Assembly: GCA_009760885.1 (NCBI GenBank)
Contig: CM019697.1
Span: 24,814,210 to 24,878,209 of the forward strand
DNA from: Achatina immaculata
Lineage: Eukaryota; Mollusca; Gastropoda; Stylommatophora; Achatinidae
Length of the DNA stretch: 64,000 nucleotides
Direction: 5' to 3'
Shown here: piece by piece, positions 1-64,000 of the stretch
Position numbering within the stretch: the stretch's first letter is position 1
How the letters are laid out: every line of letters begins with the position of its first letter
The notes under the pieces: model-generated
What the model was told of the DNA's origin: nothing
The model's input: only the letters and a program-made list of their open reading frames with translations
Databases searched by the model: none
Translations under genes and position numbers: made by a program

Positions 1-345
1 GAATTAGAAAAATATTTTGGCCAAACACCATAAGAAATAACATCTTATTAGCAGAAATGCAGATGAAACCACTGACAACAATTATTGAGGAAAGACGCTG
101 GCGATGGTTGGGACATGTGCTCCGAATGACTGACAACTCACTACCAAAAATAGCACTAAGATGGACACCACAGGGGAGCAGAAGTAAGGGTAGACCAAAA
201 GAGACATGGAGAAGAACAACAGAAAGGATGTTGAGCAACAGAGGGCTCACCTGGGCAAGAGCAGAAAAAAAGGTGAAGGACAGGCATTTGTGGAAAACCT
301 TTGCGGAAGCCCCATGTGCCCTGGGCACTTAAGGTTCAGAGAGAG
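1..345 (+). mobile_element. Non-LTR retrotransposon 3' fragment, lineage 2
   Basis: It encodes the C-terminal tail typical of many LINE ORF2 proteins: RRWRWLGHVLRM, then SKGRPKETWRRTTERML and WKTFAEAPCALGT, followed by a stop and a GA-repeat tail. The fragment continues off the left edge. Related pieces are at 17510-17655 and 60238-60425. Confidence 0.8.
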
Positions 346-417
346 AGAGAGAGAGACACTGTTTACAGTCAGGGAAATGGATTGCTACTGCTTGTTTCAA
401 GTACAAGGTTACTTAGC

Positions 418-2036
418 AGACTCCATCACCACTAGGACCACCCCACGTCACCTCACTCACCAGACTCTACCACCAATGGGACCATCCCAACTCACTTCAC
501 TCACCAGACTCTATCATCAAAGTGACCACCCCACCTACCTCACTCACCAGACTCTATCATCACTGTAACCACCCCACCTACCTCACTCACTAGACTCTAT
601 CATCACTGTGACCACCCCACCTACCTCACTCACCAGACTCTATCATCACTGTAACCACCCCACCTATCTCACTCACCAGACTCTATCATCACTGTGACCA
701 CCCCACCTACCTCACTCACCAGACTCTATCATCACTGTAACCACCCCATCTACCTCACTCACTAGACTCTATCATCACTGTAACCACCCCATCTATCTCA
801 CTCACCAGACTCTATCATCACTGTAACCACCCCACCTCACTCACCAGACTCTATCATCACTGTGACCACCCCACCTACCTCACTCATCAGACTCTATCAT
901 CACTGTGACGACCACACCTACCTCACTCACCAGACTCTACCATCACTGTAACCACCCCACCTATCTCACTCACCAGACTCTATCATCACTGTAACCACCC
1001 CACCTCACTCACCAGACTCTATCATCACTGTAACCACCCCACCTACCTCACTCACCAGACTCTATCATCACTGTGACCACCCCACCTACCTCACTCACCA
1101 GACTCTATCATCACTGTGACTACCCCACCTACCTCACTCACCAGACTCTACCATCACTGTAACCACCCCACCTCACTCACCAGACTCTACCATCACTGTG
1201 ACCACCACACCTACCTCACTCACCAGACTCTATCATCACTGTAACCACCCCACCCACCTCATTCACCAGACTCTACCACCACTGGGACCACCCCACCTCA
1301 CTCACCAGACTCTACCACCACTGGGACCACCCCACCTCACTCACCAGACTCTACCATCACCATGACCATCCCACCCCACCTCACTCACCAGACTACCACC
1401 ACTAGGACCACCCCACCTCACTCACCAGACTCTACCACCACTTGGACCACCCTACTCCACCTCTTTAACCAGACTCTACCACCACTGGGACCACCCCACC
1501 TCACTCACCAGACTCTACCACCACTGGGACCACCCCACCTCACTCACCAGACTCTACCACCACTGGGACCAGCTAATTCTACCTCACTCACCAGACTCTA
1601 CCACCACTGGGACCACCCCACCTCACTCACCAGACTCTACCACCACTGGGATCACCCTACTCCATCTCATTCACCAGACTCTACCACCACTGGGACCACC
1701 CCACCTCACTCACCAGACTCTACCACCACTGGGACCAGCCCATTCTACCTCACTCACCAGACTCTACCACCACTGGGATCACCCCACCTCACTCCACCAC
1801 TGGGACCAGCCCACTCTACCTCACTCACCAGATTCTACCATCACTGGGACCACCCCACCTCACTCACCAGACTCTACCACCACTGGGACCACCCCACCCC
1901 ACTCACCAGACTCTACCACCACTGTGATGACCCCACCCCACCCCACTCACCAGACTCTACCACCACTGGGACCACCCCACCCCACTCACCAGACTCTACC
2001 ACCACTGGGACCACCCCACCCCACTCACCAGACTGA
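418..2036. repeat. 39-43-bp minisatellite, about 40 units
   Basis: The unit on the plus strand is TCACTCACCAGACTCTAYCA plus CACTG and CCACCCC-rich spacer. There are two subtypes, ATCATCACTGTGACC in the left half and ACCACCACTGGGACC in the right half. The minus strand (sense for TMEM94) repeats CTGGTGAGTGAG, a good 5' splice-site match. The threonine/histidine/proline-rich open frames across it are repeat artefacts. Confidence 0.95.
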
Positions 2037-2321
2037 ACAAGCACATGAGACTTTTTACAGGAGCAGTAGAGTAGCAGCATCCAGGCCAAAAATGGTTCAC
2101 TTGCTTGATAACATCATCATTCCTCTAACATGGCCATCTTGGGATTTCATGTCAACAAGAAAAACAACATACAAAGTGCTGTGTCAACATTATATGCTAA
2201 AGATCTTGGAAAACACTCCATCACCTATCCAACATGATAATGATGATGACCCACACTCCCACCCCCTCCCACTATGTGCACTGTGAATTCAAAAGTGTTA
2301 TAGAAAAAAGCTATTTCTAAC

Positions 2322-2421
2322 CTTCTGGCACGCAGTCCGTAAACAGATTGACAAGCAAAGGTACGTTATCGCTGTGCTTCAAGTGTGGCCGGATGTTCTC
2401 TATACCTCTAGGCAGGTGAGC
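2322..2421 (-). CDS. TMEM94: TMEM94 exon 22 (last exon in window)
   Basis: It encodes AHLPRGIENIRPHLKHSDNV then PLLVNLFTDCVPE, matching AKLPRGIHQVRPHLQNIDNV PLLVPLFTDCTPE of TMEM94. The acceptor is CCTTTTCAG and the donor is GAAG|GTTAGA (phase 1). No following exon is recognisable between here and position 1, so the rest lies outside the window. Confidence 0.94.
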
Positions 2422-5400
2422 CTGAAAAGGGAAAATATTCTGACTTTTTAGACATCATCTGATGATCTTAGCATGACAGTAATATCATCTGATGATCTTA
2501 GCATGACAGTAATATCATCTGATGATCTTAGCATGACAGTAATATTATCTGATGATCTTAGCATGACAGCAATATCATCTGATGATGTTCTTTGACAACA
2601 ATATGATCTGAAGTTTTTACACAGCATGACAGCTAATGTTCTTTGATAGCATGACAAAAACATCATCTGATGATCTTAGTGTGACAATAATACAATCTGA
2701 TGATGTTCTTAGCATGCTGTCATCTGATGATGCTCTCAGGTTGACAACAATATGATCTGAAGTTCTTACACAGCATGACAACATCATGTGACATGACAAT
2801 GTTCGATGACAACCTGATATCATCGTCTGATGATAACATGATGGTAGTATGACTGCATTTTTTTTCTTATCACAATGAAACATGACCCTAAAGTTTAAAA
2901 AAAACATAAAATGAAACATATAAAAATAATAAGCAAAGATGCTCATTCTGATAATTACAAATAAATCACACAAAAATTATCTAACAGATGTGAACAAAGA
3001 GACCACATGAAAAGAAAAACAGCTTAATATTTGGTATAAAAATATGCTGCATGCCAAGAAATATGCAAATAAATCACCAAAAAAAAAACCATCCAAACTT
3101 TGATTTAAGCAGCAAAATCACATAAAAATCATGCACACTAATTTATACATAGAAATTACATAAAAATGATACAGTTTTTTTTTTTTAATGAAGAAACCAC
3201 ATTACAAATAATGCACACTTTGATTTAAACTGAGAAACTACACAAAATATATGCACACTTTGATTTAAAACACAAGAATCACACAAAATTTATGCACACT
3301 TTGGTTTAACTCTTCCCGCGCTGAAGAAAAAAAATGCAGATGTTCCTGTCTGTGCCACACAAAAAGCGCAGATCTTGATATGTACAGGGGGTATAGTTGT
3401 AAAAGTGAATGTACAAAATATTTCCACTTTAAAAGTATACATATTATGCACGAAAATAGCTGTAAATATATTTCATAAATGAACAGTTTTTTAGGAAAAA
3501 AGAAGTAGCATGATGATTTTAGCTGATAATTATGTAGTGCTTACCATCAGCGATGCCTAGATGTACAATGTTTGCCATCTGCGATTTCCAGATCTACTTA
3601 AATTTGTGTCCGATCTTGTCGTGTGGTGGCATTCTCACTAAAATAATGTCTGAAATAACCTTGTAACTACTTCTCCAGTCCATTTAATAGGTCTAGATGT
3701 ACTTGGGGTACATTCAGGAACAGTGGTCTGGTCATAGGACATGTAGTTATGCCTCCAAAATCACAGTAAATATTGAAATTTCTTGGTTAAAAACATTGAT
3801 TTCACTCAGTTGTTAGCCACGCTTTGGACTGAACTATGAAAGGTCACCAGACATGTGCAGATAAATCATGTACAATAAAAGGTTACAATGGTTTTAAGCT
3901 GCAACGAAACAAACCTCACTATAACATGGATGGCATTCACTAGAAGACTTTGATATAGCGTGGATGGCAGGGAAAGTGTTATACACAAGAATCATACAAA
4001 ATTTATGAACGCTTTGATTTAATCACAGAAATCACATATAACTAATGCACACTTTTAACAAGTTCTTACTCTGTTGTCTAGAACCCCAGTGAGACTATCT
4101 TCTGTATTCTCTGTCACGTAACTTGATGTGTAACGACTGTCAGACTGAAGATCATATTCCTCTTCCTCTTCTTCCTCAGACTCTCGTTCCACCTCCGGCA
4201 TCTGACCACCTTTAGGCATCAACCGCTGCTTTTCTTCATTCTCTGGGTCACTGTACTCTTGTCCTTCATTGACAACCTTGTTCACATTTTCCTTTGACCT
4301 GTGAACGAGAAGAGCTTTTGTTTCACTGTCCTGGTTGTTGCTGTCATCAGCATAACGTAAGCCAGACTCCAAATCTTGTGAAAGGATGTTATCTTCTGTT
4401 GCACAGTCTTGGTCAATAACAACTGGCAAAGTTTCTCTGGCAAACTTCACCTGCATGTAATAAAACAGAGAACATTTTATGGAACATAATCAATTGTGCA
4501 GAACAAAAACCATCTGTACATACAAGATAAATGGAGAAAAACCAGAAAACATTAAAAACTTAATATTATTTTCACAAACTAAAAAGTGGGGGAATGAATC
4601 ATGGAAACTGAAATAACATTAAGAAACATGGTGACCCTTCTGCTGTCTACCTCCTGGAACACTCCAAACACTTTCTTGCAGCATTCATGGAAATACATTT
4701 GAACATTTCATCACTCAATCAAGTGCTGTGCCGTGTGGTGTTGGCGATACTTGATTATGAGCTCCGCCGGTGACTTTCTTCCTAGCCACACTGACAGTCC
4801 ATCCAGTAACTTCTCTCTCTCTGTCTTCCTCTGTCTCTTCTTCCCTCAATTTTTCCAGTTCCCATAATGTTTTCCAATTTTCCTCTTCTCAGAAAATGTC
4901 CTACAAATCTCACTTGTCTGCCTCTGATCTTTGATGCAATTTGCCTTTTAACTCCAGCCTCTCTTAAGACTTCTTTGTTGGTTTTCTTAGTTGTCCATGG
5001 TATCTTCAACATCCTTCTTATAAACCACATTTCTGTGGCCTCCATTTTTTGTTGTACTCTCTTATTCACAGACCATGCTCCACATCCATAAAACAAAACT
5101 GCTTGATGTAACATTTAAGTACTCGGAATCTTGTTTCCATTGATATGGATCTGTTGCACAAGATGTTTCTCATTTTCTGGAATGATGACTTGGCCTGAGC
5201 ACGTCTGCTTTTTATTTCATTGTGAAATTTCCCATCAGCTGTTATAATCGTTCATAAGTACTTGAATCTATCAACTTGTTTCAGTTCTGTGCCGTCGATG
5301 GTAATGCTACATTTTGGTGGTATTCTCTTCTTTGAGATGACCATCACTTCAGTCTTGAACATTTTACACAAACTTTGAGTTATATTTGCCAAACACCCAA

Positions 5401-8400
5401 CCAAAGCCATGCAGAAAAGTTAAAAAAAAAAAAAAAAAACCTGTCATATAAAGCAGTAAATACACATCATCAAAAATATTACATATACGATGGACACAAA
5501 ACAGACATGGACCAGAACGGAATACCTGAACTTCATCTATGTTAATAAAACTGGGCGCACTGTGGGTCCGTGGGACAAAGTGAGGACTGGCAACCATGAG
5601 AGAAGCTGTAGTAACTTCCCTTGATCGATGTATGCTGTGGGGGTTACTTGTGCTGCAAAGTGCTGATCCTCCTCCGTCCGCATCTCTGTTGCTGCTCCGG
5701 CTGGCGGAGGGCTGGACGTTGCCGAGACTGGAGAGATTTCTGCAAGACGAATCTTCTGACGAAACCGACTCCGTTGCCATGAGTGAGACGTGACAGTTCC
5801 AGCCGGCCTCCAGACCCATCTTTTCTGCAAACACCTTCCAAAGAAACATGTATTTACATTCTAAACTCTTTTTTAGAAATAAATATCTCCTTCAAACTAA
5901 AGAGTTTTCCAGGTTATGCATTTCTTATTTCAAGTTTTTCATTTTCCCTAAGTAAAGTCTTCACCATAATATTAACTGTTCAAAGCTTTTCATTCATTTT
6001 TAAACTGCCATCAAGCAGTAAAAATATATATCATGTCATTTCACAGTAAAATACAGTGCCTATGATTTTCACAGTAAAAATATATTCACATGTTACAGGC
6101 ATCATTTTGTTGGATTATACTCAAAATATCAGGAAATGAGAAGAAACGTTTCACTTACTCGACTCCTGACTTCATTCTCCTTAGAGAAGTGCACAAATCT
6201 TATGCAGGCCGACTCCAACTTGTCAATCAACTGCACAAACTCCTACAGGGGAGAAATTGTGGTGGGAAAATTTAATTATGAAACTTCAGCATCTATTATC
6301 TGGCCATCTACTTTGACATAAAGGCAAACTTTAATGAAAATATCTTTATGGTCAGAAAACTGCATAATAGTCAAAAATCAAGGATTTTTCTAACCTGCCT
6401 GATCACACTTTCTAAACAAATTATTCTATTGAACTAACCTGGCTGATCACACTTTCTAAACAAATTATTCTACTGAACTATATATATATATATCTTATAT
6501 CTTATATCCTTCCCGTGCCGTTAGACGTCACATAGGGCTCGCAAAGTAGTTCGCCAATTTTTCCTGTCTTCGGCGAGTCTTTCAACCTCATCAAAGGATT
6601 TTATGCCTGTTAATTTGGCCTCTCTTAATAATGTCCTCTTCAGAGTTTCACGCGGTCTGCCCCTTTTTCTTCGGCCTGTTGTGTTCCACTTGATAGCTTG
6701 TTTCGGGATTCTCTGATCATTTCTTCTCATCGTGACCAACATATGTCCATCTCCTTTTCCTGATCACCCGTGAGACTGGTTGTTGTTCAGTCATCTGACT
6801 TATCTCTGCATTGTTCTTGAATTCATTCCACTTGATGCCGAGTATTTTCCTTAGGCATTTGTTTTCAAAAGAGTCTAATTTCTTTTCTATTTCTTTACTT
6901 GTTTTCCAGCTTTCGCATGCATAAATGAGGGTGGATATTACATTTGAATTGAATAGTCTTAACTTGGTTTTTGTGCTTATAACTTTTGAATTCCATATGT
7001 TCTCAAGATTCTTGAAGATTGATGCTGCTTTTGCAATTCTGATCCTAACTTCCTTTCTAGTGTCACCATCCTGGTCTATGTAGCTGCCAAGGTATGCAAA
7101 TTGATTGACTTCTTCAATATCTGTCCCTTCTATGTGTATTTTTCCATTTTGATTGATGGGAATTTTCATTATTTTTGTTTTGTCCTTGTTAATTTCAAGT
7201 CCTATTTTGCTAGCCAGTGAAGATAGGCTATCTGTTTTTTCTTGCATGGAATTCACATTATTACTGATAAGAGTTATGTCATCAGCAAAATCAAGATCTT
7301 CTAGTTGGGTCCCATGTACCCAGTCAATACCTGTGTTACCTGTGCAGCATTTTGTCATTATGAAGTCTTTTGTAATCCTAAAAAGTAAAGGAGACAGTAT
7401 ACATCCTTGTTTCACGCCTGTTTCAATCTGGAACCATTCACTCATCCCTTCTTCTGTCTTGACTGCACAACCATATCCATTGTATAAGTCCTTAATGATG
7501 TTGACAATTTTAGATGGTATTCTATATAGACATAAAATTCTCCATAATGAATCTCTGTGTATGCTATCAAATGCCTTCTTAAAATCTATGAAATTCAGTA
7601 TTAATGGTTTCTGCTTTTCAATATGTTCTTCAAGTATTATTCTGAGAGTAAAGATCTGGTCGAGACAGCTTCTCCCTTTTCGAAATCCTGCTTGTTCTTC
7701 TCTCATTGCAGTATCCACTATATCTTTGAGTCTATTCAAAATGACCTTGCAAAATACTTTTGACACAACTGATATTAAGGTTACTCCTCTCCAGTTGTTA
7801 CAGTCACTAAGGTTGCCCTTTTTTGGTATTTTAACAATGATTCCCTTCTTCCAATTAGAAGGGACCTTTTCTTCTTTCCAAATCTTGTTAAACATTCTCT
7901 GTAGTTGTCTCATGTTGTCACTATTGATAGCTTTTAGCATCTCGGCTGTTATTTCATCTTCACCTGCAGCTTTGTTGTTAGCCATTAAATTCACTGCTGT
8001 TTCAATTTCATGCAATTTAATTTCATCTAGATTGAAATTTAGTTGTGGGGCTGGTAAGTCAGTTTCAAGGTTTAACAATTCTTTTGGGTGTGGTCGATTG
8101 AGTATTTCTTGGAAGTGTTCAGCCCATCTTTGCTTTTGGTCTTTATTTGATGTTAATAGTGTTCCAGTTTTGCTAAGGATTGGTCTTTCTTTAGATATAA
8201 TAGTACCTGTTAGCCTCTTTTGTATGTTATATAAAGTTTTGCTGTCTCCTGTTTTTGCTGCTTTTTCTGCCTCTTTCGCCATATTGTCTATGTATTCTCT
8301 TTTATCCCTTCTAGCTGAACTTTTTACTTTCTTGTCTATGTCTTTGTATTTTGCTTTTGCCGAATCTCTTTCATGATCTGCTTTTGCATTCAACATGTTT

Positions 8401-11400
8401 AATTTGACTGCTCGTCTTTCATGTATATACTTCCATGTTTTATCTGATATCCATGCTTTTCTATTTGGTTTTTCCAATCCAGCGCTTACTTTTGCTGCTG
8501 TGATTATGGCTGTGCTGTAAGAATTCCATAACTCATCTATACCTATCTCCTCAACTTCACTGGCTGTTTTGGAATGATTGGCAAGTTCCTATATATATAT
8601 ATATATATATTCCATGGAACTAACCTGTCTAGCTTGATACTGAAGTGAGACCATGCCAATAAATGATTGATGAGACTGAAGCATCTGTCCAACTCCAAAC
8701 TCCTCTACAGATGGAGTGGGGCTGAGTTCTAGCAGAGAGTCCATACTGTGAGATCTTTGTTGTCTGGTTATGCTGTCTTCCTCTACATCAAGAAAAACAC
8801 TGGAAAATATCACAAACACACAGTTAACAATGTAACACACATGTACATATGAGAATGTTAACTTCAATCATCATCATGTGTCATCTTCACAGATAAGGTT
8901 GGTTGTAATTCATCTCCAGCTTCATGTGTCTCATGCTCCCATCACATACCAAGTCAAGTGTAACGAACAAACAAAATGCAACCAAAAAAAAAAAAAAGAA
9001 AAAAACAACCAATATTTTATTTTATATAAACTCACAAACCCATGTAGACACAAACCCAACATGTCTATACACACATAAACAAGTCCATATAAAATCAACA
9101 ACTCCATGCAAACATAAACAAGTCCATACAAAACTAACTAGTCCATACAGATAGCAAGTCCAAACAAACCAAACAAGTCCATACAAACATGAACAAGTCC
9201 ATACAAACCCAACATCCTCTCCATGAGCCACTTTTGTTGTACTGGGACTCTCCATCAGTTCTGTATAAACATCATTAGACCATCCCTCAGTGGATTTTGG
9301 AAGTGGTTTGTAAGCAAACGCTGTACAGTAAGCAATCATAGAGTTGCGATGATAGAAATCCAACACTCTCTTCCTGCATTATAGAAAGATCACACACTAT
9401 CTATCAATGCCACTCTTTTTTTTTTAACTTAACAGATAGACATGACAGTTCCTGGCATAAGCTGCATACAGTGGGTGGAGATTTTTTAAAATTTAGACGT
9501 ACATGAGATTAGGAATATTCTTGACATTGGATCTTGCAAAAATCTGGCTATTTTTTCCCACTAGCTATAAGGAAGGACTCTGTGCTAGTTTTCCTGGCAT
9601 CCTCTATTGTGCTGAGTAATTTGAATAAGAAATGATGGTCAAAGTAAAAGGCAGGGACATGCAAGTAAGACATGCTGGACTTGGTCACACAAATAAGATG
9701 TCTGTCACCGTGACCCACTTTGTTGCCAGTTAAGCATGTACAGAGCCAGTCACAAAATAAGGCAAATTGGTATCTGACAACCAATGAAACCATGTGTGAC
9801 ATCCCTCTACTTCACCACAATTTTCAATTCAGCCAGTTATCATAATACAATAATAAAACATATGGCATCTTTCAGAAGGCATTTATTTCAAGTCATTATT
9901 ATTTTGTTAGAGCTCTATCTCCACGGAGCTACAAGCAAGATGTTTCTAGCAGCCTATGCCATGAAGATGGTTATGAAACACAGTATTTCAGTTGTTAACT
10001 TGAAGCCATGAAGAGAATCTTAAAACAATGGAGATTCTTAGCACACTCCACCACCATGTTGTTTTTAGATGTCTACCCAAAATATCTCCAAGGACATGTT
10101 ATCTCCATTTGATAAGCCAACACAGCCTGCACCGACTAAAGAGAGTGTATATGTTTGATTGTAAGATTGAGAACAACGTTTAAATAACCCTTCAAAGTAT
10201 CAACAGAACTTTCAGTTTGTGTATGTAAGTGTTACCTGTCCATTTCTGACAGAATCTGTAGATCATTTCCAGTCCAAGCATCAGTGCAACAGTCAAGCAC
10301 CAACTCTCCTGTGCCCTGAGTTAGTAACTGACACATACCTGTGTTCACCAGCAACACATATGTAAGCGTGTGCTATCAAATTACAACAATGTGTTATACA
10401 AGTGTTTACATTATAAAATAACAGACAATAGCAATAACAGACAACAAGTGTTCACATTATAAAATTATAGCAATAACAGACAAGTGTTCACATTATAAAA
10501 TTATAGCAATAACAGACAAGTGTTCACATTATAAAATTATAGCAATGAACAAAGATGTTCATAACATAAAATTATAGTTCACAGGACATGCATGAACAAG
10601 TGCTTCAACTTACAAAAAATGTTTATATATAAAATTTAAACCTGTAAATATCTGTGATTTATATTCAGGTTTGTCTTAATCAATCATTTTACAGCACTGC
10701 CCTGTTCCATATTTGAATCAGACTATGTTTTTTATATGACACTGATTTGATGAGGGTTTAAATGTACTCAGTCTCCGGTCAACATGTCACATTTTTCATT
10801 CTCACTTGTGATATCTGATTTCATCTACAGATAAGTGTAAAAGTACATTAGTGTGATTAGTAGATTGTAGACACAGAAACTCAGTTAAAAACACTAAACA
10901 CTTTTTTCAGTATAAATTTTTTTTTTCTGTTATCTGGTCATAAAAAATATTCACCACTTTTTTTTAAACACCACAATCTTTCATAGGTACGGTAAGGATA
11001 GCCCTTTTATACCATAAAGGCACTTGATGGATATGGTGTTAGTGCCCATATTTTCCTTGACCTGTCCACACAGCAGAGGGTGCTGTGATCACCATCATGC
11101 CCAGTCACCTTTCCTTTCCTAGCTGTTTCTACAGTTGGGTGACTGGGGCACCTCCAGCCAGAATCAAACCACTAATCTTCATCATGAGAGATTAGTGCAC
11201 TAACCATTTTGTCACTCAACCTCCCATTGAACTGCAGTGCTCCACAGAACCCTAGCTGAGAAACACTGGTAAAGACTAACAAAATCATTCCACTGTGACA
11301 CTGTGAGCAATGTCACAGACTTATTTTTAGAACTCCAATGAGTTCATCATATGACCTGTTATGTAGCTGCAAAAAAAAAAAAAGAGAAAAGATAAACAGT

Positions 11401-14400
11401 TAACTATGAAAACAGACATTGCTTACCTGAAAGTTTATCTCTGACAATTACAGAGACCTGATTTGGCATTGGAATTTTGTGTTGTATGAACGATCGTGCC
11501 CTGTTCTGCTTCTCTCTCTCCGCTTCTTCTGCCGGCTGAACATGGAAGTGAACATGAGAAAAAAACACATTGCTTCTGTGGCCTTTGTTCTCCATAATTC
11601 AGTTTGGTGAAAACACAAGAACTGATTTTTATCTGAAAATTTTCTTTTCTTCTACTGCACTGATAGTCACATGTACAGTGTTCTCTAGTATACCTTGTTC
11701 TGCTGACTTGTTCTTTTACTGCACTGATAGTCACATGTACAGTGTTCTCTAGTATACCTTGTTCTGCTGACTTGTTCTTTTACTGCACTGATAGTCACAT
11801 GTACAGTGTTCTCTAGTATACATGACTCTGCTGACTTGTTCTTTTACTGCACTGATAGTCACATGTACAGTGTTCTCTAGTATACCTTGTTCTGCTGACT
11901 TGTTCTTTTACTGCACTGATAGTCACATGTACAGTGTTCTCTAGTATACATGACTCTGCTGACTTGTTCTTTTACTGCACTGATAGTCACATGTACAGTG
12001 TTCTCTAGTATACCTTACTCTGCTGCCTCGTTTTACTATTTTTCTGAGGCATTTTATTAGCATGACTGTTCTGGGTGTGAACTTGTTTTTCTGCCACATG
12101 ATGATGATGATGGTGATAATTGTGGCTAAAATGACAGCAGGTTATCACAGCTTTCTCTACATCCTGGAGCATAAACAAGACAAGAGAATGATACCCATTC
12201 CCCATGGCATCAGACTTCCTCATAAGCTCATTGACAATGGGGGCAGTCTGCCTCACTTGCAAGGAAACAAATCATGAGAGTGAGAGAAGATCCTGGCAGG
12301 TTATGGCTGACAGTCAGTGAACACCTCTTCTCTTATCATATTAAACTGTTCAGCTCATACAAACAGAAAACTATAGCAACATATGGTACACAAAACATAA
12401 CTCATAACAGGCCCTTGGCACATCTTATAATAAATAACCACTTATCTGAAAACTCGTAATATACTCTTATCAACAATTCATTAAATGTATGAGAATTTAG
12501 AGAAGACCATCTTGGAAGGGTACATAATGGGAAAAGGAAAGAGAGGAAGACCAAGACCAAGATGGCTGCAAGACATCGTTGATGGTCTGTGAATGGATGC
12601 ATCAGCAGCAGGGCGTCTTGCTTACAACAGAGAGGCCTACAGAAGTGCTGCTAGGGAGACAAAGTTTCTCAAAGGACATGCAAATGACTGTCTGACTGAT
12701 CAACAATTCAGCACCTGTGTATGGTCTCCTAGAGTACTATATCAACAAATTGTAGACTCTAACATACTATACAGACACATCACCACTGGTCCATAACCTC
12801 TTTATGTACCACATAAACAAACTTAAAATATGTCTATAGATTCCCTGTGTACAAAATAAACAACTTACTGCTTTCTACAGACTTCAAGTATACTATACAA
12901 AAACTTACCACCTGTCTATAGACATCAGCCAACATATAAAAAATTTACTGCTTGTCTATAGACATCAGCACACATAAAAAAACTTACCATTTGTCTATAG
13001 ACTTCAAGTACACATATAAAAACTTACCATTTGTCTATAGACTTCAAGTACACATATAAAAACTTACCATTTGTCTATAGACTTCAAGTACACATATAAA
13101 AACTTACCATTTGTCTATAGACTTCAAGTACACATATAAAAACTTACCATTTGTCTATAGACTTCAAGTACACATATAAAAACTTACCACTTGTCTATAG
13201 ACTTCAAGTACACATATAAAAACTTACCACTTGTCTATAGACTTCAAGTACACATATAAAAACTTACCACTTGTCTATAGACTTCAAGTACACATATAAA
13301 AACTTACCATTTGTCTATAGACTTCAAGTACACATATAAAAACTTACCACTTGTCTATAGACTTCAAGTACACATATAAAAACTTACCACTTGTCTATAG
13401 ACTTCAAGTACACATATAAAAACTTACCACTTGTCTATAGACTTCAAGTACACATATAAAAACTTACCACTTGTCTATAGACTTCAAGTACACATATAAA
13501 AACTTACCACTTGTCTACAGACTTCAAGTACACATATAAAAACTTACCATTTGTCTATAGACTTCAAGTACACATATAAAAACTTACCACTTGTCTATAG
13601 ACTTCAAGTACACATATAAAAACTTACCACTTGTCTATAGACTTCAAGTACACATATAAAAACTTACCATTTGTCTATAGACTTCAAGTACACATATAAA
13701 AACTTACCACGTGTCTATAGACTTCAAGTACACATATAAAAAATTACCACTTGTCTATAGACTTCAAGTACACATATAAAAAATTACCACTTGTCTATAT
13801 ATTTCAAAAGGTAAGCCTGCCATGCCTTAGAGGCACACAGGAATACAGTGTTAGTGCCCATGTTTTCCTTGACCTGTTGACACACTAGAGGGTGATGTGG
13901 TCAGTATCGCACTTGACTGCCTTTTCTTCCCCAACTCTAGAAAGAGTTGGATACCCATTTCTGCTGCTGCATGACTGGAGTGCCTCTGGCTGAATTCAAA
14001 CATTCAACCTTTGCCATGAGAGACTGGTGCACTAACCACTTCACCACTCAGATGCCTATAGATTTCTAGCATACCATATAAAAAATTTACCACTTGTCTA
14101 CAGGTTTCTAGCATACCATATAAAAAATTTACTACTTCTCTATAGATTTCTAATATACCATATAAAAAACTTACCACTTCTCTATAGATTTCTAATATAC
14201 CATATAAAAAACTTACCACTTCTCTATAGATTTCTAATATACCATATAAAAAACTTACCACTTCTCTATAGATTTCTAATATACCATATAAAAAACTTAC
14301 TACTTCTCTATAGATTTCTAGCATACCATATAAAAAACTTACCACTTCTTTATAGATTTCTAGCATACCATATAAAAAACTTACTACTTCTCTATAGATT

Positions 14401-17400
14401 TCTAGCATACCATATAAAAAACTTACTACTTCTCTATAGATTTCTAGCATACCATGTAAAAAACTTACTACTTCTCTATAGATTTCTAGCATACCATATA
14501 AAAAATTTACCACTTGTCTACAGATTTCTAGCATACCATATAAAAACTTACCACTTGTCTACAGGTTTCTAGCTTACCATATAAAAAACTTACTACTTGT
14601 CTATAGGCTCTAAGTGCATCATGTAAACAACTTAACCATTTTTATATATACACAATATAAACAAATTATCATTTATCTATAGATTTCAATATATCTTCAC
14701 CAACACACTTGCACAAATAAACAACTTACATTCACTTGTCTGCAGATGCCAAACATGCTATATAAACATGATATCATATCATATAAACAACTTACCACTT
14801 GTCTGTAGAGCCCTAATGTTGCTTCATGGCTGAACACATTAACAGCATCTTCAGTAAAACCTATCTCTTGTGACAGCAAACACAAGCACCTTGCAAAGAA
14901 AAATTGTTATGTTATCTGTCACTTCATGTCTTTGTGACAGTGACATAAAACATACATTTTAAACACTAGCATTATTTTTCAGTCAACAGCTTTCACTTCA
15001 GGCTGTCTTGCCCACATGAGACTGACAATCATCTGAACATCTATTTATATCTTTCATGCACTGATATCTGAGTGTACAATGTATTCTGAGGTGCACATAA
15101 ACATTCTCACTTTACAAACTGCTTACTAAACACATGATGATAAAGCAGCAGAGTTGACAGCAGGTCTTCAAACTACTGCCTTCACATGAGAGTTCAATTC
15201 ACTATTAACTGGGCCATTCTCATGCCCTTTAATTAAAATCATTTATAAATGTCATCATCAATAAAAATCACGTCTTCAGTCGATCAAGTGTAGTATGCTG
15301 CTGTGTTGCTACATAAAGTAGTCCCTCCAGCTTACTTTCTGTGCTATTGAGTGTGCCTAGGTTGTGCCCAGATATTTATATGTTCCTGCTTTCCTGTTTT
15401 CTGAAGGCACAACCTTCAGTAGAAGCAACACAGGAAGAGAAGAAATTAAAATCAGAGTACAGATAAGGAATAAAATATACTTCACCTTGCAACACCTTGA
15501 AAAATCCAAAATCCTGTCCCAAAACACCAAAATAAAAATCTACAAAACTATAATAAGACCAGCCATCATGTATGGATCAGAAACATGGAGTACAACAAAG
15601 AAAGATGAACAACAACTGCAGATCTTTGAGAACAAGACCCTAAGAAGAATCTTTGGGGTGATAAAGGATACCAATAGTGGAGAATGGAGAGCTAGAAAGA
15701 ACAGTGAACTGAACAGTTTATTTAAATCCCAATGAATTATAAATGTCTTGAAGCTGAACAGATTACACTGGCTGGAGCATGTAGAAAGAATAGAAGAGAA
15801 CAAACAAATGAAAATGATGTATGCACAAGAGATGAGGGAAACAAGACCAAGGGGTAGACCAAGACAGAGATGGAAAGACAACATAGAAGAGGATATAAAA
15901 GAAATTGCTGCCACCAACTGGAGAGAGAATATTAGGAATAGAGAGGAATGGAGGCAAACTTTATCTACAGCGATGAGCCTTGGTGGCTCAGAGAGGAGGA
16001 GGTGGAGGATTCATTAAGTGTCATTAACACTACACATTACAAATTTACTTTAACTATCCTGCTAATTAAGCAGGAACTGAAATGATTCTTATCAAGATGG
16101 AGCTTTGTCAGAAGCCTTAAACTGTAGTCCCATATTCTCTAGCAGACTCTAGGACTCTCTTTCTCTCTCTCTCTCTCTCACTGTGCGAGAGTGCGTGTGA
16201 AAAAGAAAGAGAAAGTGAGAGAGAGGGAGAGGGGCAGGTGCACCAATATACTCATACAAATGGCACATGCTGGACACACAATAAAAGGTTGGTTTGTTTG
16301 TTTTTTTTTTCAAATTATCCACTTTTGGCATGCACTATAAACAGTTTGCCAAAACTGTCCTAGGAAATGAATAAAGACAAAACATGTTATCATTAGAACC
16401 TATCATCAGAATCAGCCGTAAAGGCAAAGGTCTTGAATCCAGAGCATTATCAAGTCTTTAAAAAGATCTTCAGTACTATTAACACAATGAAATACCTTCG
16501 ATTAACCACAGCTACAGTGTCTTTGTTGTCTCTGGCAGCACATGAAACATGATCTGTGAACTGGGTGTACCACTCTAAGGTCTGCTCGTTGCATGTGTTC
16601 AGAAGAATGCATAAACCCTGCGGAATGTCCAGGACTTCTTGTCACTCAAACTCTTCACATCATTTTATTAAGCTTGTACTATAGCAACAGAACTGACAAA
16701 AACACTTGTACAGGTTATATGAGACTGATTAAAAAAATAACAGCAAACTGACAATATATGACAAAAGAAACAGCCCAGACATACCAAACTTCTGTGCATG
16801 GAAGATACATTATAAGTGAAACTACTGACACTGTCAATTAGATGGCACGGCACACTTAATTGTAAGGGTGCCATTTTCAACATGACGGCACCATTAGTTG
16901 TCTGCAACACAGAAGAACAAAGATCAGTCATCAGATTTTTGTGGTCGGAGGGTGTCAGTCTCGTGAAATTCATGGAAGAATGCTGCAACAGTATGGAGAC
17001 ACATGCACTGGTCAGAAAAATGCATGAGTGGGTAGAAACATTTAAAAATGGGCTAACTTCAATCCATAATGAGCCATCACTGATAAGAATACAGGTCATG
17101 CAGACGCCATTATTCGTGATAACAGGCGCATCTCTATCGAAGCTCTGGCCAGGGAAATAGATGTGTTGGAGGTCACAGAGGTTCTCAAGTACTGCAAGCT
17201 GTGTGCATGTTGGGTGCCTAAGATGCCGACTGAAGAGCACAAGATGATTCGTATGCAGAATTCCACAGCCCTCTTTATGCCATATAATGGTGAAAGAGAA
17301 GAGTTCCTGGCATACAATGTCACCGGGGATGAAAACTTCACGCATCAATGAGCCGAGAAGCAAGAGGCAGTCTTCAGAATGACTACACAGTGCTTCTCCA

Positions 17401-20400
17401 GGTCAAGAAGTTCAAGTCTCAACCATCTGCCACTAATATGAATGGACCAATTTTGGACCACTAGCATGAAAATAAAATTAAACAGAACTATTCTAAAGCA
17501 AACTATTCAAAAGAGACATGGAGAAGAACAACAGAAAGGATGTTGAGCAATAAAGGGCTCACCTGGGCAACAGCAGAAAAAAGGCAAAGGACAGGCATTT
17601 GTGGAAAACCCTTGCGGAAGCCCCATGTGCCCTGGGCACTTAAGGTTCAGAGAGAAAGATTCTAAAGCAGGTGCAGAAATTCAAATACCTTGAAGCAGTA
17701 ATAATTTCAGATCGGAAACACAGAACAGCAATTAAGAAAAGAATAGGCCAAGCAAAGACCGCATTTCAGAGAAAGAGAAACATATTAGCCAACACATCCT
17801 TATAAATGAATATTAGAAAATAAGTCCTAAAATGCTATATTGAACCTATCTTGTTATATGGAAGTGAATCATGGACAATAGGCAGGTCTGCACAAAAATC
17901 ATTAGAAGCAGCAGAAATGTGGTTTATTAGAAGAATGTTGCAAATCCCCTGGACAGCAAAAATAATTAATGAAGAATGTATGAGAAGAGCTGGAGAGACA
18001 GAAAATCTTGTCAAAAAAACATAAGAGAGAGACAATGTACATTCATAGGACATACATTGAGAAGAGGGGGCATTGCAAATATTATAACAGGAAAAATAGA
18101 AGGAAGAAGATCAAGAGGGAGACCAAGAGAAATGATACTGGACAGTCTGACGGGATGGTGTGAGAGGAGATCACCAACTGAGCTAATGGCCTGAATGAAG
18201 GATTGGGTACTCTGGAGAAGCATAATAGCCAACGCCAGTCGGCACAGCACCTGATGATGAAAAGGATGAGACTGTGAATAGTGCCCATTACAGTGCAATG
18301 CTGGAGGAAGAGCTGAAGCCACAGAGGACTTTTGTCTAAAGGCATTCTTCCCCTTCATGATAATGCATGTCCTCACATGCCCAATGCAACTGTTGGCACC
18401 ACGTGAATACTGAAATTTCAGATTTTACAGCTTCGTCCTTACAATCTTGACCTTGCTCCCTCTGATTATCATGTGTTTGGATCCCTCAAAGATGCTTTGA
18501 GAGGACAACAGTTTGGGAATGATAATGAGGTCAAAGAAGCAGTGCGTACCTGGCTAGGGCACACATGGTCTTGACCAGCTCTAGTTCATCGACCCTGATA
18601 ACTGTGCCATCATTATCTCTGCTCACAGAGATCTTGGTGACAGACATCATGGGGTACCAGGAGTGGGTGAAAACTGTCTGTTACATATAAACTGAGAATA
18701 CTTCAAACTGCTCATGAACTCCACCACGATGACCTCTGCCTCACAGGTCAGGCTGCCACTACGTGTACATGCATACTTTTTTTTGTTTTATTCATCTCTT
18801 TAAGCAATCAATAAACTATTTTTAAAAAGTTATAAAAATGAAATGAGCAGTCACAAATACTGATCTCCAACACTGGTGAAACACCGTTCAGAAACACTGG
18901 ATGACAGTGTGATAATCCAGACATCCTGAATCTAGGAATTAGCATCACCCACTAGGTGGACACCCATACAAAATCTAGATAACAAACTACAACAACAAAG
19001 CATGACCACTCAACTATAGGCAATGAGTAGGTAGGCCTGAAAGTGAGGTGACATGCAAAGACAGGGAAACTTTGTGTGATAAATTCATCCATTATCAATC
19101 ATTACAAAACAGAAAAACAGTTTTTATTATAAACACATGACCTGAACTTATCTGTGTTATATCACATATACATCATCTGAAGATTTCATTGGTCAATACT
19201 TTTCATCTTTACTTCATTATTCATGTTAACTCTTCCACCACCTTGCACCCAAAATCGGGCTTTTCCAGTTTACAACCCTTTCCACGCCATGCACCCATGA
19301 TTGTTTCATTTCATTAAAAAAAGAAACAAATTTTTAATATAACCTGTCACTGTGCATGTCAGTTGAAGATACAACTCTGATATATAAGAACATATATATT
19401 TTAACATCAAAATACGTGTACTTTGTTACATACATTTTTACAACTATACTTCATAAATGTCAGAACACTCGCCCAAAGAATTTGGCACAAATCGAACATC
19501 CAGGTTTGTTGTTGTGGCGGCAGAAGAGTTAAACTAGCCCTTGCACAATACTTCACAAACTGTTCAATGTAAACATCTTCCATTTCGCTAACATACATAG
19601 TTTTAATTATGATATTTTCTTTGGGTAATATGTTAACCTGGCCTCCCCTTCCCCTTCACAACTTTACACTTCTACAACCAATCAAACTGAAATGCCAGAA
19701 TTCAGAAATACCCAGGTTACAAGACTCTACATCTCTGAAAGATGAAGTCCACAGAAGCAAGGCCACGCAGCAGAGCAGAAACAGCAAGTGAGATTCTTTC
19801 TCCAAGACTGAGACAAATATTTGTCCTAATGTGGCAGCAGATATAGCTTGCAGCTTTCTGGCTGAGACAATGAATCTGCCAGGTTTAACATTTCACAGCA
19901 CAACAGGCCACGACAACAACGGAGAATGATTTATGTGAAACATACCAGAGGTTTCAGAGCGCTAAGATGGTCTTTCCAATTTGGGTCATCAAATACAACT
20001 CCAAAAGCATCCTCAATAAAAAATAGATGAAGAACAAAATTATTATTACAATGAAGGAAGAAATGATAAACATGTGAAAGTAATGAGCATATATCATCAT
20101 ATAATGAATGCATGGAATCTGAGGGTGTAACTTTTTTTTTTAATGAGTCACATAAAATGAACATAAAAAAATACAAATAATAAAGTTTGGGAGAAAGTTA
20201 TATACAGAATTACATAAAAACATGAGAAATACAAAATTAAAGTACCTGTTTAAAATGCACAGAGAAGTGCAACAAATTCAAAACCATCTTAGAACAGGTA
20301 AGTTAAACTGTAAGGAGCAACAGGAGAACAGAGATCAATTCATTCATTAAGACCTGTGCTGGTGGTTGTTGCTGATCATGCTTTCCTTTCTGTGCAGTCC

Positions 20401-23400
20401 TTGGATTTATAGTCCAATCTTTTGACTTTCATTGCCACTTGGTCAGTCCATTCTGATACTTCTCTCTTTTTTTCCTTTCAGTTTTCCAGTGGTTATAAAG
20501 TCTTTCAACTTGTGCTTCTCATGACATGACCAAAAAATTTCTATTGTCTTATTATTATTATTATTTTGTTTTGCTCTTGCAACTTGTCCAAGAACTTTCT
20601 CATTTGTTTTAAAGGTTTATGTCGCATCTTGTTTCTAAACCACATTTCTGTTGCTTCCAACTTCTGTTTCACCTGGATGTTTACAGAAAAGACACAAAGA
20701 ACAACATCAAGACATGGAAAAGTGTACCATCAGAGTAAAAGGCAGAGCAGATGTGAGATCTGGCACAACCAGCCTCAGAACAGGCTCAACACAGGTTGAC
20801 TACATGGCTGGAAAACATGTCAGCTACAGAACAAACAGCAAAGTTAACACTCATCTACCCTCAGTTTTGCTGTGTCGTGGGTCAGGTCTAGAACTTCTAT
20901 GTTAGATGTTGGGTCATGATCTGAAAACAAGAAGATGATGAAATCTCAAAACAGCTGATCTATGCTGTGATAACTGAAATGTATGCAAGAAACTCTCTAC
21001 TCTAAAGAGCAGGAACAACAACACAACTCCTTCAGATCATCAGAGGAAGTACCCCCCTCAGACAAGTGTTTCAGCCCTATTAAACTCATGACACTCTAAG
21101 GGGGGTGGGCTCTTCTGAGTCATGACTCCCAGAGGTCTTGTGAGCTGTTGCTTTTTTTTGGTCCCAGGATTGAACCTATGATCTTCCAGTTGGCACTATA
21201 CTTTGAAGTGCGTCTTTAGCAATTTAGATACGGAGGACTGGTACTGGTTGTGACAAACAAAATTATTTGTACTACTACCAGAGCATCAATTATATTTATA
21301 TATTTTTACAATATATTTGCTGTAAGATTCCAGGATTTTTAAAAAAAATCTTGTATATGTAACTGTTATTTGTACAAGAATACCTTGTTTGTTTACGTGA
21401 ATATTATTTGTACAAGAATACCTTGTTTGTACTGATAGTGGATTGTTCACTGTACTCTGTTGCTCACCCTGAAAGTGAATACTCATTGTACTCAGAGACT
21501 GGCATCTACTCTTACCAGCCATAAAATCTCTGTACTCAGAGACTGGCATCTATTCTTACCAACCATAAAATCTCTGTACTCAGAGACTGGCATCTGTTCT
21601 TACCAACCATAAAATCTCTGTACTCAGAGACTGGCATCTGTTCTTACCAACCATAAAATCTCTGTACTCAGAGACTGGCATCTGTTCTTACCAACCATAA
21701 AATCTCTGTACTCAGAGACTGGCATCTGTTCTTACCAGCCATAAAATCTCTGTACTCAGAGACTGGCATCTGTTCTTACCAGCCATAAAATCTCTGTACT
21801 CAGAGACTGGCATCTGTTCTTACCAGCCATAAAATCTCTGTACTCAGAGACTGGCATCTGTTCTTACCAACAATAAAATCTCTGTACTCAGAGACTGGCA
21901 TCTGTTCTTACCAGCCATAAAATCTCTGTACTCAGAGACTGGCATCTATTCTTCTTACATCTTACATTCCTCCCATGCTGTTAAACATCACATAGGGCTC
22001 ACATAGTTGTTTACCAAGTTTTCCTGTTTTCTGCAAGTTTTTCAACTTTATCAAGGGATGTTAGACCCACTAAACTGGCTTCTCTTAACAATGTCCTCTT
22101 TAAGTTTCACACAGCGACCTCTTTTTCTCCGGCCTGTTGTGCTCCACTTGATAGCTTGTTTTGGTATTCTCTGATTGTTTCTTCTCATCACATGGCCTAC
22201 ATGTCCATCTTCTTTTTCTGATCACCCATGAGACAGGTTGTTGTTTGCTTATCTGTCTTATCTCTGTGTTGTTCTAGCTCAGATAACTAAACCTTCTATC
22301 AACCAGTGTAGAGTGGTGGTATACTCTAGCTATGTCCTTAATCCTACATGGGACTTCTTACCTATTCATCAGTGTTGACTAGCCAGGGTCCAGTATGTCT
22401 GTGGGAGTGTGAGTAGCTAAGTAGCTAAATATCAGCAGTGAGGATAAGGGCATGGATCCTTCAATGATATGTCTACAGTCTTGTTGTTTCATGATTTCAC
22501 TTACTTTATGGTTGGTAAGAATAGATCTGCAAGCAACTATGTGAGCCATATGTGACGTTTAACGGCACGGGAAGGATGTAAATAAGAACAGATTTATGCA
22601 GGAGAAAGCTAGAAATCAACTAAAGAAACAGACAAGAAATTAGACTCTATTGAAAACAAATGCCTCAGGAAAATACTTGGTATAAAGTGTAGAGCGGTGG
22701 TATATTCTAGCTCAGATAACTAAACCTTCTGTAAAGCAGTCAAAACTTATAGAAAAAAACAACCATATTTTTAGGCACCCCCTAATACAGTCATAAATCA
22801 ACCACACTTCTAATCACCTCCTAATACAGTCATAAAACAGCCACACTTATAGGCACCCCCCCCCAATACAGTCATAAAACAACCACACTTCTAGGCACCC
22901 CCTAATACAGTCATAAAACAGCCACACTTATAGGCACCCCCCCCCCAATACAGTCATAAAACAACCACACTTCTAGGCACCCCCTAATACAGTCATAAAA
23001 CAACCACACTTCTAATCACCTCCTAATACAGTCATAAAACAACCACACTTCTAATCACCTCCTAATACAGTCATAAAACAACCACACTTCTAATCACCTC
23101 CTAATACAGTCATAAAACAACCACACTTCTAGGCACCCCCTAATACAGTCATAAAACAACCACACTTCTAATCACCTCCTAATACAGTCATAAAACAGCC
23201 ACACTTATAGGCACCCCCCCCAATACAGTCATAAAACAACCACACTTCTAGGCACCCCCTAATACAGTCATAAAACAACCACACTTCTAGGCACCCCCTA
23301 ATACAGTCATAAAAACCACACTTCTAGACACCCCCCCCAATACAGTCATAAAACAGCCACACTTATAGGCACCCCCCCCAATACAGTCATAAAACAACCA

Positions 23401-26400
23401 CACTTCTAGGCACCCCCTAATACAGTCATAAAACAACCACACTTATAGGCACCCCCTAATACAGTCATAAAACAACCACACTTCTAGGCACCCCCTAATA
23501 CAGTCATAAAACAACCACACTTCTAGGCACCCCCTAATACAGTCATAAAACAACCACACTTATAGGCACCCCCCCCCAATACAGTCATAAAACAACCACA
23601 CTTCTAGGCACCCCCTAATACAGTCATAAAACAACCACACTTCTAGGCACCCCCTAATACAGTCATAAAAACCACACTTCTAGACACCCCCCCCCAATAC
23701 AGTCATAAAACAGCCACACTTATAGGCACCCCCCCCCAATACAGTCATAAAACAACCACACTTCTAGGCACCCCCTAATACAGTCATAAAACAACCACAC
23801 TTATAGGCACCCCCTAATACAGTCATAAAACAACCACACTTCTAGGCACCCCCTAATACAGTCATAAAACAACCACACTTCTAGGCACCCCCTAATACAG
23901 TCATAAAACAACCACACTTATAGGCACCCCCTAATACAGTCATGGTTTACCATTTTGTGTTTTCAGCCTTCGTTTGCGTTTAGTTGTCTTTTTATCTTCC
24001 TTGTCAGTTTTTTCATCATCATCTTCATCATCATCTTCAAGTGGCTGGCGCTTGGGGGCAGATGAGAAAAAGAAAACTTTCTCAGCTGAAGGATTTGGCC
24101 AAGACAGGATCCCTTTCTTATCAATGCAGCACAATGCCTGTAAGTGGAAGCAAAGCCTAGTACTGTGTGTGACCCACTTCAGAGGTTATGCAGACACCGT
24201 ACATGCAAAAGACACTTATAACTAAGAGTTGCTTAGTTCTTTCTGATATATGACATCAACATTTTCTGTCATAATTCTTGTTCTGATTCCTCTGCAACTA
24301 GCTCTTTTTCTTGGCAGCTGGCGTTGTGATGATGCTAGACCATGGGCTTATCAGCTGTGGGGTGGATTACATCAGCCTGCTTGAAATGGTCAATGGTGTC
24401 TGTATTAACACCAGCAGCAGGACAAAAAAGTTACAAGTTTCCATATCTTATATCTTATATCCTTCCCGTGCCGTTAAACGTCACATAGGGCTCGCAAAGT
24501 AGTTCGCCAATTTTTCCTGTCTTCGGCGAGTCTTTCAACCTCATCAAAGGATTTTATGTCTGTTAATTTGGCCTCTCTTAACAATGTCCTCTTCAGAGTT
24601 TCACACGGTCTGCCTCTTTTTTTCGGCCTGTTGTGTTCCACTTGATAGCCTGTTTTGGGATTCTCTGATCATTTCTTCTCATCATGTGACCAACATATGT
24701 CCATCTCCTTTTCCTGATCACCCATGAGACTGGTTGTTGTTCAGTCATCTGTCTTATCTCTGCATTATTCTTGAATTCGTTCCACTTGATGCCGAGCATT
24801 TTCCTTAGGCATTTGTTTTCAAAAGAGTCTAATTTCTTGTCTATTTCTTTAGTTGTTTTCCAGCTTTCACATGCATAAATGAGGGTGGATATTACATTTG
24901 AATTGAATAGTCTTGACTTGGTTTTTGTACAAGTTTCAATAACAGTTGCTTTTTCCTCCATCTAGAGTCACCATTAGCTGGGTCTCAGGATATGTATTGT
25001 ATAGTACAGTATTATTTGTTTTCAACCCAGAGGTCAAGGATAACTGCATAATTACTTCACAATTAGGAATGACTGTAGGTCAGCCAACAGTGGCCTGCCT
25101 GCCTGTTCAAAGGTTGTTGGTTTGTGACCCACTACAACTATTCTTCAGTCAAACAGGCTGTAAAATGAGTACCTGACTCACAAGTGTTTGGGAGGTGAAA
25201 TGAAGAATATCATTTCATGCAGAGCTAGGCACACCTGATTACACTGGACACAAGACTGTCGGTCAATGAAGGGAAAATGGAATATTACATTCAGGCCATT
25301 CCTAAAAATAAGGGACTTTACCTGAGGCCACTGACAGTGAGTGAAAATTTAAAAAAAAAAAACTTAAAAAAACTGAAATAACTTCAGTTTACAAATGTTT
25401 CAGCCAAACTGATATGATTATAGTATAACCTAATAAAAATCAAACAGCAAACTGATATGATTATTATATAACTCAATAAAAATCAGACTGCAAACTGATA
25501 TGATTATTATATAATCTAATAAAAATCAAACAAGCAGCTTACTGTAACACTACCCAGGGCATGCAGCATCTCAAAGTCAGGACATGAGATAGGTTTAGAG
25601 CCAGTAAACATCTCCCAGAAGCTTTTCAAAGTCTTCCTCCAAATGATGTTCAACTGGGCATCCTCAATAGAAATGTTGCTGCAGCTACCAAGGCTGTCCG
25701 TGGAATCTCTGAGCTCCTTCAGGAGATTTGAACAATTCTGATTATGACCAGACAATAAGAAAATCCTGAACATTTCTAGAGAATGTTTGCAGTAATTAAA
25801 AGTTTTCAGTTCGGGGGGAGGGAGTCCCATGCCCCAAGCTGCAAGCAAATCTTGTACTTGTATGAACTCCCTGTAACTGCGAGCTGTTGTTCTTTGCAGC
25901 TGATGCTGTAGATATGTTGAAGCACAGCATTGTATCGGTGTGGGAGCAGGTTATGGCGGGTACTTTTTCAGTCCTAAAGCACAGCTAAAAAGCAGGGGGT
26001 GTGCAATACTTCTTTAGCAGACTCCACCACCATGAGGACTATGGTGATCCCAGCCCCGTTAGTCAGGCTAGGCCTGTTACTGGGGTTACCATGGAGAGGT
26101 GGGACAGGGTCTTGGTCAGCTATGGGTCACTAACCCTGATGCTGGCATATCAACTATGGGTTGCTGATTACCTTATCGGGTGTTTTCACCCCCGCTGCAA
26201 GCCAATATATTACCACATGTTCGTATTTATTAAAAAGTGCAACTTTTTAATTGTAAACATTTTATTTGGCCTCTCTTAACAATGTCCTCTTCAGAGTTTC
26301 ACACGGTCTGCCTCTTTTTTTCGGCCTGTTGTGTTCCACTTGATAGCCTGTTTTGGGATTCTCTGATCATTTCTTCTCATCATGTGACCAACATATGTCC

Positions 26401-29400
26401 ATCTCCTTTTCCTGATCACCCATGAGACTGGTTGTTGTTCAGTCATCTGTCTTATCTCTGCATTATTCTTGAATTCGTTCCACTTGATGCCGAGCATTTT
26501 CCTTAGGCATTTGTTTTCAAAAGAGTCTAATTTCTTGTCTATTTCTTTAGTTGTTTTCCAGCTTTCACATGCATAAATGAGGGTGGATATTACATTTGAA
26601 TTGAATAGTCTTAACTTGGTTTTTGTACAAGTTTCCATAACAGTTGCTTTTTCCTCCATCTAGAGTCACCATTAGCTGGGTCTCAGGATATGTATTGTAT
26701 AGTACAGTATTATTTGTTTTCAACCCAGAGGTCAAGGATAACTGCATAATTACTTCACAATTAGGAATGACTGTAGGTCAGCCAACAGTGGCCTGCCTGC
26801 CTGTTCAAAGGTTGTTGGTTTCTGACCCACTACAACTGTTCTTCAGTCAAACAGGCTGTAAAATAAGTACCTGACTCACAAGTGTTTGGGAGGTGAAATG
26901 AAGAATATCATTTCATGCAGAGCTAGGCACACCTTATTACACTGGACACAAGACTGTCGGTCAATGAAGGGAAAATGGAATATTACATTCAGGTCATTCC
27001 CAGAAAGGGGACTTTACCTGAGGCCACTGAAAGTGAATGAAAATTTAAAAAAAAAAAAAACTTCAAAAAACTGAAACAACTTCAGTTTACAAATGTTTCA
27101 GCCAAACTGATATGATTATAGTATAACCTAATAAAAATCAAACAGCAAACTGATATGATTATTATATAACTCAATAAAGACTGCAAACTGATATGATTAT
27201 TATATAATCTAATAAAAATCAAACAAGCAGCTTACTGTAACACTACCCAGGGCATGCAGCATCTCAAAGTCAGGACATGAGATAGGTTTAGAGCCAGTAA
27301 ACATTTCCCAGAAGCTTTTCAAAGTCTTCCTCCAAATGATGTTCAACTGGGCATCCTCAATAGAAATGTTGCTGCAGCTACCGAGGCTGTCAGTGGAATC
27401 TCTGAGCTCCTTCAGGAGATTTCAACAATTCTGATTATGACCAGACAATAAGAAAATCCTGAACATTTCTAGAGAATGTTTGCAGTAATTAAAAGTTTTC
27501 AGTTCGGGGGGAGGGAGTCCCATGCCCCAAGCTGCAAGCAAATCTTGTACTTGTATGAACTCCCTGTAACTGCGAGCTGTTGTTCTTTGCAGCTGATGCT
27601 GTAGATATGTTGAGGCACAGCATCGTATCGGTGTGGGAGCAGGTTATGGCGGGTACTTTTTCAGTCCTAAAGCACAGCTAAAAAGCAGGGGGTGTGCAAT
27701 ACTTCTTTAGCAGACTCCACCACCATGAGGACTATGGTGATCCCAGCCCCGTTAGTCAGGCTAGGCCTGTTACTGGGGTTACCATGGAGAGGTGGGACAG
27801 GGTCTTGGTCAGCTATGGGTCACTAACCCTGATGCTGGCATATCAACTATGGGTTGCTGATTACCTTATCGGGTGTTTTCACCCCCGCTGCAAGCCAATA
27901 TATTACCACATGTTCGTATTTATTAAAAAGTGCAACTTTTTAATTGTAAACATTTTATTTGTGCATGTCCGGTGACCCTTCATAGTACAATTAAAAGCGT
28001 GGTTAGCAACAAGAGTGAAATGGATGTTTTTATCGAGAATTTTCAATTTTTGTGTGATTTCAGAGGCATACGAACATGCCCTATAACCAGACCACTGTTC
28101 TTGAATATGCCCCAAGTAGATCTAGACCTATAAAACAGACTGGATAAGTAGTTGAAGGTTATTTCAGGCATTATTTTAGTGAGCATGCCACATATCATCA
28201 CAAGATGATATCATATAAATCTACAAGTAGATCTAGACTTCGCCGATGGCAGATCTAGATTTAGCCGATGGTAAGCAGGACACAATTATCAGCTAAAATT
28301 ATCACATTACTTCTTTTTTCCCAAACAACACTGCATGTATGGAATCTTCATACATTTACATTTATTTTGATGCATAATAAGTATACTTTTTAAAGTGGAA
28401 ATAATTTGTTACATTCACTTTTTCAACTATATCCAAAAAATATCACAACGACCATGCATTTAATTTAGCACTACCCAGGGCATGCAGCATCTCAAAGTCA
28501 GGACATGAGATAGGTTTAGAGCCAGTAAACATTTCCCAGAAGCTTTTCAAAGTCTTCCTCCAAATGATGTTCAACTGGGCATCCTCAATAGAAATGTTGC
28601 TGCAGCTACCGAGGCTGTCAGTGGAATCTCTGAGCTCCTTCAGGAGATTTCAACAATTCTGATTATGACCAGACAATAAGAAAATCCTGAACATTTCTAG
28701 AGAATGTTTGCAGTAATTAAAAGTTTTCAGTTCGGGGGGAGGGAGTCCCATGCCCCAAGCTGCAAGCAAATCTTGTACTTGTATGAACTCCCTGTAACTG
28801 CGAGCTGTTGTTCTTTGCAGCTGATGCTGTAGATATGTTGAGGCACAGCATCGTATCGGTGTGGGAGCAGGTTATGGCGGGTACTTTTTCAGTCCTAAAG
28901 CACAGCTAAAAAGCAGGGGGTGTGCAATACTTCTTTAGCAGACTCCACCACCATGAGGACTATGGTGATCCCAGCCCCGTTAGTCAGGCTAGGCCTGTTA
29001 CTGGGGTTACCATGGAGAGGTGGGACAGGGTCTTGGTCAGCTATGGGTCACTAACCCTGATGCTGGCATATCAACTATGGGTTGCTGATTACCTTATCGG
29101 GTGTTTTCACCCCCGCTGCAAGCCAATATATTACCACATGTTCGTATTTATTAAAAAGTGCAACTTTTTAATTGTAAACATTTTATTTGTGCATGTCCGG
29201 TGACCCTTCATAGTACAATTAAAAGCGTGGTTAGCAACAAGAGTGAAATGGATGTTTTTATCGAGAATTTTCAATTTTTGTGTGATTTCAGAGGCATACG
29301 AACATGCCCTATAAACCAGACCACTGTTCTTGAATATGCCCCAAGTAGATCTAGACCTATAAAACAGACTGGATAAGTAGTTGAAGGTTATTTCAGGCAT

Positions 29401-32400
29401 TATTTTAGTGAGCATGCCACATATCATCACAAGATGATATCATATAAATCTACAAGTAGATCTAGACTTCGCCGATGGCAGATCTAGATTTAGCCGATGG
29501 TAAGCAGGACACAATTATCAGCTAAAATTATCACATTACTTCTTTTTTCCCAAACAACACTGCATGTATGGAATCTTCATACATTTACATTTATTTTGAT
29601 GCATAATAAGTATACTTTTTAAAGTGGAAATAATTTGTTACATTCACTTTTTCAACTATATCCAAAAAATATCACAACGACCATGCATTTAATTTAGCAA
29701 AAATGGAACGTCCTGATTTTGCCTCTGGCAGGGAATAAGTTAATGCACTGTAGTTCTAATATTCTTCATTACTGTCCTGTGCTGGCTTCCCAGCTTACCC
29801 TATCTCTTGTCATGATGGCACACATAGGGGAGTCATCTTCCCAGCTTACCCTATCTCTTGTCATGATGGCACAAATAGGGGAGCCATCTTCCCAGCTTAC
29901 CCTATCTCTTGTCATGATGGCACACATAGGGAAGTCATCTTCCCAGCTTACCCTATCTCTTGTCATGATGGCACACATAGGGGAGCCATCTTCCCAGCTT
30001 ACCCTATCTCTTGTCATGATGGCACACATAGGGGAGCCATCTCCCCAGATCACTTTGTCTCTTGTCATGATGGCACACATAGGGGAGTTATCTCCCCAGA
30101 TCACCTTGTCTCTTGTCATGATGGCACACATAGGGAAGTCATCTTCCCAGCTTACCCTACCTCTTGTCATGATGGCACACATAGGGAAGTCATCTTACCA
30201 GCTTACCCTATCTCTGATGGCACACATAGGGAAGTCATCTTCCCAGCTTACTTTATCTCTTGTCATGATGGCACACATAGGGGAGTCATCTCCCCAGATC
30301 ACCTTGTCTCTTGTCATGATGGCACACATAGGGGAGTCATCTCCCCAGATCACCTTGTCTCTTGTCATGATGGCACACATAGGGAAGTCATCTTCCCAGC
30401 TTACCCTATCTCTTGTCATGATGGCACACATAGGGAAGTCATCTTCCCAGCTTACCCTATCTCTTGTCATGATGGCACACATAGGGAAGTCATCTTCCCA
30501 GCTTACCCTATCTCTTGTCATGATGGCACACATAGGGGAGTCATCTTCCCAGCTTACCCTATCTCTTGTCATGATGGCACACATAGGGGAGTCATCTTCC
30601 CAGCTTACCCTATCTCTTGTCATGATGGCACACATAGGGGAGTCATCTTCCCAGCTTACCCTATCTCTTGTCATGATGGCACACATAGGGAAGTCATCTT
30701 CCCAGCTTACTTTATCTCTTGTCATGATGGCACACATAGGGGAGTCATCTCCCCAGATCACCTTGTCTCTTGTCATGATGGCACACATAGGGGAGTCATC
30801 TCCCCAGATCACCTTGTCTCTTGTCATGATGGCACACATAGGGAAGCCATCTTCCCAGCTTACCCTATCTCTTGTCATAATGGCACACATAGGGGAGTCA
30901 TCTTCCCAGATCACCTTGTCTCTTGTCATGATGGCACACATAGGGAAGTCATCTTCCCAGCTTACCCTATCTCTTGTCATGATGGCACACATAGGGGAGT
31001 CATCTCCCCAGATCACCGTGTCTCTTGTCATGATGGCACACATAGGAAAGCCATCTCCTTTGCTCACTCATTCTTTCTCTTGCTATGATGGTACACAGCT
31101 ACTTCCTGTCTAAGCGCCCCCTGACAATGCATGCTAGTCACCTTCTGTCATACTTCTGCAGGATTTTTACCCACCTGTATTTTTCCCTCTGCTGTAACTC
31201 CAAGACACTTCAGTTGTGTGATTCTAAGATTATTTATAATTCCTTCCTTTAATTACTGTTGTTCCAACATTTGTTTCTTTATTTATATACAATGTCCCAA
31301 AAACTGACAGAAAGATGAAAATATTAATGAACTAACAAATTCACTATTTCATAAACAAAACAACACCCTGAAATCTACATCCAAAACCACACTGGTCCAC
31401 TATCATAAAACTTTGTCTTTTCCACCGTTCCTAAATGCAGACATCTGCCCTGTCTGTCAAACAGCAGTATCACAAATGGGGCACCACAGAGAAGTGGGAC
31501 AGGATCTTTATCAAACTTTGATTTATCTGACTGTGCCAAGAGTGACAAATCCAATAATTTTGATTTTTCCGACCATGGCAAGAGTGACAACTCTTTGGTA
31601 ATTTTGATCTGTCTGACCATGCTAAGAGTGACAACTTTTAGGTAACTGATCCTCTGGCAATGATAACAGTGACAATCCTTGGCCTTCATCACAACTTGAT
31701 ACACTTACCTGTAGTGAGCAGAAAATATCATACGCTGCAAAAATATGGGCTTGGCCAAATGTATTCACCACCGTCCACAAAAAGGGGAGCAATACAGGGA
31801 CCAAAGGGAGAATCCCATGAACCTGCCAGTTTGATTTAATGAATACAGAGTTTTACAGCAAGTTTACAACTCATCATAAATATAATACACAATACTGTAG
31901 CAAATTTATGACTGATTATACACAAAAAAGTTTGTGAATATTCTGTGTGAATAAATTTAGTAGCTGAATGTTCCATTCCGTAGCACAAGAATGTCATCAC
32001 TACTGGCAAACAAGTCAGTGACCCAAGCCACAAAGCACTCAGAAGAAAAGCAAACTTTGAAAATCATTATAATCATCAGCAATGGTCACTATACTTGGAT
32101 GTGCATATAGACGAAGCAAAAATCCCCCATCTAAACTTGATGTTCCCATATTTTTAAGTCCTGTTTGGAAGATTCATCTCTTTGTCTTTTAAACATGGTG
32201 GGTGATGGTTGAGATCAGCTTGTTGTGCAGTAATTTGTTCAGAGATTGCAGCATTCTTGACATTGAAGCTTTGTCAAGTTTCAGCAAAGGGTTGGATTTT
32301 GCAGCAATTAATTGCTAGAACACCTTCTGTGTGTTGCGGGACACGAACCTGGGGCATAATTCTTCATGCTAGAGATTGCAAGTGGTCACTACATAATCAT

Positions 32401-34447
32401 CTACGCTGATGCCAAGAACATTTCCATGTGAACATGGAGCAACCGAAGTTTGTGACCAGCACAAGGAGTATCTGCACTCAGTGGCACCCAACTGAGTGAT
32501 CAGTGAGGGTGTGGTTCAGCGTTTCCAATGATGAATCCACAATCATCATATGATAAGAAATTAGTACATACAACACGCTGAATGCTTTGATCTGGCAGCG
32601 TGGCAGATATAGGAATTTTCTGACTGTAGTAATGCCAACTCTGAGATGAATTTCTCTGTTCACCCATTTCTTGAATTAATCATTTGTTTGTTTTTTTCTT
32701 CCATGTACAACACAAGCCCAGACTACCTAAGTCTCCACTGCTTAGTTCTAGGTTAGAAATCTGTAATGCCACTTTAGCAGTTAACAGAACACAGCATGAC
32801 ATAAACATTGTGAGACAAAGTGCAGTACAAAACAAAGTGACAACAGACCTGTAAAACAAGAATAAGTTCAGCCCAGTGGTTGCCTCCCTTCTCAACATAC
32901 ACATATCGCAGGACGTTTACAGCCAGGGAAAGAAACTAGAGTACAAATTTGAAAACAAGAAAAAAAAAAAAAGAAATATGCCTAAGAGCCTGGTTAACAA
33001 ATATAAATTCATTACATAATCTACACAAGTTTCATTAAGAAAAAATATACAAAATATACAATATATACAGTGCTTTATCTTTTGTATTCAAGGTTTTTGT
33101 GGTGCTAAATCTTGAGAGCAGTCATTCATTGATTCATGTCCCTTGTGGAACTTTGCCTCCCTAACAGCACTCCTGTAGGCCTCTCGGTTGTGAGCAAGAT
33201 GGCCTGCTGCTGATGCATCCATTTGCAAATCATCAACAATGTCTTGCAGCCATCGTCGCCTTGATCTTCCTCTCTTTCTTTTTCCCATTATGTACCCTTC
33301 CAAGACGGTTTTCTCTAGATTATCATGACATTTAATGTGTCCAAAATATTGAAGTTTTCTCTGTTTAGTCCTCTTTACTAGCCAGCCTTCTTAAATATTA
33401 AGTTCTTGTAGTAAGGATATATTTGTTCTTTTTTGTGTCCACGATATTTGAAAAACTCTTCTGTAGCATTTACATTCAACGGCATTTATGTGTTTGTCAG
33501 CTGTTTTGTTAAGTGTCCAGGTCTCACAGGCATATGTTGCGGTGGGAAAGATGCATGCCCTTATAAATCTTATTTTTGTAGCTGTCTGTTCCACTCCACA
33601 GATTCTTTAGTTGTTTTACTTTCTTTAATTTCTCTCATTGTATCTCCATTATTAGTTAGCAGTGATCCAAGATATTCAAAACTCTCCACTTCTTCCAATT
33701 TTTCCTCACTGATACATATATCAGCTGCCTTGTTTATTTTGTGAGTTGTCATCAATTTAGTTTTATTTGCTTTAAGATACATGTTTTGCTCTTTACTATT
33801 CTTACTGACTGATATAATTAGTTTTTCCATTCCTTTTTGTGTTGTGGACAGTAATACTGTGTCATCAGCATATCTTATCTCTGGTATTTCATAACCTCCA
33901 ACTGTTATGGCATCATAATATTCTTTGTCTACATCTTCTCACTGAGATGAAATCCACATTTCTTTCCACATTCAGCTAGGAGCCTCATAGCTGCCACGCC
34001 AGATTCTGATCCTATAACCAGATTTGGTTGTGTAGGTCTCAAAACATGTTTCAAGGCCATTCATTTGTGTATGATATGGTCATATGGTCAGTCAGTGCTG
34101 CTAATACAGAACTAAGGTTTATATGTGTGACATGATTTAAGGGATAAAGTTACTTTAAAAAAAAAAAAAGATGGCGTCTGAGTGGCGAAGTGGTTAGTGC
34201 ACTGGTCTCTCATGGCAAAGGTCTGGGGTTTGAATCCGGCCAGAGGCGCCACCCCCACCCCCCCCCCCCCCCAGTCACGCAGCTGTAGAAATGGGTACTA
34301 GACTTCTTCTGGAGTTGGGGAAGGAAAGGCGGCCAGGTGTGATACTGACCATATCACCCTCTAGTGTGTTGACAGGTCAAGGAAAATATGGGCACTAACA
34401 CCATATCCCTATGTGCCTCCAAGGCATGAGAGGATTACCTTTACCTG

Positions 34448-34498
<51 letters not shown>

Positions 34499-34501
34499 TA
34501 T

Positions 34502-34537
<36 letters not shown>

Positions 34538-37500
34538 AATTTTGAGAGAGAAATATGAGATAAGAAACCAGCACAATCTAAAATCTTATTCAGGATATAC
34601 ATTTTTCAATAATGCAAACAAAAACACAAAAAAAATTAAAATAAATGTAATACATGGAAAATATTCTGTACAGAATACTCTGTGAAAAAGCACTTCTAAC
34701 AGCCAAATTAGCAGAGGAACCAAGTAGTACAGCGTATAGTGGAATGTGTTCTCATGTGAAGACTGCACATAAGAGATCTTTACCAGTTCCTTCCAGCCAA
34801 CCATACCTTAAAAATGGATAACTAACAAACTAACTACTGGGACAATTACTCTGGTGAATATCTGCCTACAATGTTATATACACTGGGTTATGTTCTACTG
34901 GCAGGATTTCGAAAAGGGAGATAAGGAATCTCAACCAGATCCTTACTCTAAGAATAATACTCGAAGAACATATTGAAAAGCAAAAACCATTAATCCTGAA
35001 CTTTACAGACATTAAAAAGGCATCTGATAGCATACCCAGAGATTCACTGTGGAGAATTTTAAGACTATATGGAATACCATCTAAAACTGTCAACATCATT
35101 AGAGATCTCTACAACAGATAAGTCTGTGCAGTCAAGACAGAAGAAGGAATGAGCATATGGTTTCAGACTGAAATAAGCATGAAACAAGGATGTATATTAT
35201 CTCCCTTGCCTTTTTGGAATTGCATAGACTTTATAATGAAAAGATGCTGTACAGGTAAAACCGGCATTGATTGGGTACATGGGACCCAAATAGAAGATCT
35301 TGATTTTGCAGATGACATAACTTTTATCAGTGACAATGTGAAATCGATGCAGGAAAAAACAACAGATTCCCCATCTTCCTTGGCTAGCAAAATAGGTATT
35401 GAAATTAATGAAGACAAAACAAATACTATGAAATTTCTCATTAATCAAGAAGGAAAAATATACAGAGTTGTTGATGAAGTAAACCAATTTGCATACCCTG
35501 GCAGCTACATAGACCAGGATGGTGACACCTGGATGGAAGTTAGAATTAGAACTGCAAAAGCACCACAGTCCTTCAAGAATCTTGAGAACATAAGGAATTC
35601 AAAAGCTATAAGCACAAAAACCAAGTTAAGATTATTTAATTCAAATGTGATATCCACCCTCATTTATGCATGCAAAAGATGGAAATAAACTAAAGAAATA
35701 GACAAGAAATTAGACTCTTTTGAAAACAAATGCCTCAGGAAAATACTTGGTATAAAGTGGAATAAATTTAAGAACACAGAGATAAGACAGATGAGCAAAC
35801 AACAACCTGTCTCATGGGTGATCAGAAAAAGAAGGACATAAGTAGGCCATGTGATGAGAAGAAACAATCAGAGAATACCAAAACAAGCTATCAAGTGGAG
35901 CACAACAGGCTGAAGAAAAAGAGGTCGACCACATGAAATTCTAAAGAGGACACTGTTAAGAGAAGCCAGTTTAGTGAGCATAACATCCCCTGATGAAGTT
36001 GAAAAACTCGCCGAAAACAGGAAAACTTGGCAAACAACTATGTGAGCCCTATGTGACGTTTAATGGCACAGGAAGGATGTAAGATGTTCTACACACTATC
36101 TTCCTACAATGTTATATATACTGGATTATGTTCTATACAGTATCTGCCTACAAGGTGCTGTATAATGGATTATGCTGTACATAGTACTGGTGTATTAAGA
36201 GAACATTGTTTATCATATAAAACTACTGGTATATTAAGAGAACATTGTTTATCATATAAAACTTGTCTCATTACTATGAGAATACTCTTGAGCCCACACT
36301 ACAAGAATGCTCTGAAGCAAGGAACAGACGAGATTTCAACACTAAAACTTACAAATATGCCAGGTAAAAATCGTCTCTCTAACCAAATATTGCACACAGA
36401 GTGACGCTCGTTCTCCATAAAACTGAATGGCTTGTTAGGGATGTCTTGGAACATTAATCTATGTGAGATTATAAAGTCCTATAAATTCAAACGTTTAGTG
36501 AATTAAATGTAAAATTGAAACATACCATACCATTTTTTTTTTTTTGGGGTGGGGTCTGGTCCTCTCTGACCCAGTCCGACATTGATACAAAGTGGCACAC
36601 ATAAAGTGTATGTATGTTTATAAACACCTCATCTATAAACAGTTTATTAGCTACAAAACAGTTTATTTGCTAACAATGTACATATGACATGTGAAAACTG
36701 TACTTTGTGCTTGGAGGCCAATTTTTGTATAAAAGAAATAAAGTAGTTCACATGACAAGAGTAAAGCTTTGACTATTTGTTAACAATAACATCTCATTTT
36801 TTTCTAGTACCCAATGTGACCCTCATGAAAGCTTTCAATTTTTGAAGCTCAGTGACATTTGTGTATTAATGATTATAATGAGACAAGGAACTGATGAAGC
36901 AGAAACCAGAAACATCAGATATGTGTGTATCAAGACAAACAGAAACTGGAAACATTAGAGATGTGTTTATCAAGACAAACAGAAAGTGGAAACATCAGAT
37001 ATGTGTTTATCAAGACAAACAGAAACTGGAAACATCAGAGATGTGTTTATCAAGACAAACAAATGAACTTCTCAGAGAACTTGTAGAACACAGAAAACTA
37101 GAAGGAAGAGATATTAAAATTCTCCAGGCATGTCATGACAAGACAGAAGTTACAGAACTCTGGCATGTCTTGGAAAGACAGAAGTTAGAGAACTCTGACA
37201 TGTCATCATCTAATGAACCTGACACTGGAACTCTGACTTGTCATTAGAAGCCAGAAGATCTGAATAGTTTGATCAACTGACACAGGAGCTGGAAGACAAC
37301 AGATTAAATTAGAAACACTCATTCAAAGATGAAGATCTTTAACTACTTTGAAGATATTTGAACTCACTCAGTCAATCATTTGCATGCCCCTTGTGGAACT
37401 TTGCCTCCCTAAAAGCACTCCTGTAGGCCTCTAGGTTGTAACCAAGATGGCCTGCTGCTGATGCATCCATTTGCAGATTATCAATGATGTCTTGCAGCCA

Positions 37501-40500
37501 TCTTCTGGATATATATATATAGATCTTTGAACTACACATTTTTATTCCCAAATGATTAAGAATTGGGCGCACAGGCCTGTCTGACATACTGCCATCACAA
37601 CTTTTTCACTGTTCCAGATATTCTGCAGATATGCCATGCATATAACAAACATAACAGTAAAAAATCTGAGAAAAATAAAACTTACCCTTCACTCTTATCT
37701 ATGCACTCAATACAGAAAGCCTTACATACATGAAAAAAAAAGGAAACATATCAGCTGTAGCATGAAACACAAACTTCATCTGACTTAACTTATTCAATAT
37801 AAGAAATATAAAACTGATGCCAGTGATTCTGACAAAAGAAATACCTAAAATTCTTGATAATGGGGGTCTCCTTCAACATAAACTTTTTTGTTGACATGGG
37901 CACACGAGGCTGTGGTCCTACTCCCTTTCCGTGAGGGGTTTCAGAAAAATAAATCTCTCCAGCTTGTAGCTCCACATCTCCCTGCAAAATAAAACAAAAA
38001 CATGGAGCCTCACTCTGACATTCATCTCATCAACAATAACAAACAGCCTGTCATATATGTTATATCTGACTTCATCAACAATAACAAACAGCCTGTCATA
38101 TATGTTGTATCTGACCTCATCAACAATAACAAACAGCCTGTCATATATGTTATATCTGACCTCATCAACAATAACAAACAGCCTGTCATATATGTTGTAT
38201 CTGACCTCATCAACAATAACAAACAGCCTGTCATATATGTTGTATCTGACCTCATCAACAATAACAAACAGCCTGTCATATATGTTATATCTGACCACAC
38301 CAACAATAACAAACAGCCTGTCATATATGTTATATCTGACCTCATCAACAATAACAAACAGCCTGTCATATATGTTGTATCTGACCTCATCAACAATAAC
38401 AAACAGCCTGTCATATATGTTATATCTGACCTCATCAACAATAACAAACAGCCTGTCATATATGTTATATCTGACCTCATCAACAATAACAAACAGCCTG
38501 TCATATATGTTATATCTGACCACATCAACAATAACAAACAGCCTGTCATATATGTTATATCTGACCTCATCAACAATAACAAACAGCCTGTCATTTCTGT
38601 TGCATCTGACTGCTTCATTATTTCTTCCCCTCATTTCTTTTGTCAGAGACCACAGAGGACTGTGTTAGAGTGATAGTGTCATTACCAAGTCAGGTACACC
38701 AGAGTTGGCCAAGACCCTATCTTAACTCCTGTCTCAAGCGCCTAGAAATAAGCTCAGCCTGGCTACCTGGGTCTGCTCCCTACTGTCCCCATGCTGAGAA
38801 TTTTGCTTTGTGAGCCTGCTCTGGGTTTTCAGATTAGTGTCACAGTAATCTGCTCCCAATCCAGTCTGATCTTGTGCTCCAAAATCTTCACGGCCTTGAC
38901 TACTAAAGGTATACTGGTCGCAGTTCCAGGGATATCAAAGTAACAACAAAACCTCTTCCATCTGCCTTTTACACAAAAAACTAATCATGTAGCTTATCTT
39001 CAGCGCTAGTTAGATCACAGCCTTGGAAACAGATATCAAAGACTCCATAGTGTAAAGAAGGAAACAAGAAACTCTTACCAACGTTACAGGCTACAGCTCA
39101 CTTTCTCGGGTTCAGTGTTCAGTCTAGCACTTAGAAACATAAGTTCAATGTAGCATATAGAAAGACAGGTTCAATGTAGCATATAGAAAGACAGGTTCAA
39201 GGTAGCTTATAGAAAGATAAACTCAATGTAGCATATAGAAAGACAGGTTCAAGGTAGCTTATAGAAAGATAAACTCAATGTAGCATACAGAAAGACAGGT
39301 TCAATGTAGCATACAGAAAGACAGGTTCAATGTAGCACTTATCAAGATAGGCCCTTTAGCAAGGCAGCCACAATGTAGCATTTTAGTTTCATTTTCACAG
39401 AATGTTTTGCATTTTCTTTACGAAAATTTTGGTTTTGGCACATTCAATCCTTGAAACTAGAAAATGTTGCAGCTACTCAAAATATATCTGGCAAATTAAT
39501 TAAGACAAAAATGACGTCACATGATTAGTTTAACAATTACTTCCAAAGACTGGCAGCGCCCTGGAGCGGCATGTCCTGGTCTCATAACAACAATATCCCC
39601 GCAAACCAGGAGAGGGTTGGGAACATTTGTCACACTGCCGTCACGGACACACCACTGTAAAGAGATGCACGGTGACAGAGGCATGTGCACGTTTGGGAAA
39701 ATGTCTGACTTCCAGCTGTGCTTCTTGCCCGCCTCTGTTCAGGGTGGATGTGCAAAATAAAAAACATGGACACATTTAGTGGAACATCATTTAGTGGAAC
39801 ATCATTTAGTGGAACATCATTTAGTGGAACATCATTTAGTGGAACATCATTTAGTGGAACATCATTTAGTGGAACATCATTTAGTGGAACATCATTTAGT
39901 GGAAAATCATTTAGTGGAAAATCATTTAGTAGAAAATCATTTAGTGGAAAATCATTTAGTGGAACATCATGTACATCATCACAACCAATATAACCAAATG
40001 ACTTCACCTCAAATAGTTGAAAAATAGGACTAGGACACCCGCCAGACATTCTTCTCTTCATCTCTCCATAACAGACATGTTGCTCTTTATTACTCCACAA
40101 CAGATATGTTCCTCTTTATTACTCCACAACAAATTTGTTGCTCCTTATTACTCCACAACAGACATGCTGCTCTTTATTACTCCACAACAAATATGTTGCT
40201 CCTTATGACTCCACAACAGACATGCTGCTCTTTATTACTCCACACAGACATGTTCCTCTTTATTACTCCACAACAGACATGTTCCTCTTTATTACTACAC
40301 AACAGATATGTTCCTCTTTATTACTCCACAACAAATATGTTGCTCCTTATGACTCCACAACAGACATGCTGCTCTTTATTACTCCACACAGACATGTTCC
40401 TCTTTATTACTCCACAACAGACATGTTCCTCTTTATTACTACACAACAGATATGTTCCTCTTTATTACTCCACAACAAATATGTTGCTCCTTATGACTCC

Positions 40501-43413
40501 ACAACAGACATGCTGCTCTTTATTACTCCACACAGACATGTTCCTCTTTATTACTACACAAAAGATATTCTTCTCTTCATCTCTCCACAACAAACATTCT
40601 GCTCTCCATCTCTCCACAACAAACATTTTGCTCTCCATCTCTCCACAACAAACATTTTGCTCTCCATCTCTCCACAACAAACATTCTGCTCTCCATCTCT
40701 CCACAACAAACATTCTGCTCTCCATCTCTCCACAACAAACATTCTGCTCTCCATCTCTCCACAACAAACATTCTGCTCTCCATCTCTCCACAACAGACAT
40801 TCTGCTCTCCATCTCTCCACAACAGACATTTTGCTTTTCATCTCTCCACAACAGACATTTTGCTCTTCATCTCTCTACAACAGACATTTTGCTCTTCATT
40901 TCTCCACAACAGACATTTTGCTCTTCATTTCTCCACAACAGACATTTTGTTCTTCATCTCTCCACAACAGACATTCTGCTCTTTTTAATCACAACAGACA
41001 CTGTGCACGTCTCTCTCCAATTACTGCAACAAATACTTGTCATGTAATAAACACTTGTCGTGTAACAAACACTTACCATGTAACAAACACTTGCCATGTA
41101 ACAAACACTTGCCATGTAACAAACACTTACCATGTAACAAACACTTGCCATGTAACAAACACTTACCACGTAACAAACACTTGCTATGTAACAAATACTT
41201 GCCAAGTAATAAACACTTACCATGTAACAAACACTTACCATGTAACAAACACTTGCCAAGTAACAAACACTTGCCAAGTAACAAACACTTGCCAAGTAAC
41301 AAACACTTACCATGTAACAAACACTTACCATGTAACAAAACTAACATCTTTCTTTTCAGTTCAATATGCTTTCTGTTCTCCTTTGTCACTCTTAAGCAAA
41401 CAAGCCAAATGTTAAGTACAAGAGAGGCTAACAGATACATGGCTTCAATGTTCAGCCAAATCCTCCCACCAGATGAGAAACTGAGAAAACAAAAAATGTT
41501 ATCATATTTCAAGACCTGACAGCCACTGTATTATGGAAACTCAAGCTGTGACAACAGCAAAAACTGTTTTATACTACTTCTCATATCAATCTTTATTGCT
41601 GTCAGTTTCTTGCTCTGATCTCTCTGTAACTGTTGGCTGTTTGTTGGCATCAAGAGGACAGAGAGTTGAATTCTGCAGTTAGTTCCCTTGAAGGCAGTGT
41701 TTACTATATTGTACATAAAACTGTTAACAAAATAAATTCTCGCATAAAAAAATTTTTTTTTAAATTATTGCGTTTAAAAAAATCATTCTCGTGCAGGAAA
41801 TGTATCTCACAGAATGAAATGGCTCCATAAATCATCAGAAGTCTTCCACCTTTTTTGCAAGCACTTCAGCCCTTCAGATTTAAAAAGAGGATTGGTCCCT
41901 TTATGACCTGACTACCAGAGGTCTGTGAGATATTCATACATAAGTAAAACTGGACACATTGATGCTGATTTACCAATATCCCTGCTGCTTTACATATTTT
42001 GAATTCTTATATTTTGTAATGCTCTATAACAAAGCCCTGCTGTTCTGGCCAAGATGTGTCAGGATGTTGCATATCTCTTCTAACCCACTTGTATAACTCT
42101 TCCCATGCCTAATGACTAAAAATGGTCACTTCCGGTTGTGTTTATAGTGCCATGTGACTAAATTTCGCTACATGCTTTGTTTCATTTAAAAAAAAAACAG
42201 TGTAACATTTAGATTGTAAACATTTAGTGCGCATTCCCCGTGACCCTGTTCATCATGGCCGAAGAGTACCTAATAACGAAGGAGAAAATCAAAGTGAACG
42301 TTGTAAATTTTCAATTTTTGGTGATGTAGATAGGAATATGGACATACCCTGCGACCAGACCACTGTTCTTGAATGTATCCCAAGTAGATCTAGACATATT
42401 AGACGACTGGAGAAGTAGTTAGAAGGTTATTTCAGACATTATGTTAGGGAGAAAGGCTCATACAATCACAAGACGAGATCAACAGGTAGTTCTAGGCATC
42501 TCAGATGGTACATACTGTACCCTAGACCCAGCCAATGGTAAGTAGAACACAATTATTGTCTAAAAACATCGCATTACTTCTTTTTTTCCTAAAAAACTCT
42601 GCATTTATGAAATCTTCATACATGTTTAGTTATTTTGAAACATAACAAGTACACATAACATGGAAATACTGTATTTCATTCACTTTTCCAACAATACCCC
42701 CAGTACATATCAAGACCCGCGCTTTTACTCTGGCACTAAACGGAACATCTGTGTTTCTTCCTGCGGCACGGGAAGAATTAATCACAATAACATATTACTC
42801 ATTCTGTACAGCATCACACCATGCACAACAGCTTCATATATATCACAATCCAATAACTCCATGGAGTAATGTGCTGTGACAGTTGCCTGATTATAATATG
42901 TAAAGAGTTATGTTATGTGCTCTATTACAGTGTGCTCCACCCTACACCCAGGTAGACAGGCAGATTGGGAAAGAAAGCTGTTTTATTTTTACTCTGTAAC
43001 CTTTTTTTTTAACTCTCACCTGACTTGAACTCAGAGGGAAGGTCCCACACAATGAATGTTTACAAAAAAATGTACTTCATTTCAATAACATATTTTATTT
43101 TGGACTACATACAAAGTAGCAAAGACCAAAATAATTTAAATCTACCCTTCACTGCTATAATAATCAATATCTCTACCACAAAATTCTCATCTCACCTGTC
43201 CACAGACTCCACTGATGCTGCAACAAGCAAGCAAACTGCCATTCCAAATATCCATAGAAAGGATATGTAGGTGAAGTAAGATGACTTCTTCTGTAAGTGT
43301 GACAAGAACCTTCTCCAGCGACACCTCCGCTGCTCTTGTTCATGACTACAGATAAGTTCATCTATTTCTGCATGAAGTTTGTGGACAGCCTCTACTGTAC
43401 TTAATCCTGTCAT
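2322..43413 (-). CDS. TMEM94: TMEM94 orthologue, whole visible gene (21 coding exons, 3' end outside window)
   Basis: Twenty-one exons on the minus strand, read from 43413 downward, translate in order to a protein collinear with vertebrate TMEM94, a multi-pass ER membrane protein related to P-type ATPases and reported to carry Mg2+ into the ER. Recognisable stretches are GDIVVMRPG (A-domain-like), CCIDKKGILSWPNPS (where P-type pumps have DKTGT), FDDPNWKDHLSALKPL, VLDFYHR...YCTAFAYKPL, GMVSLQYQAR, KMGLEAGWNCHVSL and LPRGIENIRPHL. From E7 to E22 the intron phases agree across all sixteen exons, which is strong evidence for one gene. E1-E4 are also phase-consistent. The E4-E6-E7 joins are unresolved because about 22 expected residues are missing. 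Introns are large and packed with transposons and minisatellites. The final C-terminal third, including the last membrane segments, lies beyond the left edge. Gene identity is very secure; individual boundaries are inferred. Confidence 0.95.
2455..2830. repeat. 30-bp minisatellite with degenerate extension
   Basis: Four to five good units of GATGATCTTAGCATGACAGT plus AATATCATCT, then decayed copies to about 2830. It lies in the intron between TMEM94 exons 21 and 22, just upstream of the exon 22 acceptor. Confidence 0.9.
2831..3305. other. AT-rich intron with short direct repeats
   Basis: No gene is seen. The phrase ATGCACACTTTGATTTAA recurs several times between about 3200 and 3300, and again near 4005-4050 on the far side of the MITE, suggesting the MITE was inserted into an older degenerate tandem repeat. 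Confidence 0.6.
3306..3790 (-). mobile_element. piggyBac-like MITE copy (one end visible)
   Basis: It begins at TTAA with TTAACTCTTCCCGCGCTG, matching the termini of the elements at 42093-42781 and 19226-19532. The interior, read on the minus strand, is homologous to 27960-28468 and 42190-42780 (shared GACCAGACCACTGTTC and AGATCTAGA blocks). The other terminus is not clear. No transposase is encoded. Confidence 0.7.
4070..4450 (-). CDS. TMEM94: TMEM94 exon 21 (acidic linker)
   Basis: 127 codons, phase 0-0. It starts VKFARETLPVVIDQD and runs through a glutamate-rich segment (ERESEEEEEEEYD) to DSLTGVLDNR, which joins cleanly to exon 22. The conserved landmark is SFLEDSNRAKLPRG in TMEM94, split here between exons 21 and 22. 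The acceptor is TATTACATGCAG and the donor is AGA|GTAAGA. Confidence 0.9.
4760..5370 (-). mobile_element. Non-LTR retrotransposon 3' fragment, lineage 3
   Basis: It encodes SITIDGTELKQV, then WFIRRMLKIPWTTKKTNKEV and RGRQVRFVGHFLRRGKLENI, ending EGRRDRGRQRERSYWMD. This is the post-RT C-terminal region of a LINE ORF2, with frame breaks. It sits in the intron between TMEM94 exons 20 and 21. Relatives are at 17656-18235 and 20370-20690. Confidence 0.82.
5526..5834 (-). CDS. TMEM94: TMEM94 exon 20 (P-domain-like motif)
   Basis: 103 codons, phase 0-0. It opens VFAEKMGLEAGWNCHVSL, nearly identical to KVFAEKMGLETGWNCHISL of TMEM94 and resembling the AExxGI...N motif of P-type ATPase P-domains. A serine-rich, probably disordered stretch follows, ending APSFINIDEVQ. 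The acceptor is TTTCTTTGGAAG and the donor is CAG|GTATTC. Confidence 0.94.
6159..6242 (-). CDS. TMEM94: TMEM94 exon 19
   Basis: It has 28 codons, phase 0-0: EFVQLIDKLESACIRFVHFS then KENEVRSR, equivalent to DIVRLIDGLVNACIRFVYFS LEDELKSK. The acceptor is TCTCCCCTGTAG and the donor is CGA|GTAAGT. Confidence 0.94.
6495..8588 (-). mobile_element. Non-LTR retrotransposon, lineage 1, 5'-truncated, RT domain intact
   Basis: It encodes a reverse transcriptase over about 600 codons: GIIVKIPKKGNLSDCNNWRG, EQAGFRKGRSCLDQIFTLR, FIDFKKAFDS, GVKQGCILSPLLF and LDFADDITLIS (the YADD-type catalytic box as FADD). A two-base deletion near 6731 shifts the frame before the RRKRGRPRETLKRTL tail. It starts abruptly at 8588, so the endonuclease half is missing. 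It ends CACGGGAAGGATATAAGATA. Both flanks are AT microsatellite, which looks like the target. Seven or more shorter copies lie in this window. The clade is not assigned. Confidence 0.92.
8625..8799 (-). CDS. TMEM94: TMEM94 exon 18
   Basis: Acceptor GATATTTTCCAG. It encodes VFLDVEEDSITRQQRSHSMD, SLLELSPTPSVEEFGVGQML and QSHQSFIGMVSLQYQARQ. The end matches QIFMGMVSSQYQARL of TMEM94. Phase 2 in, phase 0 out (CAG|GTTAGT). A LINE copy in an AT microsatellite follows 36 bp into the intron. Confidence 0.93.
9030..9208. repeat. 14-20-bp degenerate tandem repeat at the exon 17 donor
   Basis: On the minus strand the unit is GTTTGTATGGACTTGTTCAT and shorter variants. It begins at the GTTTGT donor of TMEM94 exon 17 and runs about 180 bp into the intron. 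Confidence 0.85.
9209..9373 (-). CDS. TMEM94: TMEM94 exon 17
   Basis: It encodes KRVLDFYHRNSMIAYCTAFA then YKPLPKSTEGWSNDVYTELM, matching KKVLDFYQRACLSGYCSAFA YKP of TMEM94. The acceptor is ATAATGCAG. The donor is a weak GG|GTTTGT (phase 2), after which a short GTTTGTATGGACTT-type tandem array starts immediately. Confidence 0.88.
9374..10235. other. TMEM94 intron 16, no recognised gene
   Basis: A minus-strand open frame of 84 codons at 9548-9802 (…SYLHVPAFYFDHHFLFKLL) has no recognised motif and is not phase-compatible with the flanking exons. It may be a fragment of an unidentified repeat. Confidence 0.5.
10236..10338 (-). CDS. TMEM94: TMEM94 exon 16
   Basis: After GAACACAG it encodes MCQLLTQGTGELVLDCCTDA then WTGNDLQILSEMD, matching EQMLSHGTADVVLEACTDFW of TMEM94, the nucleotide-binding-domain-like part. 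Phase 1 in, phase 2 out (ACAG|GTAACA). Confidence 0.92.
10380..10570. repeat. About 35-bp minisatellite
   Basis: Four to five units of GACAAGTGTTCACATTATAA plus AATTATAGCAATAACA, just upstream (minus strand) of TMEM94 exon 16. Confidence 0.88.
10985..11228 (-). mobile_element. tRNA-derived SINE
   Basis: On the minus strand it has an A-box region around GTGACAAAATGGTTAGTGCA and a B box at GGTTTGATTC, then a body ending in the conserved block GTCAAGGAAAATATGGGCAC. It is the same family as 13808-14056 and 34170-34445. Confidence 0.85.
11427..11535 (-). CDS. TMEM94: TMEM94 exon 15
   Basis: It encodes PAEEAEREKQNRARSFIQHK then IPMPNQVSVIVRDKLS and ends TCAG|GTAAGC in phase 1. It corresponds to KRRPPLSHMISLFIKDTTTS in TMEM94. 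Two acceptors are possible, 7 bases apart (exon start 11535 or 11528), each matching one version of exon 14. Confidence 0.82.
11640..12018. repeat. 64-bp minisatellite copied from the exon 14 splice donor
   Basis: About six units. On the minus strand each contains CAGCAGAACAAGGTATACTA, versus CAGCAGAGTAAGGTATACTA at the real exon 14/intron border, then GAGAACACTGTACATGTGAC. The array begins directly at exon 14. Confidence 0.92.
12019..12255 (-). CDS. TMEM94: TMEM94 exon 14 (lineage-specific insert with poly-His)
   Basis: An open stretch of about 78 codons with no close counterpart in the vertebrate protein: APIVNELMRKSDAMGNGYHS, LVLFMLQDVEKAVITCCHFS, then HNYHHHHHHVAEKQ and a basic KMPQKNSKTRQQ tail. 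It lies between exons 13 and 15 and its phases allow two consistent solutions: start at 12247 after GAGGCAG with end AGTAAG|GTATAC near 12015, or start at 12255 with end A|GTAAGG at 12019. The histidines come from a CAT triplet repeat. Coding status is inferred from frame and splice sites, not from similarity. Confidence 0.65.
12490..12690 (+). mobile_element. Non-LTR retrotransposon fragment, lineage 4
   Basis: It encodes EGYIMGKGKRGRPRPRWLQD and DASAAGRLAYNREAYRSAAR, the C-terminal tail also seen at 33110, 37372, 57305 and 58375. It lies in the intron upstream of TMEM94 exon 14. Confidence 0.8.
12800..13805. repeat. 40-bp minisatellite, about 21 regular units plus degenerate start
   Basis: The unit on the plus strand is ACTTCAAGTACACATATAAA plus AACTTACCACTTGTCTATAG. 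The minus strand repeats TAGACAAGTGGTAAGTTTTT, the same core as the exon 13 donor. Units are nearly identical from 12990 onward, with one C/T variant at the donor (CAC/CAT). Confidence 0.96.
13808..14056 (-). mobile_element. tRNA-derived SINE between two minisatellites
   Basis: Minus-strand copy of the family at 34170-34445: head CTGAGTGGTGAAGTGGTTAG, B-box region GTTTGAATTC, and body CCTCTAGTGTGTCAACAGG. It separates the 40-bp and 42-bp arrays, which share a core. Confidence 0.88.
14060..14600. repeat. 42-bp minisatellite with exon 13 donor core
   Basis: About 13 units of ATTTCTAGCATACCATATAA plus AAAACTTACTACTTCTCTATAG. The minus strand repeats AGTGGTAAGTTTTTTATATG. Because 42 is a multiple of three, the minus strand reads MLEIYREVVSFLYG over and over; this is not a gene. 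Confidence 0.95.
14796..14889 (-). CDS. TMEM94: TMEM94 exon 13
   Basis: Acceptor TTTCTTTGCAAG, entering in phase 2. It encodes CLCLLSQEIGFTEDAVNVFS then HEATLGLYRQV, like GLCELARLIGFT...LALYRLP of TMEM94. The best donor is AAGTG|GTAAGTT (phase 0); a weaker one lies 2 bases earlier (phase 1). The donor and its flank recur as the core of two minisatellites in the following intron. Confidence 0.9.
15420..16020 (+). mobile_element. Non-LTR retrotransposon 3' fragment, lineage 5
   Basis: It encodes KIYKTIIRPAIMYGSETWST, QIFENKTLRRIFGVIKDTNS, then after a frame break RLHWLEHVERIEENKQMKMM and RGRPRQRWKDNIEEDIKE. This is typical of a LINE ORF2 C terminus. It is a single copy in the window and inserted antisense to TMEM94. 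Confidence 0.85.
16155..16235. repeat. CT/GA microsatellites
   Basis: A (CT)n tract at about 16158-16180 followed by a GA-rich stretch to 16235, giving a local inverted-repeat potential. Confidence 0.8.
16496..16617 (-). CDS. TMEM94: TMEM94 exon 12
   Basis: It encodes GLCILLNTCNEQTLEWYTQF, then TDHVSCAARDNKDTVAVVNR, aligning with GLNVLLNLCDASVTERLCRF of TMEM94. The acceptor is ATTCCGCAG (phase 0) and the donor is GAAG|GTATTT (phase 2). Confidence 0.92.
17510..17655 (+). mobile_element. Lineage 2 LINE 3' end nested in mariner
   Basis: It repeats the end of the element at position 1: ACATGGAGAAGAACAACAGA through GCCCTGGGCACTTAAGGTTC. It starts within the 17500s inside the mariner remnant. Confidence 0.85.
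17656..18235 (+). mobile_element. Lineage 3 LINE fragment nested in mariner
   Basis: It encodes MWFIRRMLQIPWTAK, then RQCTFIGHTLRRGGIANIIT and KIEGRRSRGRPREMILDSLT, with several frame breaks. It is related to 4760-5370 in the opposite orientation. Confidence 0.8.
18673..19225. other. TMEM94 intron 11, mostly AT-rich
   Basis: No gene or recognised repeat is seen, apart from possible mariner 3' flank to about 18830. Confidence 0.4.
19226..19532. mobile_element. Short piggyBac-like MITE with terminal inverted repeats
   Basis: The left end is TTAACTCTTCCACCACC. The right end, reverse-complemented, is TTAACTCTTCTGCCGCC, and each end sits on TTAA, the piggyBac target. It is 307 bp with no coding capacity. 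Its termini resemble those of 3306-3790 and 42093-42781, but its interior does not. Confidence 0.75.
19946..20011 (-). CDS. TMEM94: TMEM94 exon 11
   Basis: It has 22 codons, phase 0-0: DAFGVVFDDPNWKDHLSALK then PL. The vertebrate counterpart is IQFDDSNWQLHLTSLKPL, one of the most conserved parts of the family. The acceptor is TTTTTTATTGAG and the donor is CTG|GTATGT. Confidence 0.93.
20370..20690 (-). mobile_element. Degenerate lineage 3 LINE fragment
   Basis: Minus-strand translation gives broken pieces of the lineage 3 tail: a WF(R/K)N(K/R)M-like stretch near 20640 and an FFGHVMRSTS-like stretch near 20530. It has many stops. Confidence 0.55.
20859..20920 (-). CDS. TMEM94: TMEM94 exon 10 (62-bp microexon)
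   Basis: After the TTGTTTTCAG acceptor it reads HDPTSNIEVLDLTHDTAKLR in phase 1, and the donor is AGG|GTAGAT. It matches the vertebrate YHLEMLSLSQDQQN stretch, which follows a long poorly conserved linker. The phases join exon 9 (1) to exon 11 (0) exactly. Confidence 0.85.
21470..21955. repeat. 44-bp minisatellite, about 11 units
   Basis: The unit on the plus strand is TCTGTACTCAGAGACTGGCA plus TCTGTTCTTACCAACCATAAAATC. The minus strand carries TTGGTAAGAACAG, a donor-like site, in each unit. It lies in the intron upstream of TMEM94 exon 10. Confidence 0.95.
21955..22277 (-). mobile_element. Diverged lineage 1 LINE 3' end
   Basis: It starts with CTTACATTCCTCCCATGCTG and follows the lineage 1 tail for about 320 bp with many substitutions, so it is an older subfamily related to 34908-36081. 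Confidence 0.8.
22500..22690 (+). mobile_element. Lineage 1 LINE pieces, rearranged
   Basis: A 3' terminal piece (GCCATATGTGACGTTTAACG) is followed, not preceded, by an internal piece encoding ETRQEIRLY-like and NKCLRKILGIK-like sequence. The order shows a local rearrangement. Confidence 0.7.
22740..23945. repeat. 39-bp minisatellite, about 30 units, with poly-C length variants
   Basis: The unit is CACACTTCTAGGCACCCCCT plus AATACAGTCATAAAACAAC. A subtype has TATAGGCACCCCCCCCCAAT. Subtypes alternate in blocks, e.g. about 23100-23500 and 23500-23900 repeat the same order, indicating recent multi-unit duplication. It ends about 10 bp from the exon 9 donor. Confidence 0.96.
23951..24137 (-). CDS. 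TMEM94: TMEM94 exon 9 (DKxG phosphorylation-motif region)
   Basis: Acceptor CTTCCACTTACAG, phase 0. It encodes ALCCIDKKGILSWPNPSAEK and VFFFSSAPKR, then a strongly acidic DDDEDDDEKTDKED run and a basic KKTTKRKRRLK tail, ending in phase 1 at AATG|GTAAAC. Vertebrate TMEM94 has CCVDKQGILSWPNPS here. The aspartate of the P-type ATPase DKTGT motif is kept, but TGT is not. A 39-bp minisatellite begins within about 10 bp of the donor. Confidence 0.94.
24445..24928 (-). mobile_element. Lineage 1 LINE 3' fragment
   Basis: A close copy of the 3' end of the element at 6495-8588, tail TATCTTATATCTTATATCCT, encoding NKCLRKMLGIKWNEFKNNAE and WTYVGHMMRRNDQRIPKQAI. It breaks off at about 24928 within the sequence that is duplicated at 26268. 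Confidence 0.9.
25390..25530. repeat. Short AT-rich tandem repeat
   Basis: About three units of CAAACTGATATGATTATTAT plus ATAACTCAATAAAAATCAG just after the exon 8 donor. It is duplicated again at about 27090-27225. Confidence 0.8.
25543..25737 (-). CDS. TMEM94: TMEM94 exon 8 (intact copy of a triplicated exon)
   Basis: This is a 65-codon, phase 0-0 exon starting after GGTCATAATCAG and ending ACA|GTAAGC. It encodes NCSNLLKELRDSTDSLGSCS through SFWEMFTGSKPISCPDFEML and HALGSVT, matching the TMEM94 segment that ends LLHSLGSVTV just before the DKxG motif. Two further copies lie upstream in the gene at 27236-27430 and 28469-28658. Only this one, nearest the next exon, is open throughout. Confidence 0.92.
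26268..26626 (-). mobile_element. Lineage 1 LINE fragment inside the duplicated segment
   Basis: It is identical in content to 24569-24928 and lacks the terminal LINE tail, which the duplication junction cut off. Confidence 0.9.
27236..27430 (-). pseudogene. Duplicate of TMEM94 exon 8 with an in-frame stop
   Basis: Near-identical 195-bp copy with acceptor and GTAAGC donor both retained. In the third codon of the exon the intact TCA serine codon is TGA here, from one C-to-G change on the coding strand. Including this copy would truncate the protein or trigger nonsense-mediated decay. It is part of a tandem duplication of about 1.7 kb. Confidence 0.88.
27960..28468 (+). mobile_element. piggyBac-like MITE body, first copy
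   Basis: Shares GACCAGACCACTGTTCTTGA and the AGATCTAGA-containing blocks with 42093-42781 and 3306-3790. The right terminus is missing here because of the duplication breakpoint. Confidence 0.7.
28469..28658 (-). pseudogene. Second duplicate of TMEM94 exon 8: stop codon and lost donor
   Basis: The third copy carries the same TGA at the third codon, so it descends from the copy at 27236-27430. The duplication breakpoint at 28468/28469 removed the end of the exon and its GTAAGC donor; piggyBac-like MITE sequence abuts it instead. It cannot splice as a normal internal exon. Confidence 0.85.
29190..29745 (+). mobile_element. piggyBac-like MITE body, second copy with right terminus
   Basis: Same body as 27960-28468, but it continues to a terminus GCCTCTGGCAGGGAATAAGT followed by TTAA. 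The reverse complement, TTAACTTATTCCCTGCCAG, has the form of a piggyBac end. Confidence 0.7.
29785..31075. repeat. 51-bp minisatellite, about 25 units
   Basis: The plus unit is TCTTGTCATGATGGCACACA plus TAGGGGAGTCATCTTCCCAGCTTACCC. A subtype has CCCCAGATCACCTTG. The minus strand repeats AGGGTAAGCTGGG, a 5' splice-site match. Being a multiple of three, it is open for hundreds of codons on both strands (SQLTLSLVMMAHIG; MCAIMTRDRVSWED). These are not genes. Confidence 0.96.
31709..31822 (-). CDS. TMEM94: TMEM94 exon 7 (fourth membrane segment)
   Basis: It encodes VHGILPLVPVLLPFLWTVVN, then TFGQAHIFAAYDIFCSLQ, a close match to the VNGVLPILPLLFPVLWVLAT membrane segment of TMEM94. The acceptor is AACTGGCAG and the donor is CAG|GTAAGT. 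Both ends are phase 0 and the exon is exactly 38 codons. Confidence 0.93.
31823..32726. other. TMEM94 intron between exons 6 and 7, no repeat recognised
   Basis: No supported gene. Exon phases imply that a small unrecognised exon could lie here. Candidate minus-strand frames at 31836-32033 and 32478-32663 have no TMEM94-like motif. Confidence 0.4.
32727..32848 (-). CDS. TMEM94: TMEM94 exon 6 (third membrane segment, 3' boundary uncertain)
   Basis: The acceptor is TTGTTTTACAG and the exon enters in phase 2, compatible with exon 4. It encodes the hydrophobic run VVTLFCTALCLTMFMSCCVL, then TAKVALQISNLELSSGDL, in the place where TMEM94 has SVMLHYAVPVVLAGFLIT. The only nearby donor, TTAG|GTAGTC, leaves phase 1, which does not fit exon 7. 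Either a further small exon is missing or the end is misplaced. The residues expected before this exon (a CLDMALSRPVT-like stretch) were not found. Confidence 0.6.
33110..33960 (-). mobile_element. Non-LTR retrotransposon 3' half, lineage 4
   Basis: It encodes the post-RT region in three frames: KTKLMTTHKINK and VESFEYLGSLLTNNGDTMRE, ATYACETWTLNKTADKHINA, then EGYIMGKRKRGRSRRRWLQD and REAYRSAVREAKFHKGH. The region near 33870 (EIRYADDTVLL) is the catalytic YADD box. Frame breaks occur near 33590 and 33390. Confidence 0.9.
34170..34445 (+). mobile_element. tRNA-derived SINE, best copy
   Basis: It has a perfect A box (TGGCGAAGTGG) and a B-box match (GGTTTGAATCC) 35-40 bp apart, then a poly-C run, a body with CACCCTCTAGTGTGTTGACA, and a long TA tail. 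It is flanked on the left by an A-rich run. Confidence 0.9.
34446..34535. repeat. TA and GA microsatellite
   Basis: Two (TA)n runs of roughly 40 and 25 bp and a short (GA)n, directly after the SINE. Confidence 0.95.
34908..36081 (+). mobile_element. Diverged lineage 1 LINE, 3' half
   Basis: It encodes LNFTDIKKASDSIPRDSLWR, EISMKQGCILSPLPFWNCID, LDFADDITFISDNVKSMQEK and a broken KRGRPHEILKRTL tail, ending GCACAGGAAGGATGTAAGAT. It has several stops. It lies in the TMEM94 intron between exons 4 and 6, antisense. Confidence 0.9.
36082..36890. other. TMEM94 intron, no gene recognised
   Basis: There are two near-identical 40-bp blocks (ATTAAGAGAACATTGTTTAT) at about 36195 and 36232. Otherwise AT-rich and unremarkable. 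Confidence 0.4.
36895..37065. repeat. About 40-bp minisatellite, four units
   Basis: The unit is GAAACATCAGAGATGTGTTT plus ATCAAGACAAACAGAAACTG. Decayed GACAGAAGTTA-type repeats follow to about 37220. Confidence 0.88.
37372..37505 (-). mobile_element. Lineage 4 LINE 3' tip
   Basis: It encodes RRWLQDIIDNLQMDASAAGH and REAKFHKGHAND. It is truncated at 37505 next to a TA run. Confidence 0.85.
37845..37981 (-). CDS. TMEM94: TMEM94 exon 4
   Basis: The acceptor is TTATTTTGCAG. The exon encodes GDVELQAGEIYFSETP through FMLKETPIIKNFR and ends AG|GTATTT in phase 2. It aligns with the TMEM94 stretch from the acidic EPGDLFPP region to ETPVIDNIR. Its acceptor lies just downstream of a 45-bp tandem array that fills the preceding intron. 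Confidence 0.88.
38001..38610. repeat. 45-bp minisatellite, about 13 units
   Basis: The unit is CATCAACAATAACAAACAGC plus CTGTCATATATGTTATATCTGACCT. It is open in two plus-strand and two minus-strand frames for about 200 codons each because the period is divisible by three. It ends 20 bp before the exon 4 acceptor. Confidence 0.96.
39125..39350. repeat. 26-bp minisatellite with dimer subtype
   Basis: Units of AGGTTCAATGTAGCATATAG plus AAAGAC alternate with a TAAACTCAATGTAGC variant, giving a partly higher-order (about 52-bp) pattern. Confidence 0.88.
39541..39734 (-). CDS. TMEM94: TMEM94 exon 3 (A-domain-like segment)
   Basis: It encodes SDIFPNVHMPLSPCISLQWC, then VRDGSVTNVPNPLLVCGDIV and VMRPGH, closely following the vertebrate TMEM94 segment. 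GDIVVMRPG is the transduction-domain motif shared with P-type ATPases. The acceptor is CCCTGAACAG (phase 1) and the donor is GAA|GTAATT (phase 0), which fits the next exon. A 15-bp minisatellite lies about 40 bp upstream of the acceptor. Confidence 0.92.
39774..39972. repeat. 15-bp minisatellite, 13 units
   Basis: The unit is ATCATTTAGTGGAAC, with an AAA variant in the right third. It lies just before (minus strand) the exon 3 acceptor. Confidence 0.95.
40040..40560. repeat. About 29-bp minisatellite with 144-bp higher-order repeat
   Basis: The basic unit is TCTTTATTACTCCACAACAG plus ACATGTTCC. A five-monomer block beginning ATATGTTGCTCCTTATGACT recurs at about 40191, 40335 and 40479, exactly 144 bp apart. 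Confidence 0.93.
40562..40990. repeat. 29-bp minisatellite related to the preceding array
   Basis: About 14 units of ATTCTGCTCTCCATCTCTCC plus ACAACAAAC. It shares CTCCACAACA with the left array, so both descend from one ancestor. Confidence 0.94.
41037..41340. repeat. 18-bp minisatellite built on the exon 2 splice donor
   Basis: About 17 units. The minus-strand unit is TTACATGGTAAGTGTTTG, which is the exon 2 end and donor. Variants have GGCAAGTG. The first unit overlaps exon 2. Confidence 0.95.
41329..41480 (-). CDS. TMEM94: TMEM94 exon 2 (second membrane segment)
   Basis: The acceptor is TTTTCTCAG and the exon enters in phase 2. It encodes a hydrophobic span (AMYLLASLVLNIWLVCLRV) followed by the charged run KENRKHIELKRKM, matching the second TMEM94 membrane segment and the basic stretch after it. 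The exon ends at TTACATG|GTAAGTG, phase 1. That donor is the first unit of an 18-bp tandem array that continues into the intron, so the exact exon end could have shifted. An upstream end near 41350 cannot be excluded. Confidence 0.85.
41481..42092. other. TMEM94 intron 1, left part
   Basis: AT-rich, no gene seen. A T/A-rich block with runs lies at 41740-41790. Confidence 0.4.
42093..42781 (+). mobile_element. piggyBac-like MITE, most complete copy
   Basis: Left terminus TAACTCTTCCCATGCC. The right terminus, reverse-complemented, is TTAATTCTTCCCGTGCCG, with a TTAA at the right edge. About 690 bp. The interior is homologous to 3306-3790 and 27960-28468. No transposase remains, though short open stretches are shared between copies. 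Confidence 0.78.
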
Positions 43414-43427
43414 GTCTGCTGGTCATT
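43196..43427 (-). CDS. TMEM94: TMEM94 exon 1 (start codon and first membrane segment)
   Basis: Coding begins at the ATG at 43413-43411. An in-frame TGA nine bases upstream fixes this as the start. A TTCTTCAG acceptor before 43427 suggests a short 5'UTR piece joined to an unseen upstream leader exon. The protein starts MTGLSTVEAVHKLHAEIDEL, like the vertebrate TMEM94 N terminus, and continues through basic RRCRWRRF to a hydrophobic segment, FLWIFGMAVCLLVAASV. The donor is AG|GTGAGA, phase 2. Confidence 0.9.
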
Positions 43428-44555
43428 CTGAAGAAGATGTAGTCAACAAATGCTTCTTAGATTACAACAACTTGAATCAAGCTTTCTTACTCAATACAAG
43501 CAAGATGACATACACACAAATGAAGATTCACCACTGATTTTGTACAAAACAATGATCCTGGATCACTTTTAATTTTGACAAAACTGTGACACCATTTACT
43601 GGACAGACTCAACATGGCATTTTGTGTAGTGCATGTAGCACTATATTTAGTTAGACCAGTTCTAACAACAACAAAAAACTTACCATTTCTGTCATCTACA
43701 TTACATTTTATGTAATAGTTGGAGAGATTTTAAGCTTCTACATTTTATTTTTTACTTTACTACTGTGTATCTTCTTTTAGTTCATCAGGACTTAGAAAAT
43801 AAGGGTAACAGAAAATTAGTTTTCAATTCTGACAAAAAAAAAGTATGGGGCATTGATTTGTCTGACAAGACCCCAGGCCTATTGCTAGGGCACTTCGGCA
43901 ACTGTGATGGTCTCTTGCCATGGTGGTGGACCCTGCCAAGAATCTCGCATCTTGAACAAGTCTGTCTTCAAGCAAACTAGTGTACCCCCACTCTACATCA
44001 GACGATATGCCCATGCTTAACATCTGCACATCATCAGCAAAAAAAAAAGTGTTTCAACTTCTGTGGAGATCAGAACAAGAAGCTGGCGATGATTATTTAT
44101 GGTATATCAGATCTCTGTGCCGATTTCTGTTAAAACTCGTTACTATTCTTATCTGGTTATTTTCTTATGTGAAAACTACGTTATACACCGTCAGGTTATC
44201 TTTGTACGAGTTTCATTGAGGTCACTAGCTCTCTGTGTTAGTGAGCGTGCTAATTTAATGCATGACAATTATACTGACCACACTGGAACAGAATAATAAA
44301 CTTTTCATCCAGAAAATACTGCACATCAGTAAACCAGATGTCAATCTCTCATTCAGAAAATGTTTCTGTTTTCCTCCATAGATCGATACCCGGCAGGTAC
44401 TCGCTGTTCTATAATCTATTTCCGCCACATTAACAGGGTTCCCAATCTTACCGGGAAACCGTCATGGATTTAGCTATTTATGAGGAGCCATCATTCATGC
44501 ATCCTAGACAAATCCACAGGTGCTCCGATCTCCTGTTCAGTATCTTCAGAGTAAA
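43428..44555. other. Region upstream of TMEM94 exon 1
   Basis: No coding region is supported. A plus-strand frame at 43765-43980 has no recognised motif. A TMEM94 leader exon and promoter are expected somewhere upstream but could not be placed. Confidence 0.35.
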
Positions 44556-44965
44556 GTAACTGATTACACCCATTCTATGTTGGTTGATCACCTTCTAGAG
44601 CTGTTCATGAATCGTTCTTTTTTTTCCGCCACCCCAAGTTTCACACCCAATTCCTTCATTCTTGACAAAGACTTTACAGTTGTCAGTGAAATCCTTTGTT
44701 CGACCTTCTTCACAGGACTGATGTCTGCGCGATCCATTATCTGCTCTTCTTCCGTGACAGCTGAGTCGACCAATTGATCTCCTCTTGTATTTCCCCTGAT
44801 ACCAGGTACAAACTGAATGTCAGTCGATGGATTTTTGACATCTGCATGGATTCTGGCTTAGAGTCAGCCCGAATTTTCTTTAGCATATTCATCGAGTCGC
44901 TCAAGATCCATTCTTGCGTGTAGCTTTGTGACGGGAGTCAGTTTTTGTCACAGCCATGGTTTTCA
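44556..44965 (-). mobile_element. Retrotransposon RNase H-like fragment
   Basis: Across two frames the minus strand reads ILSDSMNMLKKIRADS, then FVPGIRGNTRGDQLVDSA and MDRADI, resembling the TDS...VPGHxGIxGNExADxLA region of LINE-encoded RNases H. It is frame-broken, and a different lineage from the five LINE tails. Confidence 0.6.
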
Positions 44966-47193
44966 TTGTGAGACTGTTGTTGCAGAGAAAGCGCTGCTGG
45001 CTTTTTTTCACTGTTTTGCCATTTTCATAGACTTTTTAGGTGAATGAATGGATAGAAGAATTAGAGACAACACTAGACACATGATATTATTTTTCAACTT
45101 TCGCTAATGTTCTTAAAAGTATTACGAGGGTACGAATTTCTTACCAAGAAAAGAAATAAAATTAGAAGAGTCCATAAAGTTCTTATACAATTCTAAATTT
45201 TATTAACTTAAAATGTTACAAACTTACAAAACTATGATAGAGCACAGCCTTCTGAAAATCGTAGACAAGGCACTTAGCGAGAGAGAGGGGGGGAGAGAGA
45301 GAGAGATGATAAGAGAATTACCTGGGACTTGAACCATGGACTCCGGTAGGACGAACAACCGTCTAGCCACGAGAGTGCAGCTCGAAGTCACTGTCTCGCA
45401 CCTATTTAAAAAAAAAAAAGAATGTTTGTTTTAGATGCGAGACAATGAAGTCGATTAGAGCTAATTCATGAACGTATCTTCGAGAGATAGTTTTGAAATC
45501 TCCGTAATACAAAAACTTCGACATGCAGTACTTGCTTGAAGATACGGCCGTCGTTTATGCTTCTCTCTCCAGTCATTTTGATCTTCTGCTGTTGATTGTT
45601 CTCATCATAGATGGAAGCTTAGCACGTTTGATCTAGTGCTTGAACGATAAAGACTGTGGAGAACATTTTAAATGCTGCAAGAGCACCCTTTACAGCGTAA
45701 CAAAAACGTATCTGTTGTGTAATATATGAATATAAATTTCCCTGAAGTGATTTTTGTTGAATTTCAAAGTTATCCTTCATTATTTATAGTGGGGTTTTTC
45801 TGCTCCTTGTTCTTGACCCTCCATTTTGTTTCTGAAGAAGATGAAACTGAAATATTACGGAGTTGTCTTGATACCAACAAACATTATTATAATTTACGAC
45901 GGTCTGTTATGAATATTACGGCCATACCCTTTATCTGCATTTTGGAAGTTTCTCTCTTTCCTTATCTTCTCATTTTCTTTCACATAAGCCGTGATGTCTA
46001 CAATTATTGATAACAATATGGTATAAACATATTAAGTCTGCGGCCCAGGCTGCCGTGAGGGAGCCCCCTCCTCTTCCCCCCCCCCCCCCCCCCGCTCTTT
46101 CTTATTAATGACAAAATTCAGGACAACGCTGTAAAGCTCCGCCTACAGATTAAAGTGTATAAAACAGTGAAAGAGCACTTACATAAAACGTAAGTACGTA
46201 TGTGGGAGCTACTCTCTGACCCCGGAGCCGGACTTTGTTCTCAATGCTATGTCCTGCTTGCTCCTTCATCTTTTATTTCACAGTTTACAATTAGCCACCC
46301 ATTACAAGGTCAAGGTTATACTCGTGAAGGAAAGTAAGATATTCCAAACCTTACATGAAACACCTGTCACAAATGACAACAAAAAAACAAAAAAAACACG
46401 TGGCAGAAGAAAAGCTGCACATATCTTTCAAAGACATTTTACAAATGCGGTATGAAGTCACTGAGCCTAATATCCTGTGAGGAGCATATTGTTGACCAAC
46501 TCCAAATACACGAGAGGTCCCTGGATCATTTGGGTGAAAGATCTTTAAGAAACGCACGCCATACGAAACGTACGTGATAGATTAGTCTTGCTTTACCGGT
46601 ATGGTCCCGGCATTTATTTCGTGTTTCCTTCTATTGATTCCTGTTTAGAATCGTGGGTTAAAAAAAAATCTCTATCTGATCTGTATGAGTTGGCAACCTT
46701 GACGATATAATAAATACAGTGTGTATGGTTCCAACAACAGAACTGTATAATCGATACAAATTATAGCAAGGACGAAATTTACACGAAAATACCAATACTC
46801 ACCACAGAACGTTTCTGTAGTCTTACACAATGCCCTAATTAGATACAGATAATTCCAAAATAATGGCATAGGCTACGTAAAGTGTTGCATAATGCTCAGA
46901 GCTGACGATGAAACAAATGTGCCCGGCAATATATAAGAGAATGGCAACATGTTTTATTATTTAACTAAAATGATACTCTAGTCTCTTTTATAGAAGTTAT
47001 CATCACGTGTATCTTTCACATGCCTCTTTTATATATATTATATATTTTGTCACTTTGGTTTATACCCTGATTAAATGCTCTCCGTGTAGCATGGTCTTGT
47101 AGGTAATGATTATAGTTGTTATGATTATTATTATTATTATTAATGAATATGATTATGAATATATTGTGGGCATAATAGTAACATCTAATCTTC
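44966..47193. other. Intergenic DNA, mostly unclassified
   Basis: It contains a GA run at 45280-45306, a tRNA-like block at 45305-45405, a poly-C run at 46078-46094 and several AT-rich stretches. No gene with recognisable similarity was found. Confidence 0.45.
45305..45405 (-). mobile_element. tRNA-like SINE head
   Basis: The minus strand has a B-box match (GGTTCAAGTCC) and a plausible upstream A-box region, but it does not fold as an intact tRNA gene and is followed by GA-rich sequence. Confidence 0.5.
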
Positions 47194-47518
47194 TTATATC
47201 TTATATCCTTCCCGTGCCGTTAAACGTCACATAGGGCTCGCAAAGTAGTTCGCCAATTTTTCCTGTCTTCGGCGAGTCTTTCAACCTCATCAAAGGATTT
47301 TATGTCTGTTAATTTGGCCTCTCTTAACAATGTCCTCTTCAGAGTTTAACGCTGTCTGCCTCTTTTTCTTTGGCCTGTTGTGTTCCACTTGATAGCTTGT
47401 TTTGAGATTCTCTGATCATTTCTTCTCATCAAGTGACCGACATATGTCCATCTCCTTTTCCTGATCACCCATGAGATTGGTTGTTGTTCAGTCATCTGTC
47501 TTATCTCTGCATTGTTTA
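47194..47518 (-). mobile_element. Lineage 1 LINE 3' fragment
   Basis: 325 bp of the tail, nearly identical to 24445-24770, with terminal TATCTTATATCCTTCCCGTG. The protein reads WVIRKRRWTYVGHLMRRNDQ. Confidence 0.92.
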
Positions 47519-48623
47519 TAACATCTAATGGCAACAGAAAAAAGTAACAAGAAAGTTAGAGCAAGGTAGAAAAAAACAAAATTCCTTGACACTGTATGAC
47601 TGGACGCTGACACGTGTAAACAACAGAAAAGACGAATGGAAGATTCAGACACAATGAAAAGCGAGGATACAATAAAACCTCTGGCATGAAAGAGCAAGAT
47701 AATGACTTAGGTAAATGACAATTGTATAGACGGAGTTGACGCACACTGACACTTATTAGCTTGCTAATCTTAGGACGCTAGTGCACACGGTTTGGAAATA
47801 AAGAAGTAGACGACTCGGCCAGCTGACCAGTTTTAAATATTTAAAGGCGTGGCCTACTTGACAATGGACTTACGACATATAAGTCATGTGGCAGTTGGAG
47901 AGGACGGTCAGTGAATAGAGACCGGTCCAGACGGAAGGAAGGAGCACGAGAAAGAAGGAGCCCCTAAGAAAAGGAAGTCCAGAGGATAGCGGACAAGTGA
48001 GGTAGATCGTCAGAAGTAGACAGAGAAGGAAAGAACAGCAGACGGAAGAACAGACGATCAGGGGAGGACAGACAAGAGAAGAACAGAAGGACAGACAATC
48101 AGAGAAGAACAGAGAAGAACAGTAGATGGAGAACACACACCAGAGAAGACACGAGAGAGAAAGAAGACGTAGGTAACGACAGATGGAACAGACGAACAAT
48201 TAGAGAAACAGATACTCAGGAAAAGCAGTTTTGAAGAAGTAGTTTTAGGACAGATTGAAGATGTGTTTCAGGTGATTACGAAGAATTGATACTTTTGAAA
48301 GTTCGAATAAAGTGATTTAGTCTGTAATTGATTGACCACGTGTTGCAGATCTGATATAATACTGTGTTAGGAAATGTTCTCGTATCAAGTGTAGAATATT
48401 GTAAAGTTGATAACATTGATAAATGCTGCATGTAGAATAAGATAGAGTTTGATATTGTGAACAAATGATTAAGTGATTCAATTCAAGTGATGTTGTCGAC
48501 AATACATATTGAACTTATTTGTCAGAATTAAATAACGCAGTGAATATTTCATGGGGTTTGATTTAGTGAAGTGGAAATGTTTGTGAAACCTATTCTAGAC
48601 CATAAGAATTCGTGAGGTGTTGA
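47519..48623. other. Purine-rich intergenic block left of the Ty3 element
   Basis: From about 47880 to 48210 the plus strand is strongly A/G-rich (repeated AGAAGAACAGA and GACAGACAAT phrases). A TATA-like TTTAAATATTTAAAGG lies at about 47832 and an AATAAA at about 48306. It could be an unrelated solo LTR or a non-coding transcript, but nothing decisive was seen. Confidence 0.4.
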
Positions 48624-49299
48624 TGAAGCAGAATCACGGCGCCACTAAAGCAGGATTCCCCTTACAAGGAGACTACTGGTTTGATTGATTCTTCCTGTGG
48701 AGTACAGTTTCAACTTATAAGTTTCTTCTTGTTGCTGGTGTTCTAACCATCACCTAATTTTCTGTATTATACACTAAGAAAATACAACAAGACACCCAGG
48801 CTTTCCACTCCACAAAATTAGTACGAATACAACAACTTGAACATAACTTGGCAGTCTTCCGACCAAAACAAACTGGTCAACAATGAGAATTTCCACAAAG
48901 CCGATTTGTTGTAGTTTATCACCAGACAACACACATTTATTACAGAAATTTACAGCAACAAATGCCCGGCGTGAAATATCTACGCCACATGGGCAAGGAA
49001 AACCTTACACTGATTTATTCATACCAAAAACCATACTTACAGGCTAACCAAGGACTGCAGCCCCACAGAAAAACAAACTAAACTAATTCTGACAACAAGA
49101 CTCGCTCTACCCCATTCTCGTTCGCCCAAACACGTCCTTCCCCTTCAACGTTCACTCAAAGACTGCCTACGACCGGCTTTTTCACACGGACCTTTCTAAC
49201 GACTTCTTTGCACACGTACTTTCCTAATGACGTAGTCTACGCAACACAATTATTAGCAATACACAAAAACTCTCTGAACAGAATGGCTATTCTGTTACA
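48624..49299 (-). repeat. 3' LTR of the Ty3/gypsy element
   Basis: Read on the minus strand it starts TGTAACAGAATAG, the usual gypsy TG start, right after the purine tract, and ends CTGCTTCA. It matches 54483-55129 over nearly its whole length. Confidence 0.85.
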
Positions 49300-49673
49300 G
49301 AATATCTCCCCACCCCCTAAAGGTAGATATTTGGCCATCAAATATCTCCAACCAAACAAAAAAAAATTGCGAACTTGCACAGAAAACTCTCACGAACTGT
49401 GAGCGATAACAATGAATTTAAAGCTGAATATGCAGCTACAAAAAAAATTTCATACACCCACAATTTGTACAAATTAAGTACGTTAAACATTTGTGGTGCA
49501 AACATAATATACATATATTTACAACATTTTTAATACTGAGTTCTGTGAACTACACCATCTATTTCTACTGCCATAGAAATAGGATAGAAGCAAAGGATGA
49601 ACTCCTTTTTCGAAGAACACTACCCAACTAGTGTCTATTGTGCTTTTCTTTAGAAATCCCTATAGATTTCAAA

Positions 49674-50675
49674 CTATTCAGTAGAAGGAATCGCAGTTAA
49701 TATGTTGATCACAACACGTTCTATGAACTGCTTCCTGCCATCTAGTTCCAATAGTGGGAACTTTTCCATAAGTGCTTTATGGAGATCTTTCATCGTGAAC
49801 GTTTCTAAGTCCACGGTATCCATTATCTGCCCTATTGCCACAACGAGCTTACGATCGGAGACGTACAACTGATCAATCTCCGTATCGCAGTCAGCACTAG
49901 GTGAAGTCTCTTCAGGGAAATAATCTTCACTGTGAGGACAGTGTTCCTTCTGAGACTGATGGCAGATATCGGCTCTCCTCCGTTTCTTCCGCCTATGCCG
50001 AGGTCGCAAGTCATCCACCGACATAGGAACTGCTGAGGCGGAAGCATCCACCTCCATATAGTGGTCTGAGGGAGGAGCTCTAGGGACCACTCTCTGCTGG
50101 GTTTCCTTCAGGTACCACGGTGGGAGCCTGGGAACAAAACGAGGAGGCGGCGGAAGAGAAAATCTCTGTCTAATGGGACGCGGCAAGTAAGATCTACAAC
50201 GATCTTGCTGATATTGCCTCTGAAAGGTCCCACCAGGCAACGATACATTAATGGCGACGTCCTGAACCATAGGACACAATGTATTAGTCGCCCTCTCTAC
50301 TCTCTCTTTCTGCTGACAGGGACACGGCAAGTCAGTCTGCACAGAGCAATCTACTACAAGCGGGGGCTCTGCCTGTGAATAGGCCTCCACAACGCTCACT
50401 GACTTTACGACATATGTCTCAGATCCTTGTGACTGAGGGACGTCCCCATCAAGAACGTGAACTGGTACTGGTAGAGAAGTGGCACGATCGAAACTTGCCA
50501 ACGTTGTCTCCCGCGCACCTGGATGAAAGAACATCTGAAGGTCCAGGGTGCGGAGGTTAGCAAACCACCTCTGCAACTTGACGTCTGACATCTCCTGTTT
50601 GCTGAGAAATGCGTCCACCAAGGGTCTATGGTCAGTCTTCACAGCGAAATGTCTATTCGCCAGAAAATATCTCAA
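49674..50675 (-). CDS. RNase H end plus basic tail and DEK_C-like domain, replacing integrase
   Basis: Residues 1-60 finish RNase H (ANRHFAVKTDHRPLVDAF and LQMFFHPGA). From about residue 70 there is no integrase zinc finger or DDE core. Instead there is a Gln/Pro/Arg-rich linker (residues 140-200, FSLPPPPRFVPRLPP), a nuclear-localisation-like RPRHRRKKRRR (about 225-235) and a terminal 55-residue segment LVVAIGQIMDTVDLETFTMK, DLHKALMEKFPLLELDGRKQ, FIERVVINIL. This closely follows the DEK C-terminal fold (human DEK: LEEVTMKQICKKVYENYP... LTERKDFIKTTV). DEK_C domains bind DNA. The role here is inferred. Confidence 0.85.
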   Translation of the reverse strand: MRYFLANRHFAVKTDHRPLVDAFLSKQEMSDVKLQRWFANLRTLDLQMFFHPGARETTLASFDRATSLPVPVHVLDGDVPQSQGSETYVVKSVSVVEAYSQAEPPLVVDCSVQTDLPCPCQQKERVERATNTLCPMVQDVAINVSLPGGTFQRQYQQDRCRSYLPRPIRQRFSLPPPPRFVPRLPPWYLKETQQRVVPRAPPSDHYMEVDASASAVPMSVDDLRPRHRRKKRRRADICHQSQKEHCPHSEDYFPEETSPSADCDTEIDQLYVSDRKLVVAIGQIMDTVDLETFTMKDLHKALMEKFPLLELDGRKQFIERVVINILTAIPSTE

Positions 50676-52138
50676 CTTCTGCGTGGCGTAATGGACAGCA
50701 TACGCTTCTCTCTCGAAAGTAGACCACTTAGTCTGCGAGCGCGACAGCTTCTGCGAAAGAAAATATAGGGCTCTTCAACTGAGAGTCCATCAGAAGAGGA
50801 AGCTGTCTGCACCAAACAGGCTCCAACCGCAACATTGGAAGCATCTGTATACAATGTAAGTGGCTTATGCAAGTCAGGATGCGAGAGAAGCGGTACTTTC
50901 GCAAGGCGATCCTTCAAAGACTCGAACGCCATTTGACAGACTGGAGACCATTTGAACCGATGACCCTTCTTGGTGAGGTCCACTATGGGAGCCACAATCT
51001 CCGAAAAGTGGGGAATGAAACGTCGATAGTAACTGCACGTCCCCAAAAAAGAGCGCACCTCCTTCACATTCAAAGGAGACGGCATGTCGGCAATGGCTCT
51101 GACCTTCTCAGGATCAGGAGATATGCCTGACTGGCTGATGACATACCCGAGATACTTTGTCTCAGAGGCCGCAAAGTGACATTTGGATGGTTTGAGCTTG
51201 ACCTGGTGCTCGCGCAATCGGTCGAATACCGCCTGAAGATCGCGAACATGGTCTTCGATCGTTCCATCAGTGAACACCAGTATATCGTCAATATAGGCTT
51301 GTGCAAACTTGCCTAAGCCCTGTAATACTGTGTCCATGAGTGCGACAAAGGTAGATGGTGCCCCTTTTAAACCAAAGCTCATGTAATTAAAACAGAAAGA
51401 ACCCAGATGACAGCTAAATGCTGACTTCTGCTGAGCGTCCTTGGACAAGGGAATACACCAAAAGCCACAACGAGCATCCAAAGTGCTAAAAAATTTGGCT
51501 TTTCCGATCGTGCTCAGGATGTCCTCAATGCGTGGCAATGGATATGACAATGAACGGGTCACCGCATTGAGTGCACGGTAGTCGCAGCAGAAACGATGGG
51601 TACCATCTTTCTTAGTCACCAAGACAACTGGTGATGACCACTCTGAGATCGTGCGAGAAATTATTCCGTCACGCAACATATTCTCGACGGCCCTCTCTAT
51701 CACCTCTCTACTCGCCAACGGAGTGCGGTAGGGTTTCCTGGAGATTGGCGGATGATCGCCTGTATCAATCTCCATCTGCACTGTCGAGGTATGCGATATC
51801 TCGGAATCAGTCAAGGCAAAGACATCCTTGTTCTGTGTCAACAACCTGGATATTATGTCCTTGTGCACTTCAGGGCACTGAACCTGTCGAACGATAGTCT
51901 CAGAACGACTGTCAGGTGTTGTCTCCTCAGTACCAGAAACCTGCTGGATAGAGTCAACTGACTCCGTGAATGGTGTCAATTTTCCTAAAACACATCCACG
52001 TCTGAGCTCGATGTGTTTACTAGAATGATTAATTACTGTCAACACGGGATAGCGATTAGTGTGGAGCTCACATACTGAGTCCACCAACTCTATCTCCGGT
52101 TGGGACAGTAAGAATGGTGTCTCAATACCCTGAACCAT
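50672..52138 (-). CDS. pol: Reverse transcriptase and start of RNase H
   Basis: 488 codons. Motifs in order: RKPYRTPLASREVIERAV, EWSSPVVLVTKKDGTHRFCC, FFSTLDARCGFWCIPL, MSFGLKGAPSTFVALMD, QAYIDDILVFTDG (catalytic YIDD), KYLGYVISQSGISPDPEKV and VRSFLGTCSYYRRFIPHFSE. RNase H begins at LTLYTDASNVAVGACLVQ (catalytic D in TDAS). The frame breaks near 50765, before the conserved STFEREAYAVHYA helix, which is in the next frame. Confidence 0.94.
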   Translation of the reverse strand: MVQGIETPFLLSQPEIELVDSVCELHTNRYPVLTVINHSSKHIELRRGCVLGKLTPFTESVDSIQQVSGTEETTPDSRSETIVRQVQCPEVHKDIISRLLTQNKDVFALTDSEISHTSTVQMEIDTGDHPPISRKPYRTPLASREVIERAVENMLRDGIISRTISEWSSPVVLVTKKDGTHRFCCDYRALNAVTRSLSYPLPRIEDILSTIGKAKFFSTLDARCGFWCIPLSKDAQQKSAFSCHLGSFCFNYMSFGLKGAPSTFVALMDTVLQGLGKFAQAYIDDILVFTDGTIEDHVRDLQAVFDRLREHQVKLKPSKCHFAASETKYLGYVISQSGISPDPEKVRAIADMPSPLNVKEVRSFLGTCSYYRRFIPHFSEIVAPIVDLTKKGHRFKWSPVCQMAFESLKDRLAKVPLLSHPDLHKPLTLYTDASNVAVGACLVQTASSSDGLSVEEPYIFFRRSCRARRLSGLLSREKRMLSITPRRS

Positions 52139-52172
52139 ATAAGAATTGCCAGATGGAAAATTGGTTGGGCTT

Positions 52173-52724
52173 TCAGTTTAAGAGGAATAAGATTGACGGA
52201 ACGTGGAGAAAGAAGAGAAGACGCTGGACACGAAGAATAGAAGCAATGTGTGCATCTAACTCTAAAGGAATCTTCTTGTTATGTATGTTTAGTGTATTAG
52301 AATTGTAATCGATGACAGCACCAGAACGAGACAAAAAATCTCGCCCAAGGATGGCGGAACGGTTCATGTTGCGAACCACATAAAAGCAATGAGAAACAGT
52401 GACACCAGCAATAGAAATAGGTAGGTAAACTCTGCCAATTACTCTCATGGAAGCTGCAGTAACAGTCTGCAGAGTGATTCTAGCGGGCAAGAGTTTAGGA
52501 GCAGAACGTAAGGATCTGTATACAGAATCCTTGATAAGACAGACACTAGCTCCTGTGTCTAACAATGCTCGAATTCGAAAAGTATCAACAGAAACAAGGA
52601 CAGAAGTAGGAGTCGGGGGATTCGCAGCCACCGAGCGTAGTGGTGTCGCATGCGAAAATGAGACAGAGTGTTTGGCAGCCCCAGATGGTGTGAAGATACG
52701 GTCGGACACATGGGAGCTATTCAT
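52173..52724 (-). CDS. Retropepsin-type aspartic protease of the Ty3/gypsy element
   Basis: It contains IRALLDTGASVCLIKDSVYR, the catalytic DTGA motif of retropepsins, and later NRSAILGRDFLSRSGAVIDY, the ILGRDFL motif characteristic of these enzymes. It is in a different frame from gag and from RT. The C-terminal residues after position 160 are probably read-through of the break. Confidence 0.9.
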   Translation of the reverse strand: MNSSHVSDRIFTPSGAAKHSVSFSHATPLRSVAANPPTPTSVLVSVDTFRIRALLDTGASVCLIKDSVYRSLRSAPKLLPARITLQTVTAASMRVIGRVYLPISIAGVTVSHCFYVVRNMNRSAILGRDFLSRSGAVIDYNSNTLNIHNKKIPLELDAHIASILRVQRLLFFLHVPSILFLLN

Positions 52725-52785
52725 GCGCCGACTTGTCAGTTTAAATGTACACGATCCTTCCTTTCACTCTGCTTACAAAATCGGG

Positions 52786-53637
52786 CTATGTGACCTCTCC
52801 TTCCACAGTTATAACAAGATCTAGTTTCTTGTGGTAGTGTACTCGCAGGTTAGCCTTCCTGGTATTCGATCTCTGGTGGTCTATCCTACCCGCTTCGAAG
52901 TGTGAAGACGTCCGTCGAGAGTTCTCCTGATGAGAGACTAACTGTACTCTCTGCGAATCCACACAAGGAGACTCTCTGTGTGTCGTCACCTCACCGGACG
53001 GTCGAGAACCTGCAATGAAAGCCTGTCGGGAACTACAACTAAGATTCACCGACTTCATGAGGTCATTTTCTTGTAAGGCTAAGTCCACCGCCTGTGAAAA
53101 CAGAACAGGTTTATCTCTTAATAATTTTGATTTCAATGCGCGAGAAAGTAGTGCATCTACAAACGACTGCACCATTTGCCTCTGCGCCAGCGGAGTTACC
53201 CATTCCGCCTCAGAGTAAGCAACTCTGGCTGCCTCACTGATGCGATCAGCCAGCGCTTGAATGGGCTCTCCAGGAGACTGTCGAGTAGAGGCTAGCGTAT
53301 GCCAGGCCTCCTGAGGAGTCTGCAGCACCCCATATCGTGCTAATAAAACAGATACGAACTCCTCCCATGTCTCTTGAATCTGGAGTCGCTGTTTGACGAA
53401 CTCTGCCAGGGAACCTGTGGTGCGTAAATACACCAAGTTCTTCTTACTGGGCACATCAGCATTCCGCATGTCCATAATCTTATTAATCTCATCCAGCCAT
53501 GGTTTCAATTTTGCTGGGTCCCCGTCGAACTTTGCTACAGCTGACATGACGTGGGAAAACCTCAAGTCATTGCTGACTTGGGACAGGGTATCTTGTAATA
53601 ACCCCAGCAAATCTGACGTGGATGGAGCTGAAGCCAT
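52786..53637 (-). CDS. gag: gag of the Ty3/gypsy element
   Basis: 283 codons from ATG at 53637. It resembles retrotransposon capsid proteins: KFDGDPAKLKPWLDEINKIM, then TWEEFVSVLLARYG, SPGEPIQALADRISEAARVA and FVDALLSRALKSKLL. A CCHC zinc knuckle (CYNCGRRGHIARFC, about 52784-52830) follows in a different frame from the capsid, so the frame is broken just before it or a shift is needed. Confidence 0.88.
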   Translation of the reverse strand: MASAPSTSDLLGLLQDTLSQVSNDLRFSHVMSAVAKFDGDPAKLKPWLDEINKIMDMRNADVPSKKNLVYLRTTGSLAEFVKQRLQIQETWEEFVSVLLARYGVLQTPQEAWHTLASTRQSPGEPIQALADRISEAARVAYSEAEWVTPLAQRQMVQSFVDALLSRALKSKLLRDKPVLFSQAVDLALQENDLMKSVNLSCSSRQAFIAGSRPSGEVTTHRESPCVDSQRVQLVSHQENSRRTSSHFEAGRIDHQRSNTRKANLRVHYHKKLDLVITVEGEVT

Positions 53638-54461
53638 TGTGCGTCTATCCGTAGTGCACTCTACTTATTGTTAGTATATACCACTGAAATCAATACAATG
53701 CCACCATATACAGTAATGTCAACAATTATTCAAAACAATGGCCTATCAATTATTCATTATCATGCACTAATGCCATCCAACTAATAACCATAGAAAAGAA
53801 AATCAATTAAATACCATACCACGCACTAACTAACTACACTGAAGTCCTAAGTTAAATGAAAAGCCACAAGAAGTCTATGTACTGTTCCAAATCACCACTA
53901 AAATCAATGTTCAATAAAGTCCCGCTAATAACACTGGAGAAGAATGTCCTACAATGTCTATTCCAAATATAAGTGAATCTACAATGTCTGAAATCCTACA
54001 CCACACATAAAGAAGCACAAACAACGACTGTCCATGTATCAATGTCCACTCCTGTCTATCTGCCGAAATTGTGGAAAACAGTTAATTTTGTCAACATGTT
54101 ACCTCCCCTGTCTGGGTGGAGTTGATTGAGAAGTAAATGTCGCTTGGAACAACTGCTCTAGTTCCTCACCGGATAGTAGTTCAGGTTCAGTCTCACTGGA
54201 CTTGATTGCAGGCACAGGTAAGCGTCAGTAGCTGCACTGCCTAGGACCCAGGACTAGATGTGACACAAACTTTCGGGTAGGCTGGACATCATCGCCGCTT
54301 TGAATAACTTCTACGATAACTGTCTCTGACACTAACAAAAATACTATTCCCTAACCAAAACTGGAAAACCACTGACGAAACATACTAGCAACACACAACT
54401 GTGGGCTAGAAAAAACGTGCATGAACTGTTAAACATGTAAACAAACACACTGGACGTGACA

Positions 54462-54482
54462 AGTGGCCTGATACGGCACCAC
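54462..54482 (-). other. Probable tRNA primer-binding site of the Ty3/gypsy element
   Basis: Immediately inside the 5' LTR the minus strand reads GTGGTGCCGTATCAGGCC, beginning with the TGG that pairs with a tRNA CCA end. The tRNA species was not identified. Confidence 0.6.
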
Positions 54483-55129
54483 TGAAGCAGAATCACGGCG
54501 CCACTAAAGCAGGATTCCCCTTACAAGGAGACTACTGGTTTGATTGATTCTTCCTGTGGAGTACAGTTTCAACTTATAAGTTTCTTCTTGTTGCTGGTGT
54601 TCTAACCATCACCTAATTTTCTGTATTATACACTAAGAAAATACAACAAGACACCCAGGCTTTCCACTCCACAAAATTAGTACGAATACAACAACTTGAA
54701 CATAACTTGGCAGTCTTCCGACCAAAACAAACTGGTCAACAATGAGAATTTCCACAAAGCCGATTTGTTGTAGTTTATCACCAGACAACAACATTTATTA
54801 CAGAAATTTACAGCAACAAATGCCCGGCGTGAAATATCTACGCCACATGGGCAAGGAAAACCTTACACTGATTTATTCATACCAAAAACCATACTTACAG
54901 GCTAACCAAGGACTGCAGCCCCACAGAAAAACAAACTAAACTGATTCTGACAACAAGACTCGCTCTACCCCATTCTCGTTCGCCCAAACACGTCCTTCCC
55001 CTTCAACGTTCACTCAAAGACTGCCTACGACCGGCTTTTTCACACGGACCTTTCTAACGACTTCTTTGCACACGTACTTTCCTAATGACGTAGTCTACGC
55101 AACACAATTATTAGCAATACACAAAAACT
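54483..55129 (-). repeat. 5' LTR, truncated at its outer end
   Basis: It matches the 3' LTR but lacks about the first 30 bp (minus-strand 5' end). Identity stops at CACAAAAACT and lineage 1 LINE sequence takes over. Differences from the other LTR include one deleted base in the CAACATTTATT region and one A/G change. Confidence 0.88.
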
Positions 55130-56187
55130 TTTGATAGCATACACAGAGATTCATTGTGGAGAATTTTAGGTCTATATGGAATACCATCTAAAACTGTCTA
55201 CATCATTAAGGACTTCTACAATGGATTTGTTTGTGCAGTCAAAGCAGAAGAAGGTTATTAGTGAATGGTTCCAGATTGAAACAGGTGTGAAACAAGGATG
55301 TATACTGTCACCTTTGCTTTTTGGAATTACAATAGACTTCATAATGAACAAATGCTGCACAGGTAACACAAGTATTGACTGGGTACATGGAACCCAACTA
55401 GAAGATCTTGATTTTGCTGATGACATAACTCTTATCAGTAACAATGTGAATTCCATGCAAGAAAAAAAATAGATAGCCTGTCTTCACTGGCTAGCAAAAT
55501 AGGACCCGAAATTAAGGACAAAACAAAAATAATGAAACTTCCCATTAATCAAAATGGAAAAATACACGTAGAAGGGACAGATATTGAATAAGTCAATCAA
55601 TTTGCATACCTTGGCAGCTACATAGACCAGGATGGTGACACTAGAAAGGAGGCAGCATCGATCTTCAAGAATCTTGAGAACATATGGCATTCAAAAGTTA
55701 TAAGCACAAAAACCAAGTTAAGACTATTCAGTTCAAATTGAATAATATCCACCCTCATTTATGCATGTGAAAGCTGAAAAACAACTAAAGAAACAGACAA
55801 TAAATTAGACTCTTTTGAAAACAAATGCCTAAGGAAAATACTCGGCATCAAGTGGAACGAATTCAAGAACACTGCAGAGATAAGACAGATGACTGAACAT
55901 TAACTAGTCTCTTGGGTGTTCGGGAAAAGGAGATGGACATATGTTGGTCACGTGATGAGAAGAAACGATCAGAGAATTCCAAAACAAGCTATCAGTGGAA
56001 CACAACAGGCAAAAGAAAAAGAGGCAGACAGCGTTAAACTCGGAAGAGGACATTGTTAAGAGAGGCCAAATTAACAGGCATAAAATCCCTTGATGAGGTT
56101 GAAAGACTCCCCGAAGACAGGAAAAATTGGCGAACTACTTTGCGAGCCCTATGTGACGTTTAACGGCACGGGAAGGATATAAGATAA
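55130..56187 (+). mobile_element. Lineage 1 LINE, 3' half
   Basis: It starts mid-ORF at the codons for FDSIHRDSLW and continues through FQIETGVKQGCILSPLLFGI, LDFADDITLISNNVNSMQEK to a stop-broken tail, ending GGAAGGATATAAGATAAGAT. Its left end is fused directly to the Ty3 LTR. Confidence 0.92.
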
Positions 56188-57304
56188 GATATAAGAATTA
56201 CACAAAATGTTAGTCAGGTTTGACTTGAGGTATATGGCACGGTCAGGAGTAGTATTTTTTTCTCTTTGTGTAGAACTAAAAATAACTTGTTAACCAACTT
56301 GTCTTGGACAAAAACAGAAACATGTGGCCAAGCTTTAGGGTTCCGCGACAAACGCCTAGGATTGAGTTTTCAGTCGCGATCTCTAGAGAGACCCCCCCCC
56401 CCCCCCCAACTGCAGTTCCATCGCTGAACAGCCAAAAAAAAAAAAACTTGCTTTAAAGCGATTTGAAAACCAGAGGCAAGCTGCCGAGTTTGTGAGATAT
56501 TGATATCGATGACTGAGCGAAAGACGACGACGAAGATAGATATGACATTTATTGTGTAGAATATATTTATGAGATGTATTGTAGAAAAAAAAAAACTTCA
56601 AATATAATACTATGTACAAAAATTGTATGAAATATTCTAAAATAGTATGTCCCGTAAAATACATAAAGTTATCAGGGGTAGTCAAACCATGGCTCACAAG
56701 ATATATGCGGCTCTTGAACATAATGCGCGGCTCGCAGGAATATTTTGGCTGAGTTCATTTCTATATGCAATTAATACAAAAATAAATTGTTTTAAAAAAT
56801 GAAGCTTTAAAAGTATTTACCAAGCGTAATCCTGCAGTCCACTAGATTAAAATGTAAGGTGAATGTTCATGCTGTGTAAATATATTCAAAATTTTCGATT
56901 ACTAGATTTGGATCAACAATGATTACGGAAGAATTGTGCCGAAGAATCAGAAATTGTACAAGCCGGTGCTGAAATCAGAATAAATAATATGTACAAGGAT
57001 TTGCGATCATATTTATATACACATTTTGTAACTAATTGTACATGTAGTAATAAAAGCGTGTATATGATAATAAAAATTTTATATAATAATAGTTGTTTAT
57101 ATCTTGTGCCTCTCAAACATTTAAAGTTCGGCTCATAAAGTTTCGCTTTCTCTGAAATATATATCTCATGAAACATGACAGTAATTTTTCGTCTTGGAGG
57201 ATGGTTTTGAATCAAACATATGTTAAATGTGAATTTTGCAGAGCGCTGAACAGTTTCTTTCATGGCTGATACAAGCAAGCAATCATTAGGATGCAGTTCA
57301 CTCA
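56188..57304. other. Intergenic, no gene recognised
   Basis: A poly-C run lies at 56393-56407 and A-runs at about 56433 and 56585. GCGGCTCTTGAACATAATGC at about 56707 resembles the end of some hAT-type elements, but no element was delimited. Confidence 0.4.
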
Positions 57305-58370
57305 TTCATTGATTTGCATGTCCCTTGTGGAACCTTGCCTCCCTGACAGCACACCTGTAGGCCTCTCGGTTGTGAGCAAGACGGTCTGCTGCTGATGTAT
57401 CCATTTCCAGATCATCAACGATGTCTTGCAGCCATCTTCGTCTTGGTCTTCCTCTCTTTTTCCCCATTATGTACCCTTCCAAGACGGTCTTTTCTAGTTT
57501 ATCATGACGTTTAATGTGTCCAAAATATTTAAGTTTTCTTTCTTTAATCCTCTTTACTAGCCAGCCTTCTTCAATATTAAGTTCTTGTAGTATGGATATA
57601 TTTGTTCTTTTTTGTGTCCATGATATTTGAAGAACTCTTATGTAGCATTTATATTCAAAGGCATTTATGTGTTTGTCAGCTATTTTGTTAAGTGTCCAGG
57701 TCTCACAGGCATATGTTGCGATGGGAAAGATGCATGCCCCTAAAAATCTTATTTTTGTAGTTCTGTTTGTTCCTCTACACCGATTCTTTAGTTGGTTTAC
57801 TTTCTGAAGAGCGATAGATGTTCTCTTTTTAATTTTCCTCATTGTATCTCCATTATTAGTTAGTAGTAATTTCCCTTATTGTATCTCCATTATTAGTTAG
57901 TAGTAATTTCCTTCATTGTATCTCCTTTATTAGTTAGTAATAATTTCCCTCATTGTATCTCCATTATTAATTAGTAGTAATTTCCCTCACTGTATCTCCA
58001 TTATTAGTTAGTAGTAATTTCCCTCATTGTATCTCCATTATTAGTTAGTATTAATTTCCCTCATTGTATCTCCTTTATCAGTTAGTATTAATTTCCCTCA
58101 TTGTATCTCTATTATTAATTAGCATTAATTTCCCTCACTGTATCTCCATTATTAGTTAGTAGTAATTTCCCTCATTGTATCTCCATTATTAGTTAGCAAC
58201 GATCCAAGATATTCAAAACTTTCCACTTCTTCGAACTTTCCCTCATTGATACATATTTTAGCTGCCTTGTTTGTTTTGTGAGTTGTCATCAATTTTGTTT
58301 TCTTTGCATTAATTAAGATAGATGTTTTGCTCTTCGCTGTTCTTACGGACTGACATAATTAGTTTTTCCA
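57305..58370 (-). mobile_element. Lineage 4 LINE 3' half with an internal minisatellite
   Basis: It encodes RFLGACIFPIATYACETWTL, then VLEGYIMGKKRGRPRRRWLQ and YRCAVREARFHKGHANQ in one 178-codon frame at 57306-57842. The upstream part resumes at 58190 (ESFEYLGSLLTN-like) after a 37-bp tandem array. Confidence 0.9.
57838..58195. repeat. 37-bp minisatellite inside a LINE
   Basis: Nine to ten units of TCATTGTATCTCCATTATTA plus GTTAGTAGTAATTTCCC. The single-copy equivalent is in the LINE at about 33640-33660, so the array grew from LINE coding sequence. Confidence 0.93.
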
Positions 58371-58374
58371 TTCC

Positions 58375-58760
58375 TTAACAAAACAGCTGAGAAACACATA
58401 AATGCTTTTGAATGTAAATGCTACATAAGAGTTCTTCAAATATCATAGACATAAAAAAGAACAAATATATCCATACTACAAGAACTTAATAATGAAGAAG
58501 GCTGGCTAGTAAAGAAGATTAAAGAAAGAAAACTTAAATATTTTGGACACATTATACGTCATGATAATCTAGAGAAAACCTTCTTGGAAGGGTACATAAT
58601 GGGGAAAAGAAAGAGAGGAAGACCAAGGCGAAGATGGCTGCAAGACATCGTTGAAGATGGATGCATCAGCAGCAGGCCATCGTGCTCACAACCGAGAGGC
58701 CTACAGAAGTGCTGTTAGGGAGGCAAAGTTCCGCAAGGGACATGCAAATCAATGAATGAA
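58375..58760 (+). mobile_element. Lineage 4 LINE 3' end, inverted relative to its neighbour
   Basis: It encodes HINAFECKCYIRVLQIS, GYIMGKRKRGRPRRRWLQD and AYRSAVREAKFRKGHANQ and lies head to head with 57305-58370, giving a long imperfect inverted repeat. Confidence 0.88.
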
Positions 58761-58789
58761 TGATATATATAATGTATGTATATAAAAAG

Positions 58790-59042
58790 TAAAGATAGTC
58801 CCATAGCAAATGCCGTAGGGGGTGAAACGTTAGAGACCTCATTATGCTGGGTCATCAGCGTATGAGGTAGGGTGACCAGTTCCTTTCCTCGCTGCCTTTA
58901 CTTCCCAGATTTTCTCTGGTACACATTTTACGAGGCTAGGTCGACCTCGGGGCCGTATTGGTCGGAAAAAAAAATCCCGCTCAGCTGGGGATTCGAACCC
59001 TCGACCATTTGGTTGCTAGACGAGTGCTCTAACCACCCCCAT
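58790..59042 (-). mobile_element. tRNA-derived SINE, second family
   Basis: The minus strand begins with GTGGTTAGAGCACTCGTCTA, then a perfect B box GGTTCGAATCC, CAGCTGAGCGGGATT and a body to about 58790. It differs from the 34170-type family and ends near an AT run. Confidence 0.7.
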
Positions 59043-59052
59043 ATATATATAT

Positions 59053-59330
59053 ATCTCATGGGTGATCAGGAAAAGGAGATGGACATATGTTGGTCACTTG
59101 ATGAGAAGAAATGATCAGAGAATCCTAAAACAAAATATCAAGTGGAACACAACAGGCCAAAGAAAAAGAGGCAGACCGCGTGAAATTCTGAAGAGGATAT
59201 TGTTAAGAGAGGCCAAATTAACAGACATAAAATCTTTTGATGAGGTTGAAAGACTCGCCGAAGACAGGAAAAATTGGCGAACTACTTTGCGAGCCCTATG
59301 TGACGTTTAACGGCACGGGAAGGATATAAG

Positions 59331-59335
<5 letters not shown>
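59053..59335 (+). mobile_element. Lineage 1 LINE 3' end in an AT microsatellite
   Basis: 82 codons open to the stop (MIRKRRWTYVGHLMRRNDQR...RKNWRTTLRALCDV), then the GGAAGGATATAAGATATATT tail. (AT)n lies on both sides (59041-59052 and 59336-59370). Confidence 0.92.
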
Positions 59336-59373
<38 letters not shown>

Positions 59374-59554
59374 AAGGGGATATATCCCAGAGTGTTAGGA
59401 ATTTTAACAAGGCCGAAACACTTGCCTGAAAGGAGGTGCTTCCTCTGATTTTCTAGGGAGTTGTGTTGTTGTTCTACTCCCTACAGTAGAGAGTTTCCTA
59501 CATATATGATATATATTTATATAAGGTACAAAAATGCAAGGCCGCTGTGTTTGA

Positions 59555-59668
59555 ATTTCTCTGTACTTGTACGAGTAATTTAAAAAATATTATTACAGTA
59601 TTCGAATCTAGTAATCGAGTGGTAAGGACAACTTCCGTCGTCTGCCCAGAACCCGCGGGATATTGAAA
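59555..59668 (+). promoter_or_regulatory. Probable 5'UTR and proximal promoter of MAD2L1
   Basis: The bases before the MAD2L1 ATG are less repetitive and locally richer in CpG (TTCCGTCGTCTGCCC, CCCGCGGG) than the surroundings. No TATA box at a sensible distance was identified. The transcription start is not determinable from sequence alone. Confidence 0.35.
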
Positions 59669-59735
59669 ATGGCGACTGGTGCAAGTAGTGTTATTACTTT
59701 AAAGGGCTCTACCGATATTGTAGCTGAATTCTTTC
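59669..59735 (+). CDS. MAD2L1: MAD2L1 exon 1
   Basis: The start ATG is at 59669 after a GC-richer leader (CCCGCGGGATATTGAAA). There are 22 codons plus one base, ending GAATTCTTTC|GTAAG. The reading SSVITLKGSTDIVAEFF fits the first helix and strand of the MAD2 HORMA domain. Confidence 0.95.
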
Positions 59736-62700
59736 GTAAGATTACATATTATGTTCATTAATTTATTGTACGCAATGTTGCAGATTATGATGCAGTGTTA
59801 AAGATATATAGAAACTTGTGGTAGGTGCTGCAAAGTGTTGTTTCTGCAGTACAAATGGATATACTTCAGTCATTTATCACCTGTTGTTCTTCTCATCTAT
59901 TTTCCCCCTCTTCCACATTTATTCTTCAATCATGAATTTCGCGTTCATTCCTGTCGAGCAGATTCTTCTTTGTGCAATGTGCAGTGCTTTGCTCTTTTCA
60001 TATTTTCTCGTTCTCCCCTACCCATCTCCCCAAATCTGTGTCTTCATGCCCCTGCATGAGAAAGAAAGAAAGATGACAAATGCTTGTAGTTAATACAATG
60101 TACATTGACGTGAGTTGATAACTACCAAGTGCCAAGCTAATATAGAGGACAGCAGCAAACCTAGTATAGTGTTAAATCTCAGCAGCAGACCTTATAGGCT
60201 AGTGCTAACTCTCAGAGCAAACCCCCCTCTCTCTCTCTCTGAACCTTAAGTGCCCAAGGCACATGGGGCTTCTGCAAGGGTTTTCCATAAAAGCTTGTCC
60301 TTTGTGCTTTTTTTTTCGCTCTTCCCCAAGTAAAGCTCAACATCCTCTCTGTTCTTCTCTGTCTTATTTGGTCTACCCTTACTTTTGTTCCCCTGTGGTG
60401 TCCATCTTAGTGCTATTTTTGGTAAACAAGCCTTAGTCTAGTGTTAACTCTCAGTAGCAAACTTTATAGTCTAGTGTTAACTCTCAGTAGCAAACCTTAT
60501 AGTCTAGTGTTAACTCTCATCAGCAAACCTTATAGTCTAGTGTTATCTCTCAGCAGCAAACCTTATAGTCTAGTGTTAACTCTCAGCAGCAAACTTAGCT
60601 GTGTGAAATCTCAGCGGCAAACCTAGTCTAATGTTAAATCTCAACAACAAACCTTTTTGTCTAGTGTTTAATCTCAGCAGCAAACCTTATAGTCTAGTGT
60701 TAAATCTCAGCAGCAAATTTTATAGTCTGGTGTTAAATCTCAGCAGCAAACCTTTTTTGTCTAGTGTTAAATTTCAGCAGCAAACATTATAGTCTAGTAT
60801 TAAACTTCAGCAGCAAACCTTTTTGTCTAGTGTTAAATATCAGCAGCAAACCCCTTTTTGTCTAGTGCTAAATCTCAGCAGCAAACCCCTTTTTGTCTAG
60901 TGCTAAATCTCAGCAGCAAACCTTATAGTCTAGTGTTAAATCTCAGCAGCAAACCTTTTTTTAATCTAGTGTTGAATACCAGCACCAAACCTTTTGGTCT
61001 AGTGTTAAATCTCAGCAGCAAACCTAGTCTGGTGTTAAATCTGACTTATAACAAACACAAATTGGGTACGTCTGAGCATAATGTCAAATGAAATGATGGC
61101 ATATCCCCATATACACTACAGCTTTTAACCTACTGTCTATCAGTGTTCTGCAGTATCAATGTTCAGTGTATGGTTAGTTACCATTTATCCCCTCCAGTCA
61201 TCAGCCAGTTTTTCTAAAAAAAAACAACTTGTATATGTACCAATAAAAACACTTATATTTCTACTCACAGTTTAATCTGACATCCTAGACAGATTCTTAT
61301 GACCCTGTATTATCCTAAAGCAGTGAGACCGTAGAACTTTCATACACATTTGATGAACATGTAATTAACAGAGAATCTGATTAAGACTTTCATATAATGT
61401 AATTAGTTGATGTAATTTAATTCTGAACTTGAAGTAAATGTGTTCTTCAGATTATGGCTTAAACAGCATCCTGTACCAGCGAGGGCTGTATCCTCCAGAG
61501 AGCTTCACACACACGCAACAGTGGGGGTTAACTATGCTGGTCACCTGCAACAAAGATTTGCAGAAGTTTCTAGATCAAATCATTTCACAAGTCAAAAGTA
61601 AGCTTCTGTGGTTTTATTTGTTCTGTCAGCACATGTAGGGTCCTGGCCTAGCAGCATTGAGGGCAGCAAACATGGCTGTGTTAGAGGGGTGATTTGGTCA
61701 TTCATATTGGCAGTTTGTGGTCGGTCAAAACACTGTTTCCATCTTTCTTTGGTGCTTTTGTAAACAGGCTCATGGGGCTGTTGTATCGCCAAAGCTATGC
61801 GAAGGATATGTGAACTCTGAAATGACCTGACATATTCTGGTGAAAAGAAGTGATCATTCTAATGCAAACTGTCAAAGTTTGGAAAAAAATGGGAAATGTG
61901 CATTAATGTAAGATGTCCATAATTTTTTTATTTATTGATGGTTCCAAGCAGATGTGGTATTGTCTATAATTATAAAGATATGCTGCTGTGTTTCTGAGTA
62001 AATTAGTATGTAGATAAGCTTGTCTCCTAGGTATGTTAATATACAGATGTGGTAGCATGTCTCAGTATGTTAATAAGTAGATGTGGTACTGTGTCTCTTG
62101 GTAAATTAATATGTAGATGTGGTACTGTCTCTCAGTATATTAATAAGTAGATGTAATACTATGTTTCTTGGTATGTTAATGGTAGATGTGGTATTGTGTC
62201 TCTTAGTATATTAGTATGTAAATATGATACTCTGTGTGTGTGTGTGTGTGCTGTGTAATATTCTAGTCTTTAGAAGAATATTATTATTAGTGATGATCCA
62301 GGTTAAATGTTAACAAATTGTAACAGATTTTGCTGATAGAAAGCAAGAGGACATGTGAATGATTATGGCAGAAAAAGATGCCAGAAACAGATTTGTCACA
62401 CACTCTAGAAAGATCCTAACACCAGTGCAGGAACAATCAAGCAGTGAACATCTGAAAGATAGAGGGAGAGAAGCAGTGAACATCTGAAAGATAGAGGGAG
62501 AGAAGCAGTGAACATCTGAAAGATAGAGGGAGAGAAGCAGTGAACATCTGAAAGATAGAGGGAAAGAAGCAGTGGACACCTGAAAGATAGAGGGAGAGAA
62601 GCAGTGAACATCTGAAAGATAGAGGGAGAGAAGCAGTGAACATCTGAAAGATAGAGGGAGAGAAGCAGTGAACATCTGAAAGATAGAGGGAGAGAAGCAG

Positions 62701-63781
62701 TGAACATCTGAAAGATAGAGGGAGAGAAGCAGTGAACACCTGAAAGATAGAGGGAGAGAAGCAGTGAACACCTGAAAGATAGAGGGAGAGAAGCAGTGAA
62801 CACCTGAAAGATAGAGAGAGAGAGATTAGGGACAACCTGGTGAGAATCTGTTGAAGCCAAGATGGATATCATGCAACACCTGGGATGCCATGTAAAGGTT
62901 AGGAGCAGAAAATGCAAAAAGTGGAAGGAATTTGTTCCTGGCTTTTATAAGATGCCATAAATCTTGCTGGATGGTGATTTCTCTGTTGATAAGTGTATAA
63001 GGACATGGTTGGATGAACAGATGAAACAAAACTGCTAGAAAAAAAATGGATTGCTTGAGTAGTCAGTTACTTAGGACACTTTGGTTCTACTCTGAAGTAT
63101 AGTTCTACTCTGAAGCATAGTTTTACTTTGAAGTATAGAAGTATTGCAGCAGGCTCCACAGCTTATTTTCCCAGCCCAGTTCAAGTCCACTGTTTCTCTC
63201 TCACTCTTTTTTTTCATATGGTGTAACCAGTGGAGTCTTTCCAAAGGTGAAAGTCTCTGGAGTTTAGGACATCTTGTGATCACTTCTTGAGGTCCAGCTT
63301 GCATGAGTCCACATCATCTGAACTAGTCTTGGTCTGGTTGTACGTGAGTGTAATGACTGGCTTTCTAGGCCATGACACTTTGTCTTACTGTACACAATGT
63401 ACTTGTACTTCAGATCTTCTGGGCAATCTTTTCAATAAAACTCATTTCTGATACAGTAACTTTACATTTATAGGTCATTCCCCTCCCCCTATAAGTGTCA
63501 TTTATAAATACTGTTTTTTTTTCCTTCTCTACATCAGCTGGAAGCCACAGATTTGGCTGTTATCATTTTTTTGTATGGTTCAGAAACATTGTCACATTTT
63601 CTGAATGTGTAATGTTCTGACTTTCTGTATTAAGAATGTTTAAATTGATTGCTGTTACAGCATGGTTGATGGACATGACTGTTGAGAAATTGGTTCTAGT
63701 TATCAAGGACATAGCCACTAGTGAAGTAGTTGAGAGATGGCAGTTTGATATCGACTGCGACAAAAGCGTTGACGGCAACAC
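59669..63781 (+). CDS. MAD2L1: MAD2 spindle-checkpoint protein, exons 1-3 (3' end outside window)
   Basis: Three exons on the plus strand translate collinearly to the N-terminal half of MAD2, the HORMA-domain protein that binds MAD1 and CDC20 and holds the anaphase-promoting complex inactive until kinetochores are attached. Exon 1 (59669-59735) gives MATGASSVITLKGSTDIVAE, like the GSAEIVAEFF start of the family. Exon 2 (61451-61597) gives GLNSILYQRGLYPPESFT. Exon 3 (63661-63781) gives VEKLVLVIKD and ERWQFDID. Phases 1-1 and 1-1 join the exons exactly, and exon 3 leaves in phase 2. The safety-belt C terminus must lie beyond 64000. Both introns contain minisatellites. Confidence 0.96.
60238..60425 (-). 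mobile_element. Lineage 2 LINE 3' end in MAD2L1 intron 1
   Basis: Minus-strand copy of the element at position 1 (GCCTTGGGCACTTAAGGTTC with GA tail; GRPNKTEKNRED-like frame). It lies antisense in MAD2L1. Confidence 0.85.
60425..61040. repeat. 33-37-bp minisatellite in MAD2L1 intron 1
   Basis: About 17 units of TCTAGTGTTAAATCTCAGCA plus GCAAACCTTATAG, with T-run variants (CCTTTTTTGTCTAG). Confidence 0.94.
61451..61597 (+). CDS. MAD2L1: MAD2L1 exon 2
   Basis: Acceptor TGTTCTTCAG. It encodes YGLNSILYQRGLYPPESFTH, TQQWGLTMLVTCNKDLQKFL and DQIISQVK, aligning with FGINSILYQRGIYPSETFTR of human MAD2. The donor is AAAA|GTAAGC, phase 1. Confidence 0.96.
61990..62255. repeat. Degenerate about 40-bp repeat and GT microsatellite
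   Basis: Repeats of GTAGATGTGGTACTGTGTCT plus TTGGTATATTAATA decay across 61990-62225, followed by (GT)n at 62234-62250. MAD2L1 intron 2. Confidence 0.8.
62437..62820. repeat. 32-bp minisatellite in MAD2L1 intron 2
   Basis: Twelve units of GAACATCTGAAAGATAGAGG plus GAGAGAAGCAGT, with an ACC variant grouped on the right. Open minus-strand frames are artefacts. Confidence 0.95.
62821..63660. other. MAD2L1 intron 2, right part
   Basis: No gene seen. A small 18-bp direct repeat (TAGTTCTACTCTGAAG) occurs three times at 63084-63135. Confidence 0.5.
63661..63781 (+). CDS. MAD2L1: MAD2L1 exon 3
   Basis: Acceptor TTGCTGTTACAG. It encodes WLMDMTVEKLVLVIKDIATS then EVVERWQFDIDCDKSVDGN, matching VQKLVVVISNIESGEVLERW QFDIECDK of human MAD2. 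The donor is ACAC|GTATGT, phase 2. Confidence 0.95.
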
Positions 63782-64000
63782 GTATGTATTTTATTGTGTT
63801 TGATTTGATAGGGATCTGCATATTCTAGGTTGTTTTTTTTTCTCAGCTTTGCTGTAAGAGTTATATGGTTTTAGAAACATTTTATTTCTTGTCTTTAAAG
63901 CATAACTTTTTCCTCTAAAGAGTGTAAACAGTTTTGTAATAAAAAATAATTTAATAAATTTTTAAAAATATAGTGCAGATGTTGGCAGAAATTTTAAATG

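What the first reader, a model, noticed from the sequence alone, without database searches (positions are those of the whole stretch)
49674..50675. Ty3/gypsy element with a DEK_C-like domain where integrase should be
Seen: after RNase H the frame runs about 270 more codons with no HHCC or DDE integrase motif, then a basic cluster, RPRHRRKKRRR, and a 55-residue end with DTVDLETFTMKDLHKALMEK and LDGRKQFIERVV. Known: the DEK_C fold (DEK, some chitin synthases) has the pattern dLE.vTmk...yP...L..RK.FI and binds DNA. Inference: this element lineage swapped or lost integrase and acquired a chromatin/DNA-binding module, so it may insert by another enzyme in trans or target chromatin through DEK_C. 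The uninterrupted frame with nearly identical LTRs argues that the tail is maintained rather than decayed.
Basis: partly seen in the sequence, partly recalled or inferred. Interest (0 to 1): 0.87.

Follow-up and report, generated by a model that had tools for sequence, protein, structure and literature searches.

The report
Retrotransposon with DEK_C replacing integrase
A jumping-gene family has traded its own insertion enzyme for a small DNA-binding domain, and seems to travel by borrowing that enzyme from a nearly identical partner in the same genome.

Summary
The core observation holds. Pol of this Ty3/gypsy copy ends RNase H – linker – DEK_C (Pfam E 4e-11, full length), and no integrase was found in the element. 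The 'uninterrupted frame' is wrong for this copy: gag, PR, RT and RNase H–tail lie in different frames. The same genome holds at least 121 copies of the tail (this one included), 46 with an open frame of 1000 aa or more (hand count). Across 47 rows, variants shared by three or more copies have N/S 0.29, singletons 0.64 (p = 0.0013): the tail is maintained, though DEK_C alone has too few sites. 15 of 16 readable copies have exact 4-bp target duplications, an integrase signature. An integrase-bearing twin was found: LTR, leader, gag, PR, RT and 3' UTR are 95–99% identical, but about 1.84 kb of RNase H end and integrase stand where this family has a 931-nt DEK_C cassette. On an RT tree the two forms intermix, so backbones seem to recombine. 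Best reading: a coding, integrase-less sister form inserted by the twin's integrase in trans. The DEK_C tail as DNA/chromatin tether is inferred only.

The parts
48624..49299 (-). 3' LTR (TGTAACAG ... GCTTCA), 676 nt
   Evidence: 648 nt shared with the right copy at 99.69%; outer 28 nt at 49272-49299; the same start sequence found in 16 of 20 other copies
54483..55129 (-). 5' LTR, lacking its outer 28 nt at a junction with a LINE fragment
54467..54481 (-). probable primer-binding site just inside the 5' LTR (TGGTGCCGT...; resembles tRNA-His from memory)
   Evidence: sequence shown; tRNA assignment recalled, not tested
52786..53637 (-). gag ORF
   Evidence: Retrotrans_gag below cut-off; shared-variant N/S 0.10, 18 of 21 rows
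52736..52846 (-). gag CCHC zinc knuckle, out of frame with gag in this copy
   Evidence: zf-CCHC E 1.9e-6; in 11 of 20 sampled copies it lies in a 308-309-aa gag frame
52173..52724 (-). aspartic protease
   Evidence: gag-asp_proteas E 3.7e-9
50672..52138 (-). reverse transcriptase and start of RNase H
   Evidence: RVT_1 E 4.9e-32, RT_RNaseH_2; shared-variant N/S 0.10, 42 rows
49674..50774 (-). rest of RNase H, Pro-rich/basic linker, DEK_C (366 aa, open)
49653..50583 (-). DEK_C cassette: the segment that differs from the integrase-bearing twin; boundaries are the ends of the >98% identical matches
   Evidence: 5' break; 3' break
49974..50006 (-). basic cluster RPRHRRKKRRR (tail residues 257-267)
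   Evidence: almost unchanged in 47 rows apart from one K/R position
49698..49862 (-). DEK_C domain (tail residues 305-359)
   Evidence: PF08766 E 4.8e-11; residue counts in 47 rows
49300..49652 (-). 3' untranslated region with purine run before the 3' LTR, shared with the twin
   Evidence: 98.6% identical to L129

Best explanation
This is one copy of a large, young Ty3/gypsy family that exists beside an integrase-bearing twin. Both share LTRs, leader, gag, PR, RT and 3' UTR. In this family a 931-nt cassette (second half of RNase H, Pro-rich and basic linker, DEK_C) takes the place of about 1.84 kb that encode the end of RNase H and all of integrase in the twin. Shown: the swap, the copy number, purifying selection on the tail, integrase-type 4-bp target duplications, and intermixing of the two forms on an RT tree. 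Inferred: RNAs of both forms are packaged together, template switching exchanges their backbones, and the twin's integrase, which sees the same LTR ends, inserts both cDNAs. Inferred and weaker: the DEK_C-tailed Pol holds DNA or chromatin (a nuclear or target tether), which is why it is kept.
For: DEK_C full-length match. No integrase, with positive controls (35, 72). 121 scored matches, 46 with open frames >=1000 aa by hand count, 2 of these with one stop. 4-bp TSD in 15 of 16 readable of 20 examined. Tail shared-variant N/S 0.29 against singletons 0.64, p=0.0013; cassette alone 0.31 against 0.63, p=0.0075; basic cluster to end 0.23 against 0.91, p=0.006. Twin: the ten fetched best hits all have integrase matches, 8 of 10 in 1348-aa frames, with RT 98.8-99.8% nt identical to the window; H2C2 and rve above cut-off in L127. 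One twin copy (L129/L130): LTR 95.9%, 3' UTR 98.6%, leader 97.1% identical to the window, own LTR pair 100%, 4-bp flank repeat gaaa. RT tree: label needs 9 changes, at least 3 forced, 208 of 500 shuffles as low.
Against: No direct evidence of co-packaging or trans integration. The ten integrase-bearing copies are the best hits to one query, not a random sample; LTRs of only one were read. DEK_C alone is not significant (7N:7S against 21N:8S, p=0.18), the RNase H part of the cassette shows no sign of selection (p=0.67), and 12 of 47 rows have a stop or gap in the tail. The Asp of the AD.LSR motif is Ala in 46 of 47 rows, and the Asp of TDHRP is kept in only 35 of 47 (Gly in 10), so RNase H may be impaired. 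Structure models were poor and recovered no DEK structure. Human DEK binds nucleosomes mainly by its SAP domain, its C-terminal domain being auxiliary (PMC12263440, passages), so a lone DEK_C may bind weakly.
Confidence: 0.78

Rival explanations
1. The DEK_C form is a coding parasite of the twin: its tail was selected for particle-level advantage (packaging, interference with integrase-bearing Pol), not for chromatin tethering.
For: Integrase lost, RNase H motif altered in the sampled rows, high copy number, backbones shared with the twin.
Against: Gag, RT and the tail remain under purifying selection, and the kept residues include a DNA-binding-type domain and a basic cluster.
Confidence: 0.3
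2. The tail is a recently captured host exon carried as a passenger.
For: DEK_C is a host chromatin domain; a gag-derived host protein with DEK_C is known in plants (PMC9784723, passages).
Against: The tail differs by 4.5-6% in DNA between subfamilies, shared variants show selection against amino-acid change, and none of them is a stop.
Confidence: 0.05
3. Insertion is by another DDE enzyme such as a Ginger-type transposase.
For: Ginger termini follow TGTNR and metazoan Ginger makes 4-bp TSDs (PMC2836005, passages); this LTR starts TGTAA.
Against: None of the 15 TSDs is CCGG, CCGT/ACGG or TATA; a twin with the same ends and its own integrase is present.
Confidence: 0.04
4. Private deletion or assembly artefact in this one copy.
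For: This copy has several frame breaks.
Against: 121 scored matches on many contigs share the tail, and 15 of 16 readable copies have 4-bp TSDs.
Confidence: 0.01

Closest known systems
Canonical Ty3/gypsy elements (here the same-genome twin L119-L128, and L001-L003)
   Same: PR, RT, RNase H order; for the twin also gag, LTR ends and a 4-bp flank repeat
   Different: integrase and the end of RNase H replaced by linker plus DEK_C
Non-autonomous LTR retrotransposons moved by a partner (BARE-2, Dasheng/RIRE2, LARD, TRIM; recalled)
   Same: a partner with matching LTRs supplies a missing protein
   Different: gag and RT remain coding and under selection, integrase is what is missing, and a new domain has been gained
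Chromoviruses (chromodomain at the integrase C-terminus; recalled)
   Same: chromatin-type module at the end of Pol
   Different: there fused to integrase, here in place of integrase, and DEK_C rather than chromodomain
Plant HadGAG2/Ctrg10 domesticated Copia gag proteins with DEK_C and PC4 (PMC9784723, passages read)
   Same: retroelement protein joined to DEK_C
   Different: host gene from gag, not a mobile element's Pol
Human DEK C-terminal domain (1q1v)
   Same: 17 of 54 residues identical by the printed match line
   Different: no SAP domain reported by Pfam here

Membership tests
Ty3/gypsy LTR retrotransposon | LTRs with TG..CA ends | tested here: met
   window LTR; of 15 copies with TSD, 12 end in CA and 3 in TA
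Ty3/gypsy LTR retrotransposon | gag with zinc knuckle, PR, RT, RNase H in this order | tested here: met
Ty3/gypsy LTR retrotransposon | complete RNase H acidic residues | tested here: not met
   column of the AD.LSR Asp (aligned with L001-L003) is Ala in 46 of 47 rows; a neighbouring Asp could stand in
Ty3/gypsy LTR retrotransposon | integrase downstream of RNase H | tested here: not met
   controls
Ty3/gypsy LTR retrotransposon | 4-6 bp target site duplication | tested here: met
   15 of 16 readable copies of 20, all 4 bp; not readable for the window copy, whose 5' end is missing
DEK_C (PF08766) | profile match above the curated cut-off over the full model | tested here: met
   43 bits against 24.8, 1-54 of 54
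DEK_C (PF08766) | DEK C-terminal fold | tested here: inconclusive
DEK_C (PF08766) | DNA binding | not testable with these tools
   needs an assay
Non-autonomous LTR retrotransposon | lacks a needed enzyme while a partner with matching ends has it | tested here: met
   LTRs compared for one twin copy
Non-autonomous LTR retrotransposon | mobilised in trans by the partner | not testable with these tools
   inferred from 4-bp TSDs and shared ends
Ginger DNA transposon enzyme | CCGG/CCGT or RTATAY target | tested here: not met
   TSD list; target rule from PMC2836005 passages

The most novel reading that the evidence does not exclude
One retrotransposon population keeps two interchangeable Pol C-termini, integrase or DEK_C, on recombining backbones. 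They work as a two-part system: in mixed particles the DEK_C-tailed Pol is the chromatin-tethering subunit and the integrase-tailed Pol the catalytic subunit, a division of labour rather than parasitism.
Probability: 0.22. Interest if true: 0.88.

Novelty: new variant of a known kind. Interest (0 to 1): 0.77.

Why it matters
A high-copy retrotransposon family with selected gag and RT has exchanged its integrase for a chromatin-type domain and keeps the new tail by selection, beside a twin that still has integrase and is over 98% identical from gag to RT. The pair is a natural experiment: nearly the same LTRs, gag and RT, with only the Pol tail different. It allows a direct test of whether a tethering domain on Pol changes where copies land, and of how far retrotransposons share parts in mixed particles.

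Tried and rejected

Rows dropped: L006 (the window itself) everywhere; for RT also L034, L044, L079, L083, L090 (low identity); L073 (wrong side of its copy); 3 of 21 gag rows and 1 of 21 PR rows below 85%. PR shows no difference between shared and single variants (p=0.57). In the first TSD batch two plus-strand copies were fetched too far inside; one could still be read. TSD ends were sought with mismatches allowed, and where two end candidates existed (C11:48298488) the one with a repeat was counted.

Full report
What is there. On the minus strand of window 48.6-55.1 kb lies a Ty3/gypsy element: LTRs 99.69% identical over 648 nt, gag, an out-of-frame zinc knuckle, aspartic protease, RT and a 366-aa frame with the rest of RNase H, a linker and DEK_C. 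DEK_C scores 43 bits over the complete PF08766 model. The linker is rich in Pro, Val and Arg and holds RPRHRRKKRRR. Its codon usage fits gag/PR/RT in the right frame, but modestly (z 4.2 and 2.0 for its halves; DEK_C 1.9). The 266 codons after RNase H stay open in 0 of 5000 shuffles.

Integrase is absent. The gag, PR, RT and tail ORFs and eight other frames around the tail show no integrase model at E<=10. The leader has no frame of 60 aa, and no HHCC pattern occurs in six frames of 49272-54482. The same Pfam scan finds H2C2 and rve in L001, L002 and L003 and in the twin L127.

The copy is not intact; open copies exist. The window copy changes frame between gag and its knuckle, between PR and RT, and inside RNase H, so 'uninterrupted' is wrong here. 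One search covered the window's own genome (1.65 Gb, 145 contigs): 1231 first-look candidates, 121 scored, all matching at 89-100% amino-acid identity, the window included. By hand count 46 have an open frame of 1000 aa or more, two of these with one stop. Of 20 copies sampled for gag-PR, 12 have a 308-309-aa gag frame (11 with the knuckle pattern) and 3 have gag and PR in one frame of 527-532 aa.

Selection. With 47 tail rows, variants carried by three or more copies have N/S per site of 0.29, singletons 0.64 (Fisher p=0.0013). Linker: 0.27 and 0.68 (p=0.004). DEK_C alone: 0.28 and 0.72 (p=0.18, few sites). RT, 42 rows: 0.10 and 0.61 (p=2.7e-11). 35 of 47 rows have no stop or gap in the tail. 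The cassette alone gives p=0.0075, and the stretch from the basic cluster to the end 0.23 against 0.91 (p=0.006); its RNase H part shows nothing (p=0.67). Gag: 0.10 and 0.70 (p=9e-5); PR: 0.22 and 0.35 (p=0.57). The rows were chosen partly for divergence and are related, so the p values are guides.

Insertion signature. Of 20 copies examined, 16 could be read at both ends; 15 have identical flanks of exactly 4 bp, with varied sequences. All 15 start TG; 12 end CA and 3 end TA. That is what a retroviral-type integrase leaves. The window copy cannot be read because the outer 28 nt of its 5' LTR are missing.

The twin. Searching the own genome with the pol of L002 found integrase-bearing gypsies with long open frames. 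The ten fetched best hits all have integrase matches (8 of 10 in a 1348-aa frame) and RT 98.8-99.8% identical in DNA to the window. In the six compared by blastn, leader end, gag, PR and RT match at 98.3-99.4% up to the middle of RNase H (window 50584), where the match stops. Beyond it L127 has a normal RNase H end (ADLLSR), H2C2 and rve above cut-off and a weak integrase C-terminal match. For one twin copy (C12; L129, L130) the 3' UTR is again 98.6%, the LTR 95.9% and the leader 97.1% identical to the window. So 931 nt here (49653-50583) stand for about 1840 nt there. That twin copy has a 100% identical LTR pair (680 nt) and the 4-bp flank repeat gaaa.

Exchange. In a maximum-likelihood tree of 52 RT rows the integrase/DEK_C label needs 9 changes, at least 3 of them forced by well-supported branches, and 208 of 500 random labellings do as well. 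For 9 of 42 DEK_C rows the nearest RT is an integrase-bearing copy. Six DEK_C rows form a branch of their own. The ten integrase-bearing rows are top hits, not a random sample. The simplest reading is repeated template switching between co-packaged RNAs.

RNase H. The column of the Asp in AD.LSR of L001-L003 is Ala in 46 of 47 rows, and the Asp of TDHRP is kept in 35 of 47 (Gly in 10). The cassette therefore brings a changed RNase H end, which may also lean on the twin.

How it probably works. Shown: the cassette, its presence across the family, selection, integrase-type insertion, the twin. Inferred: mixed particles and integrase in trans. Inferred, less sure: DEK_C as tether. In human DEK the C-terminal domain binds DNA but is only auxiliary for nucleosome binding, which rests on the SAP domain (PMC12263440, passages read).

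Literature. The listings of searches (one search showed 12 of 17,840) held no paper that by title or abstract start describes DEK_C in the Pol of an LTR retrotransposon. Nearest is a plant gag-derived host protein with DEK_C (PMC9784723, passages). Surveys of mollusc and annelid gypsy elements (PMC6238403, PMC8556966, passages) mention integrase; the first gives the Gmr1 exception in its position; the passages shown describe no such replacement.

Noticed in passing
L001 (NZ_CP087956.1, 5332 bases): A record filed as a Wolbachia plasmid (from the moth Corcyra cephalonica) carries a gypsy-type PR, RT, RNase H and integrase; it looks like a retrotransposon circle or host contamination, not a plasmid.
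   Followed up: partly
Bacillus licheniformis plasmid records NZ_CP065944.1 and NZ_CP065945.1; Listeria phage record OR849519.1: Gypsy-like RT matches in supposed plasmid and phage records, perhaps eukaryotic DNA.
   Followed up: no
window 55130-56190: A 5'-truncated LINE fragment abuts the 5' LTR exactly where its outer 28 nt are missing; related LINE stretches lie at 6489-7571, 24443-24928, 26261-26626, 35025-36085 and 47197-47516.
   Followed up: partly
window tail, residues 144-148 (SVQTD): An SVQTD motif in the linker, and STQTD in the RNase H-integrase spacer of L003, resemble dynein LC8-binding motifs (recalled); may be chance.
   Followed up: no
window 29684-31201, 12807-13946, 37893-38747, 39728-41393, 62343-62918: Long minisatellite arrays with units of 15-51 nt, some open in frame for hundreds of codons.
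   Followed up: no
G000:C24:8201787 and C13:53074523 (L113, L114): Divergent DEK_C copies whose 3' UTR matches (85-88%) but where no match to this LTR follows, so the cassette may also sit on another LTR type.
   Followed up: partly
L035, L038, L040, L042: In these copies the tail is 94-95% but the RT 97-98% identical to the window, as expected if backbones are renewed by recombination; in others (L036, L041, L045) both are about 94%.
   Followed up: partly
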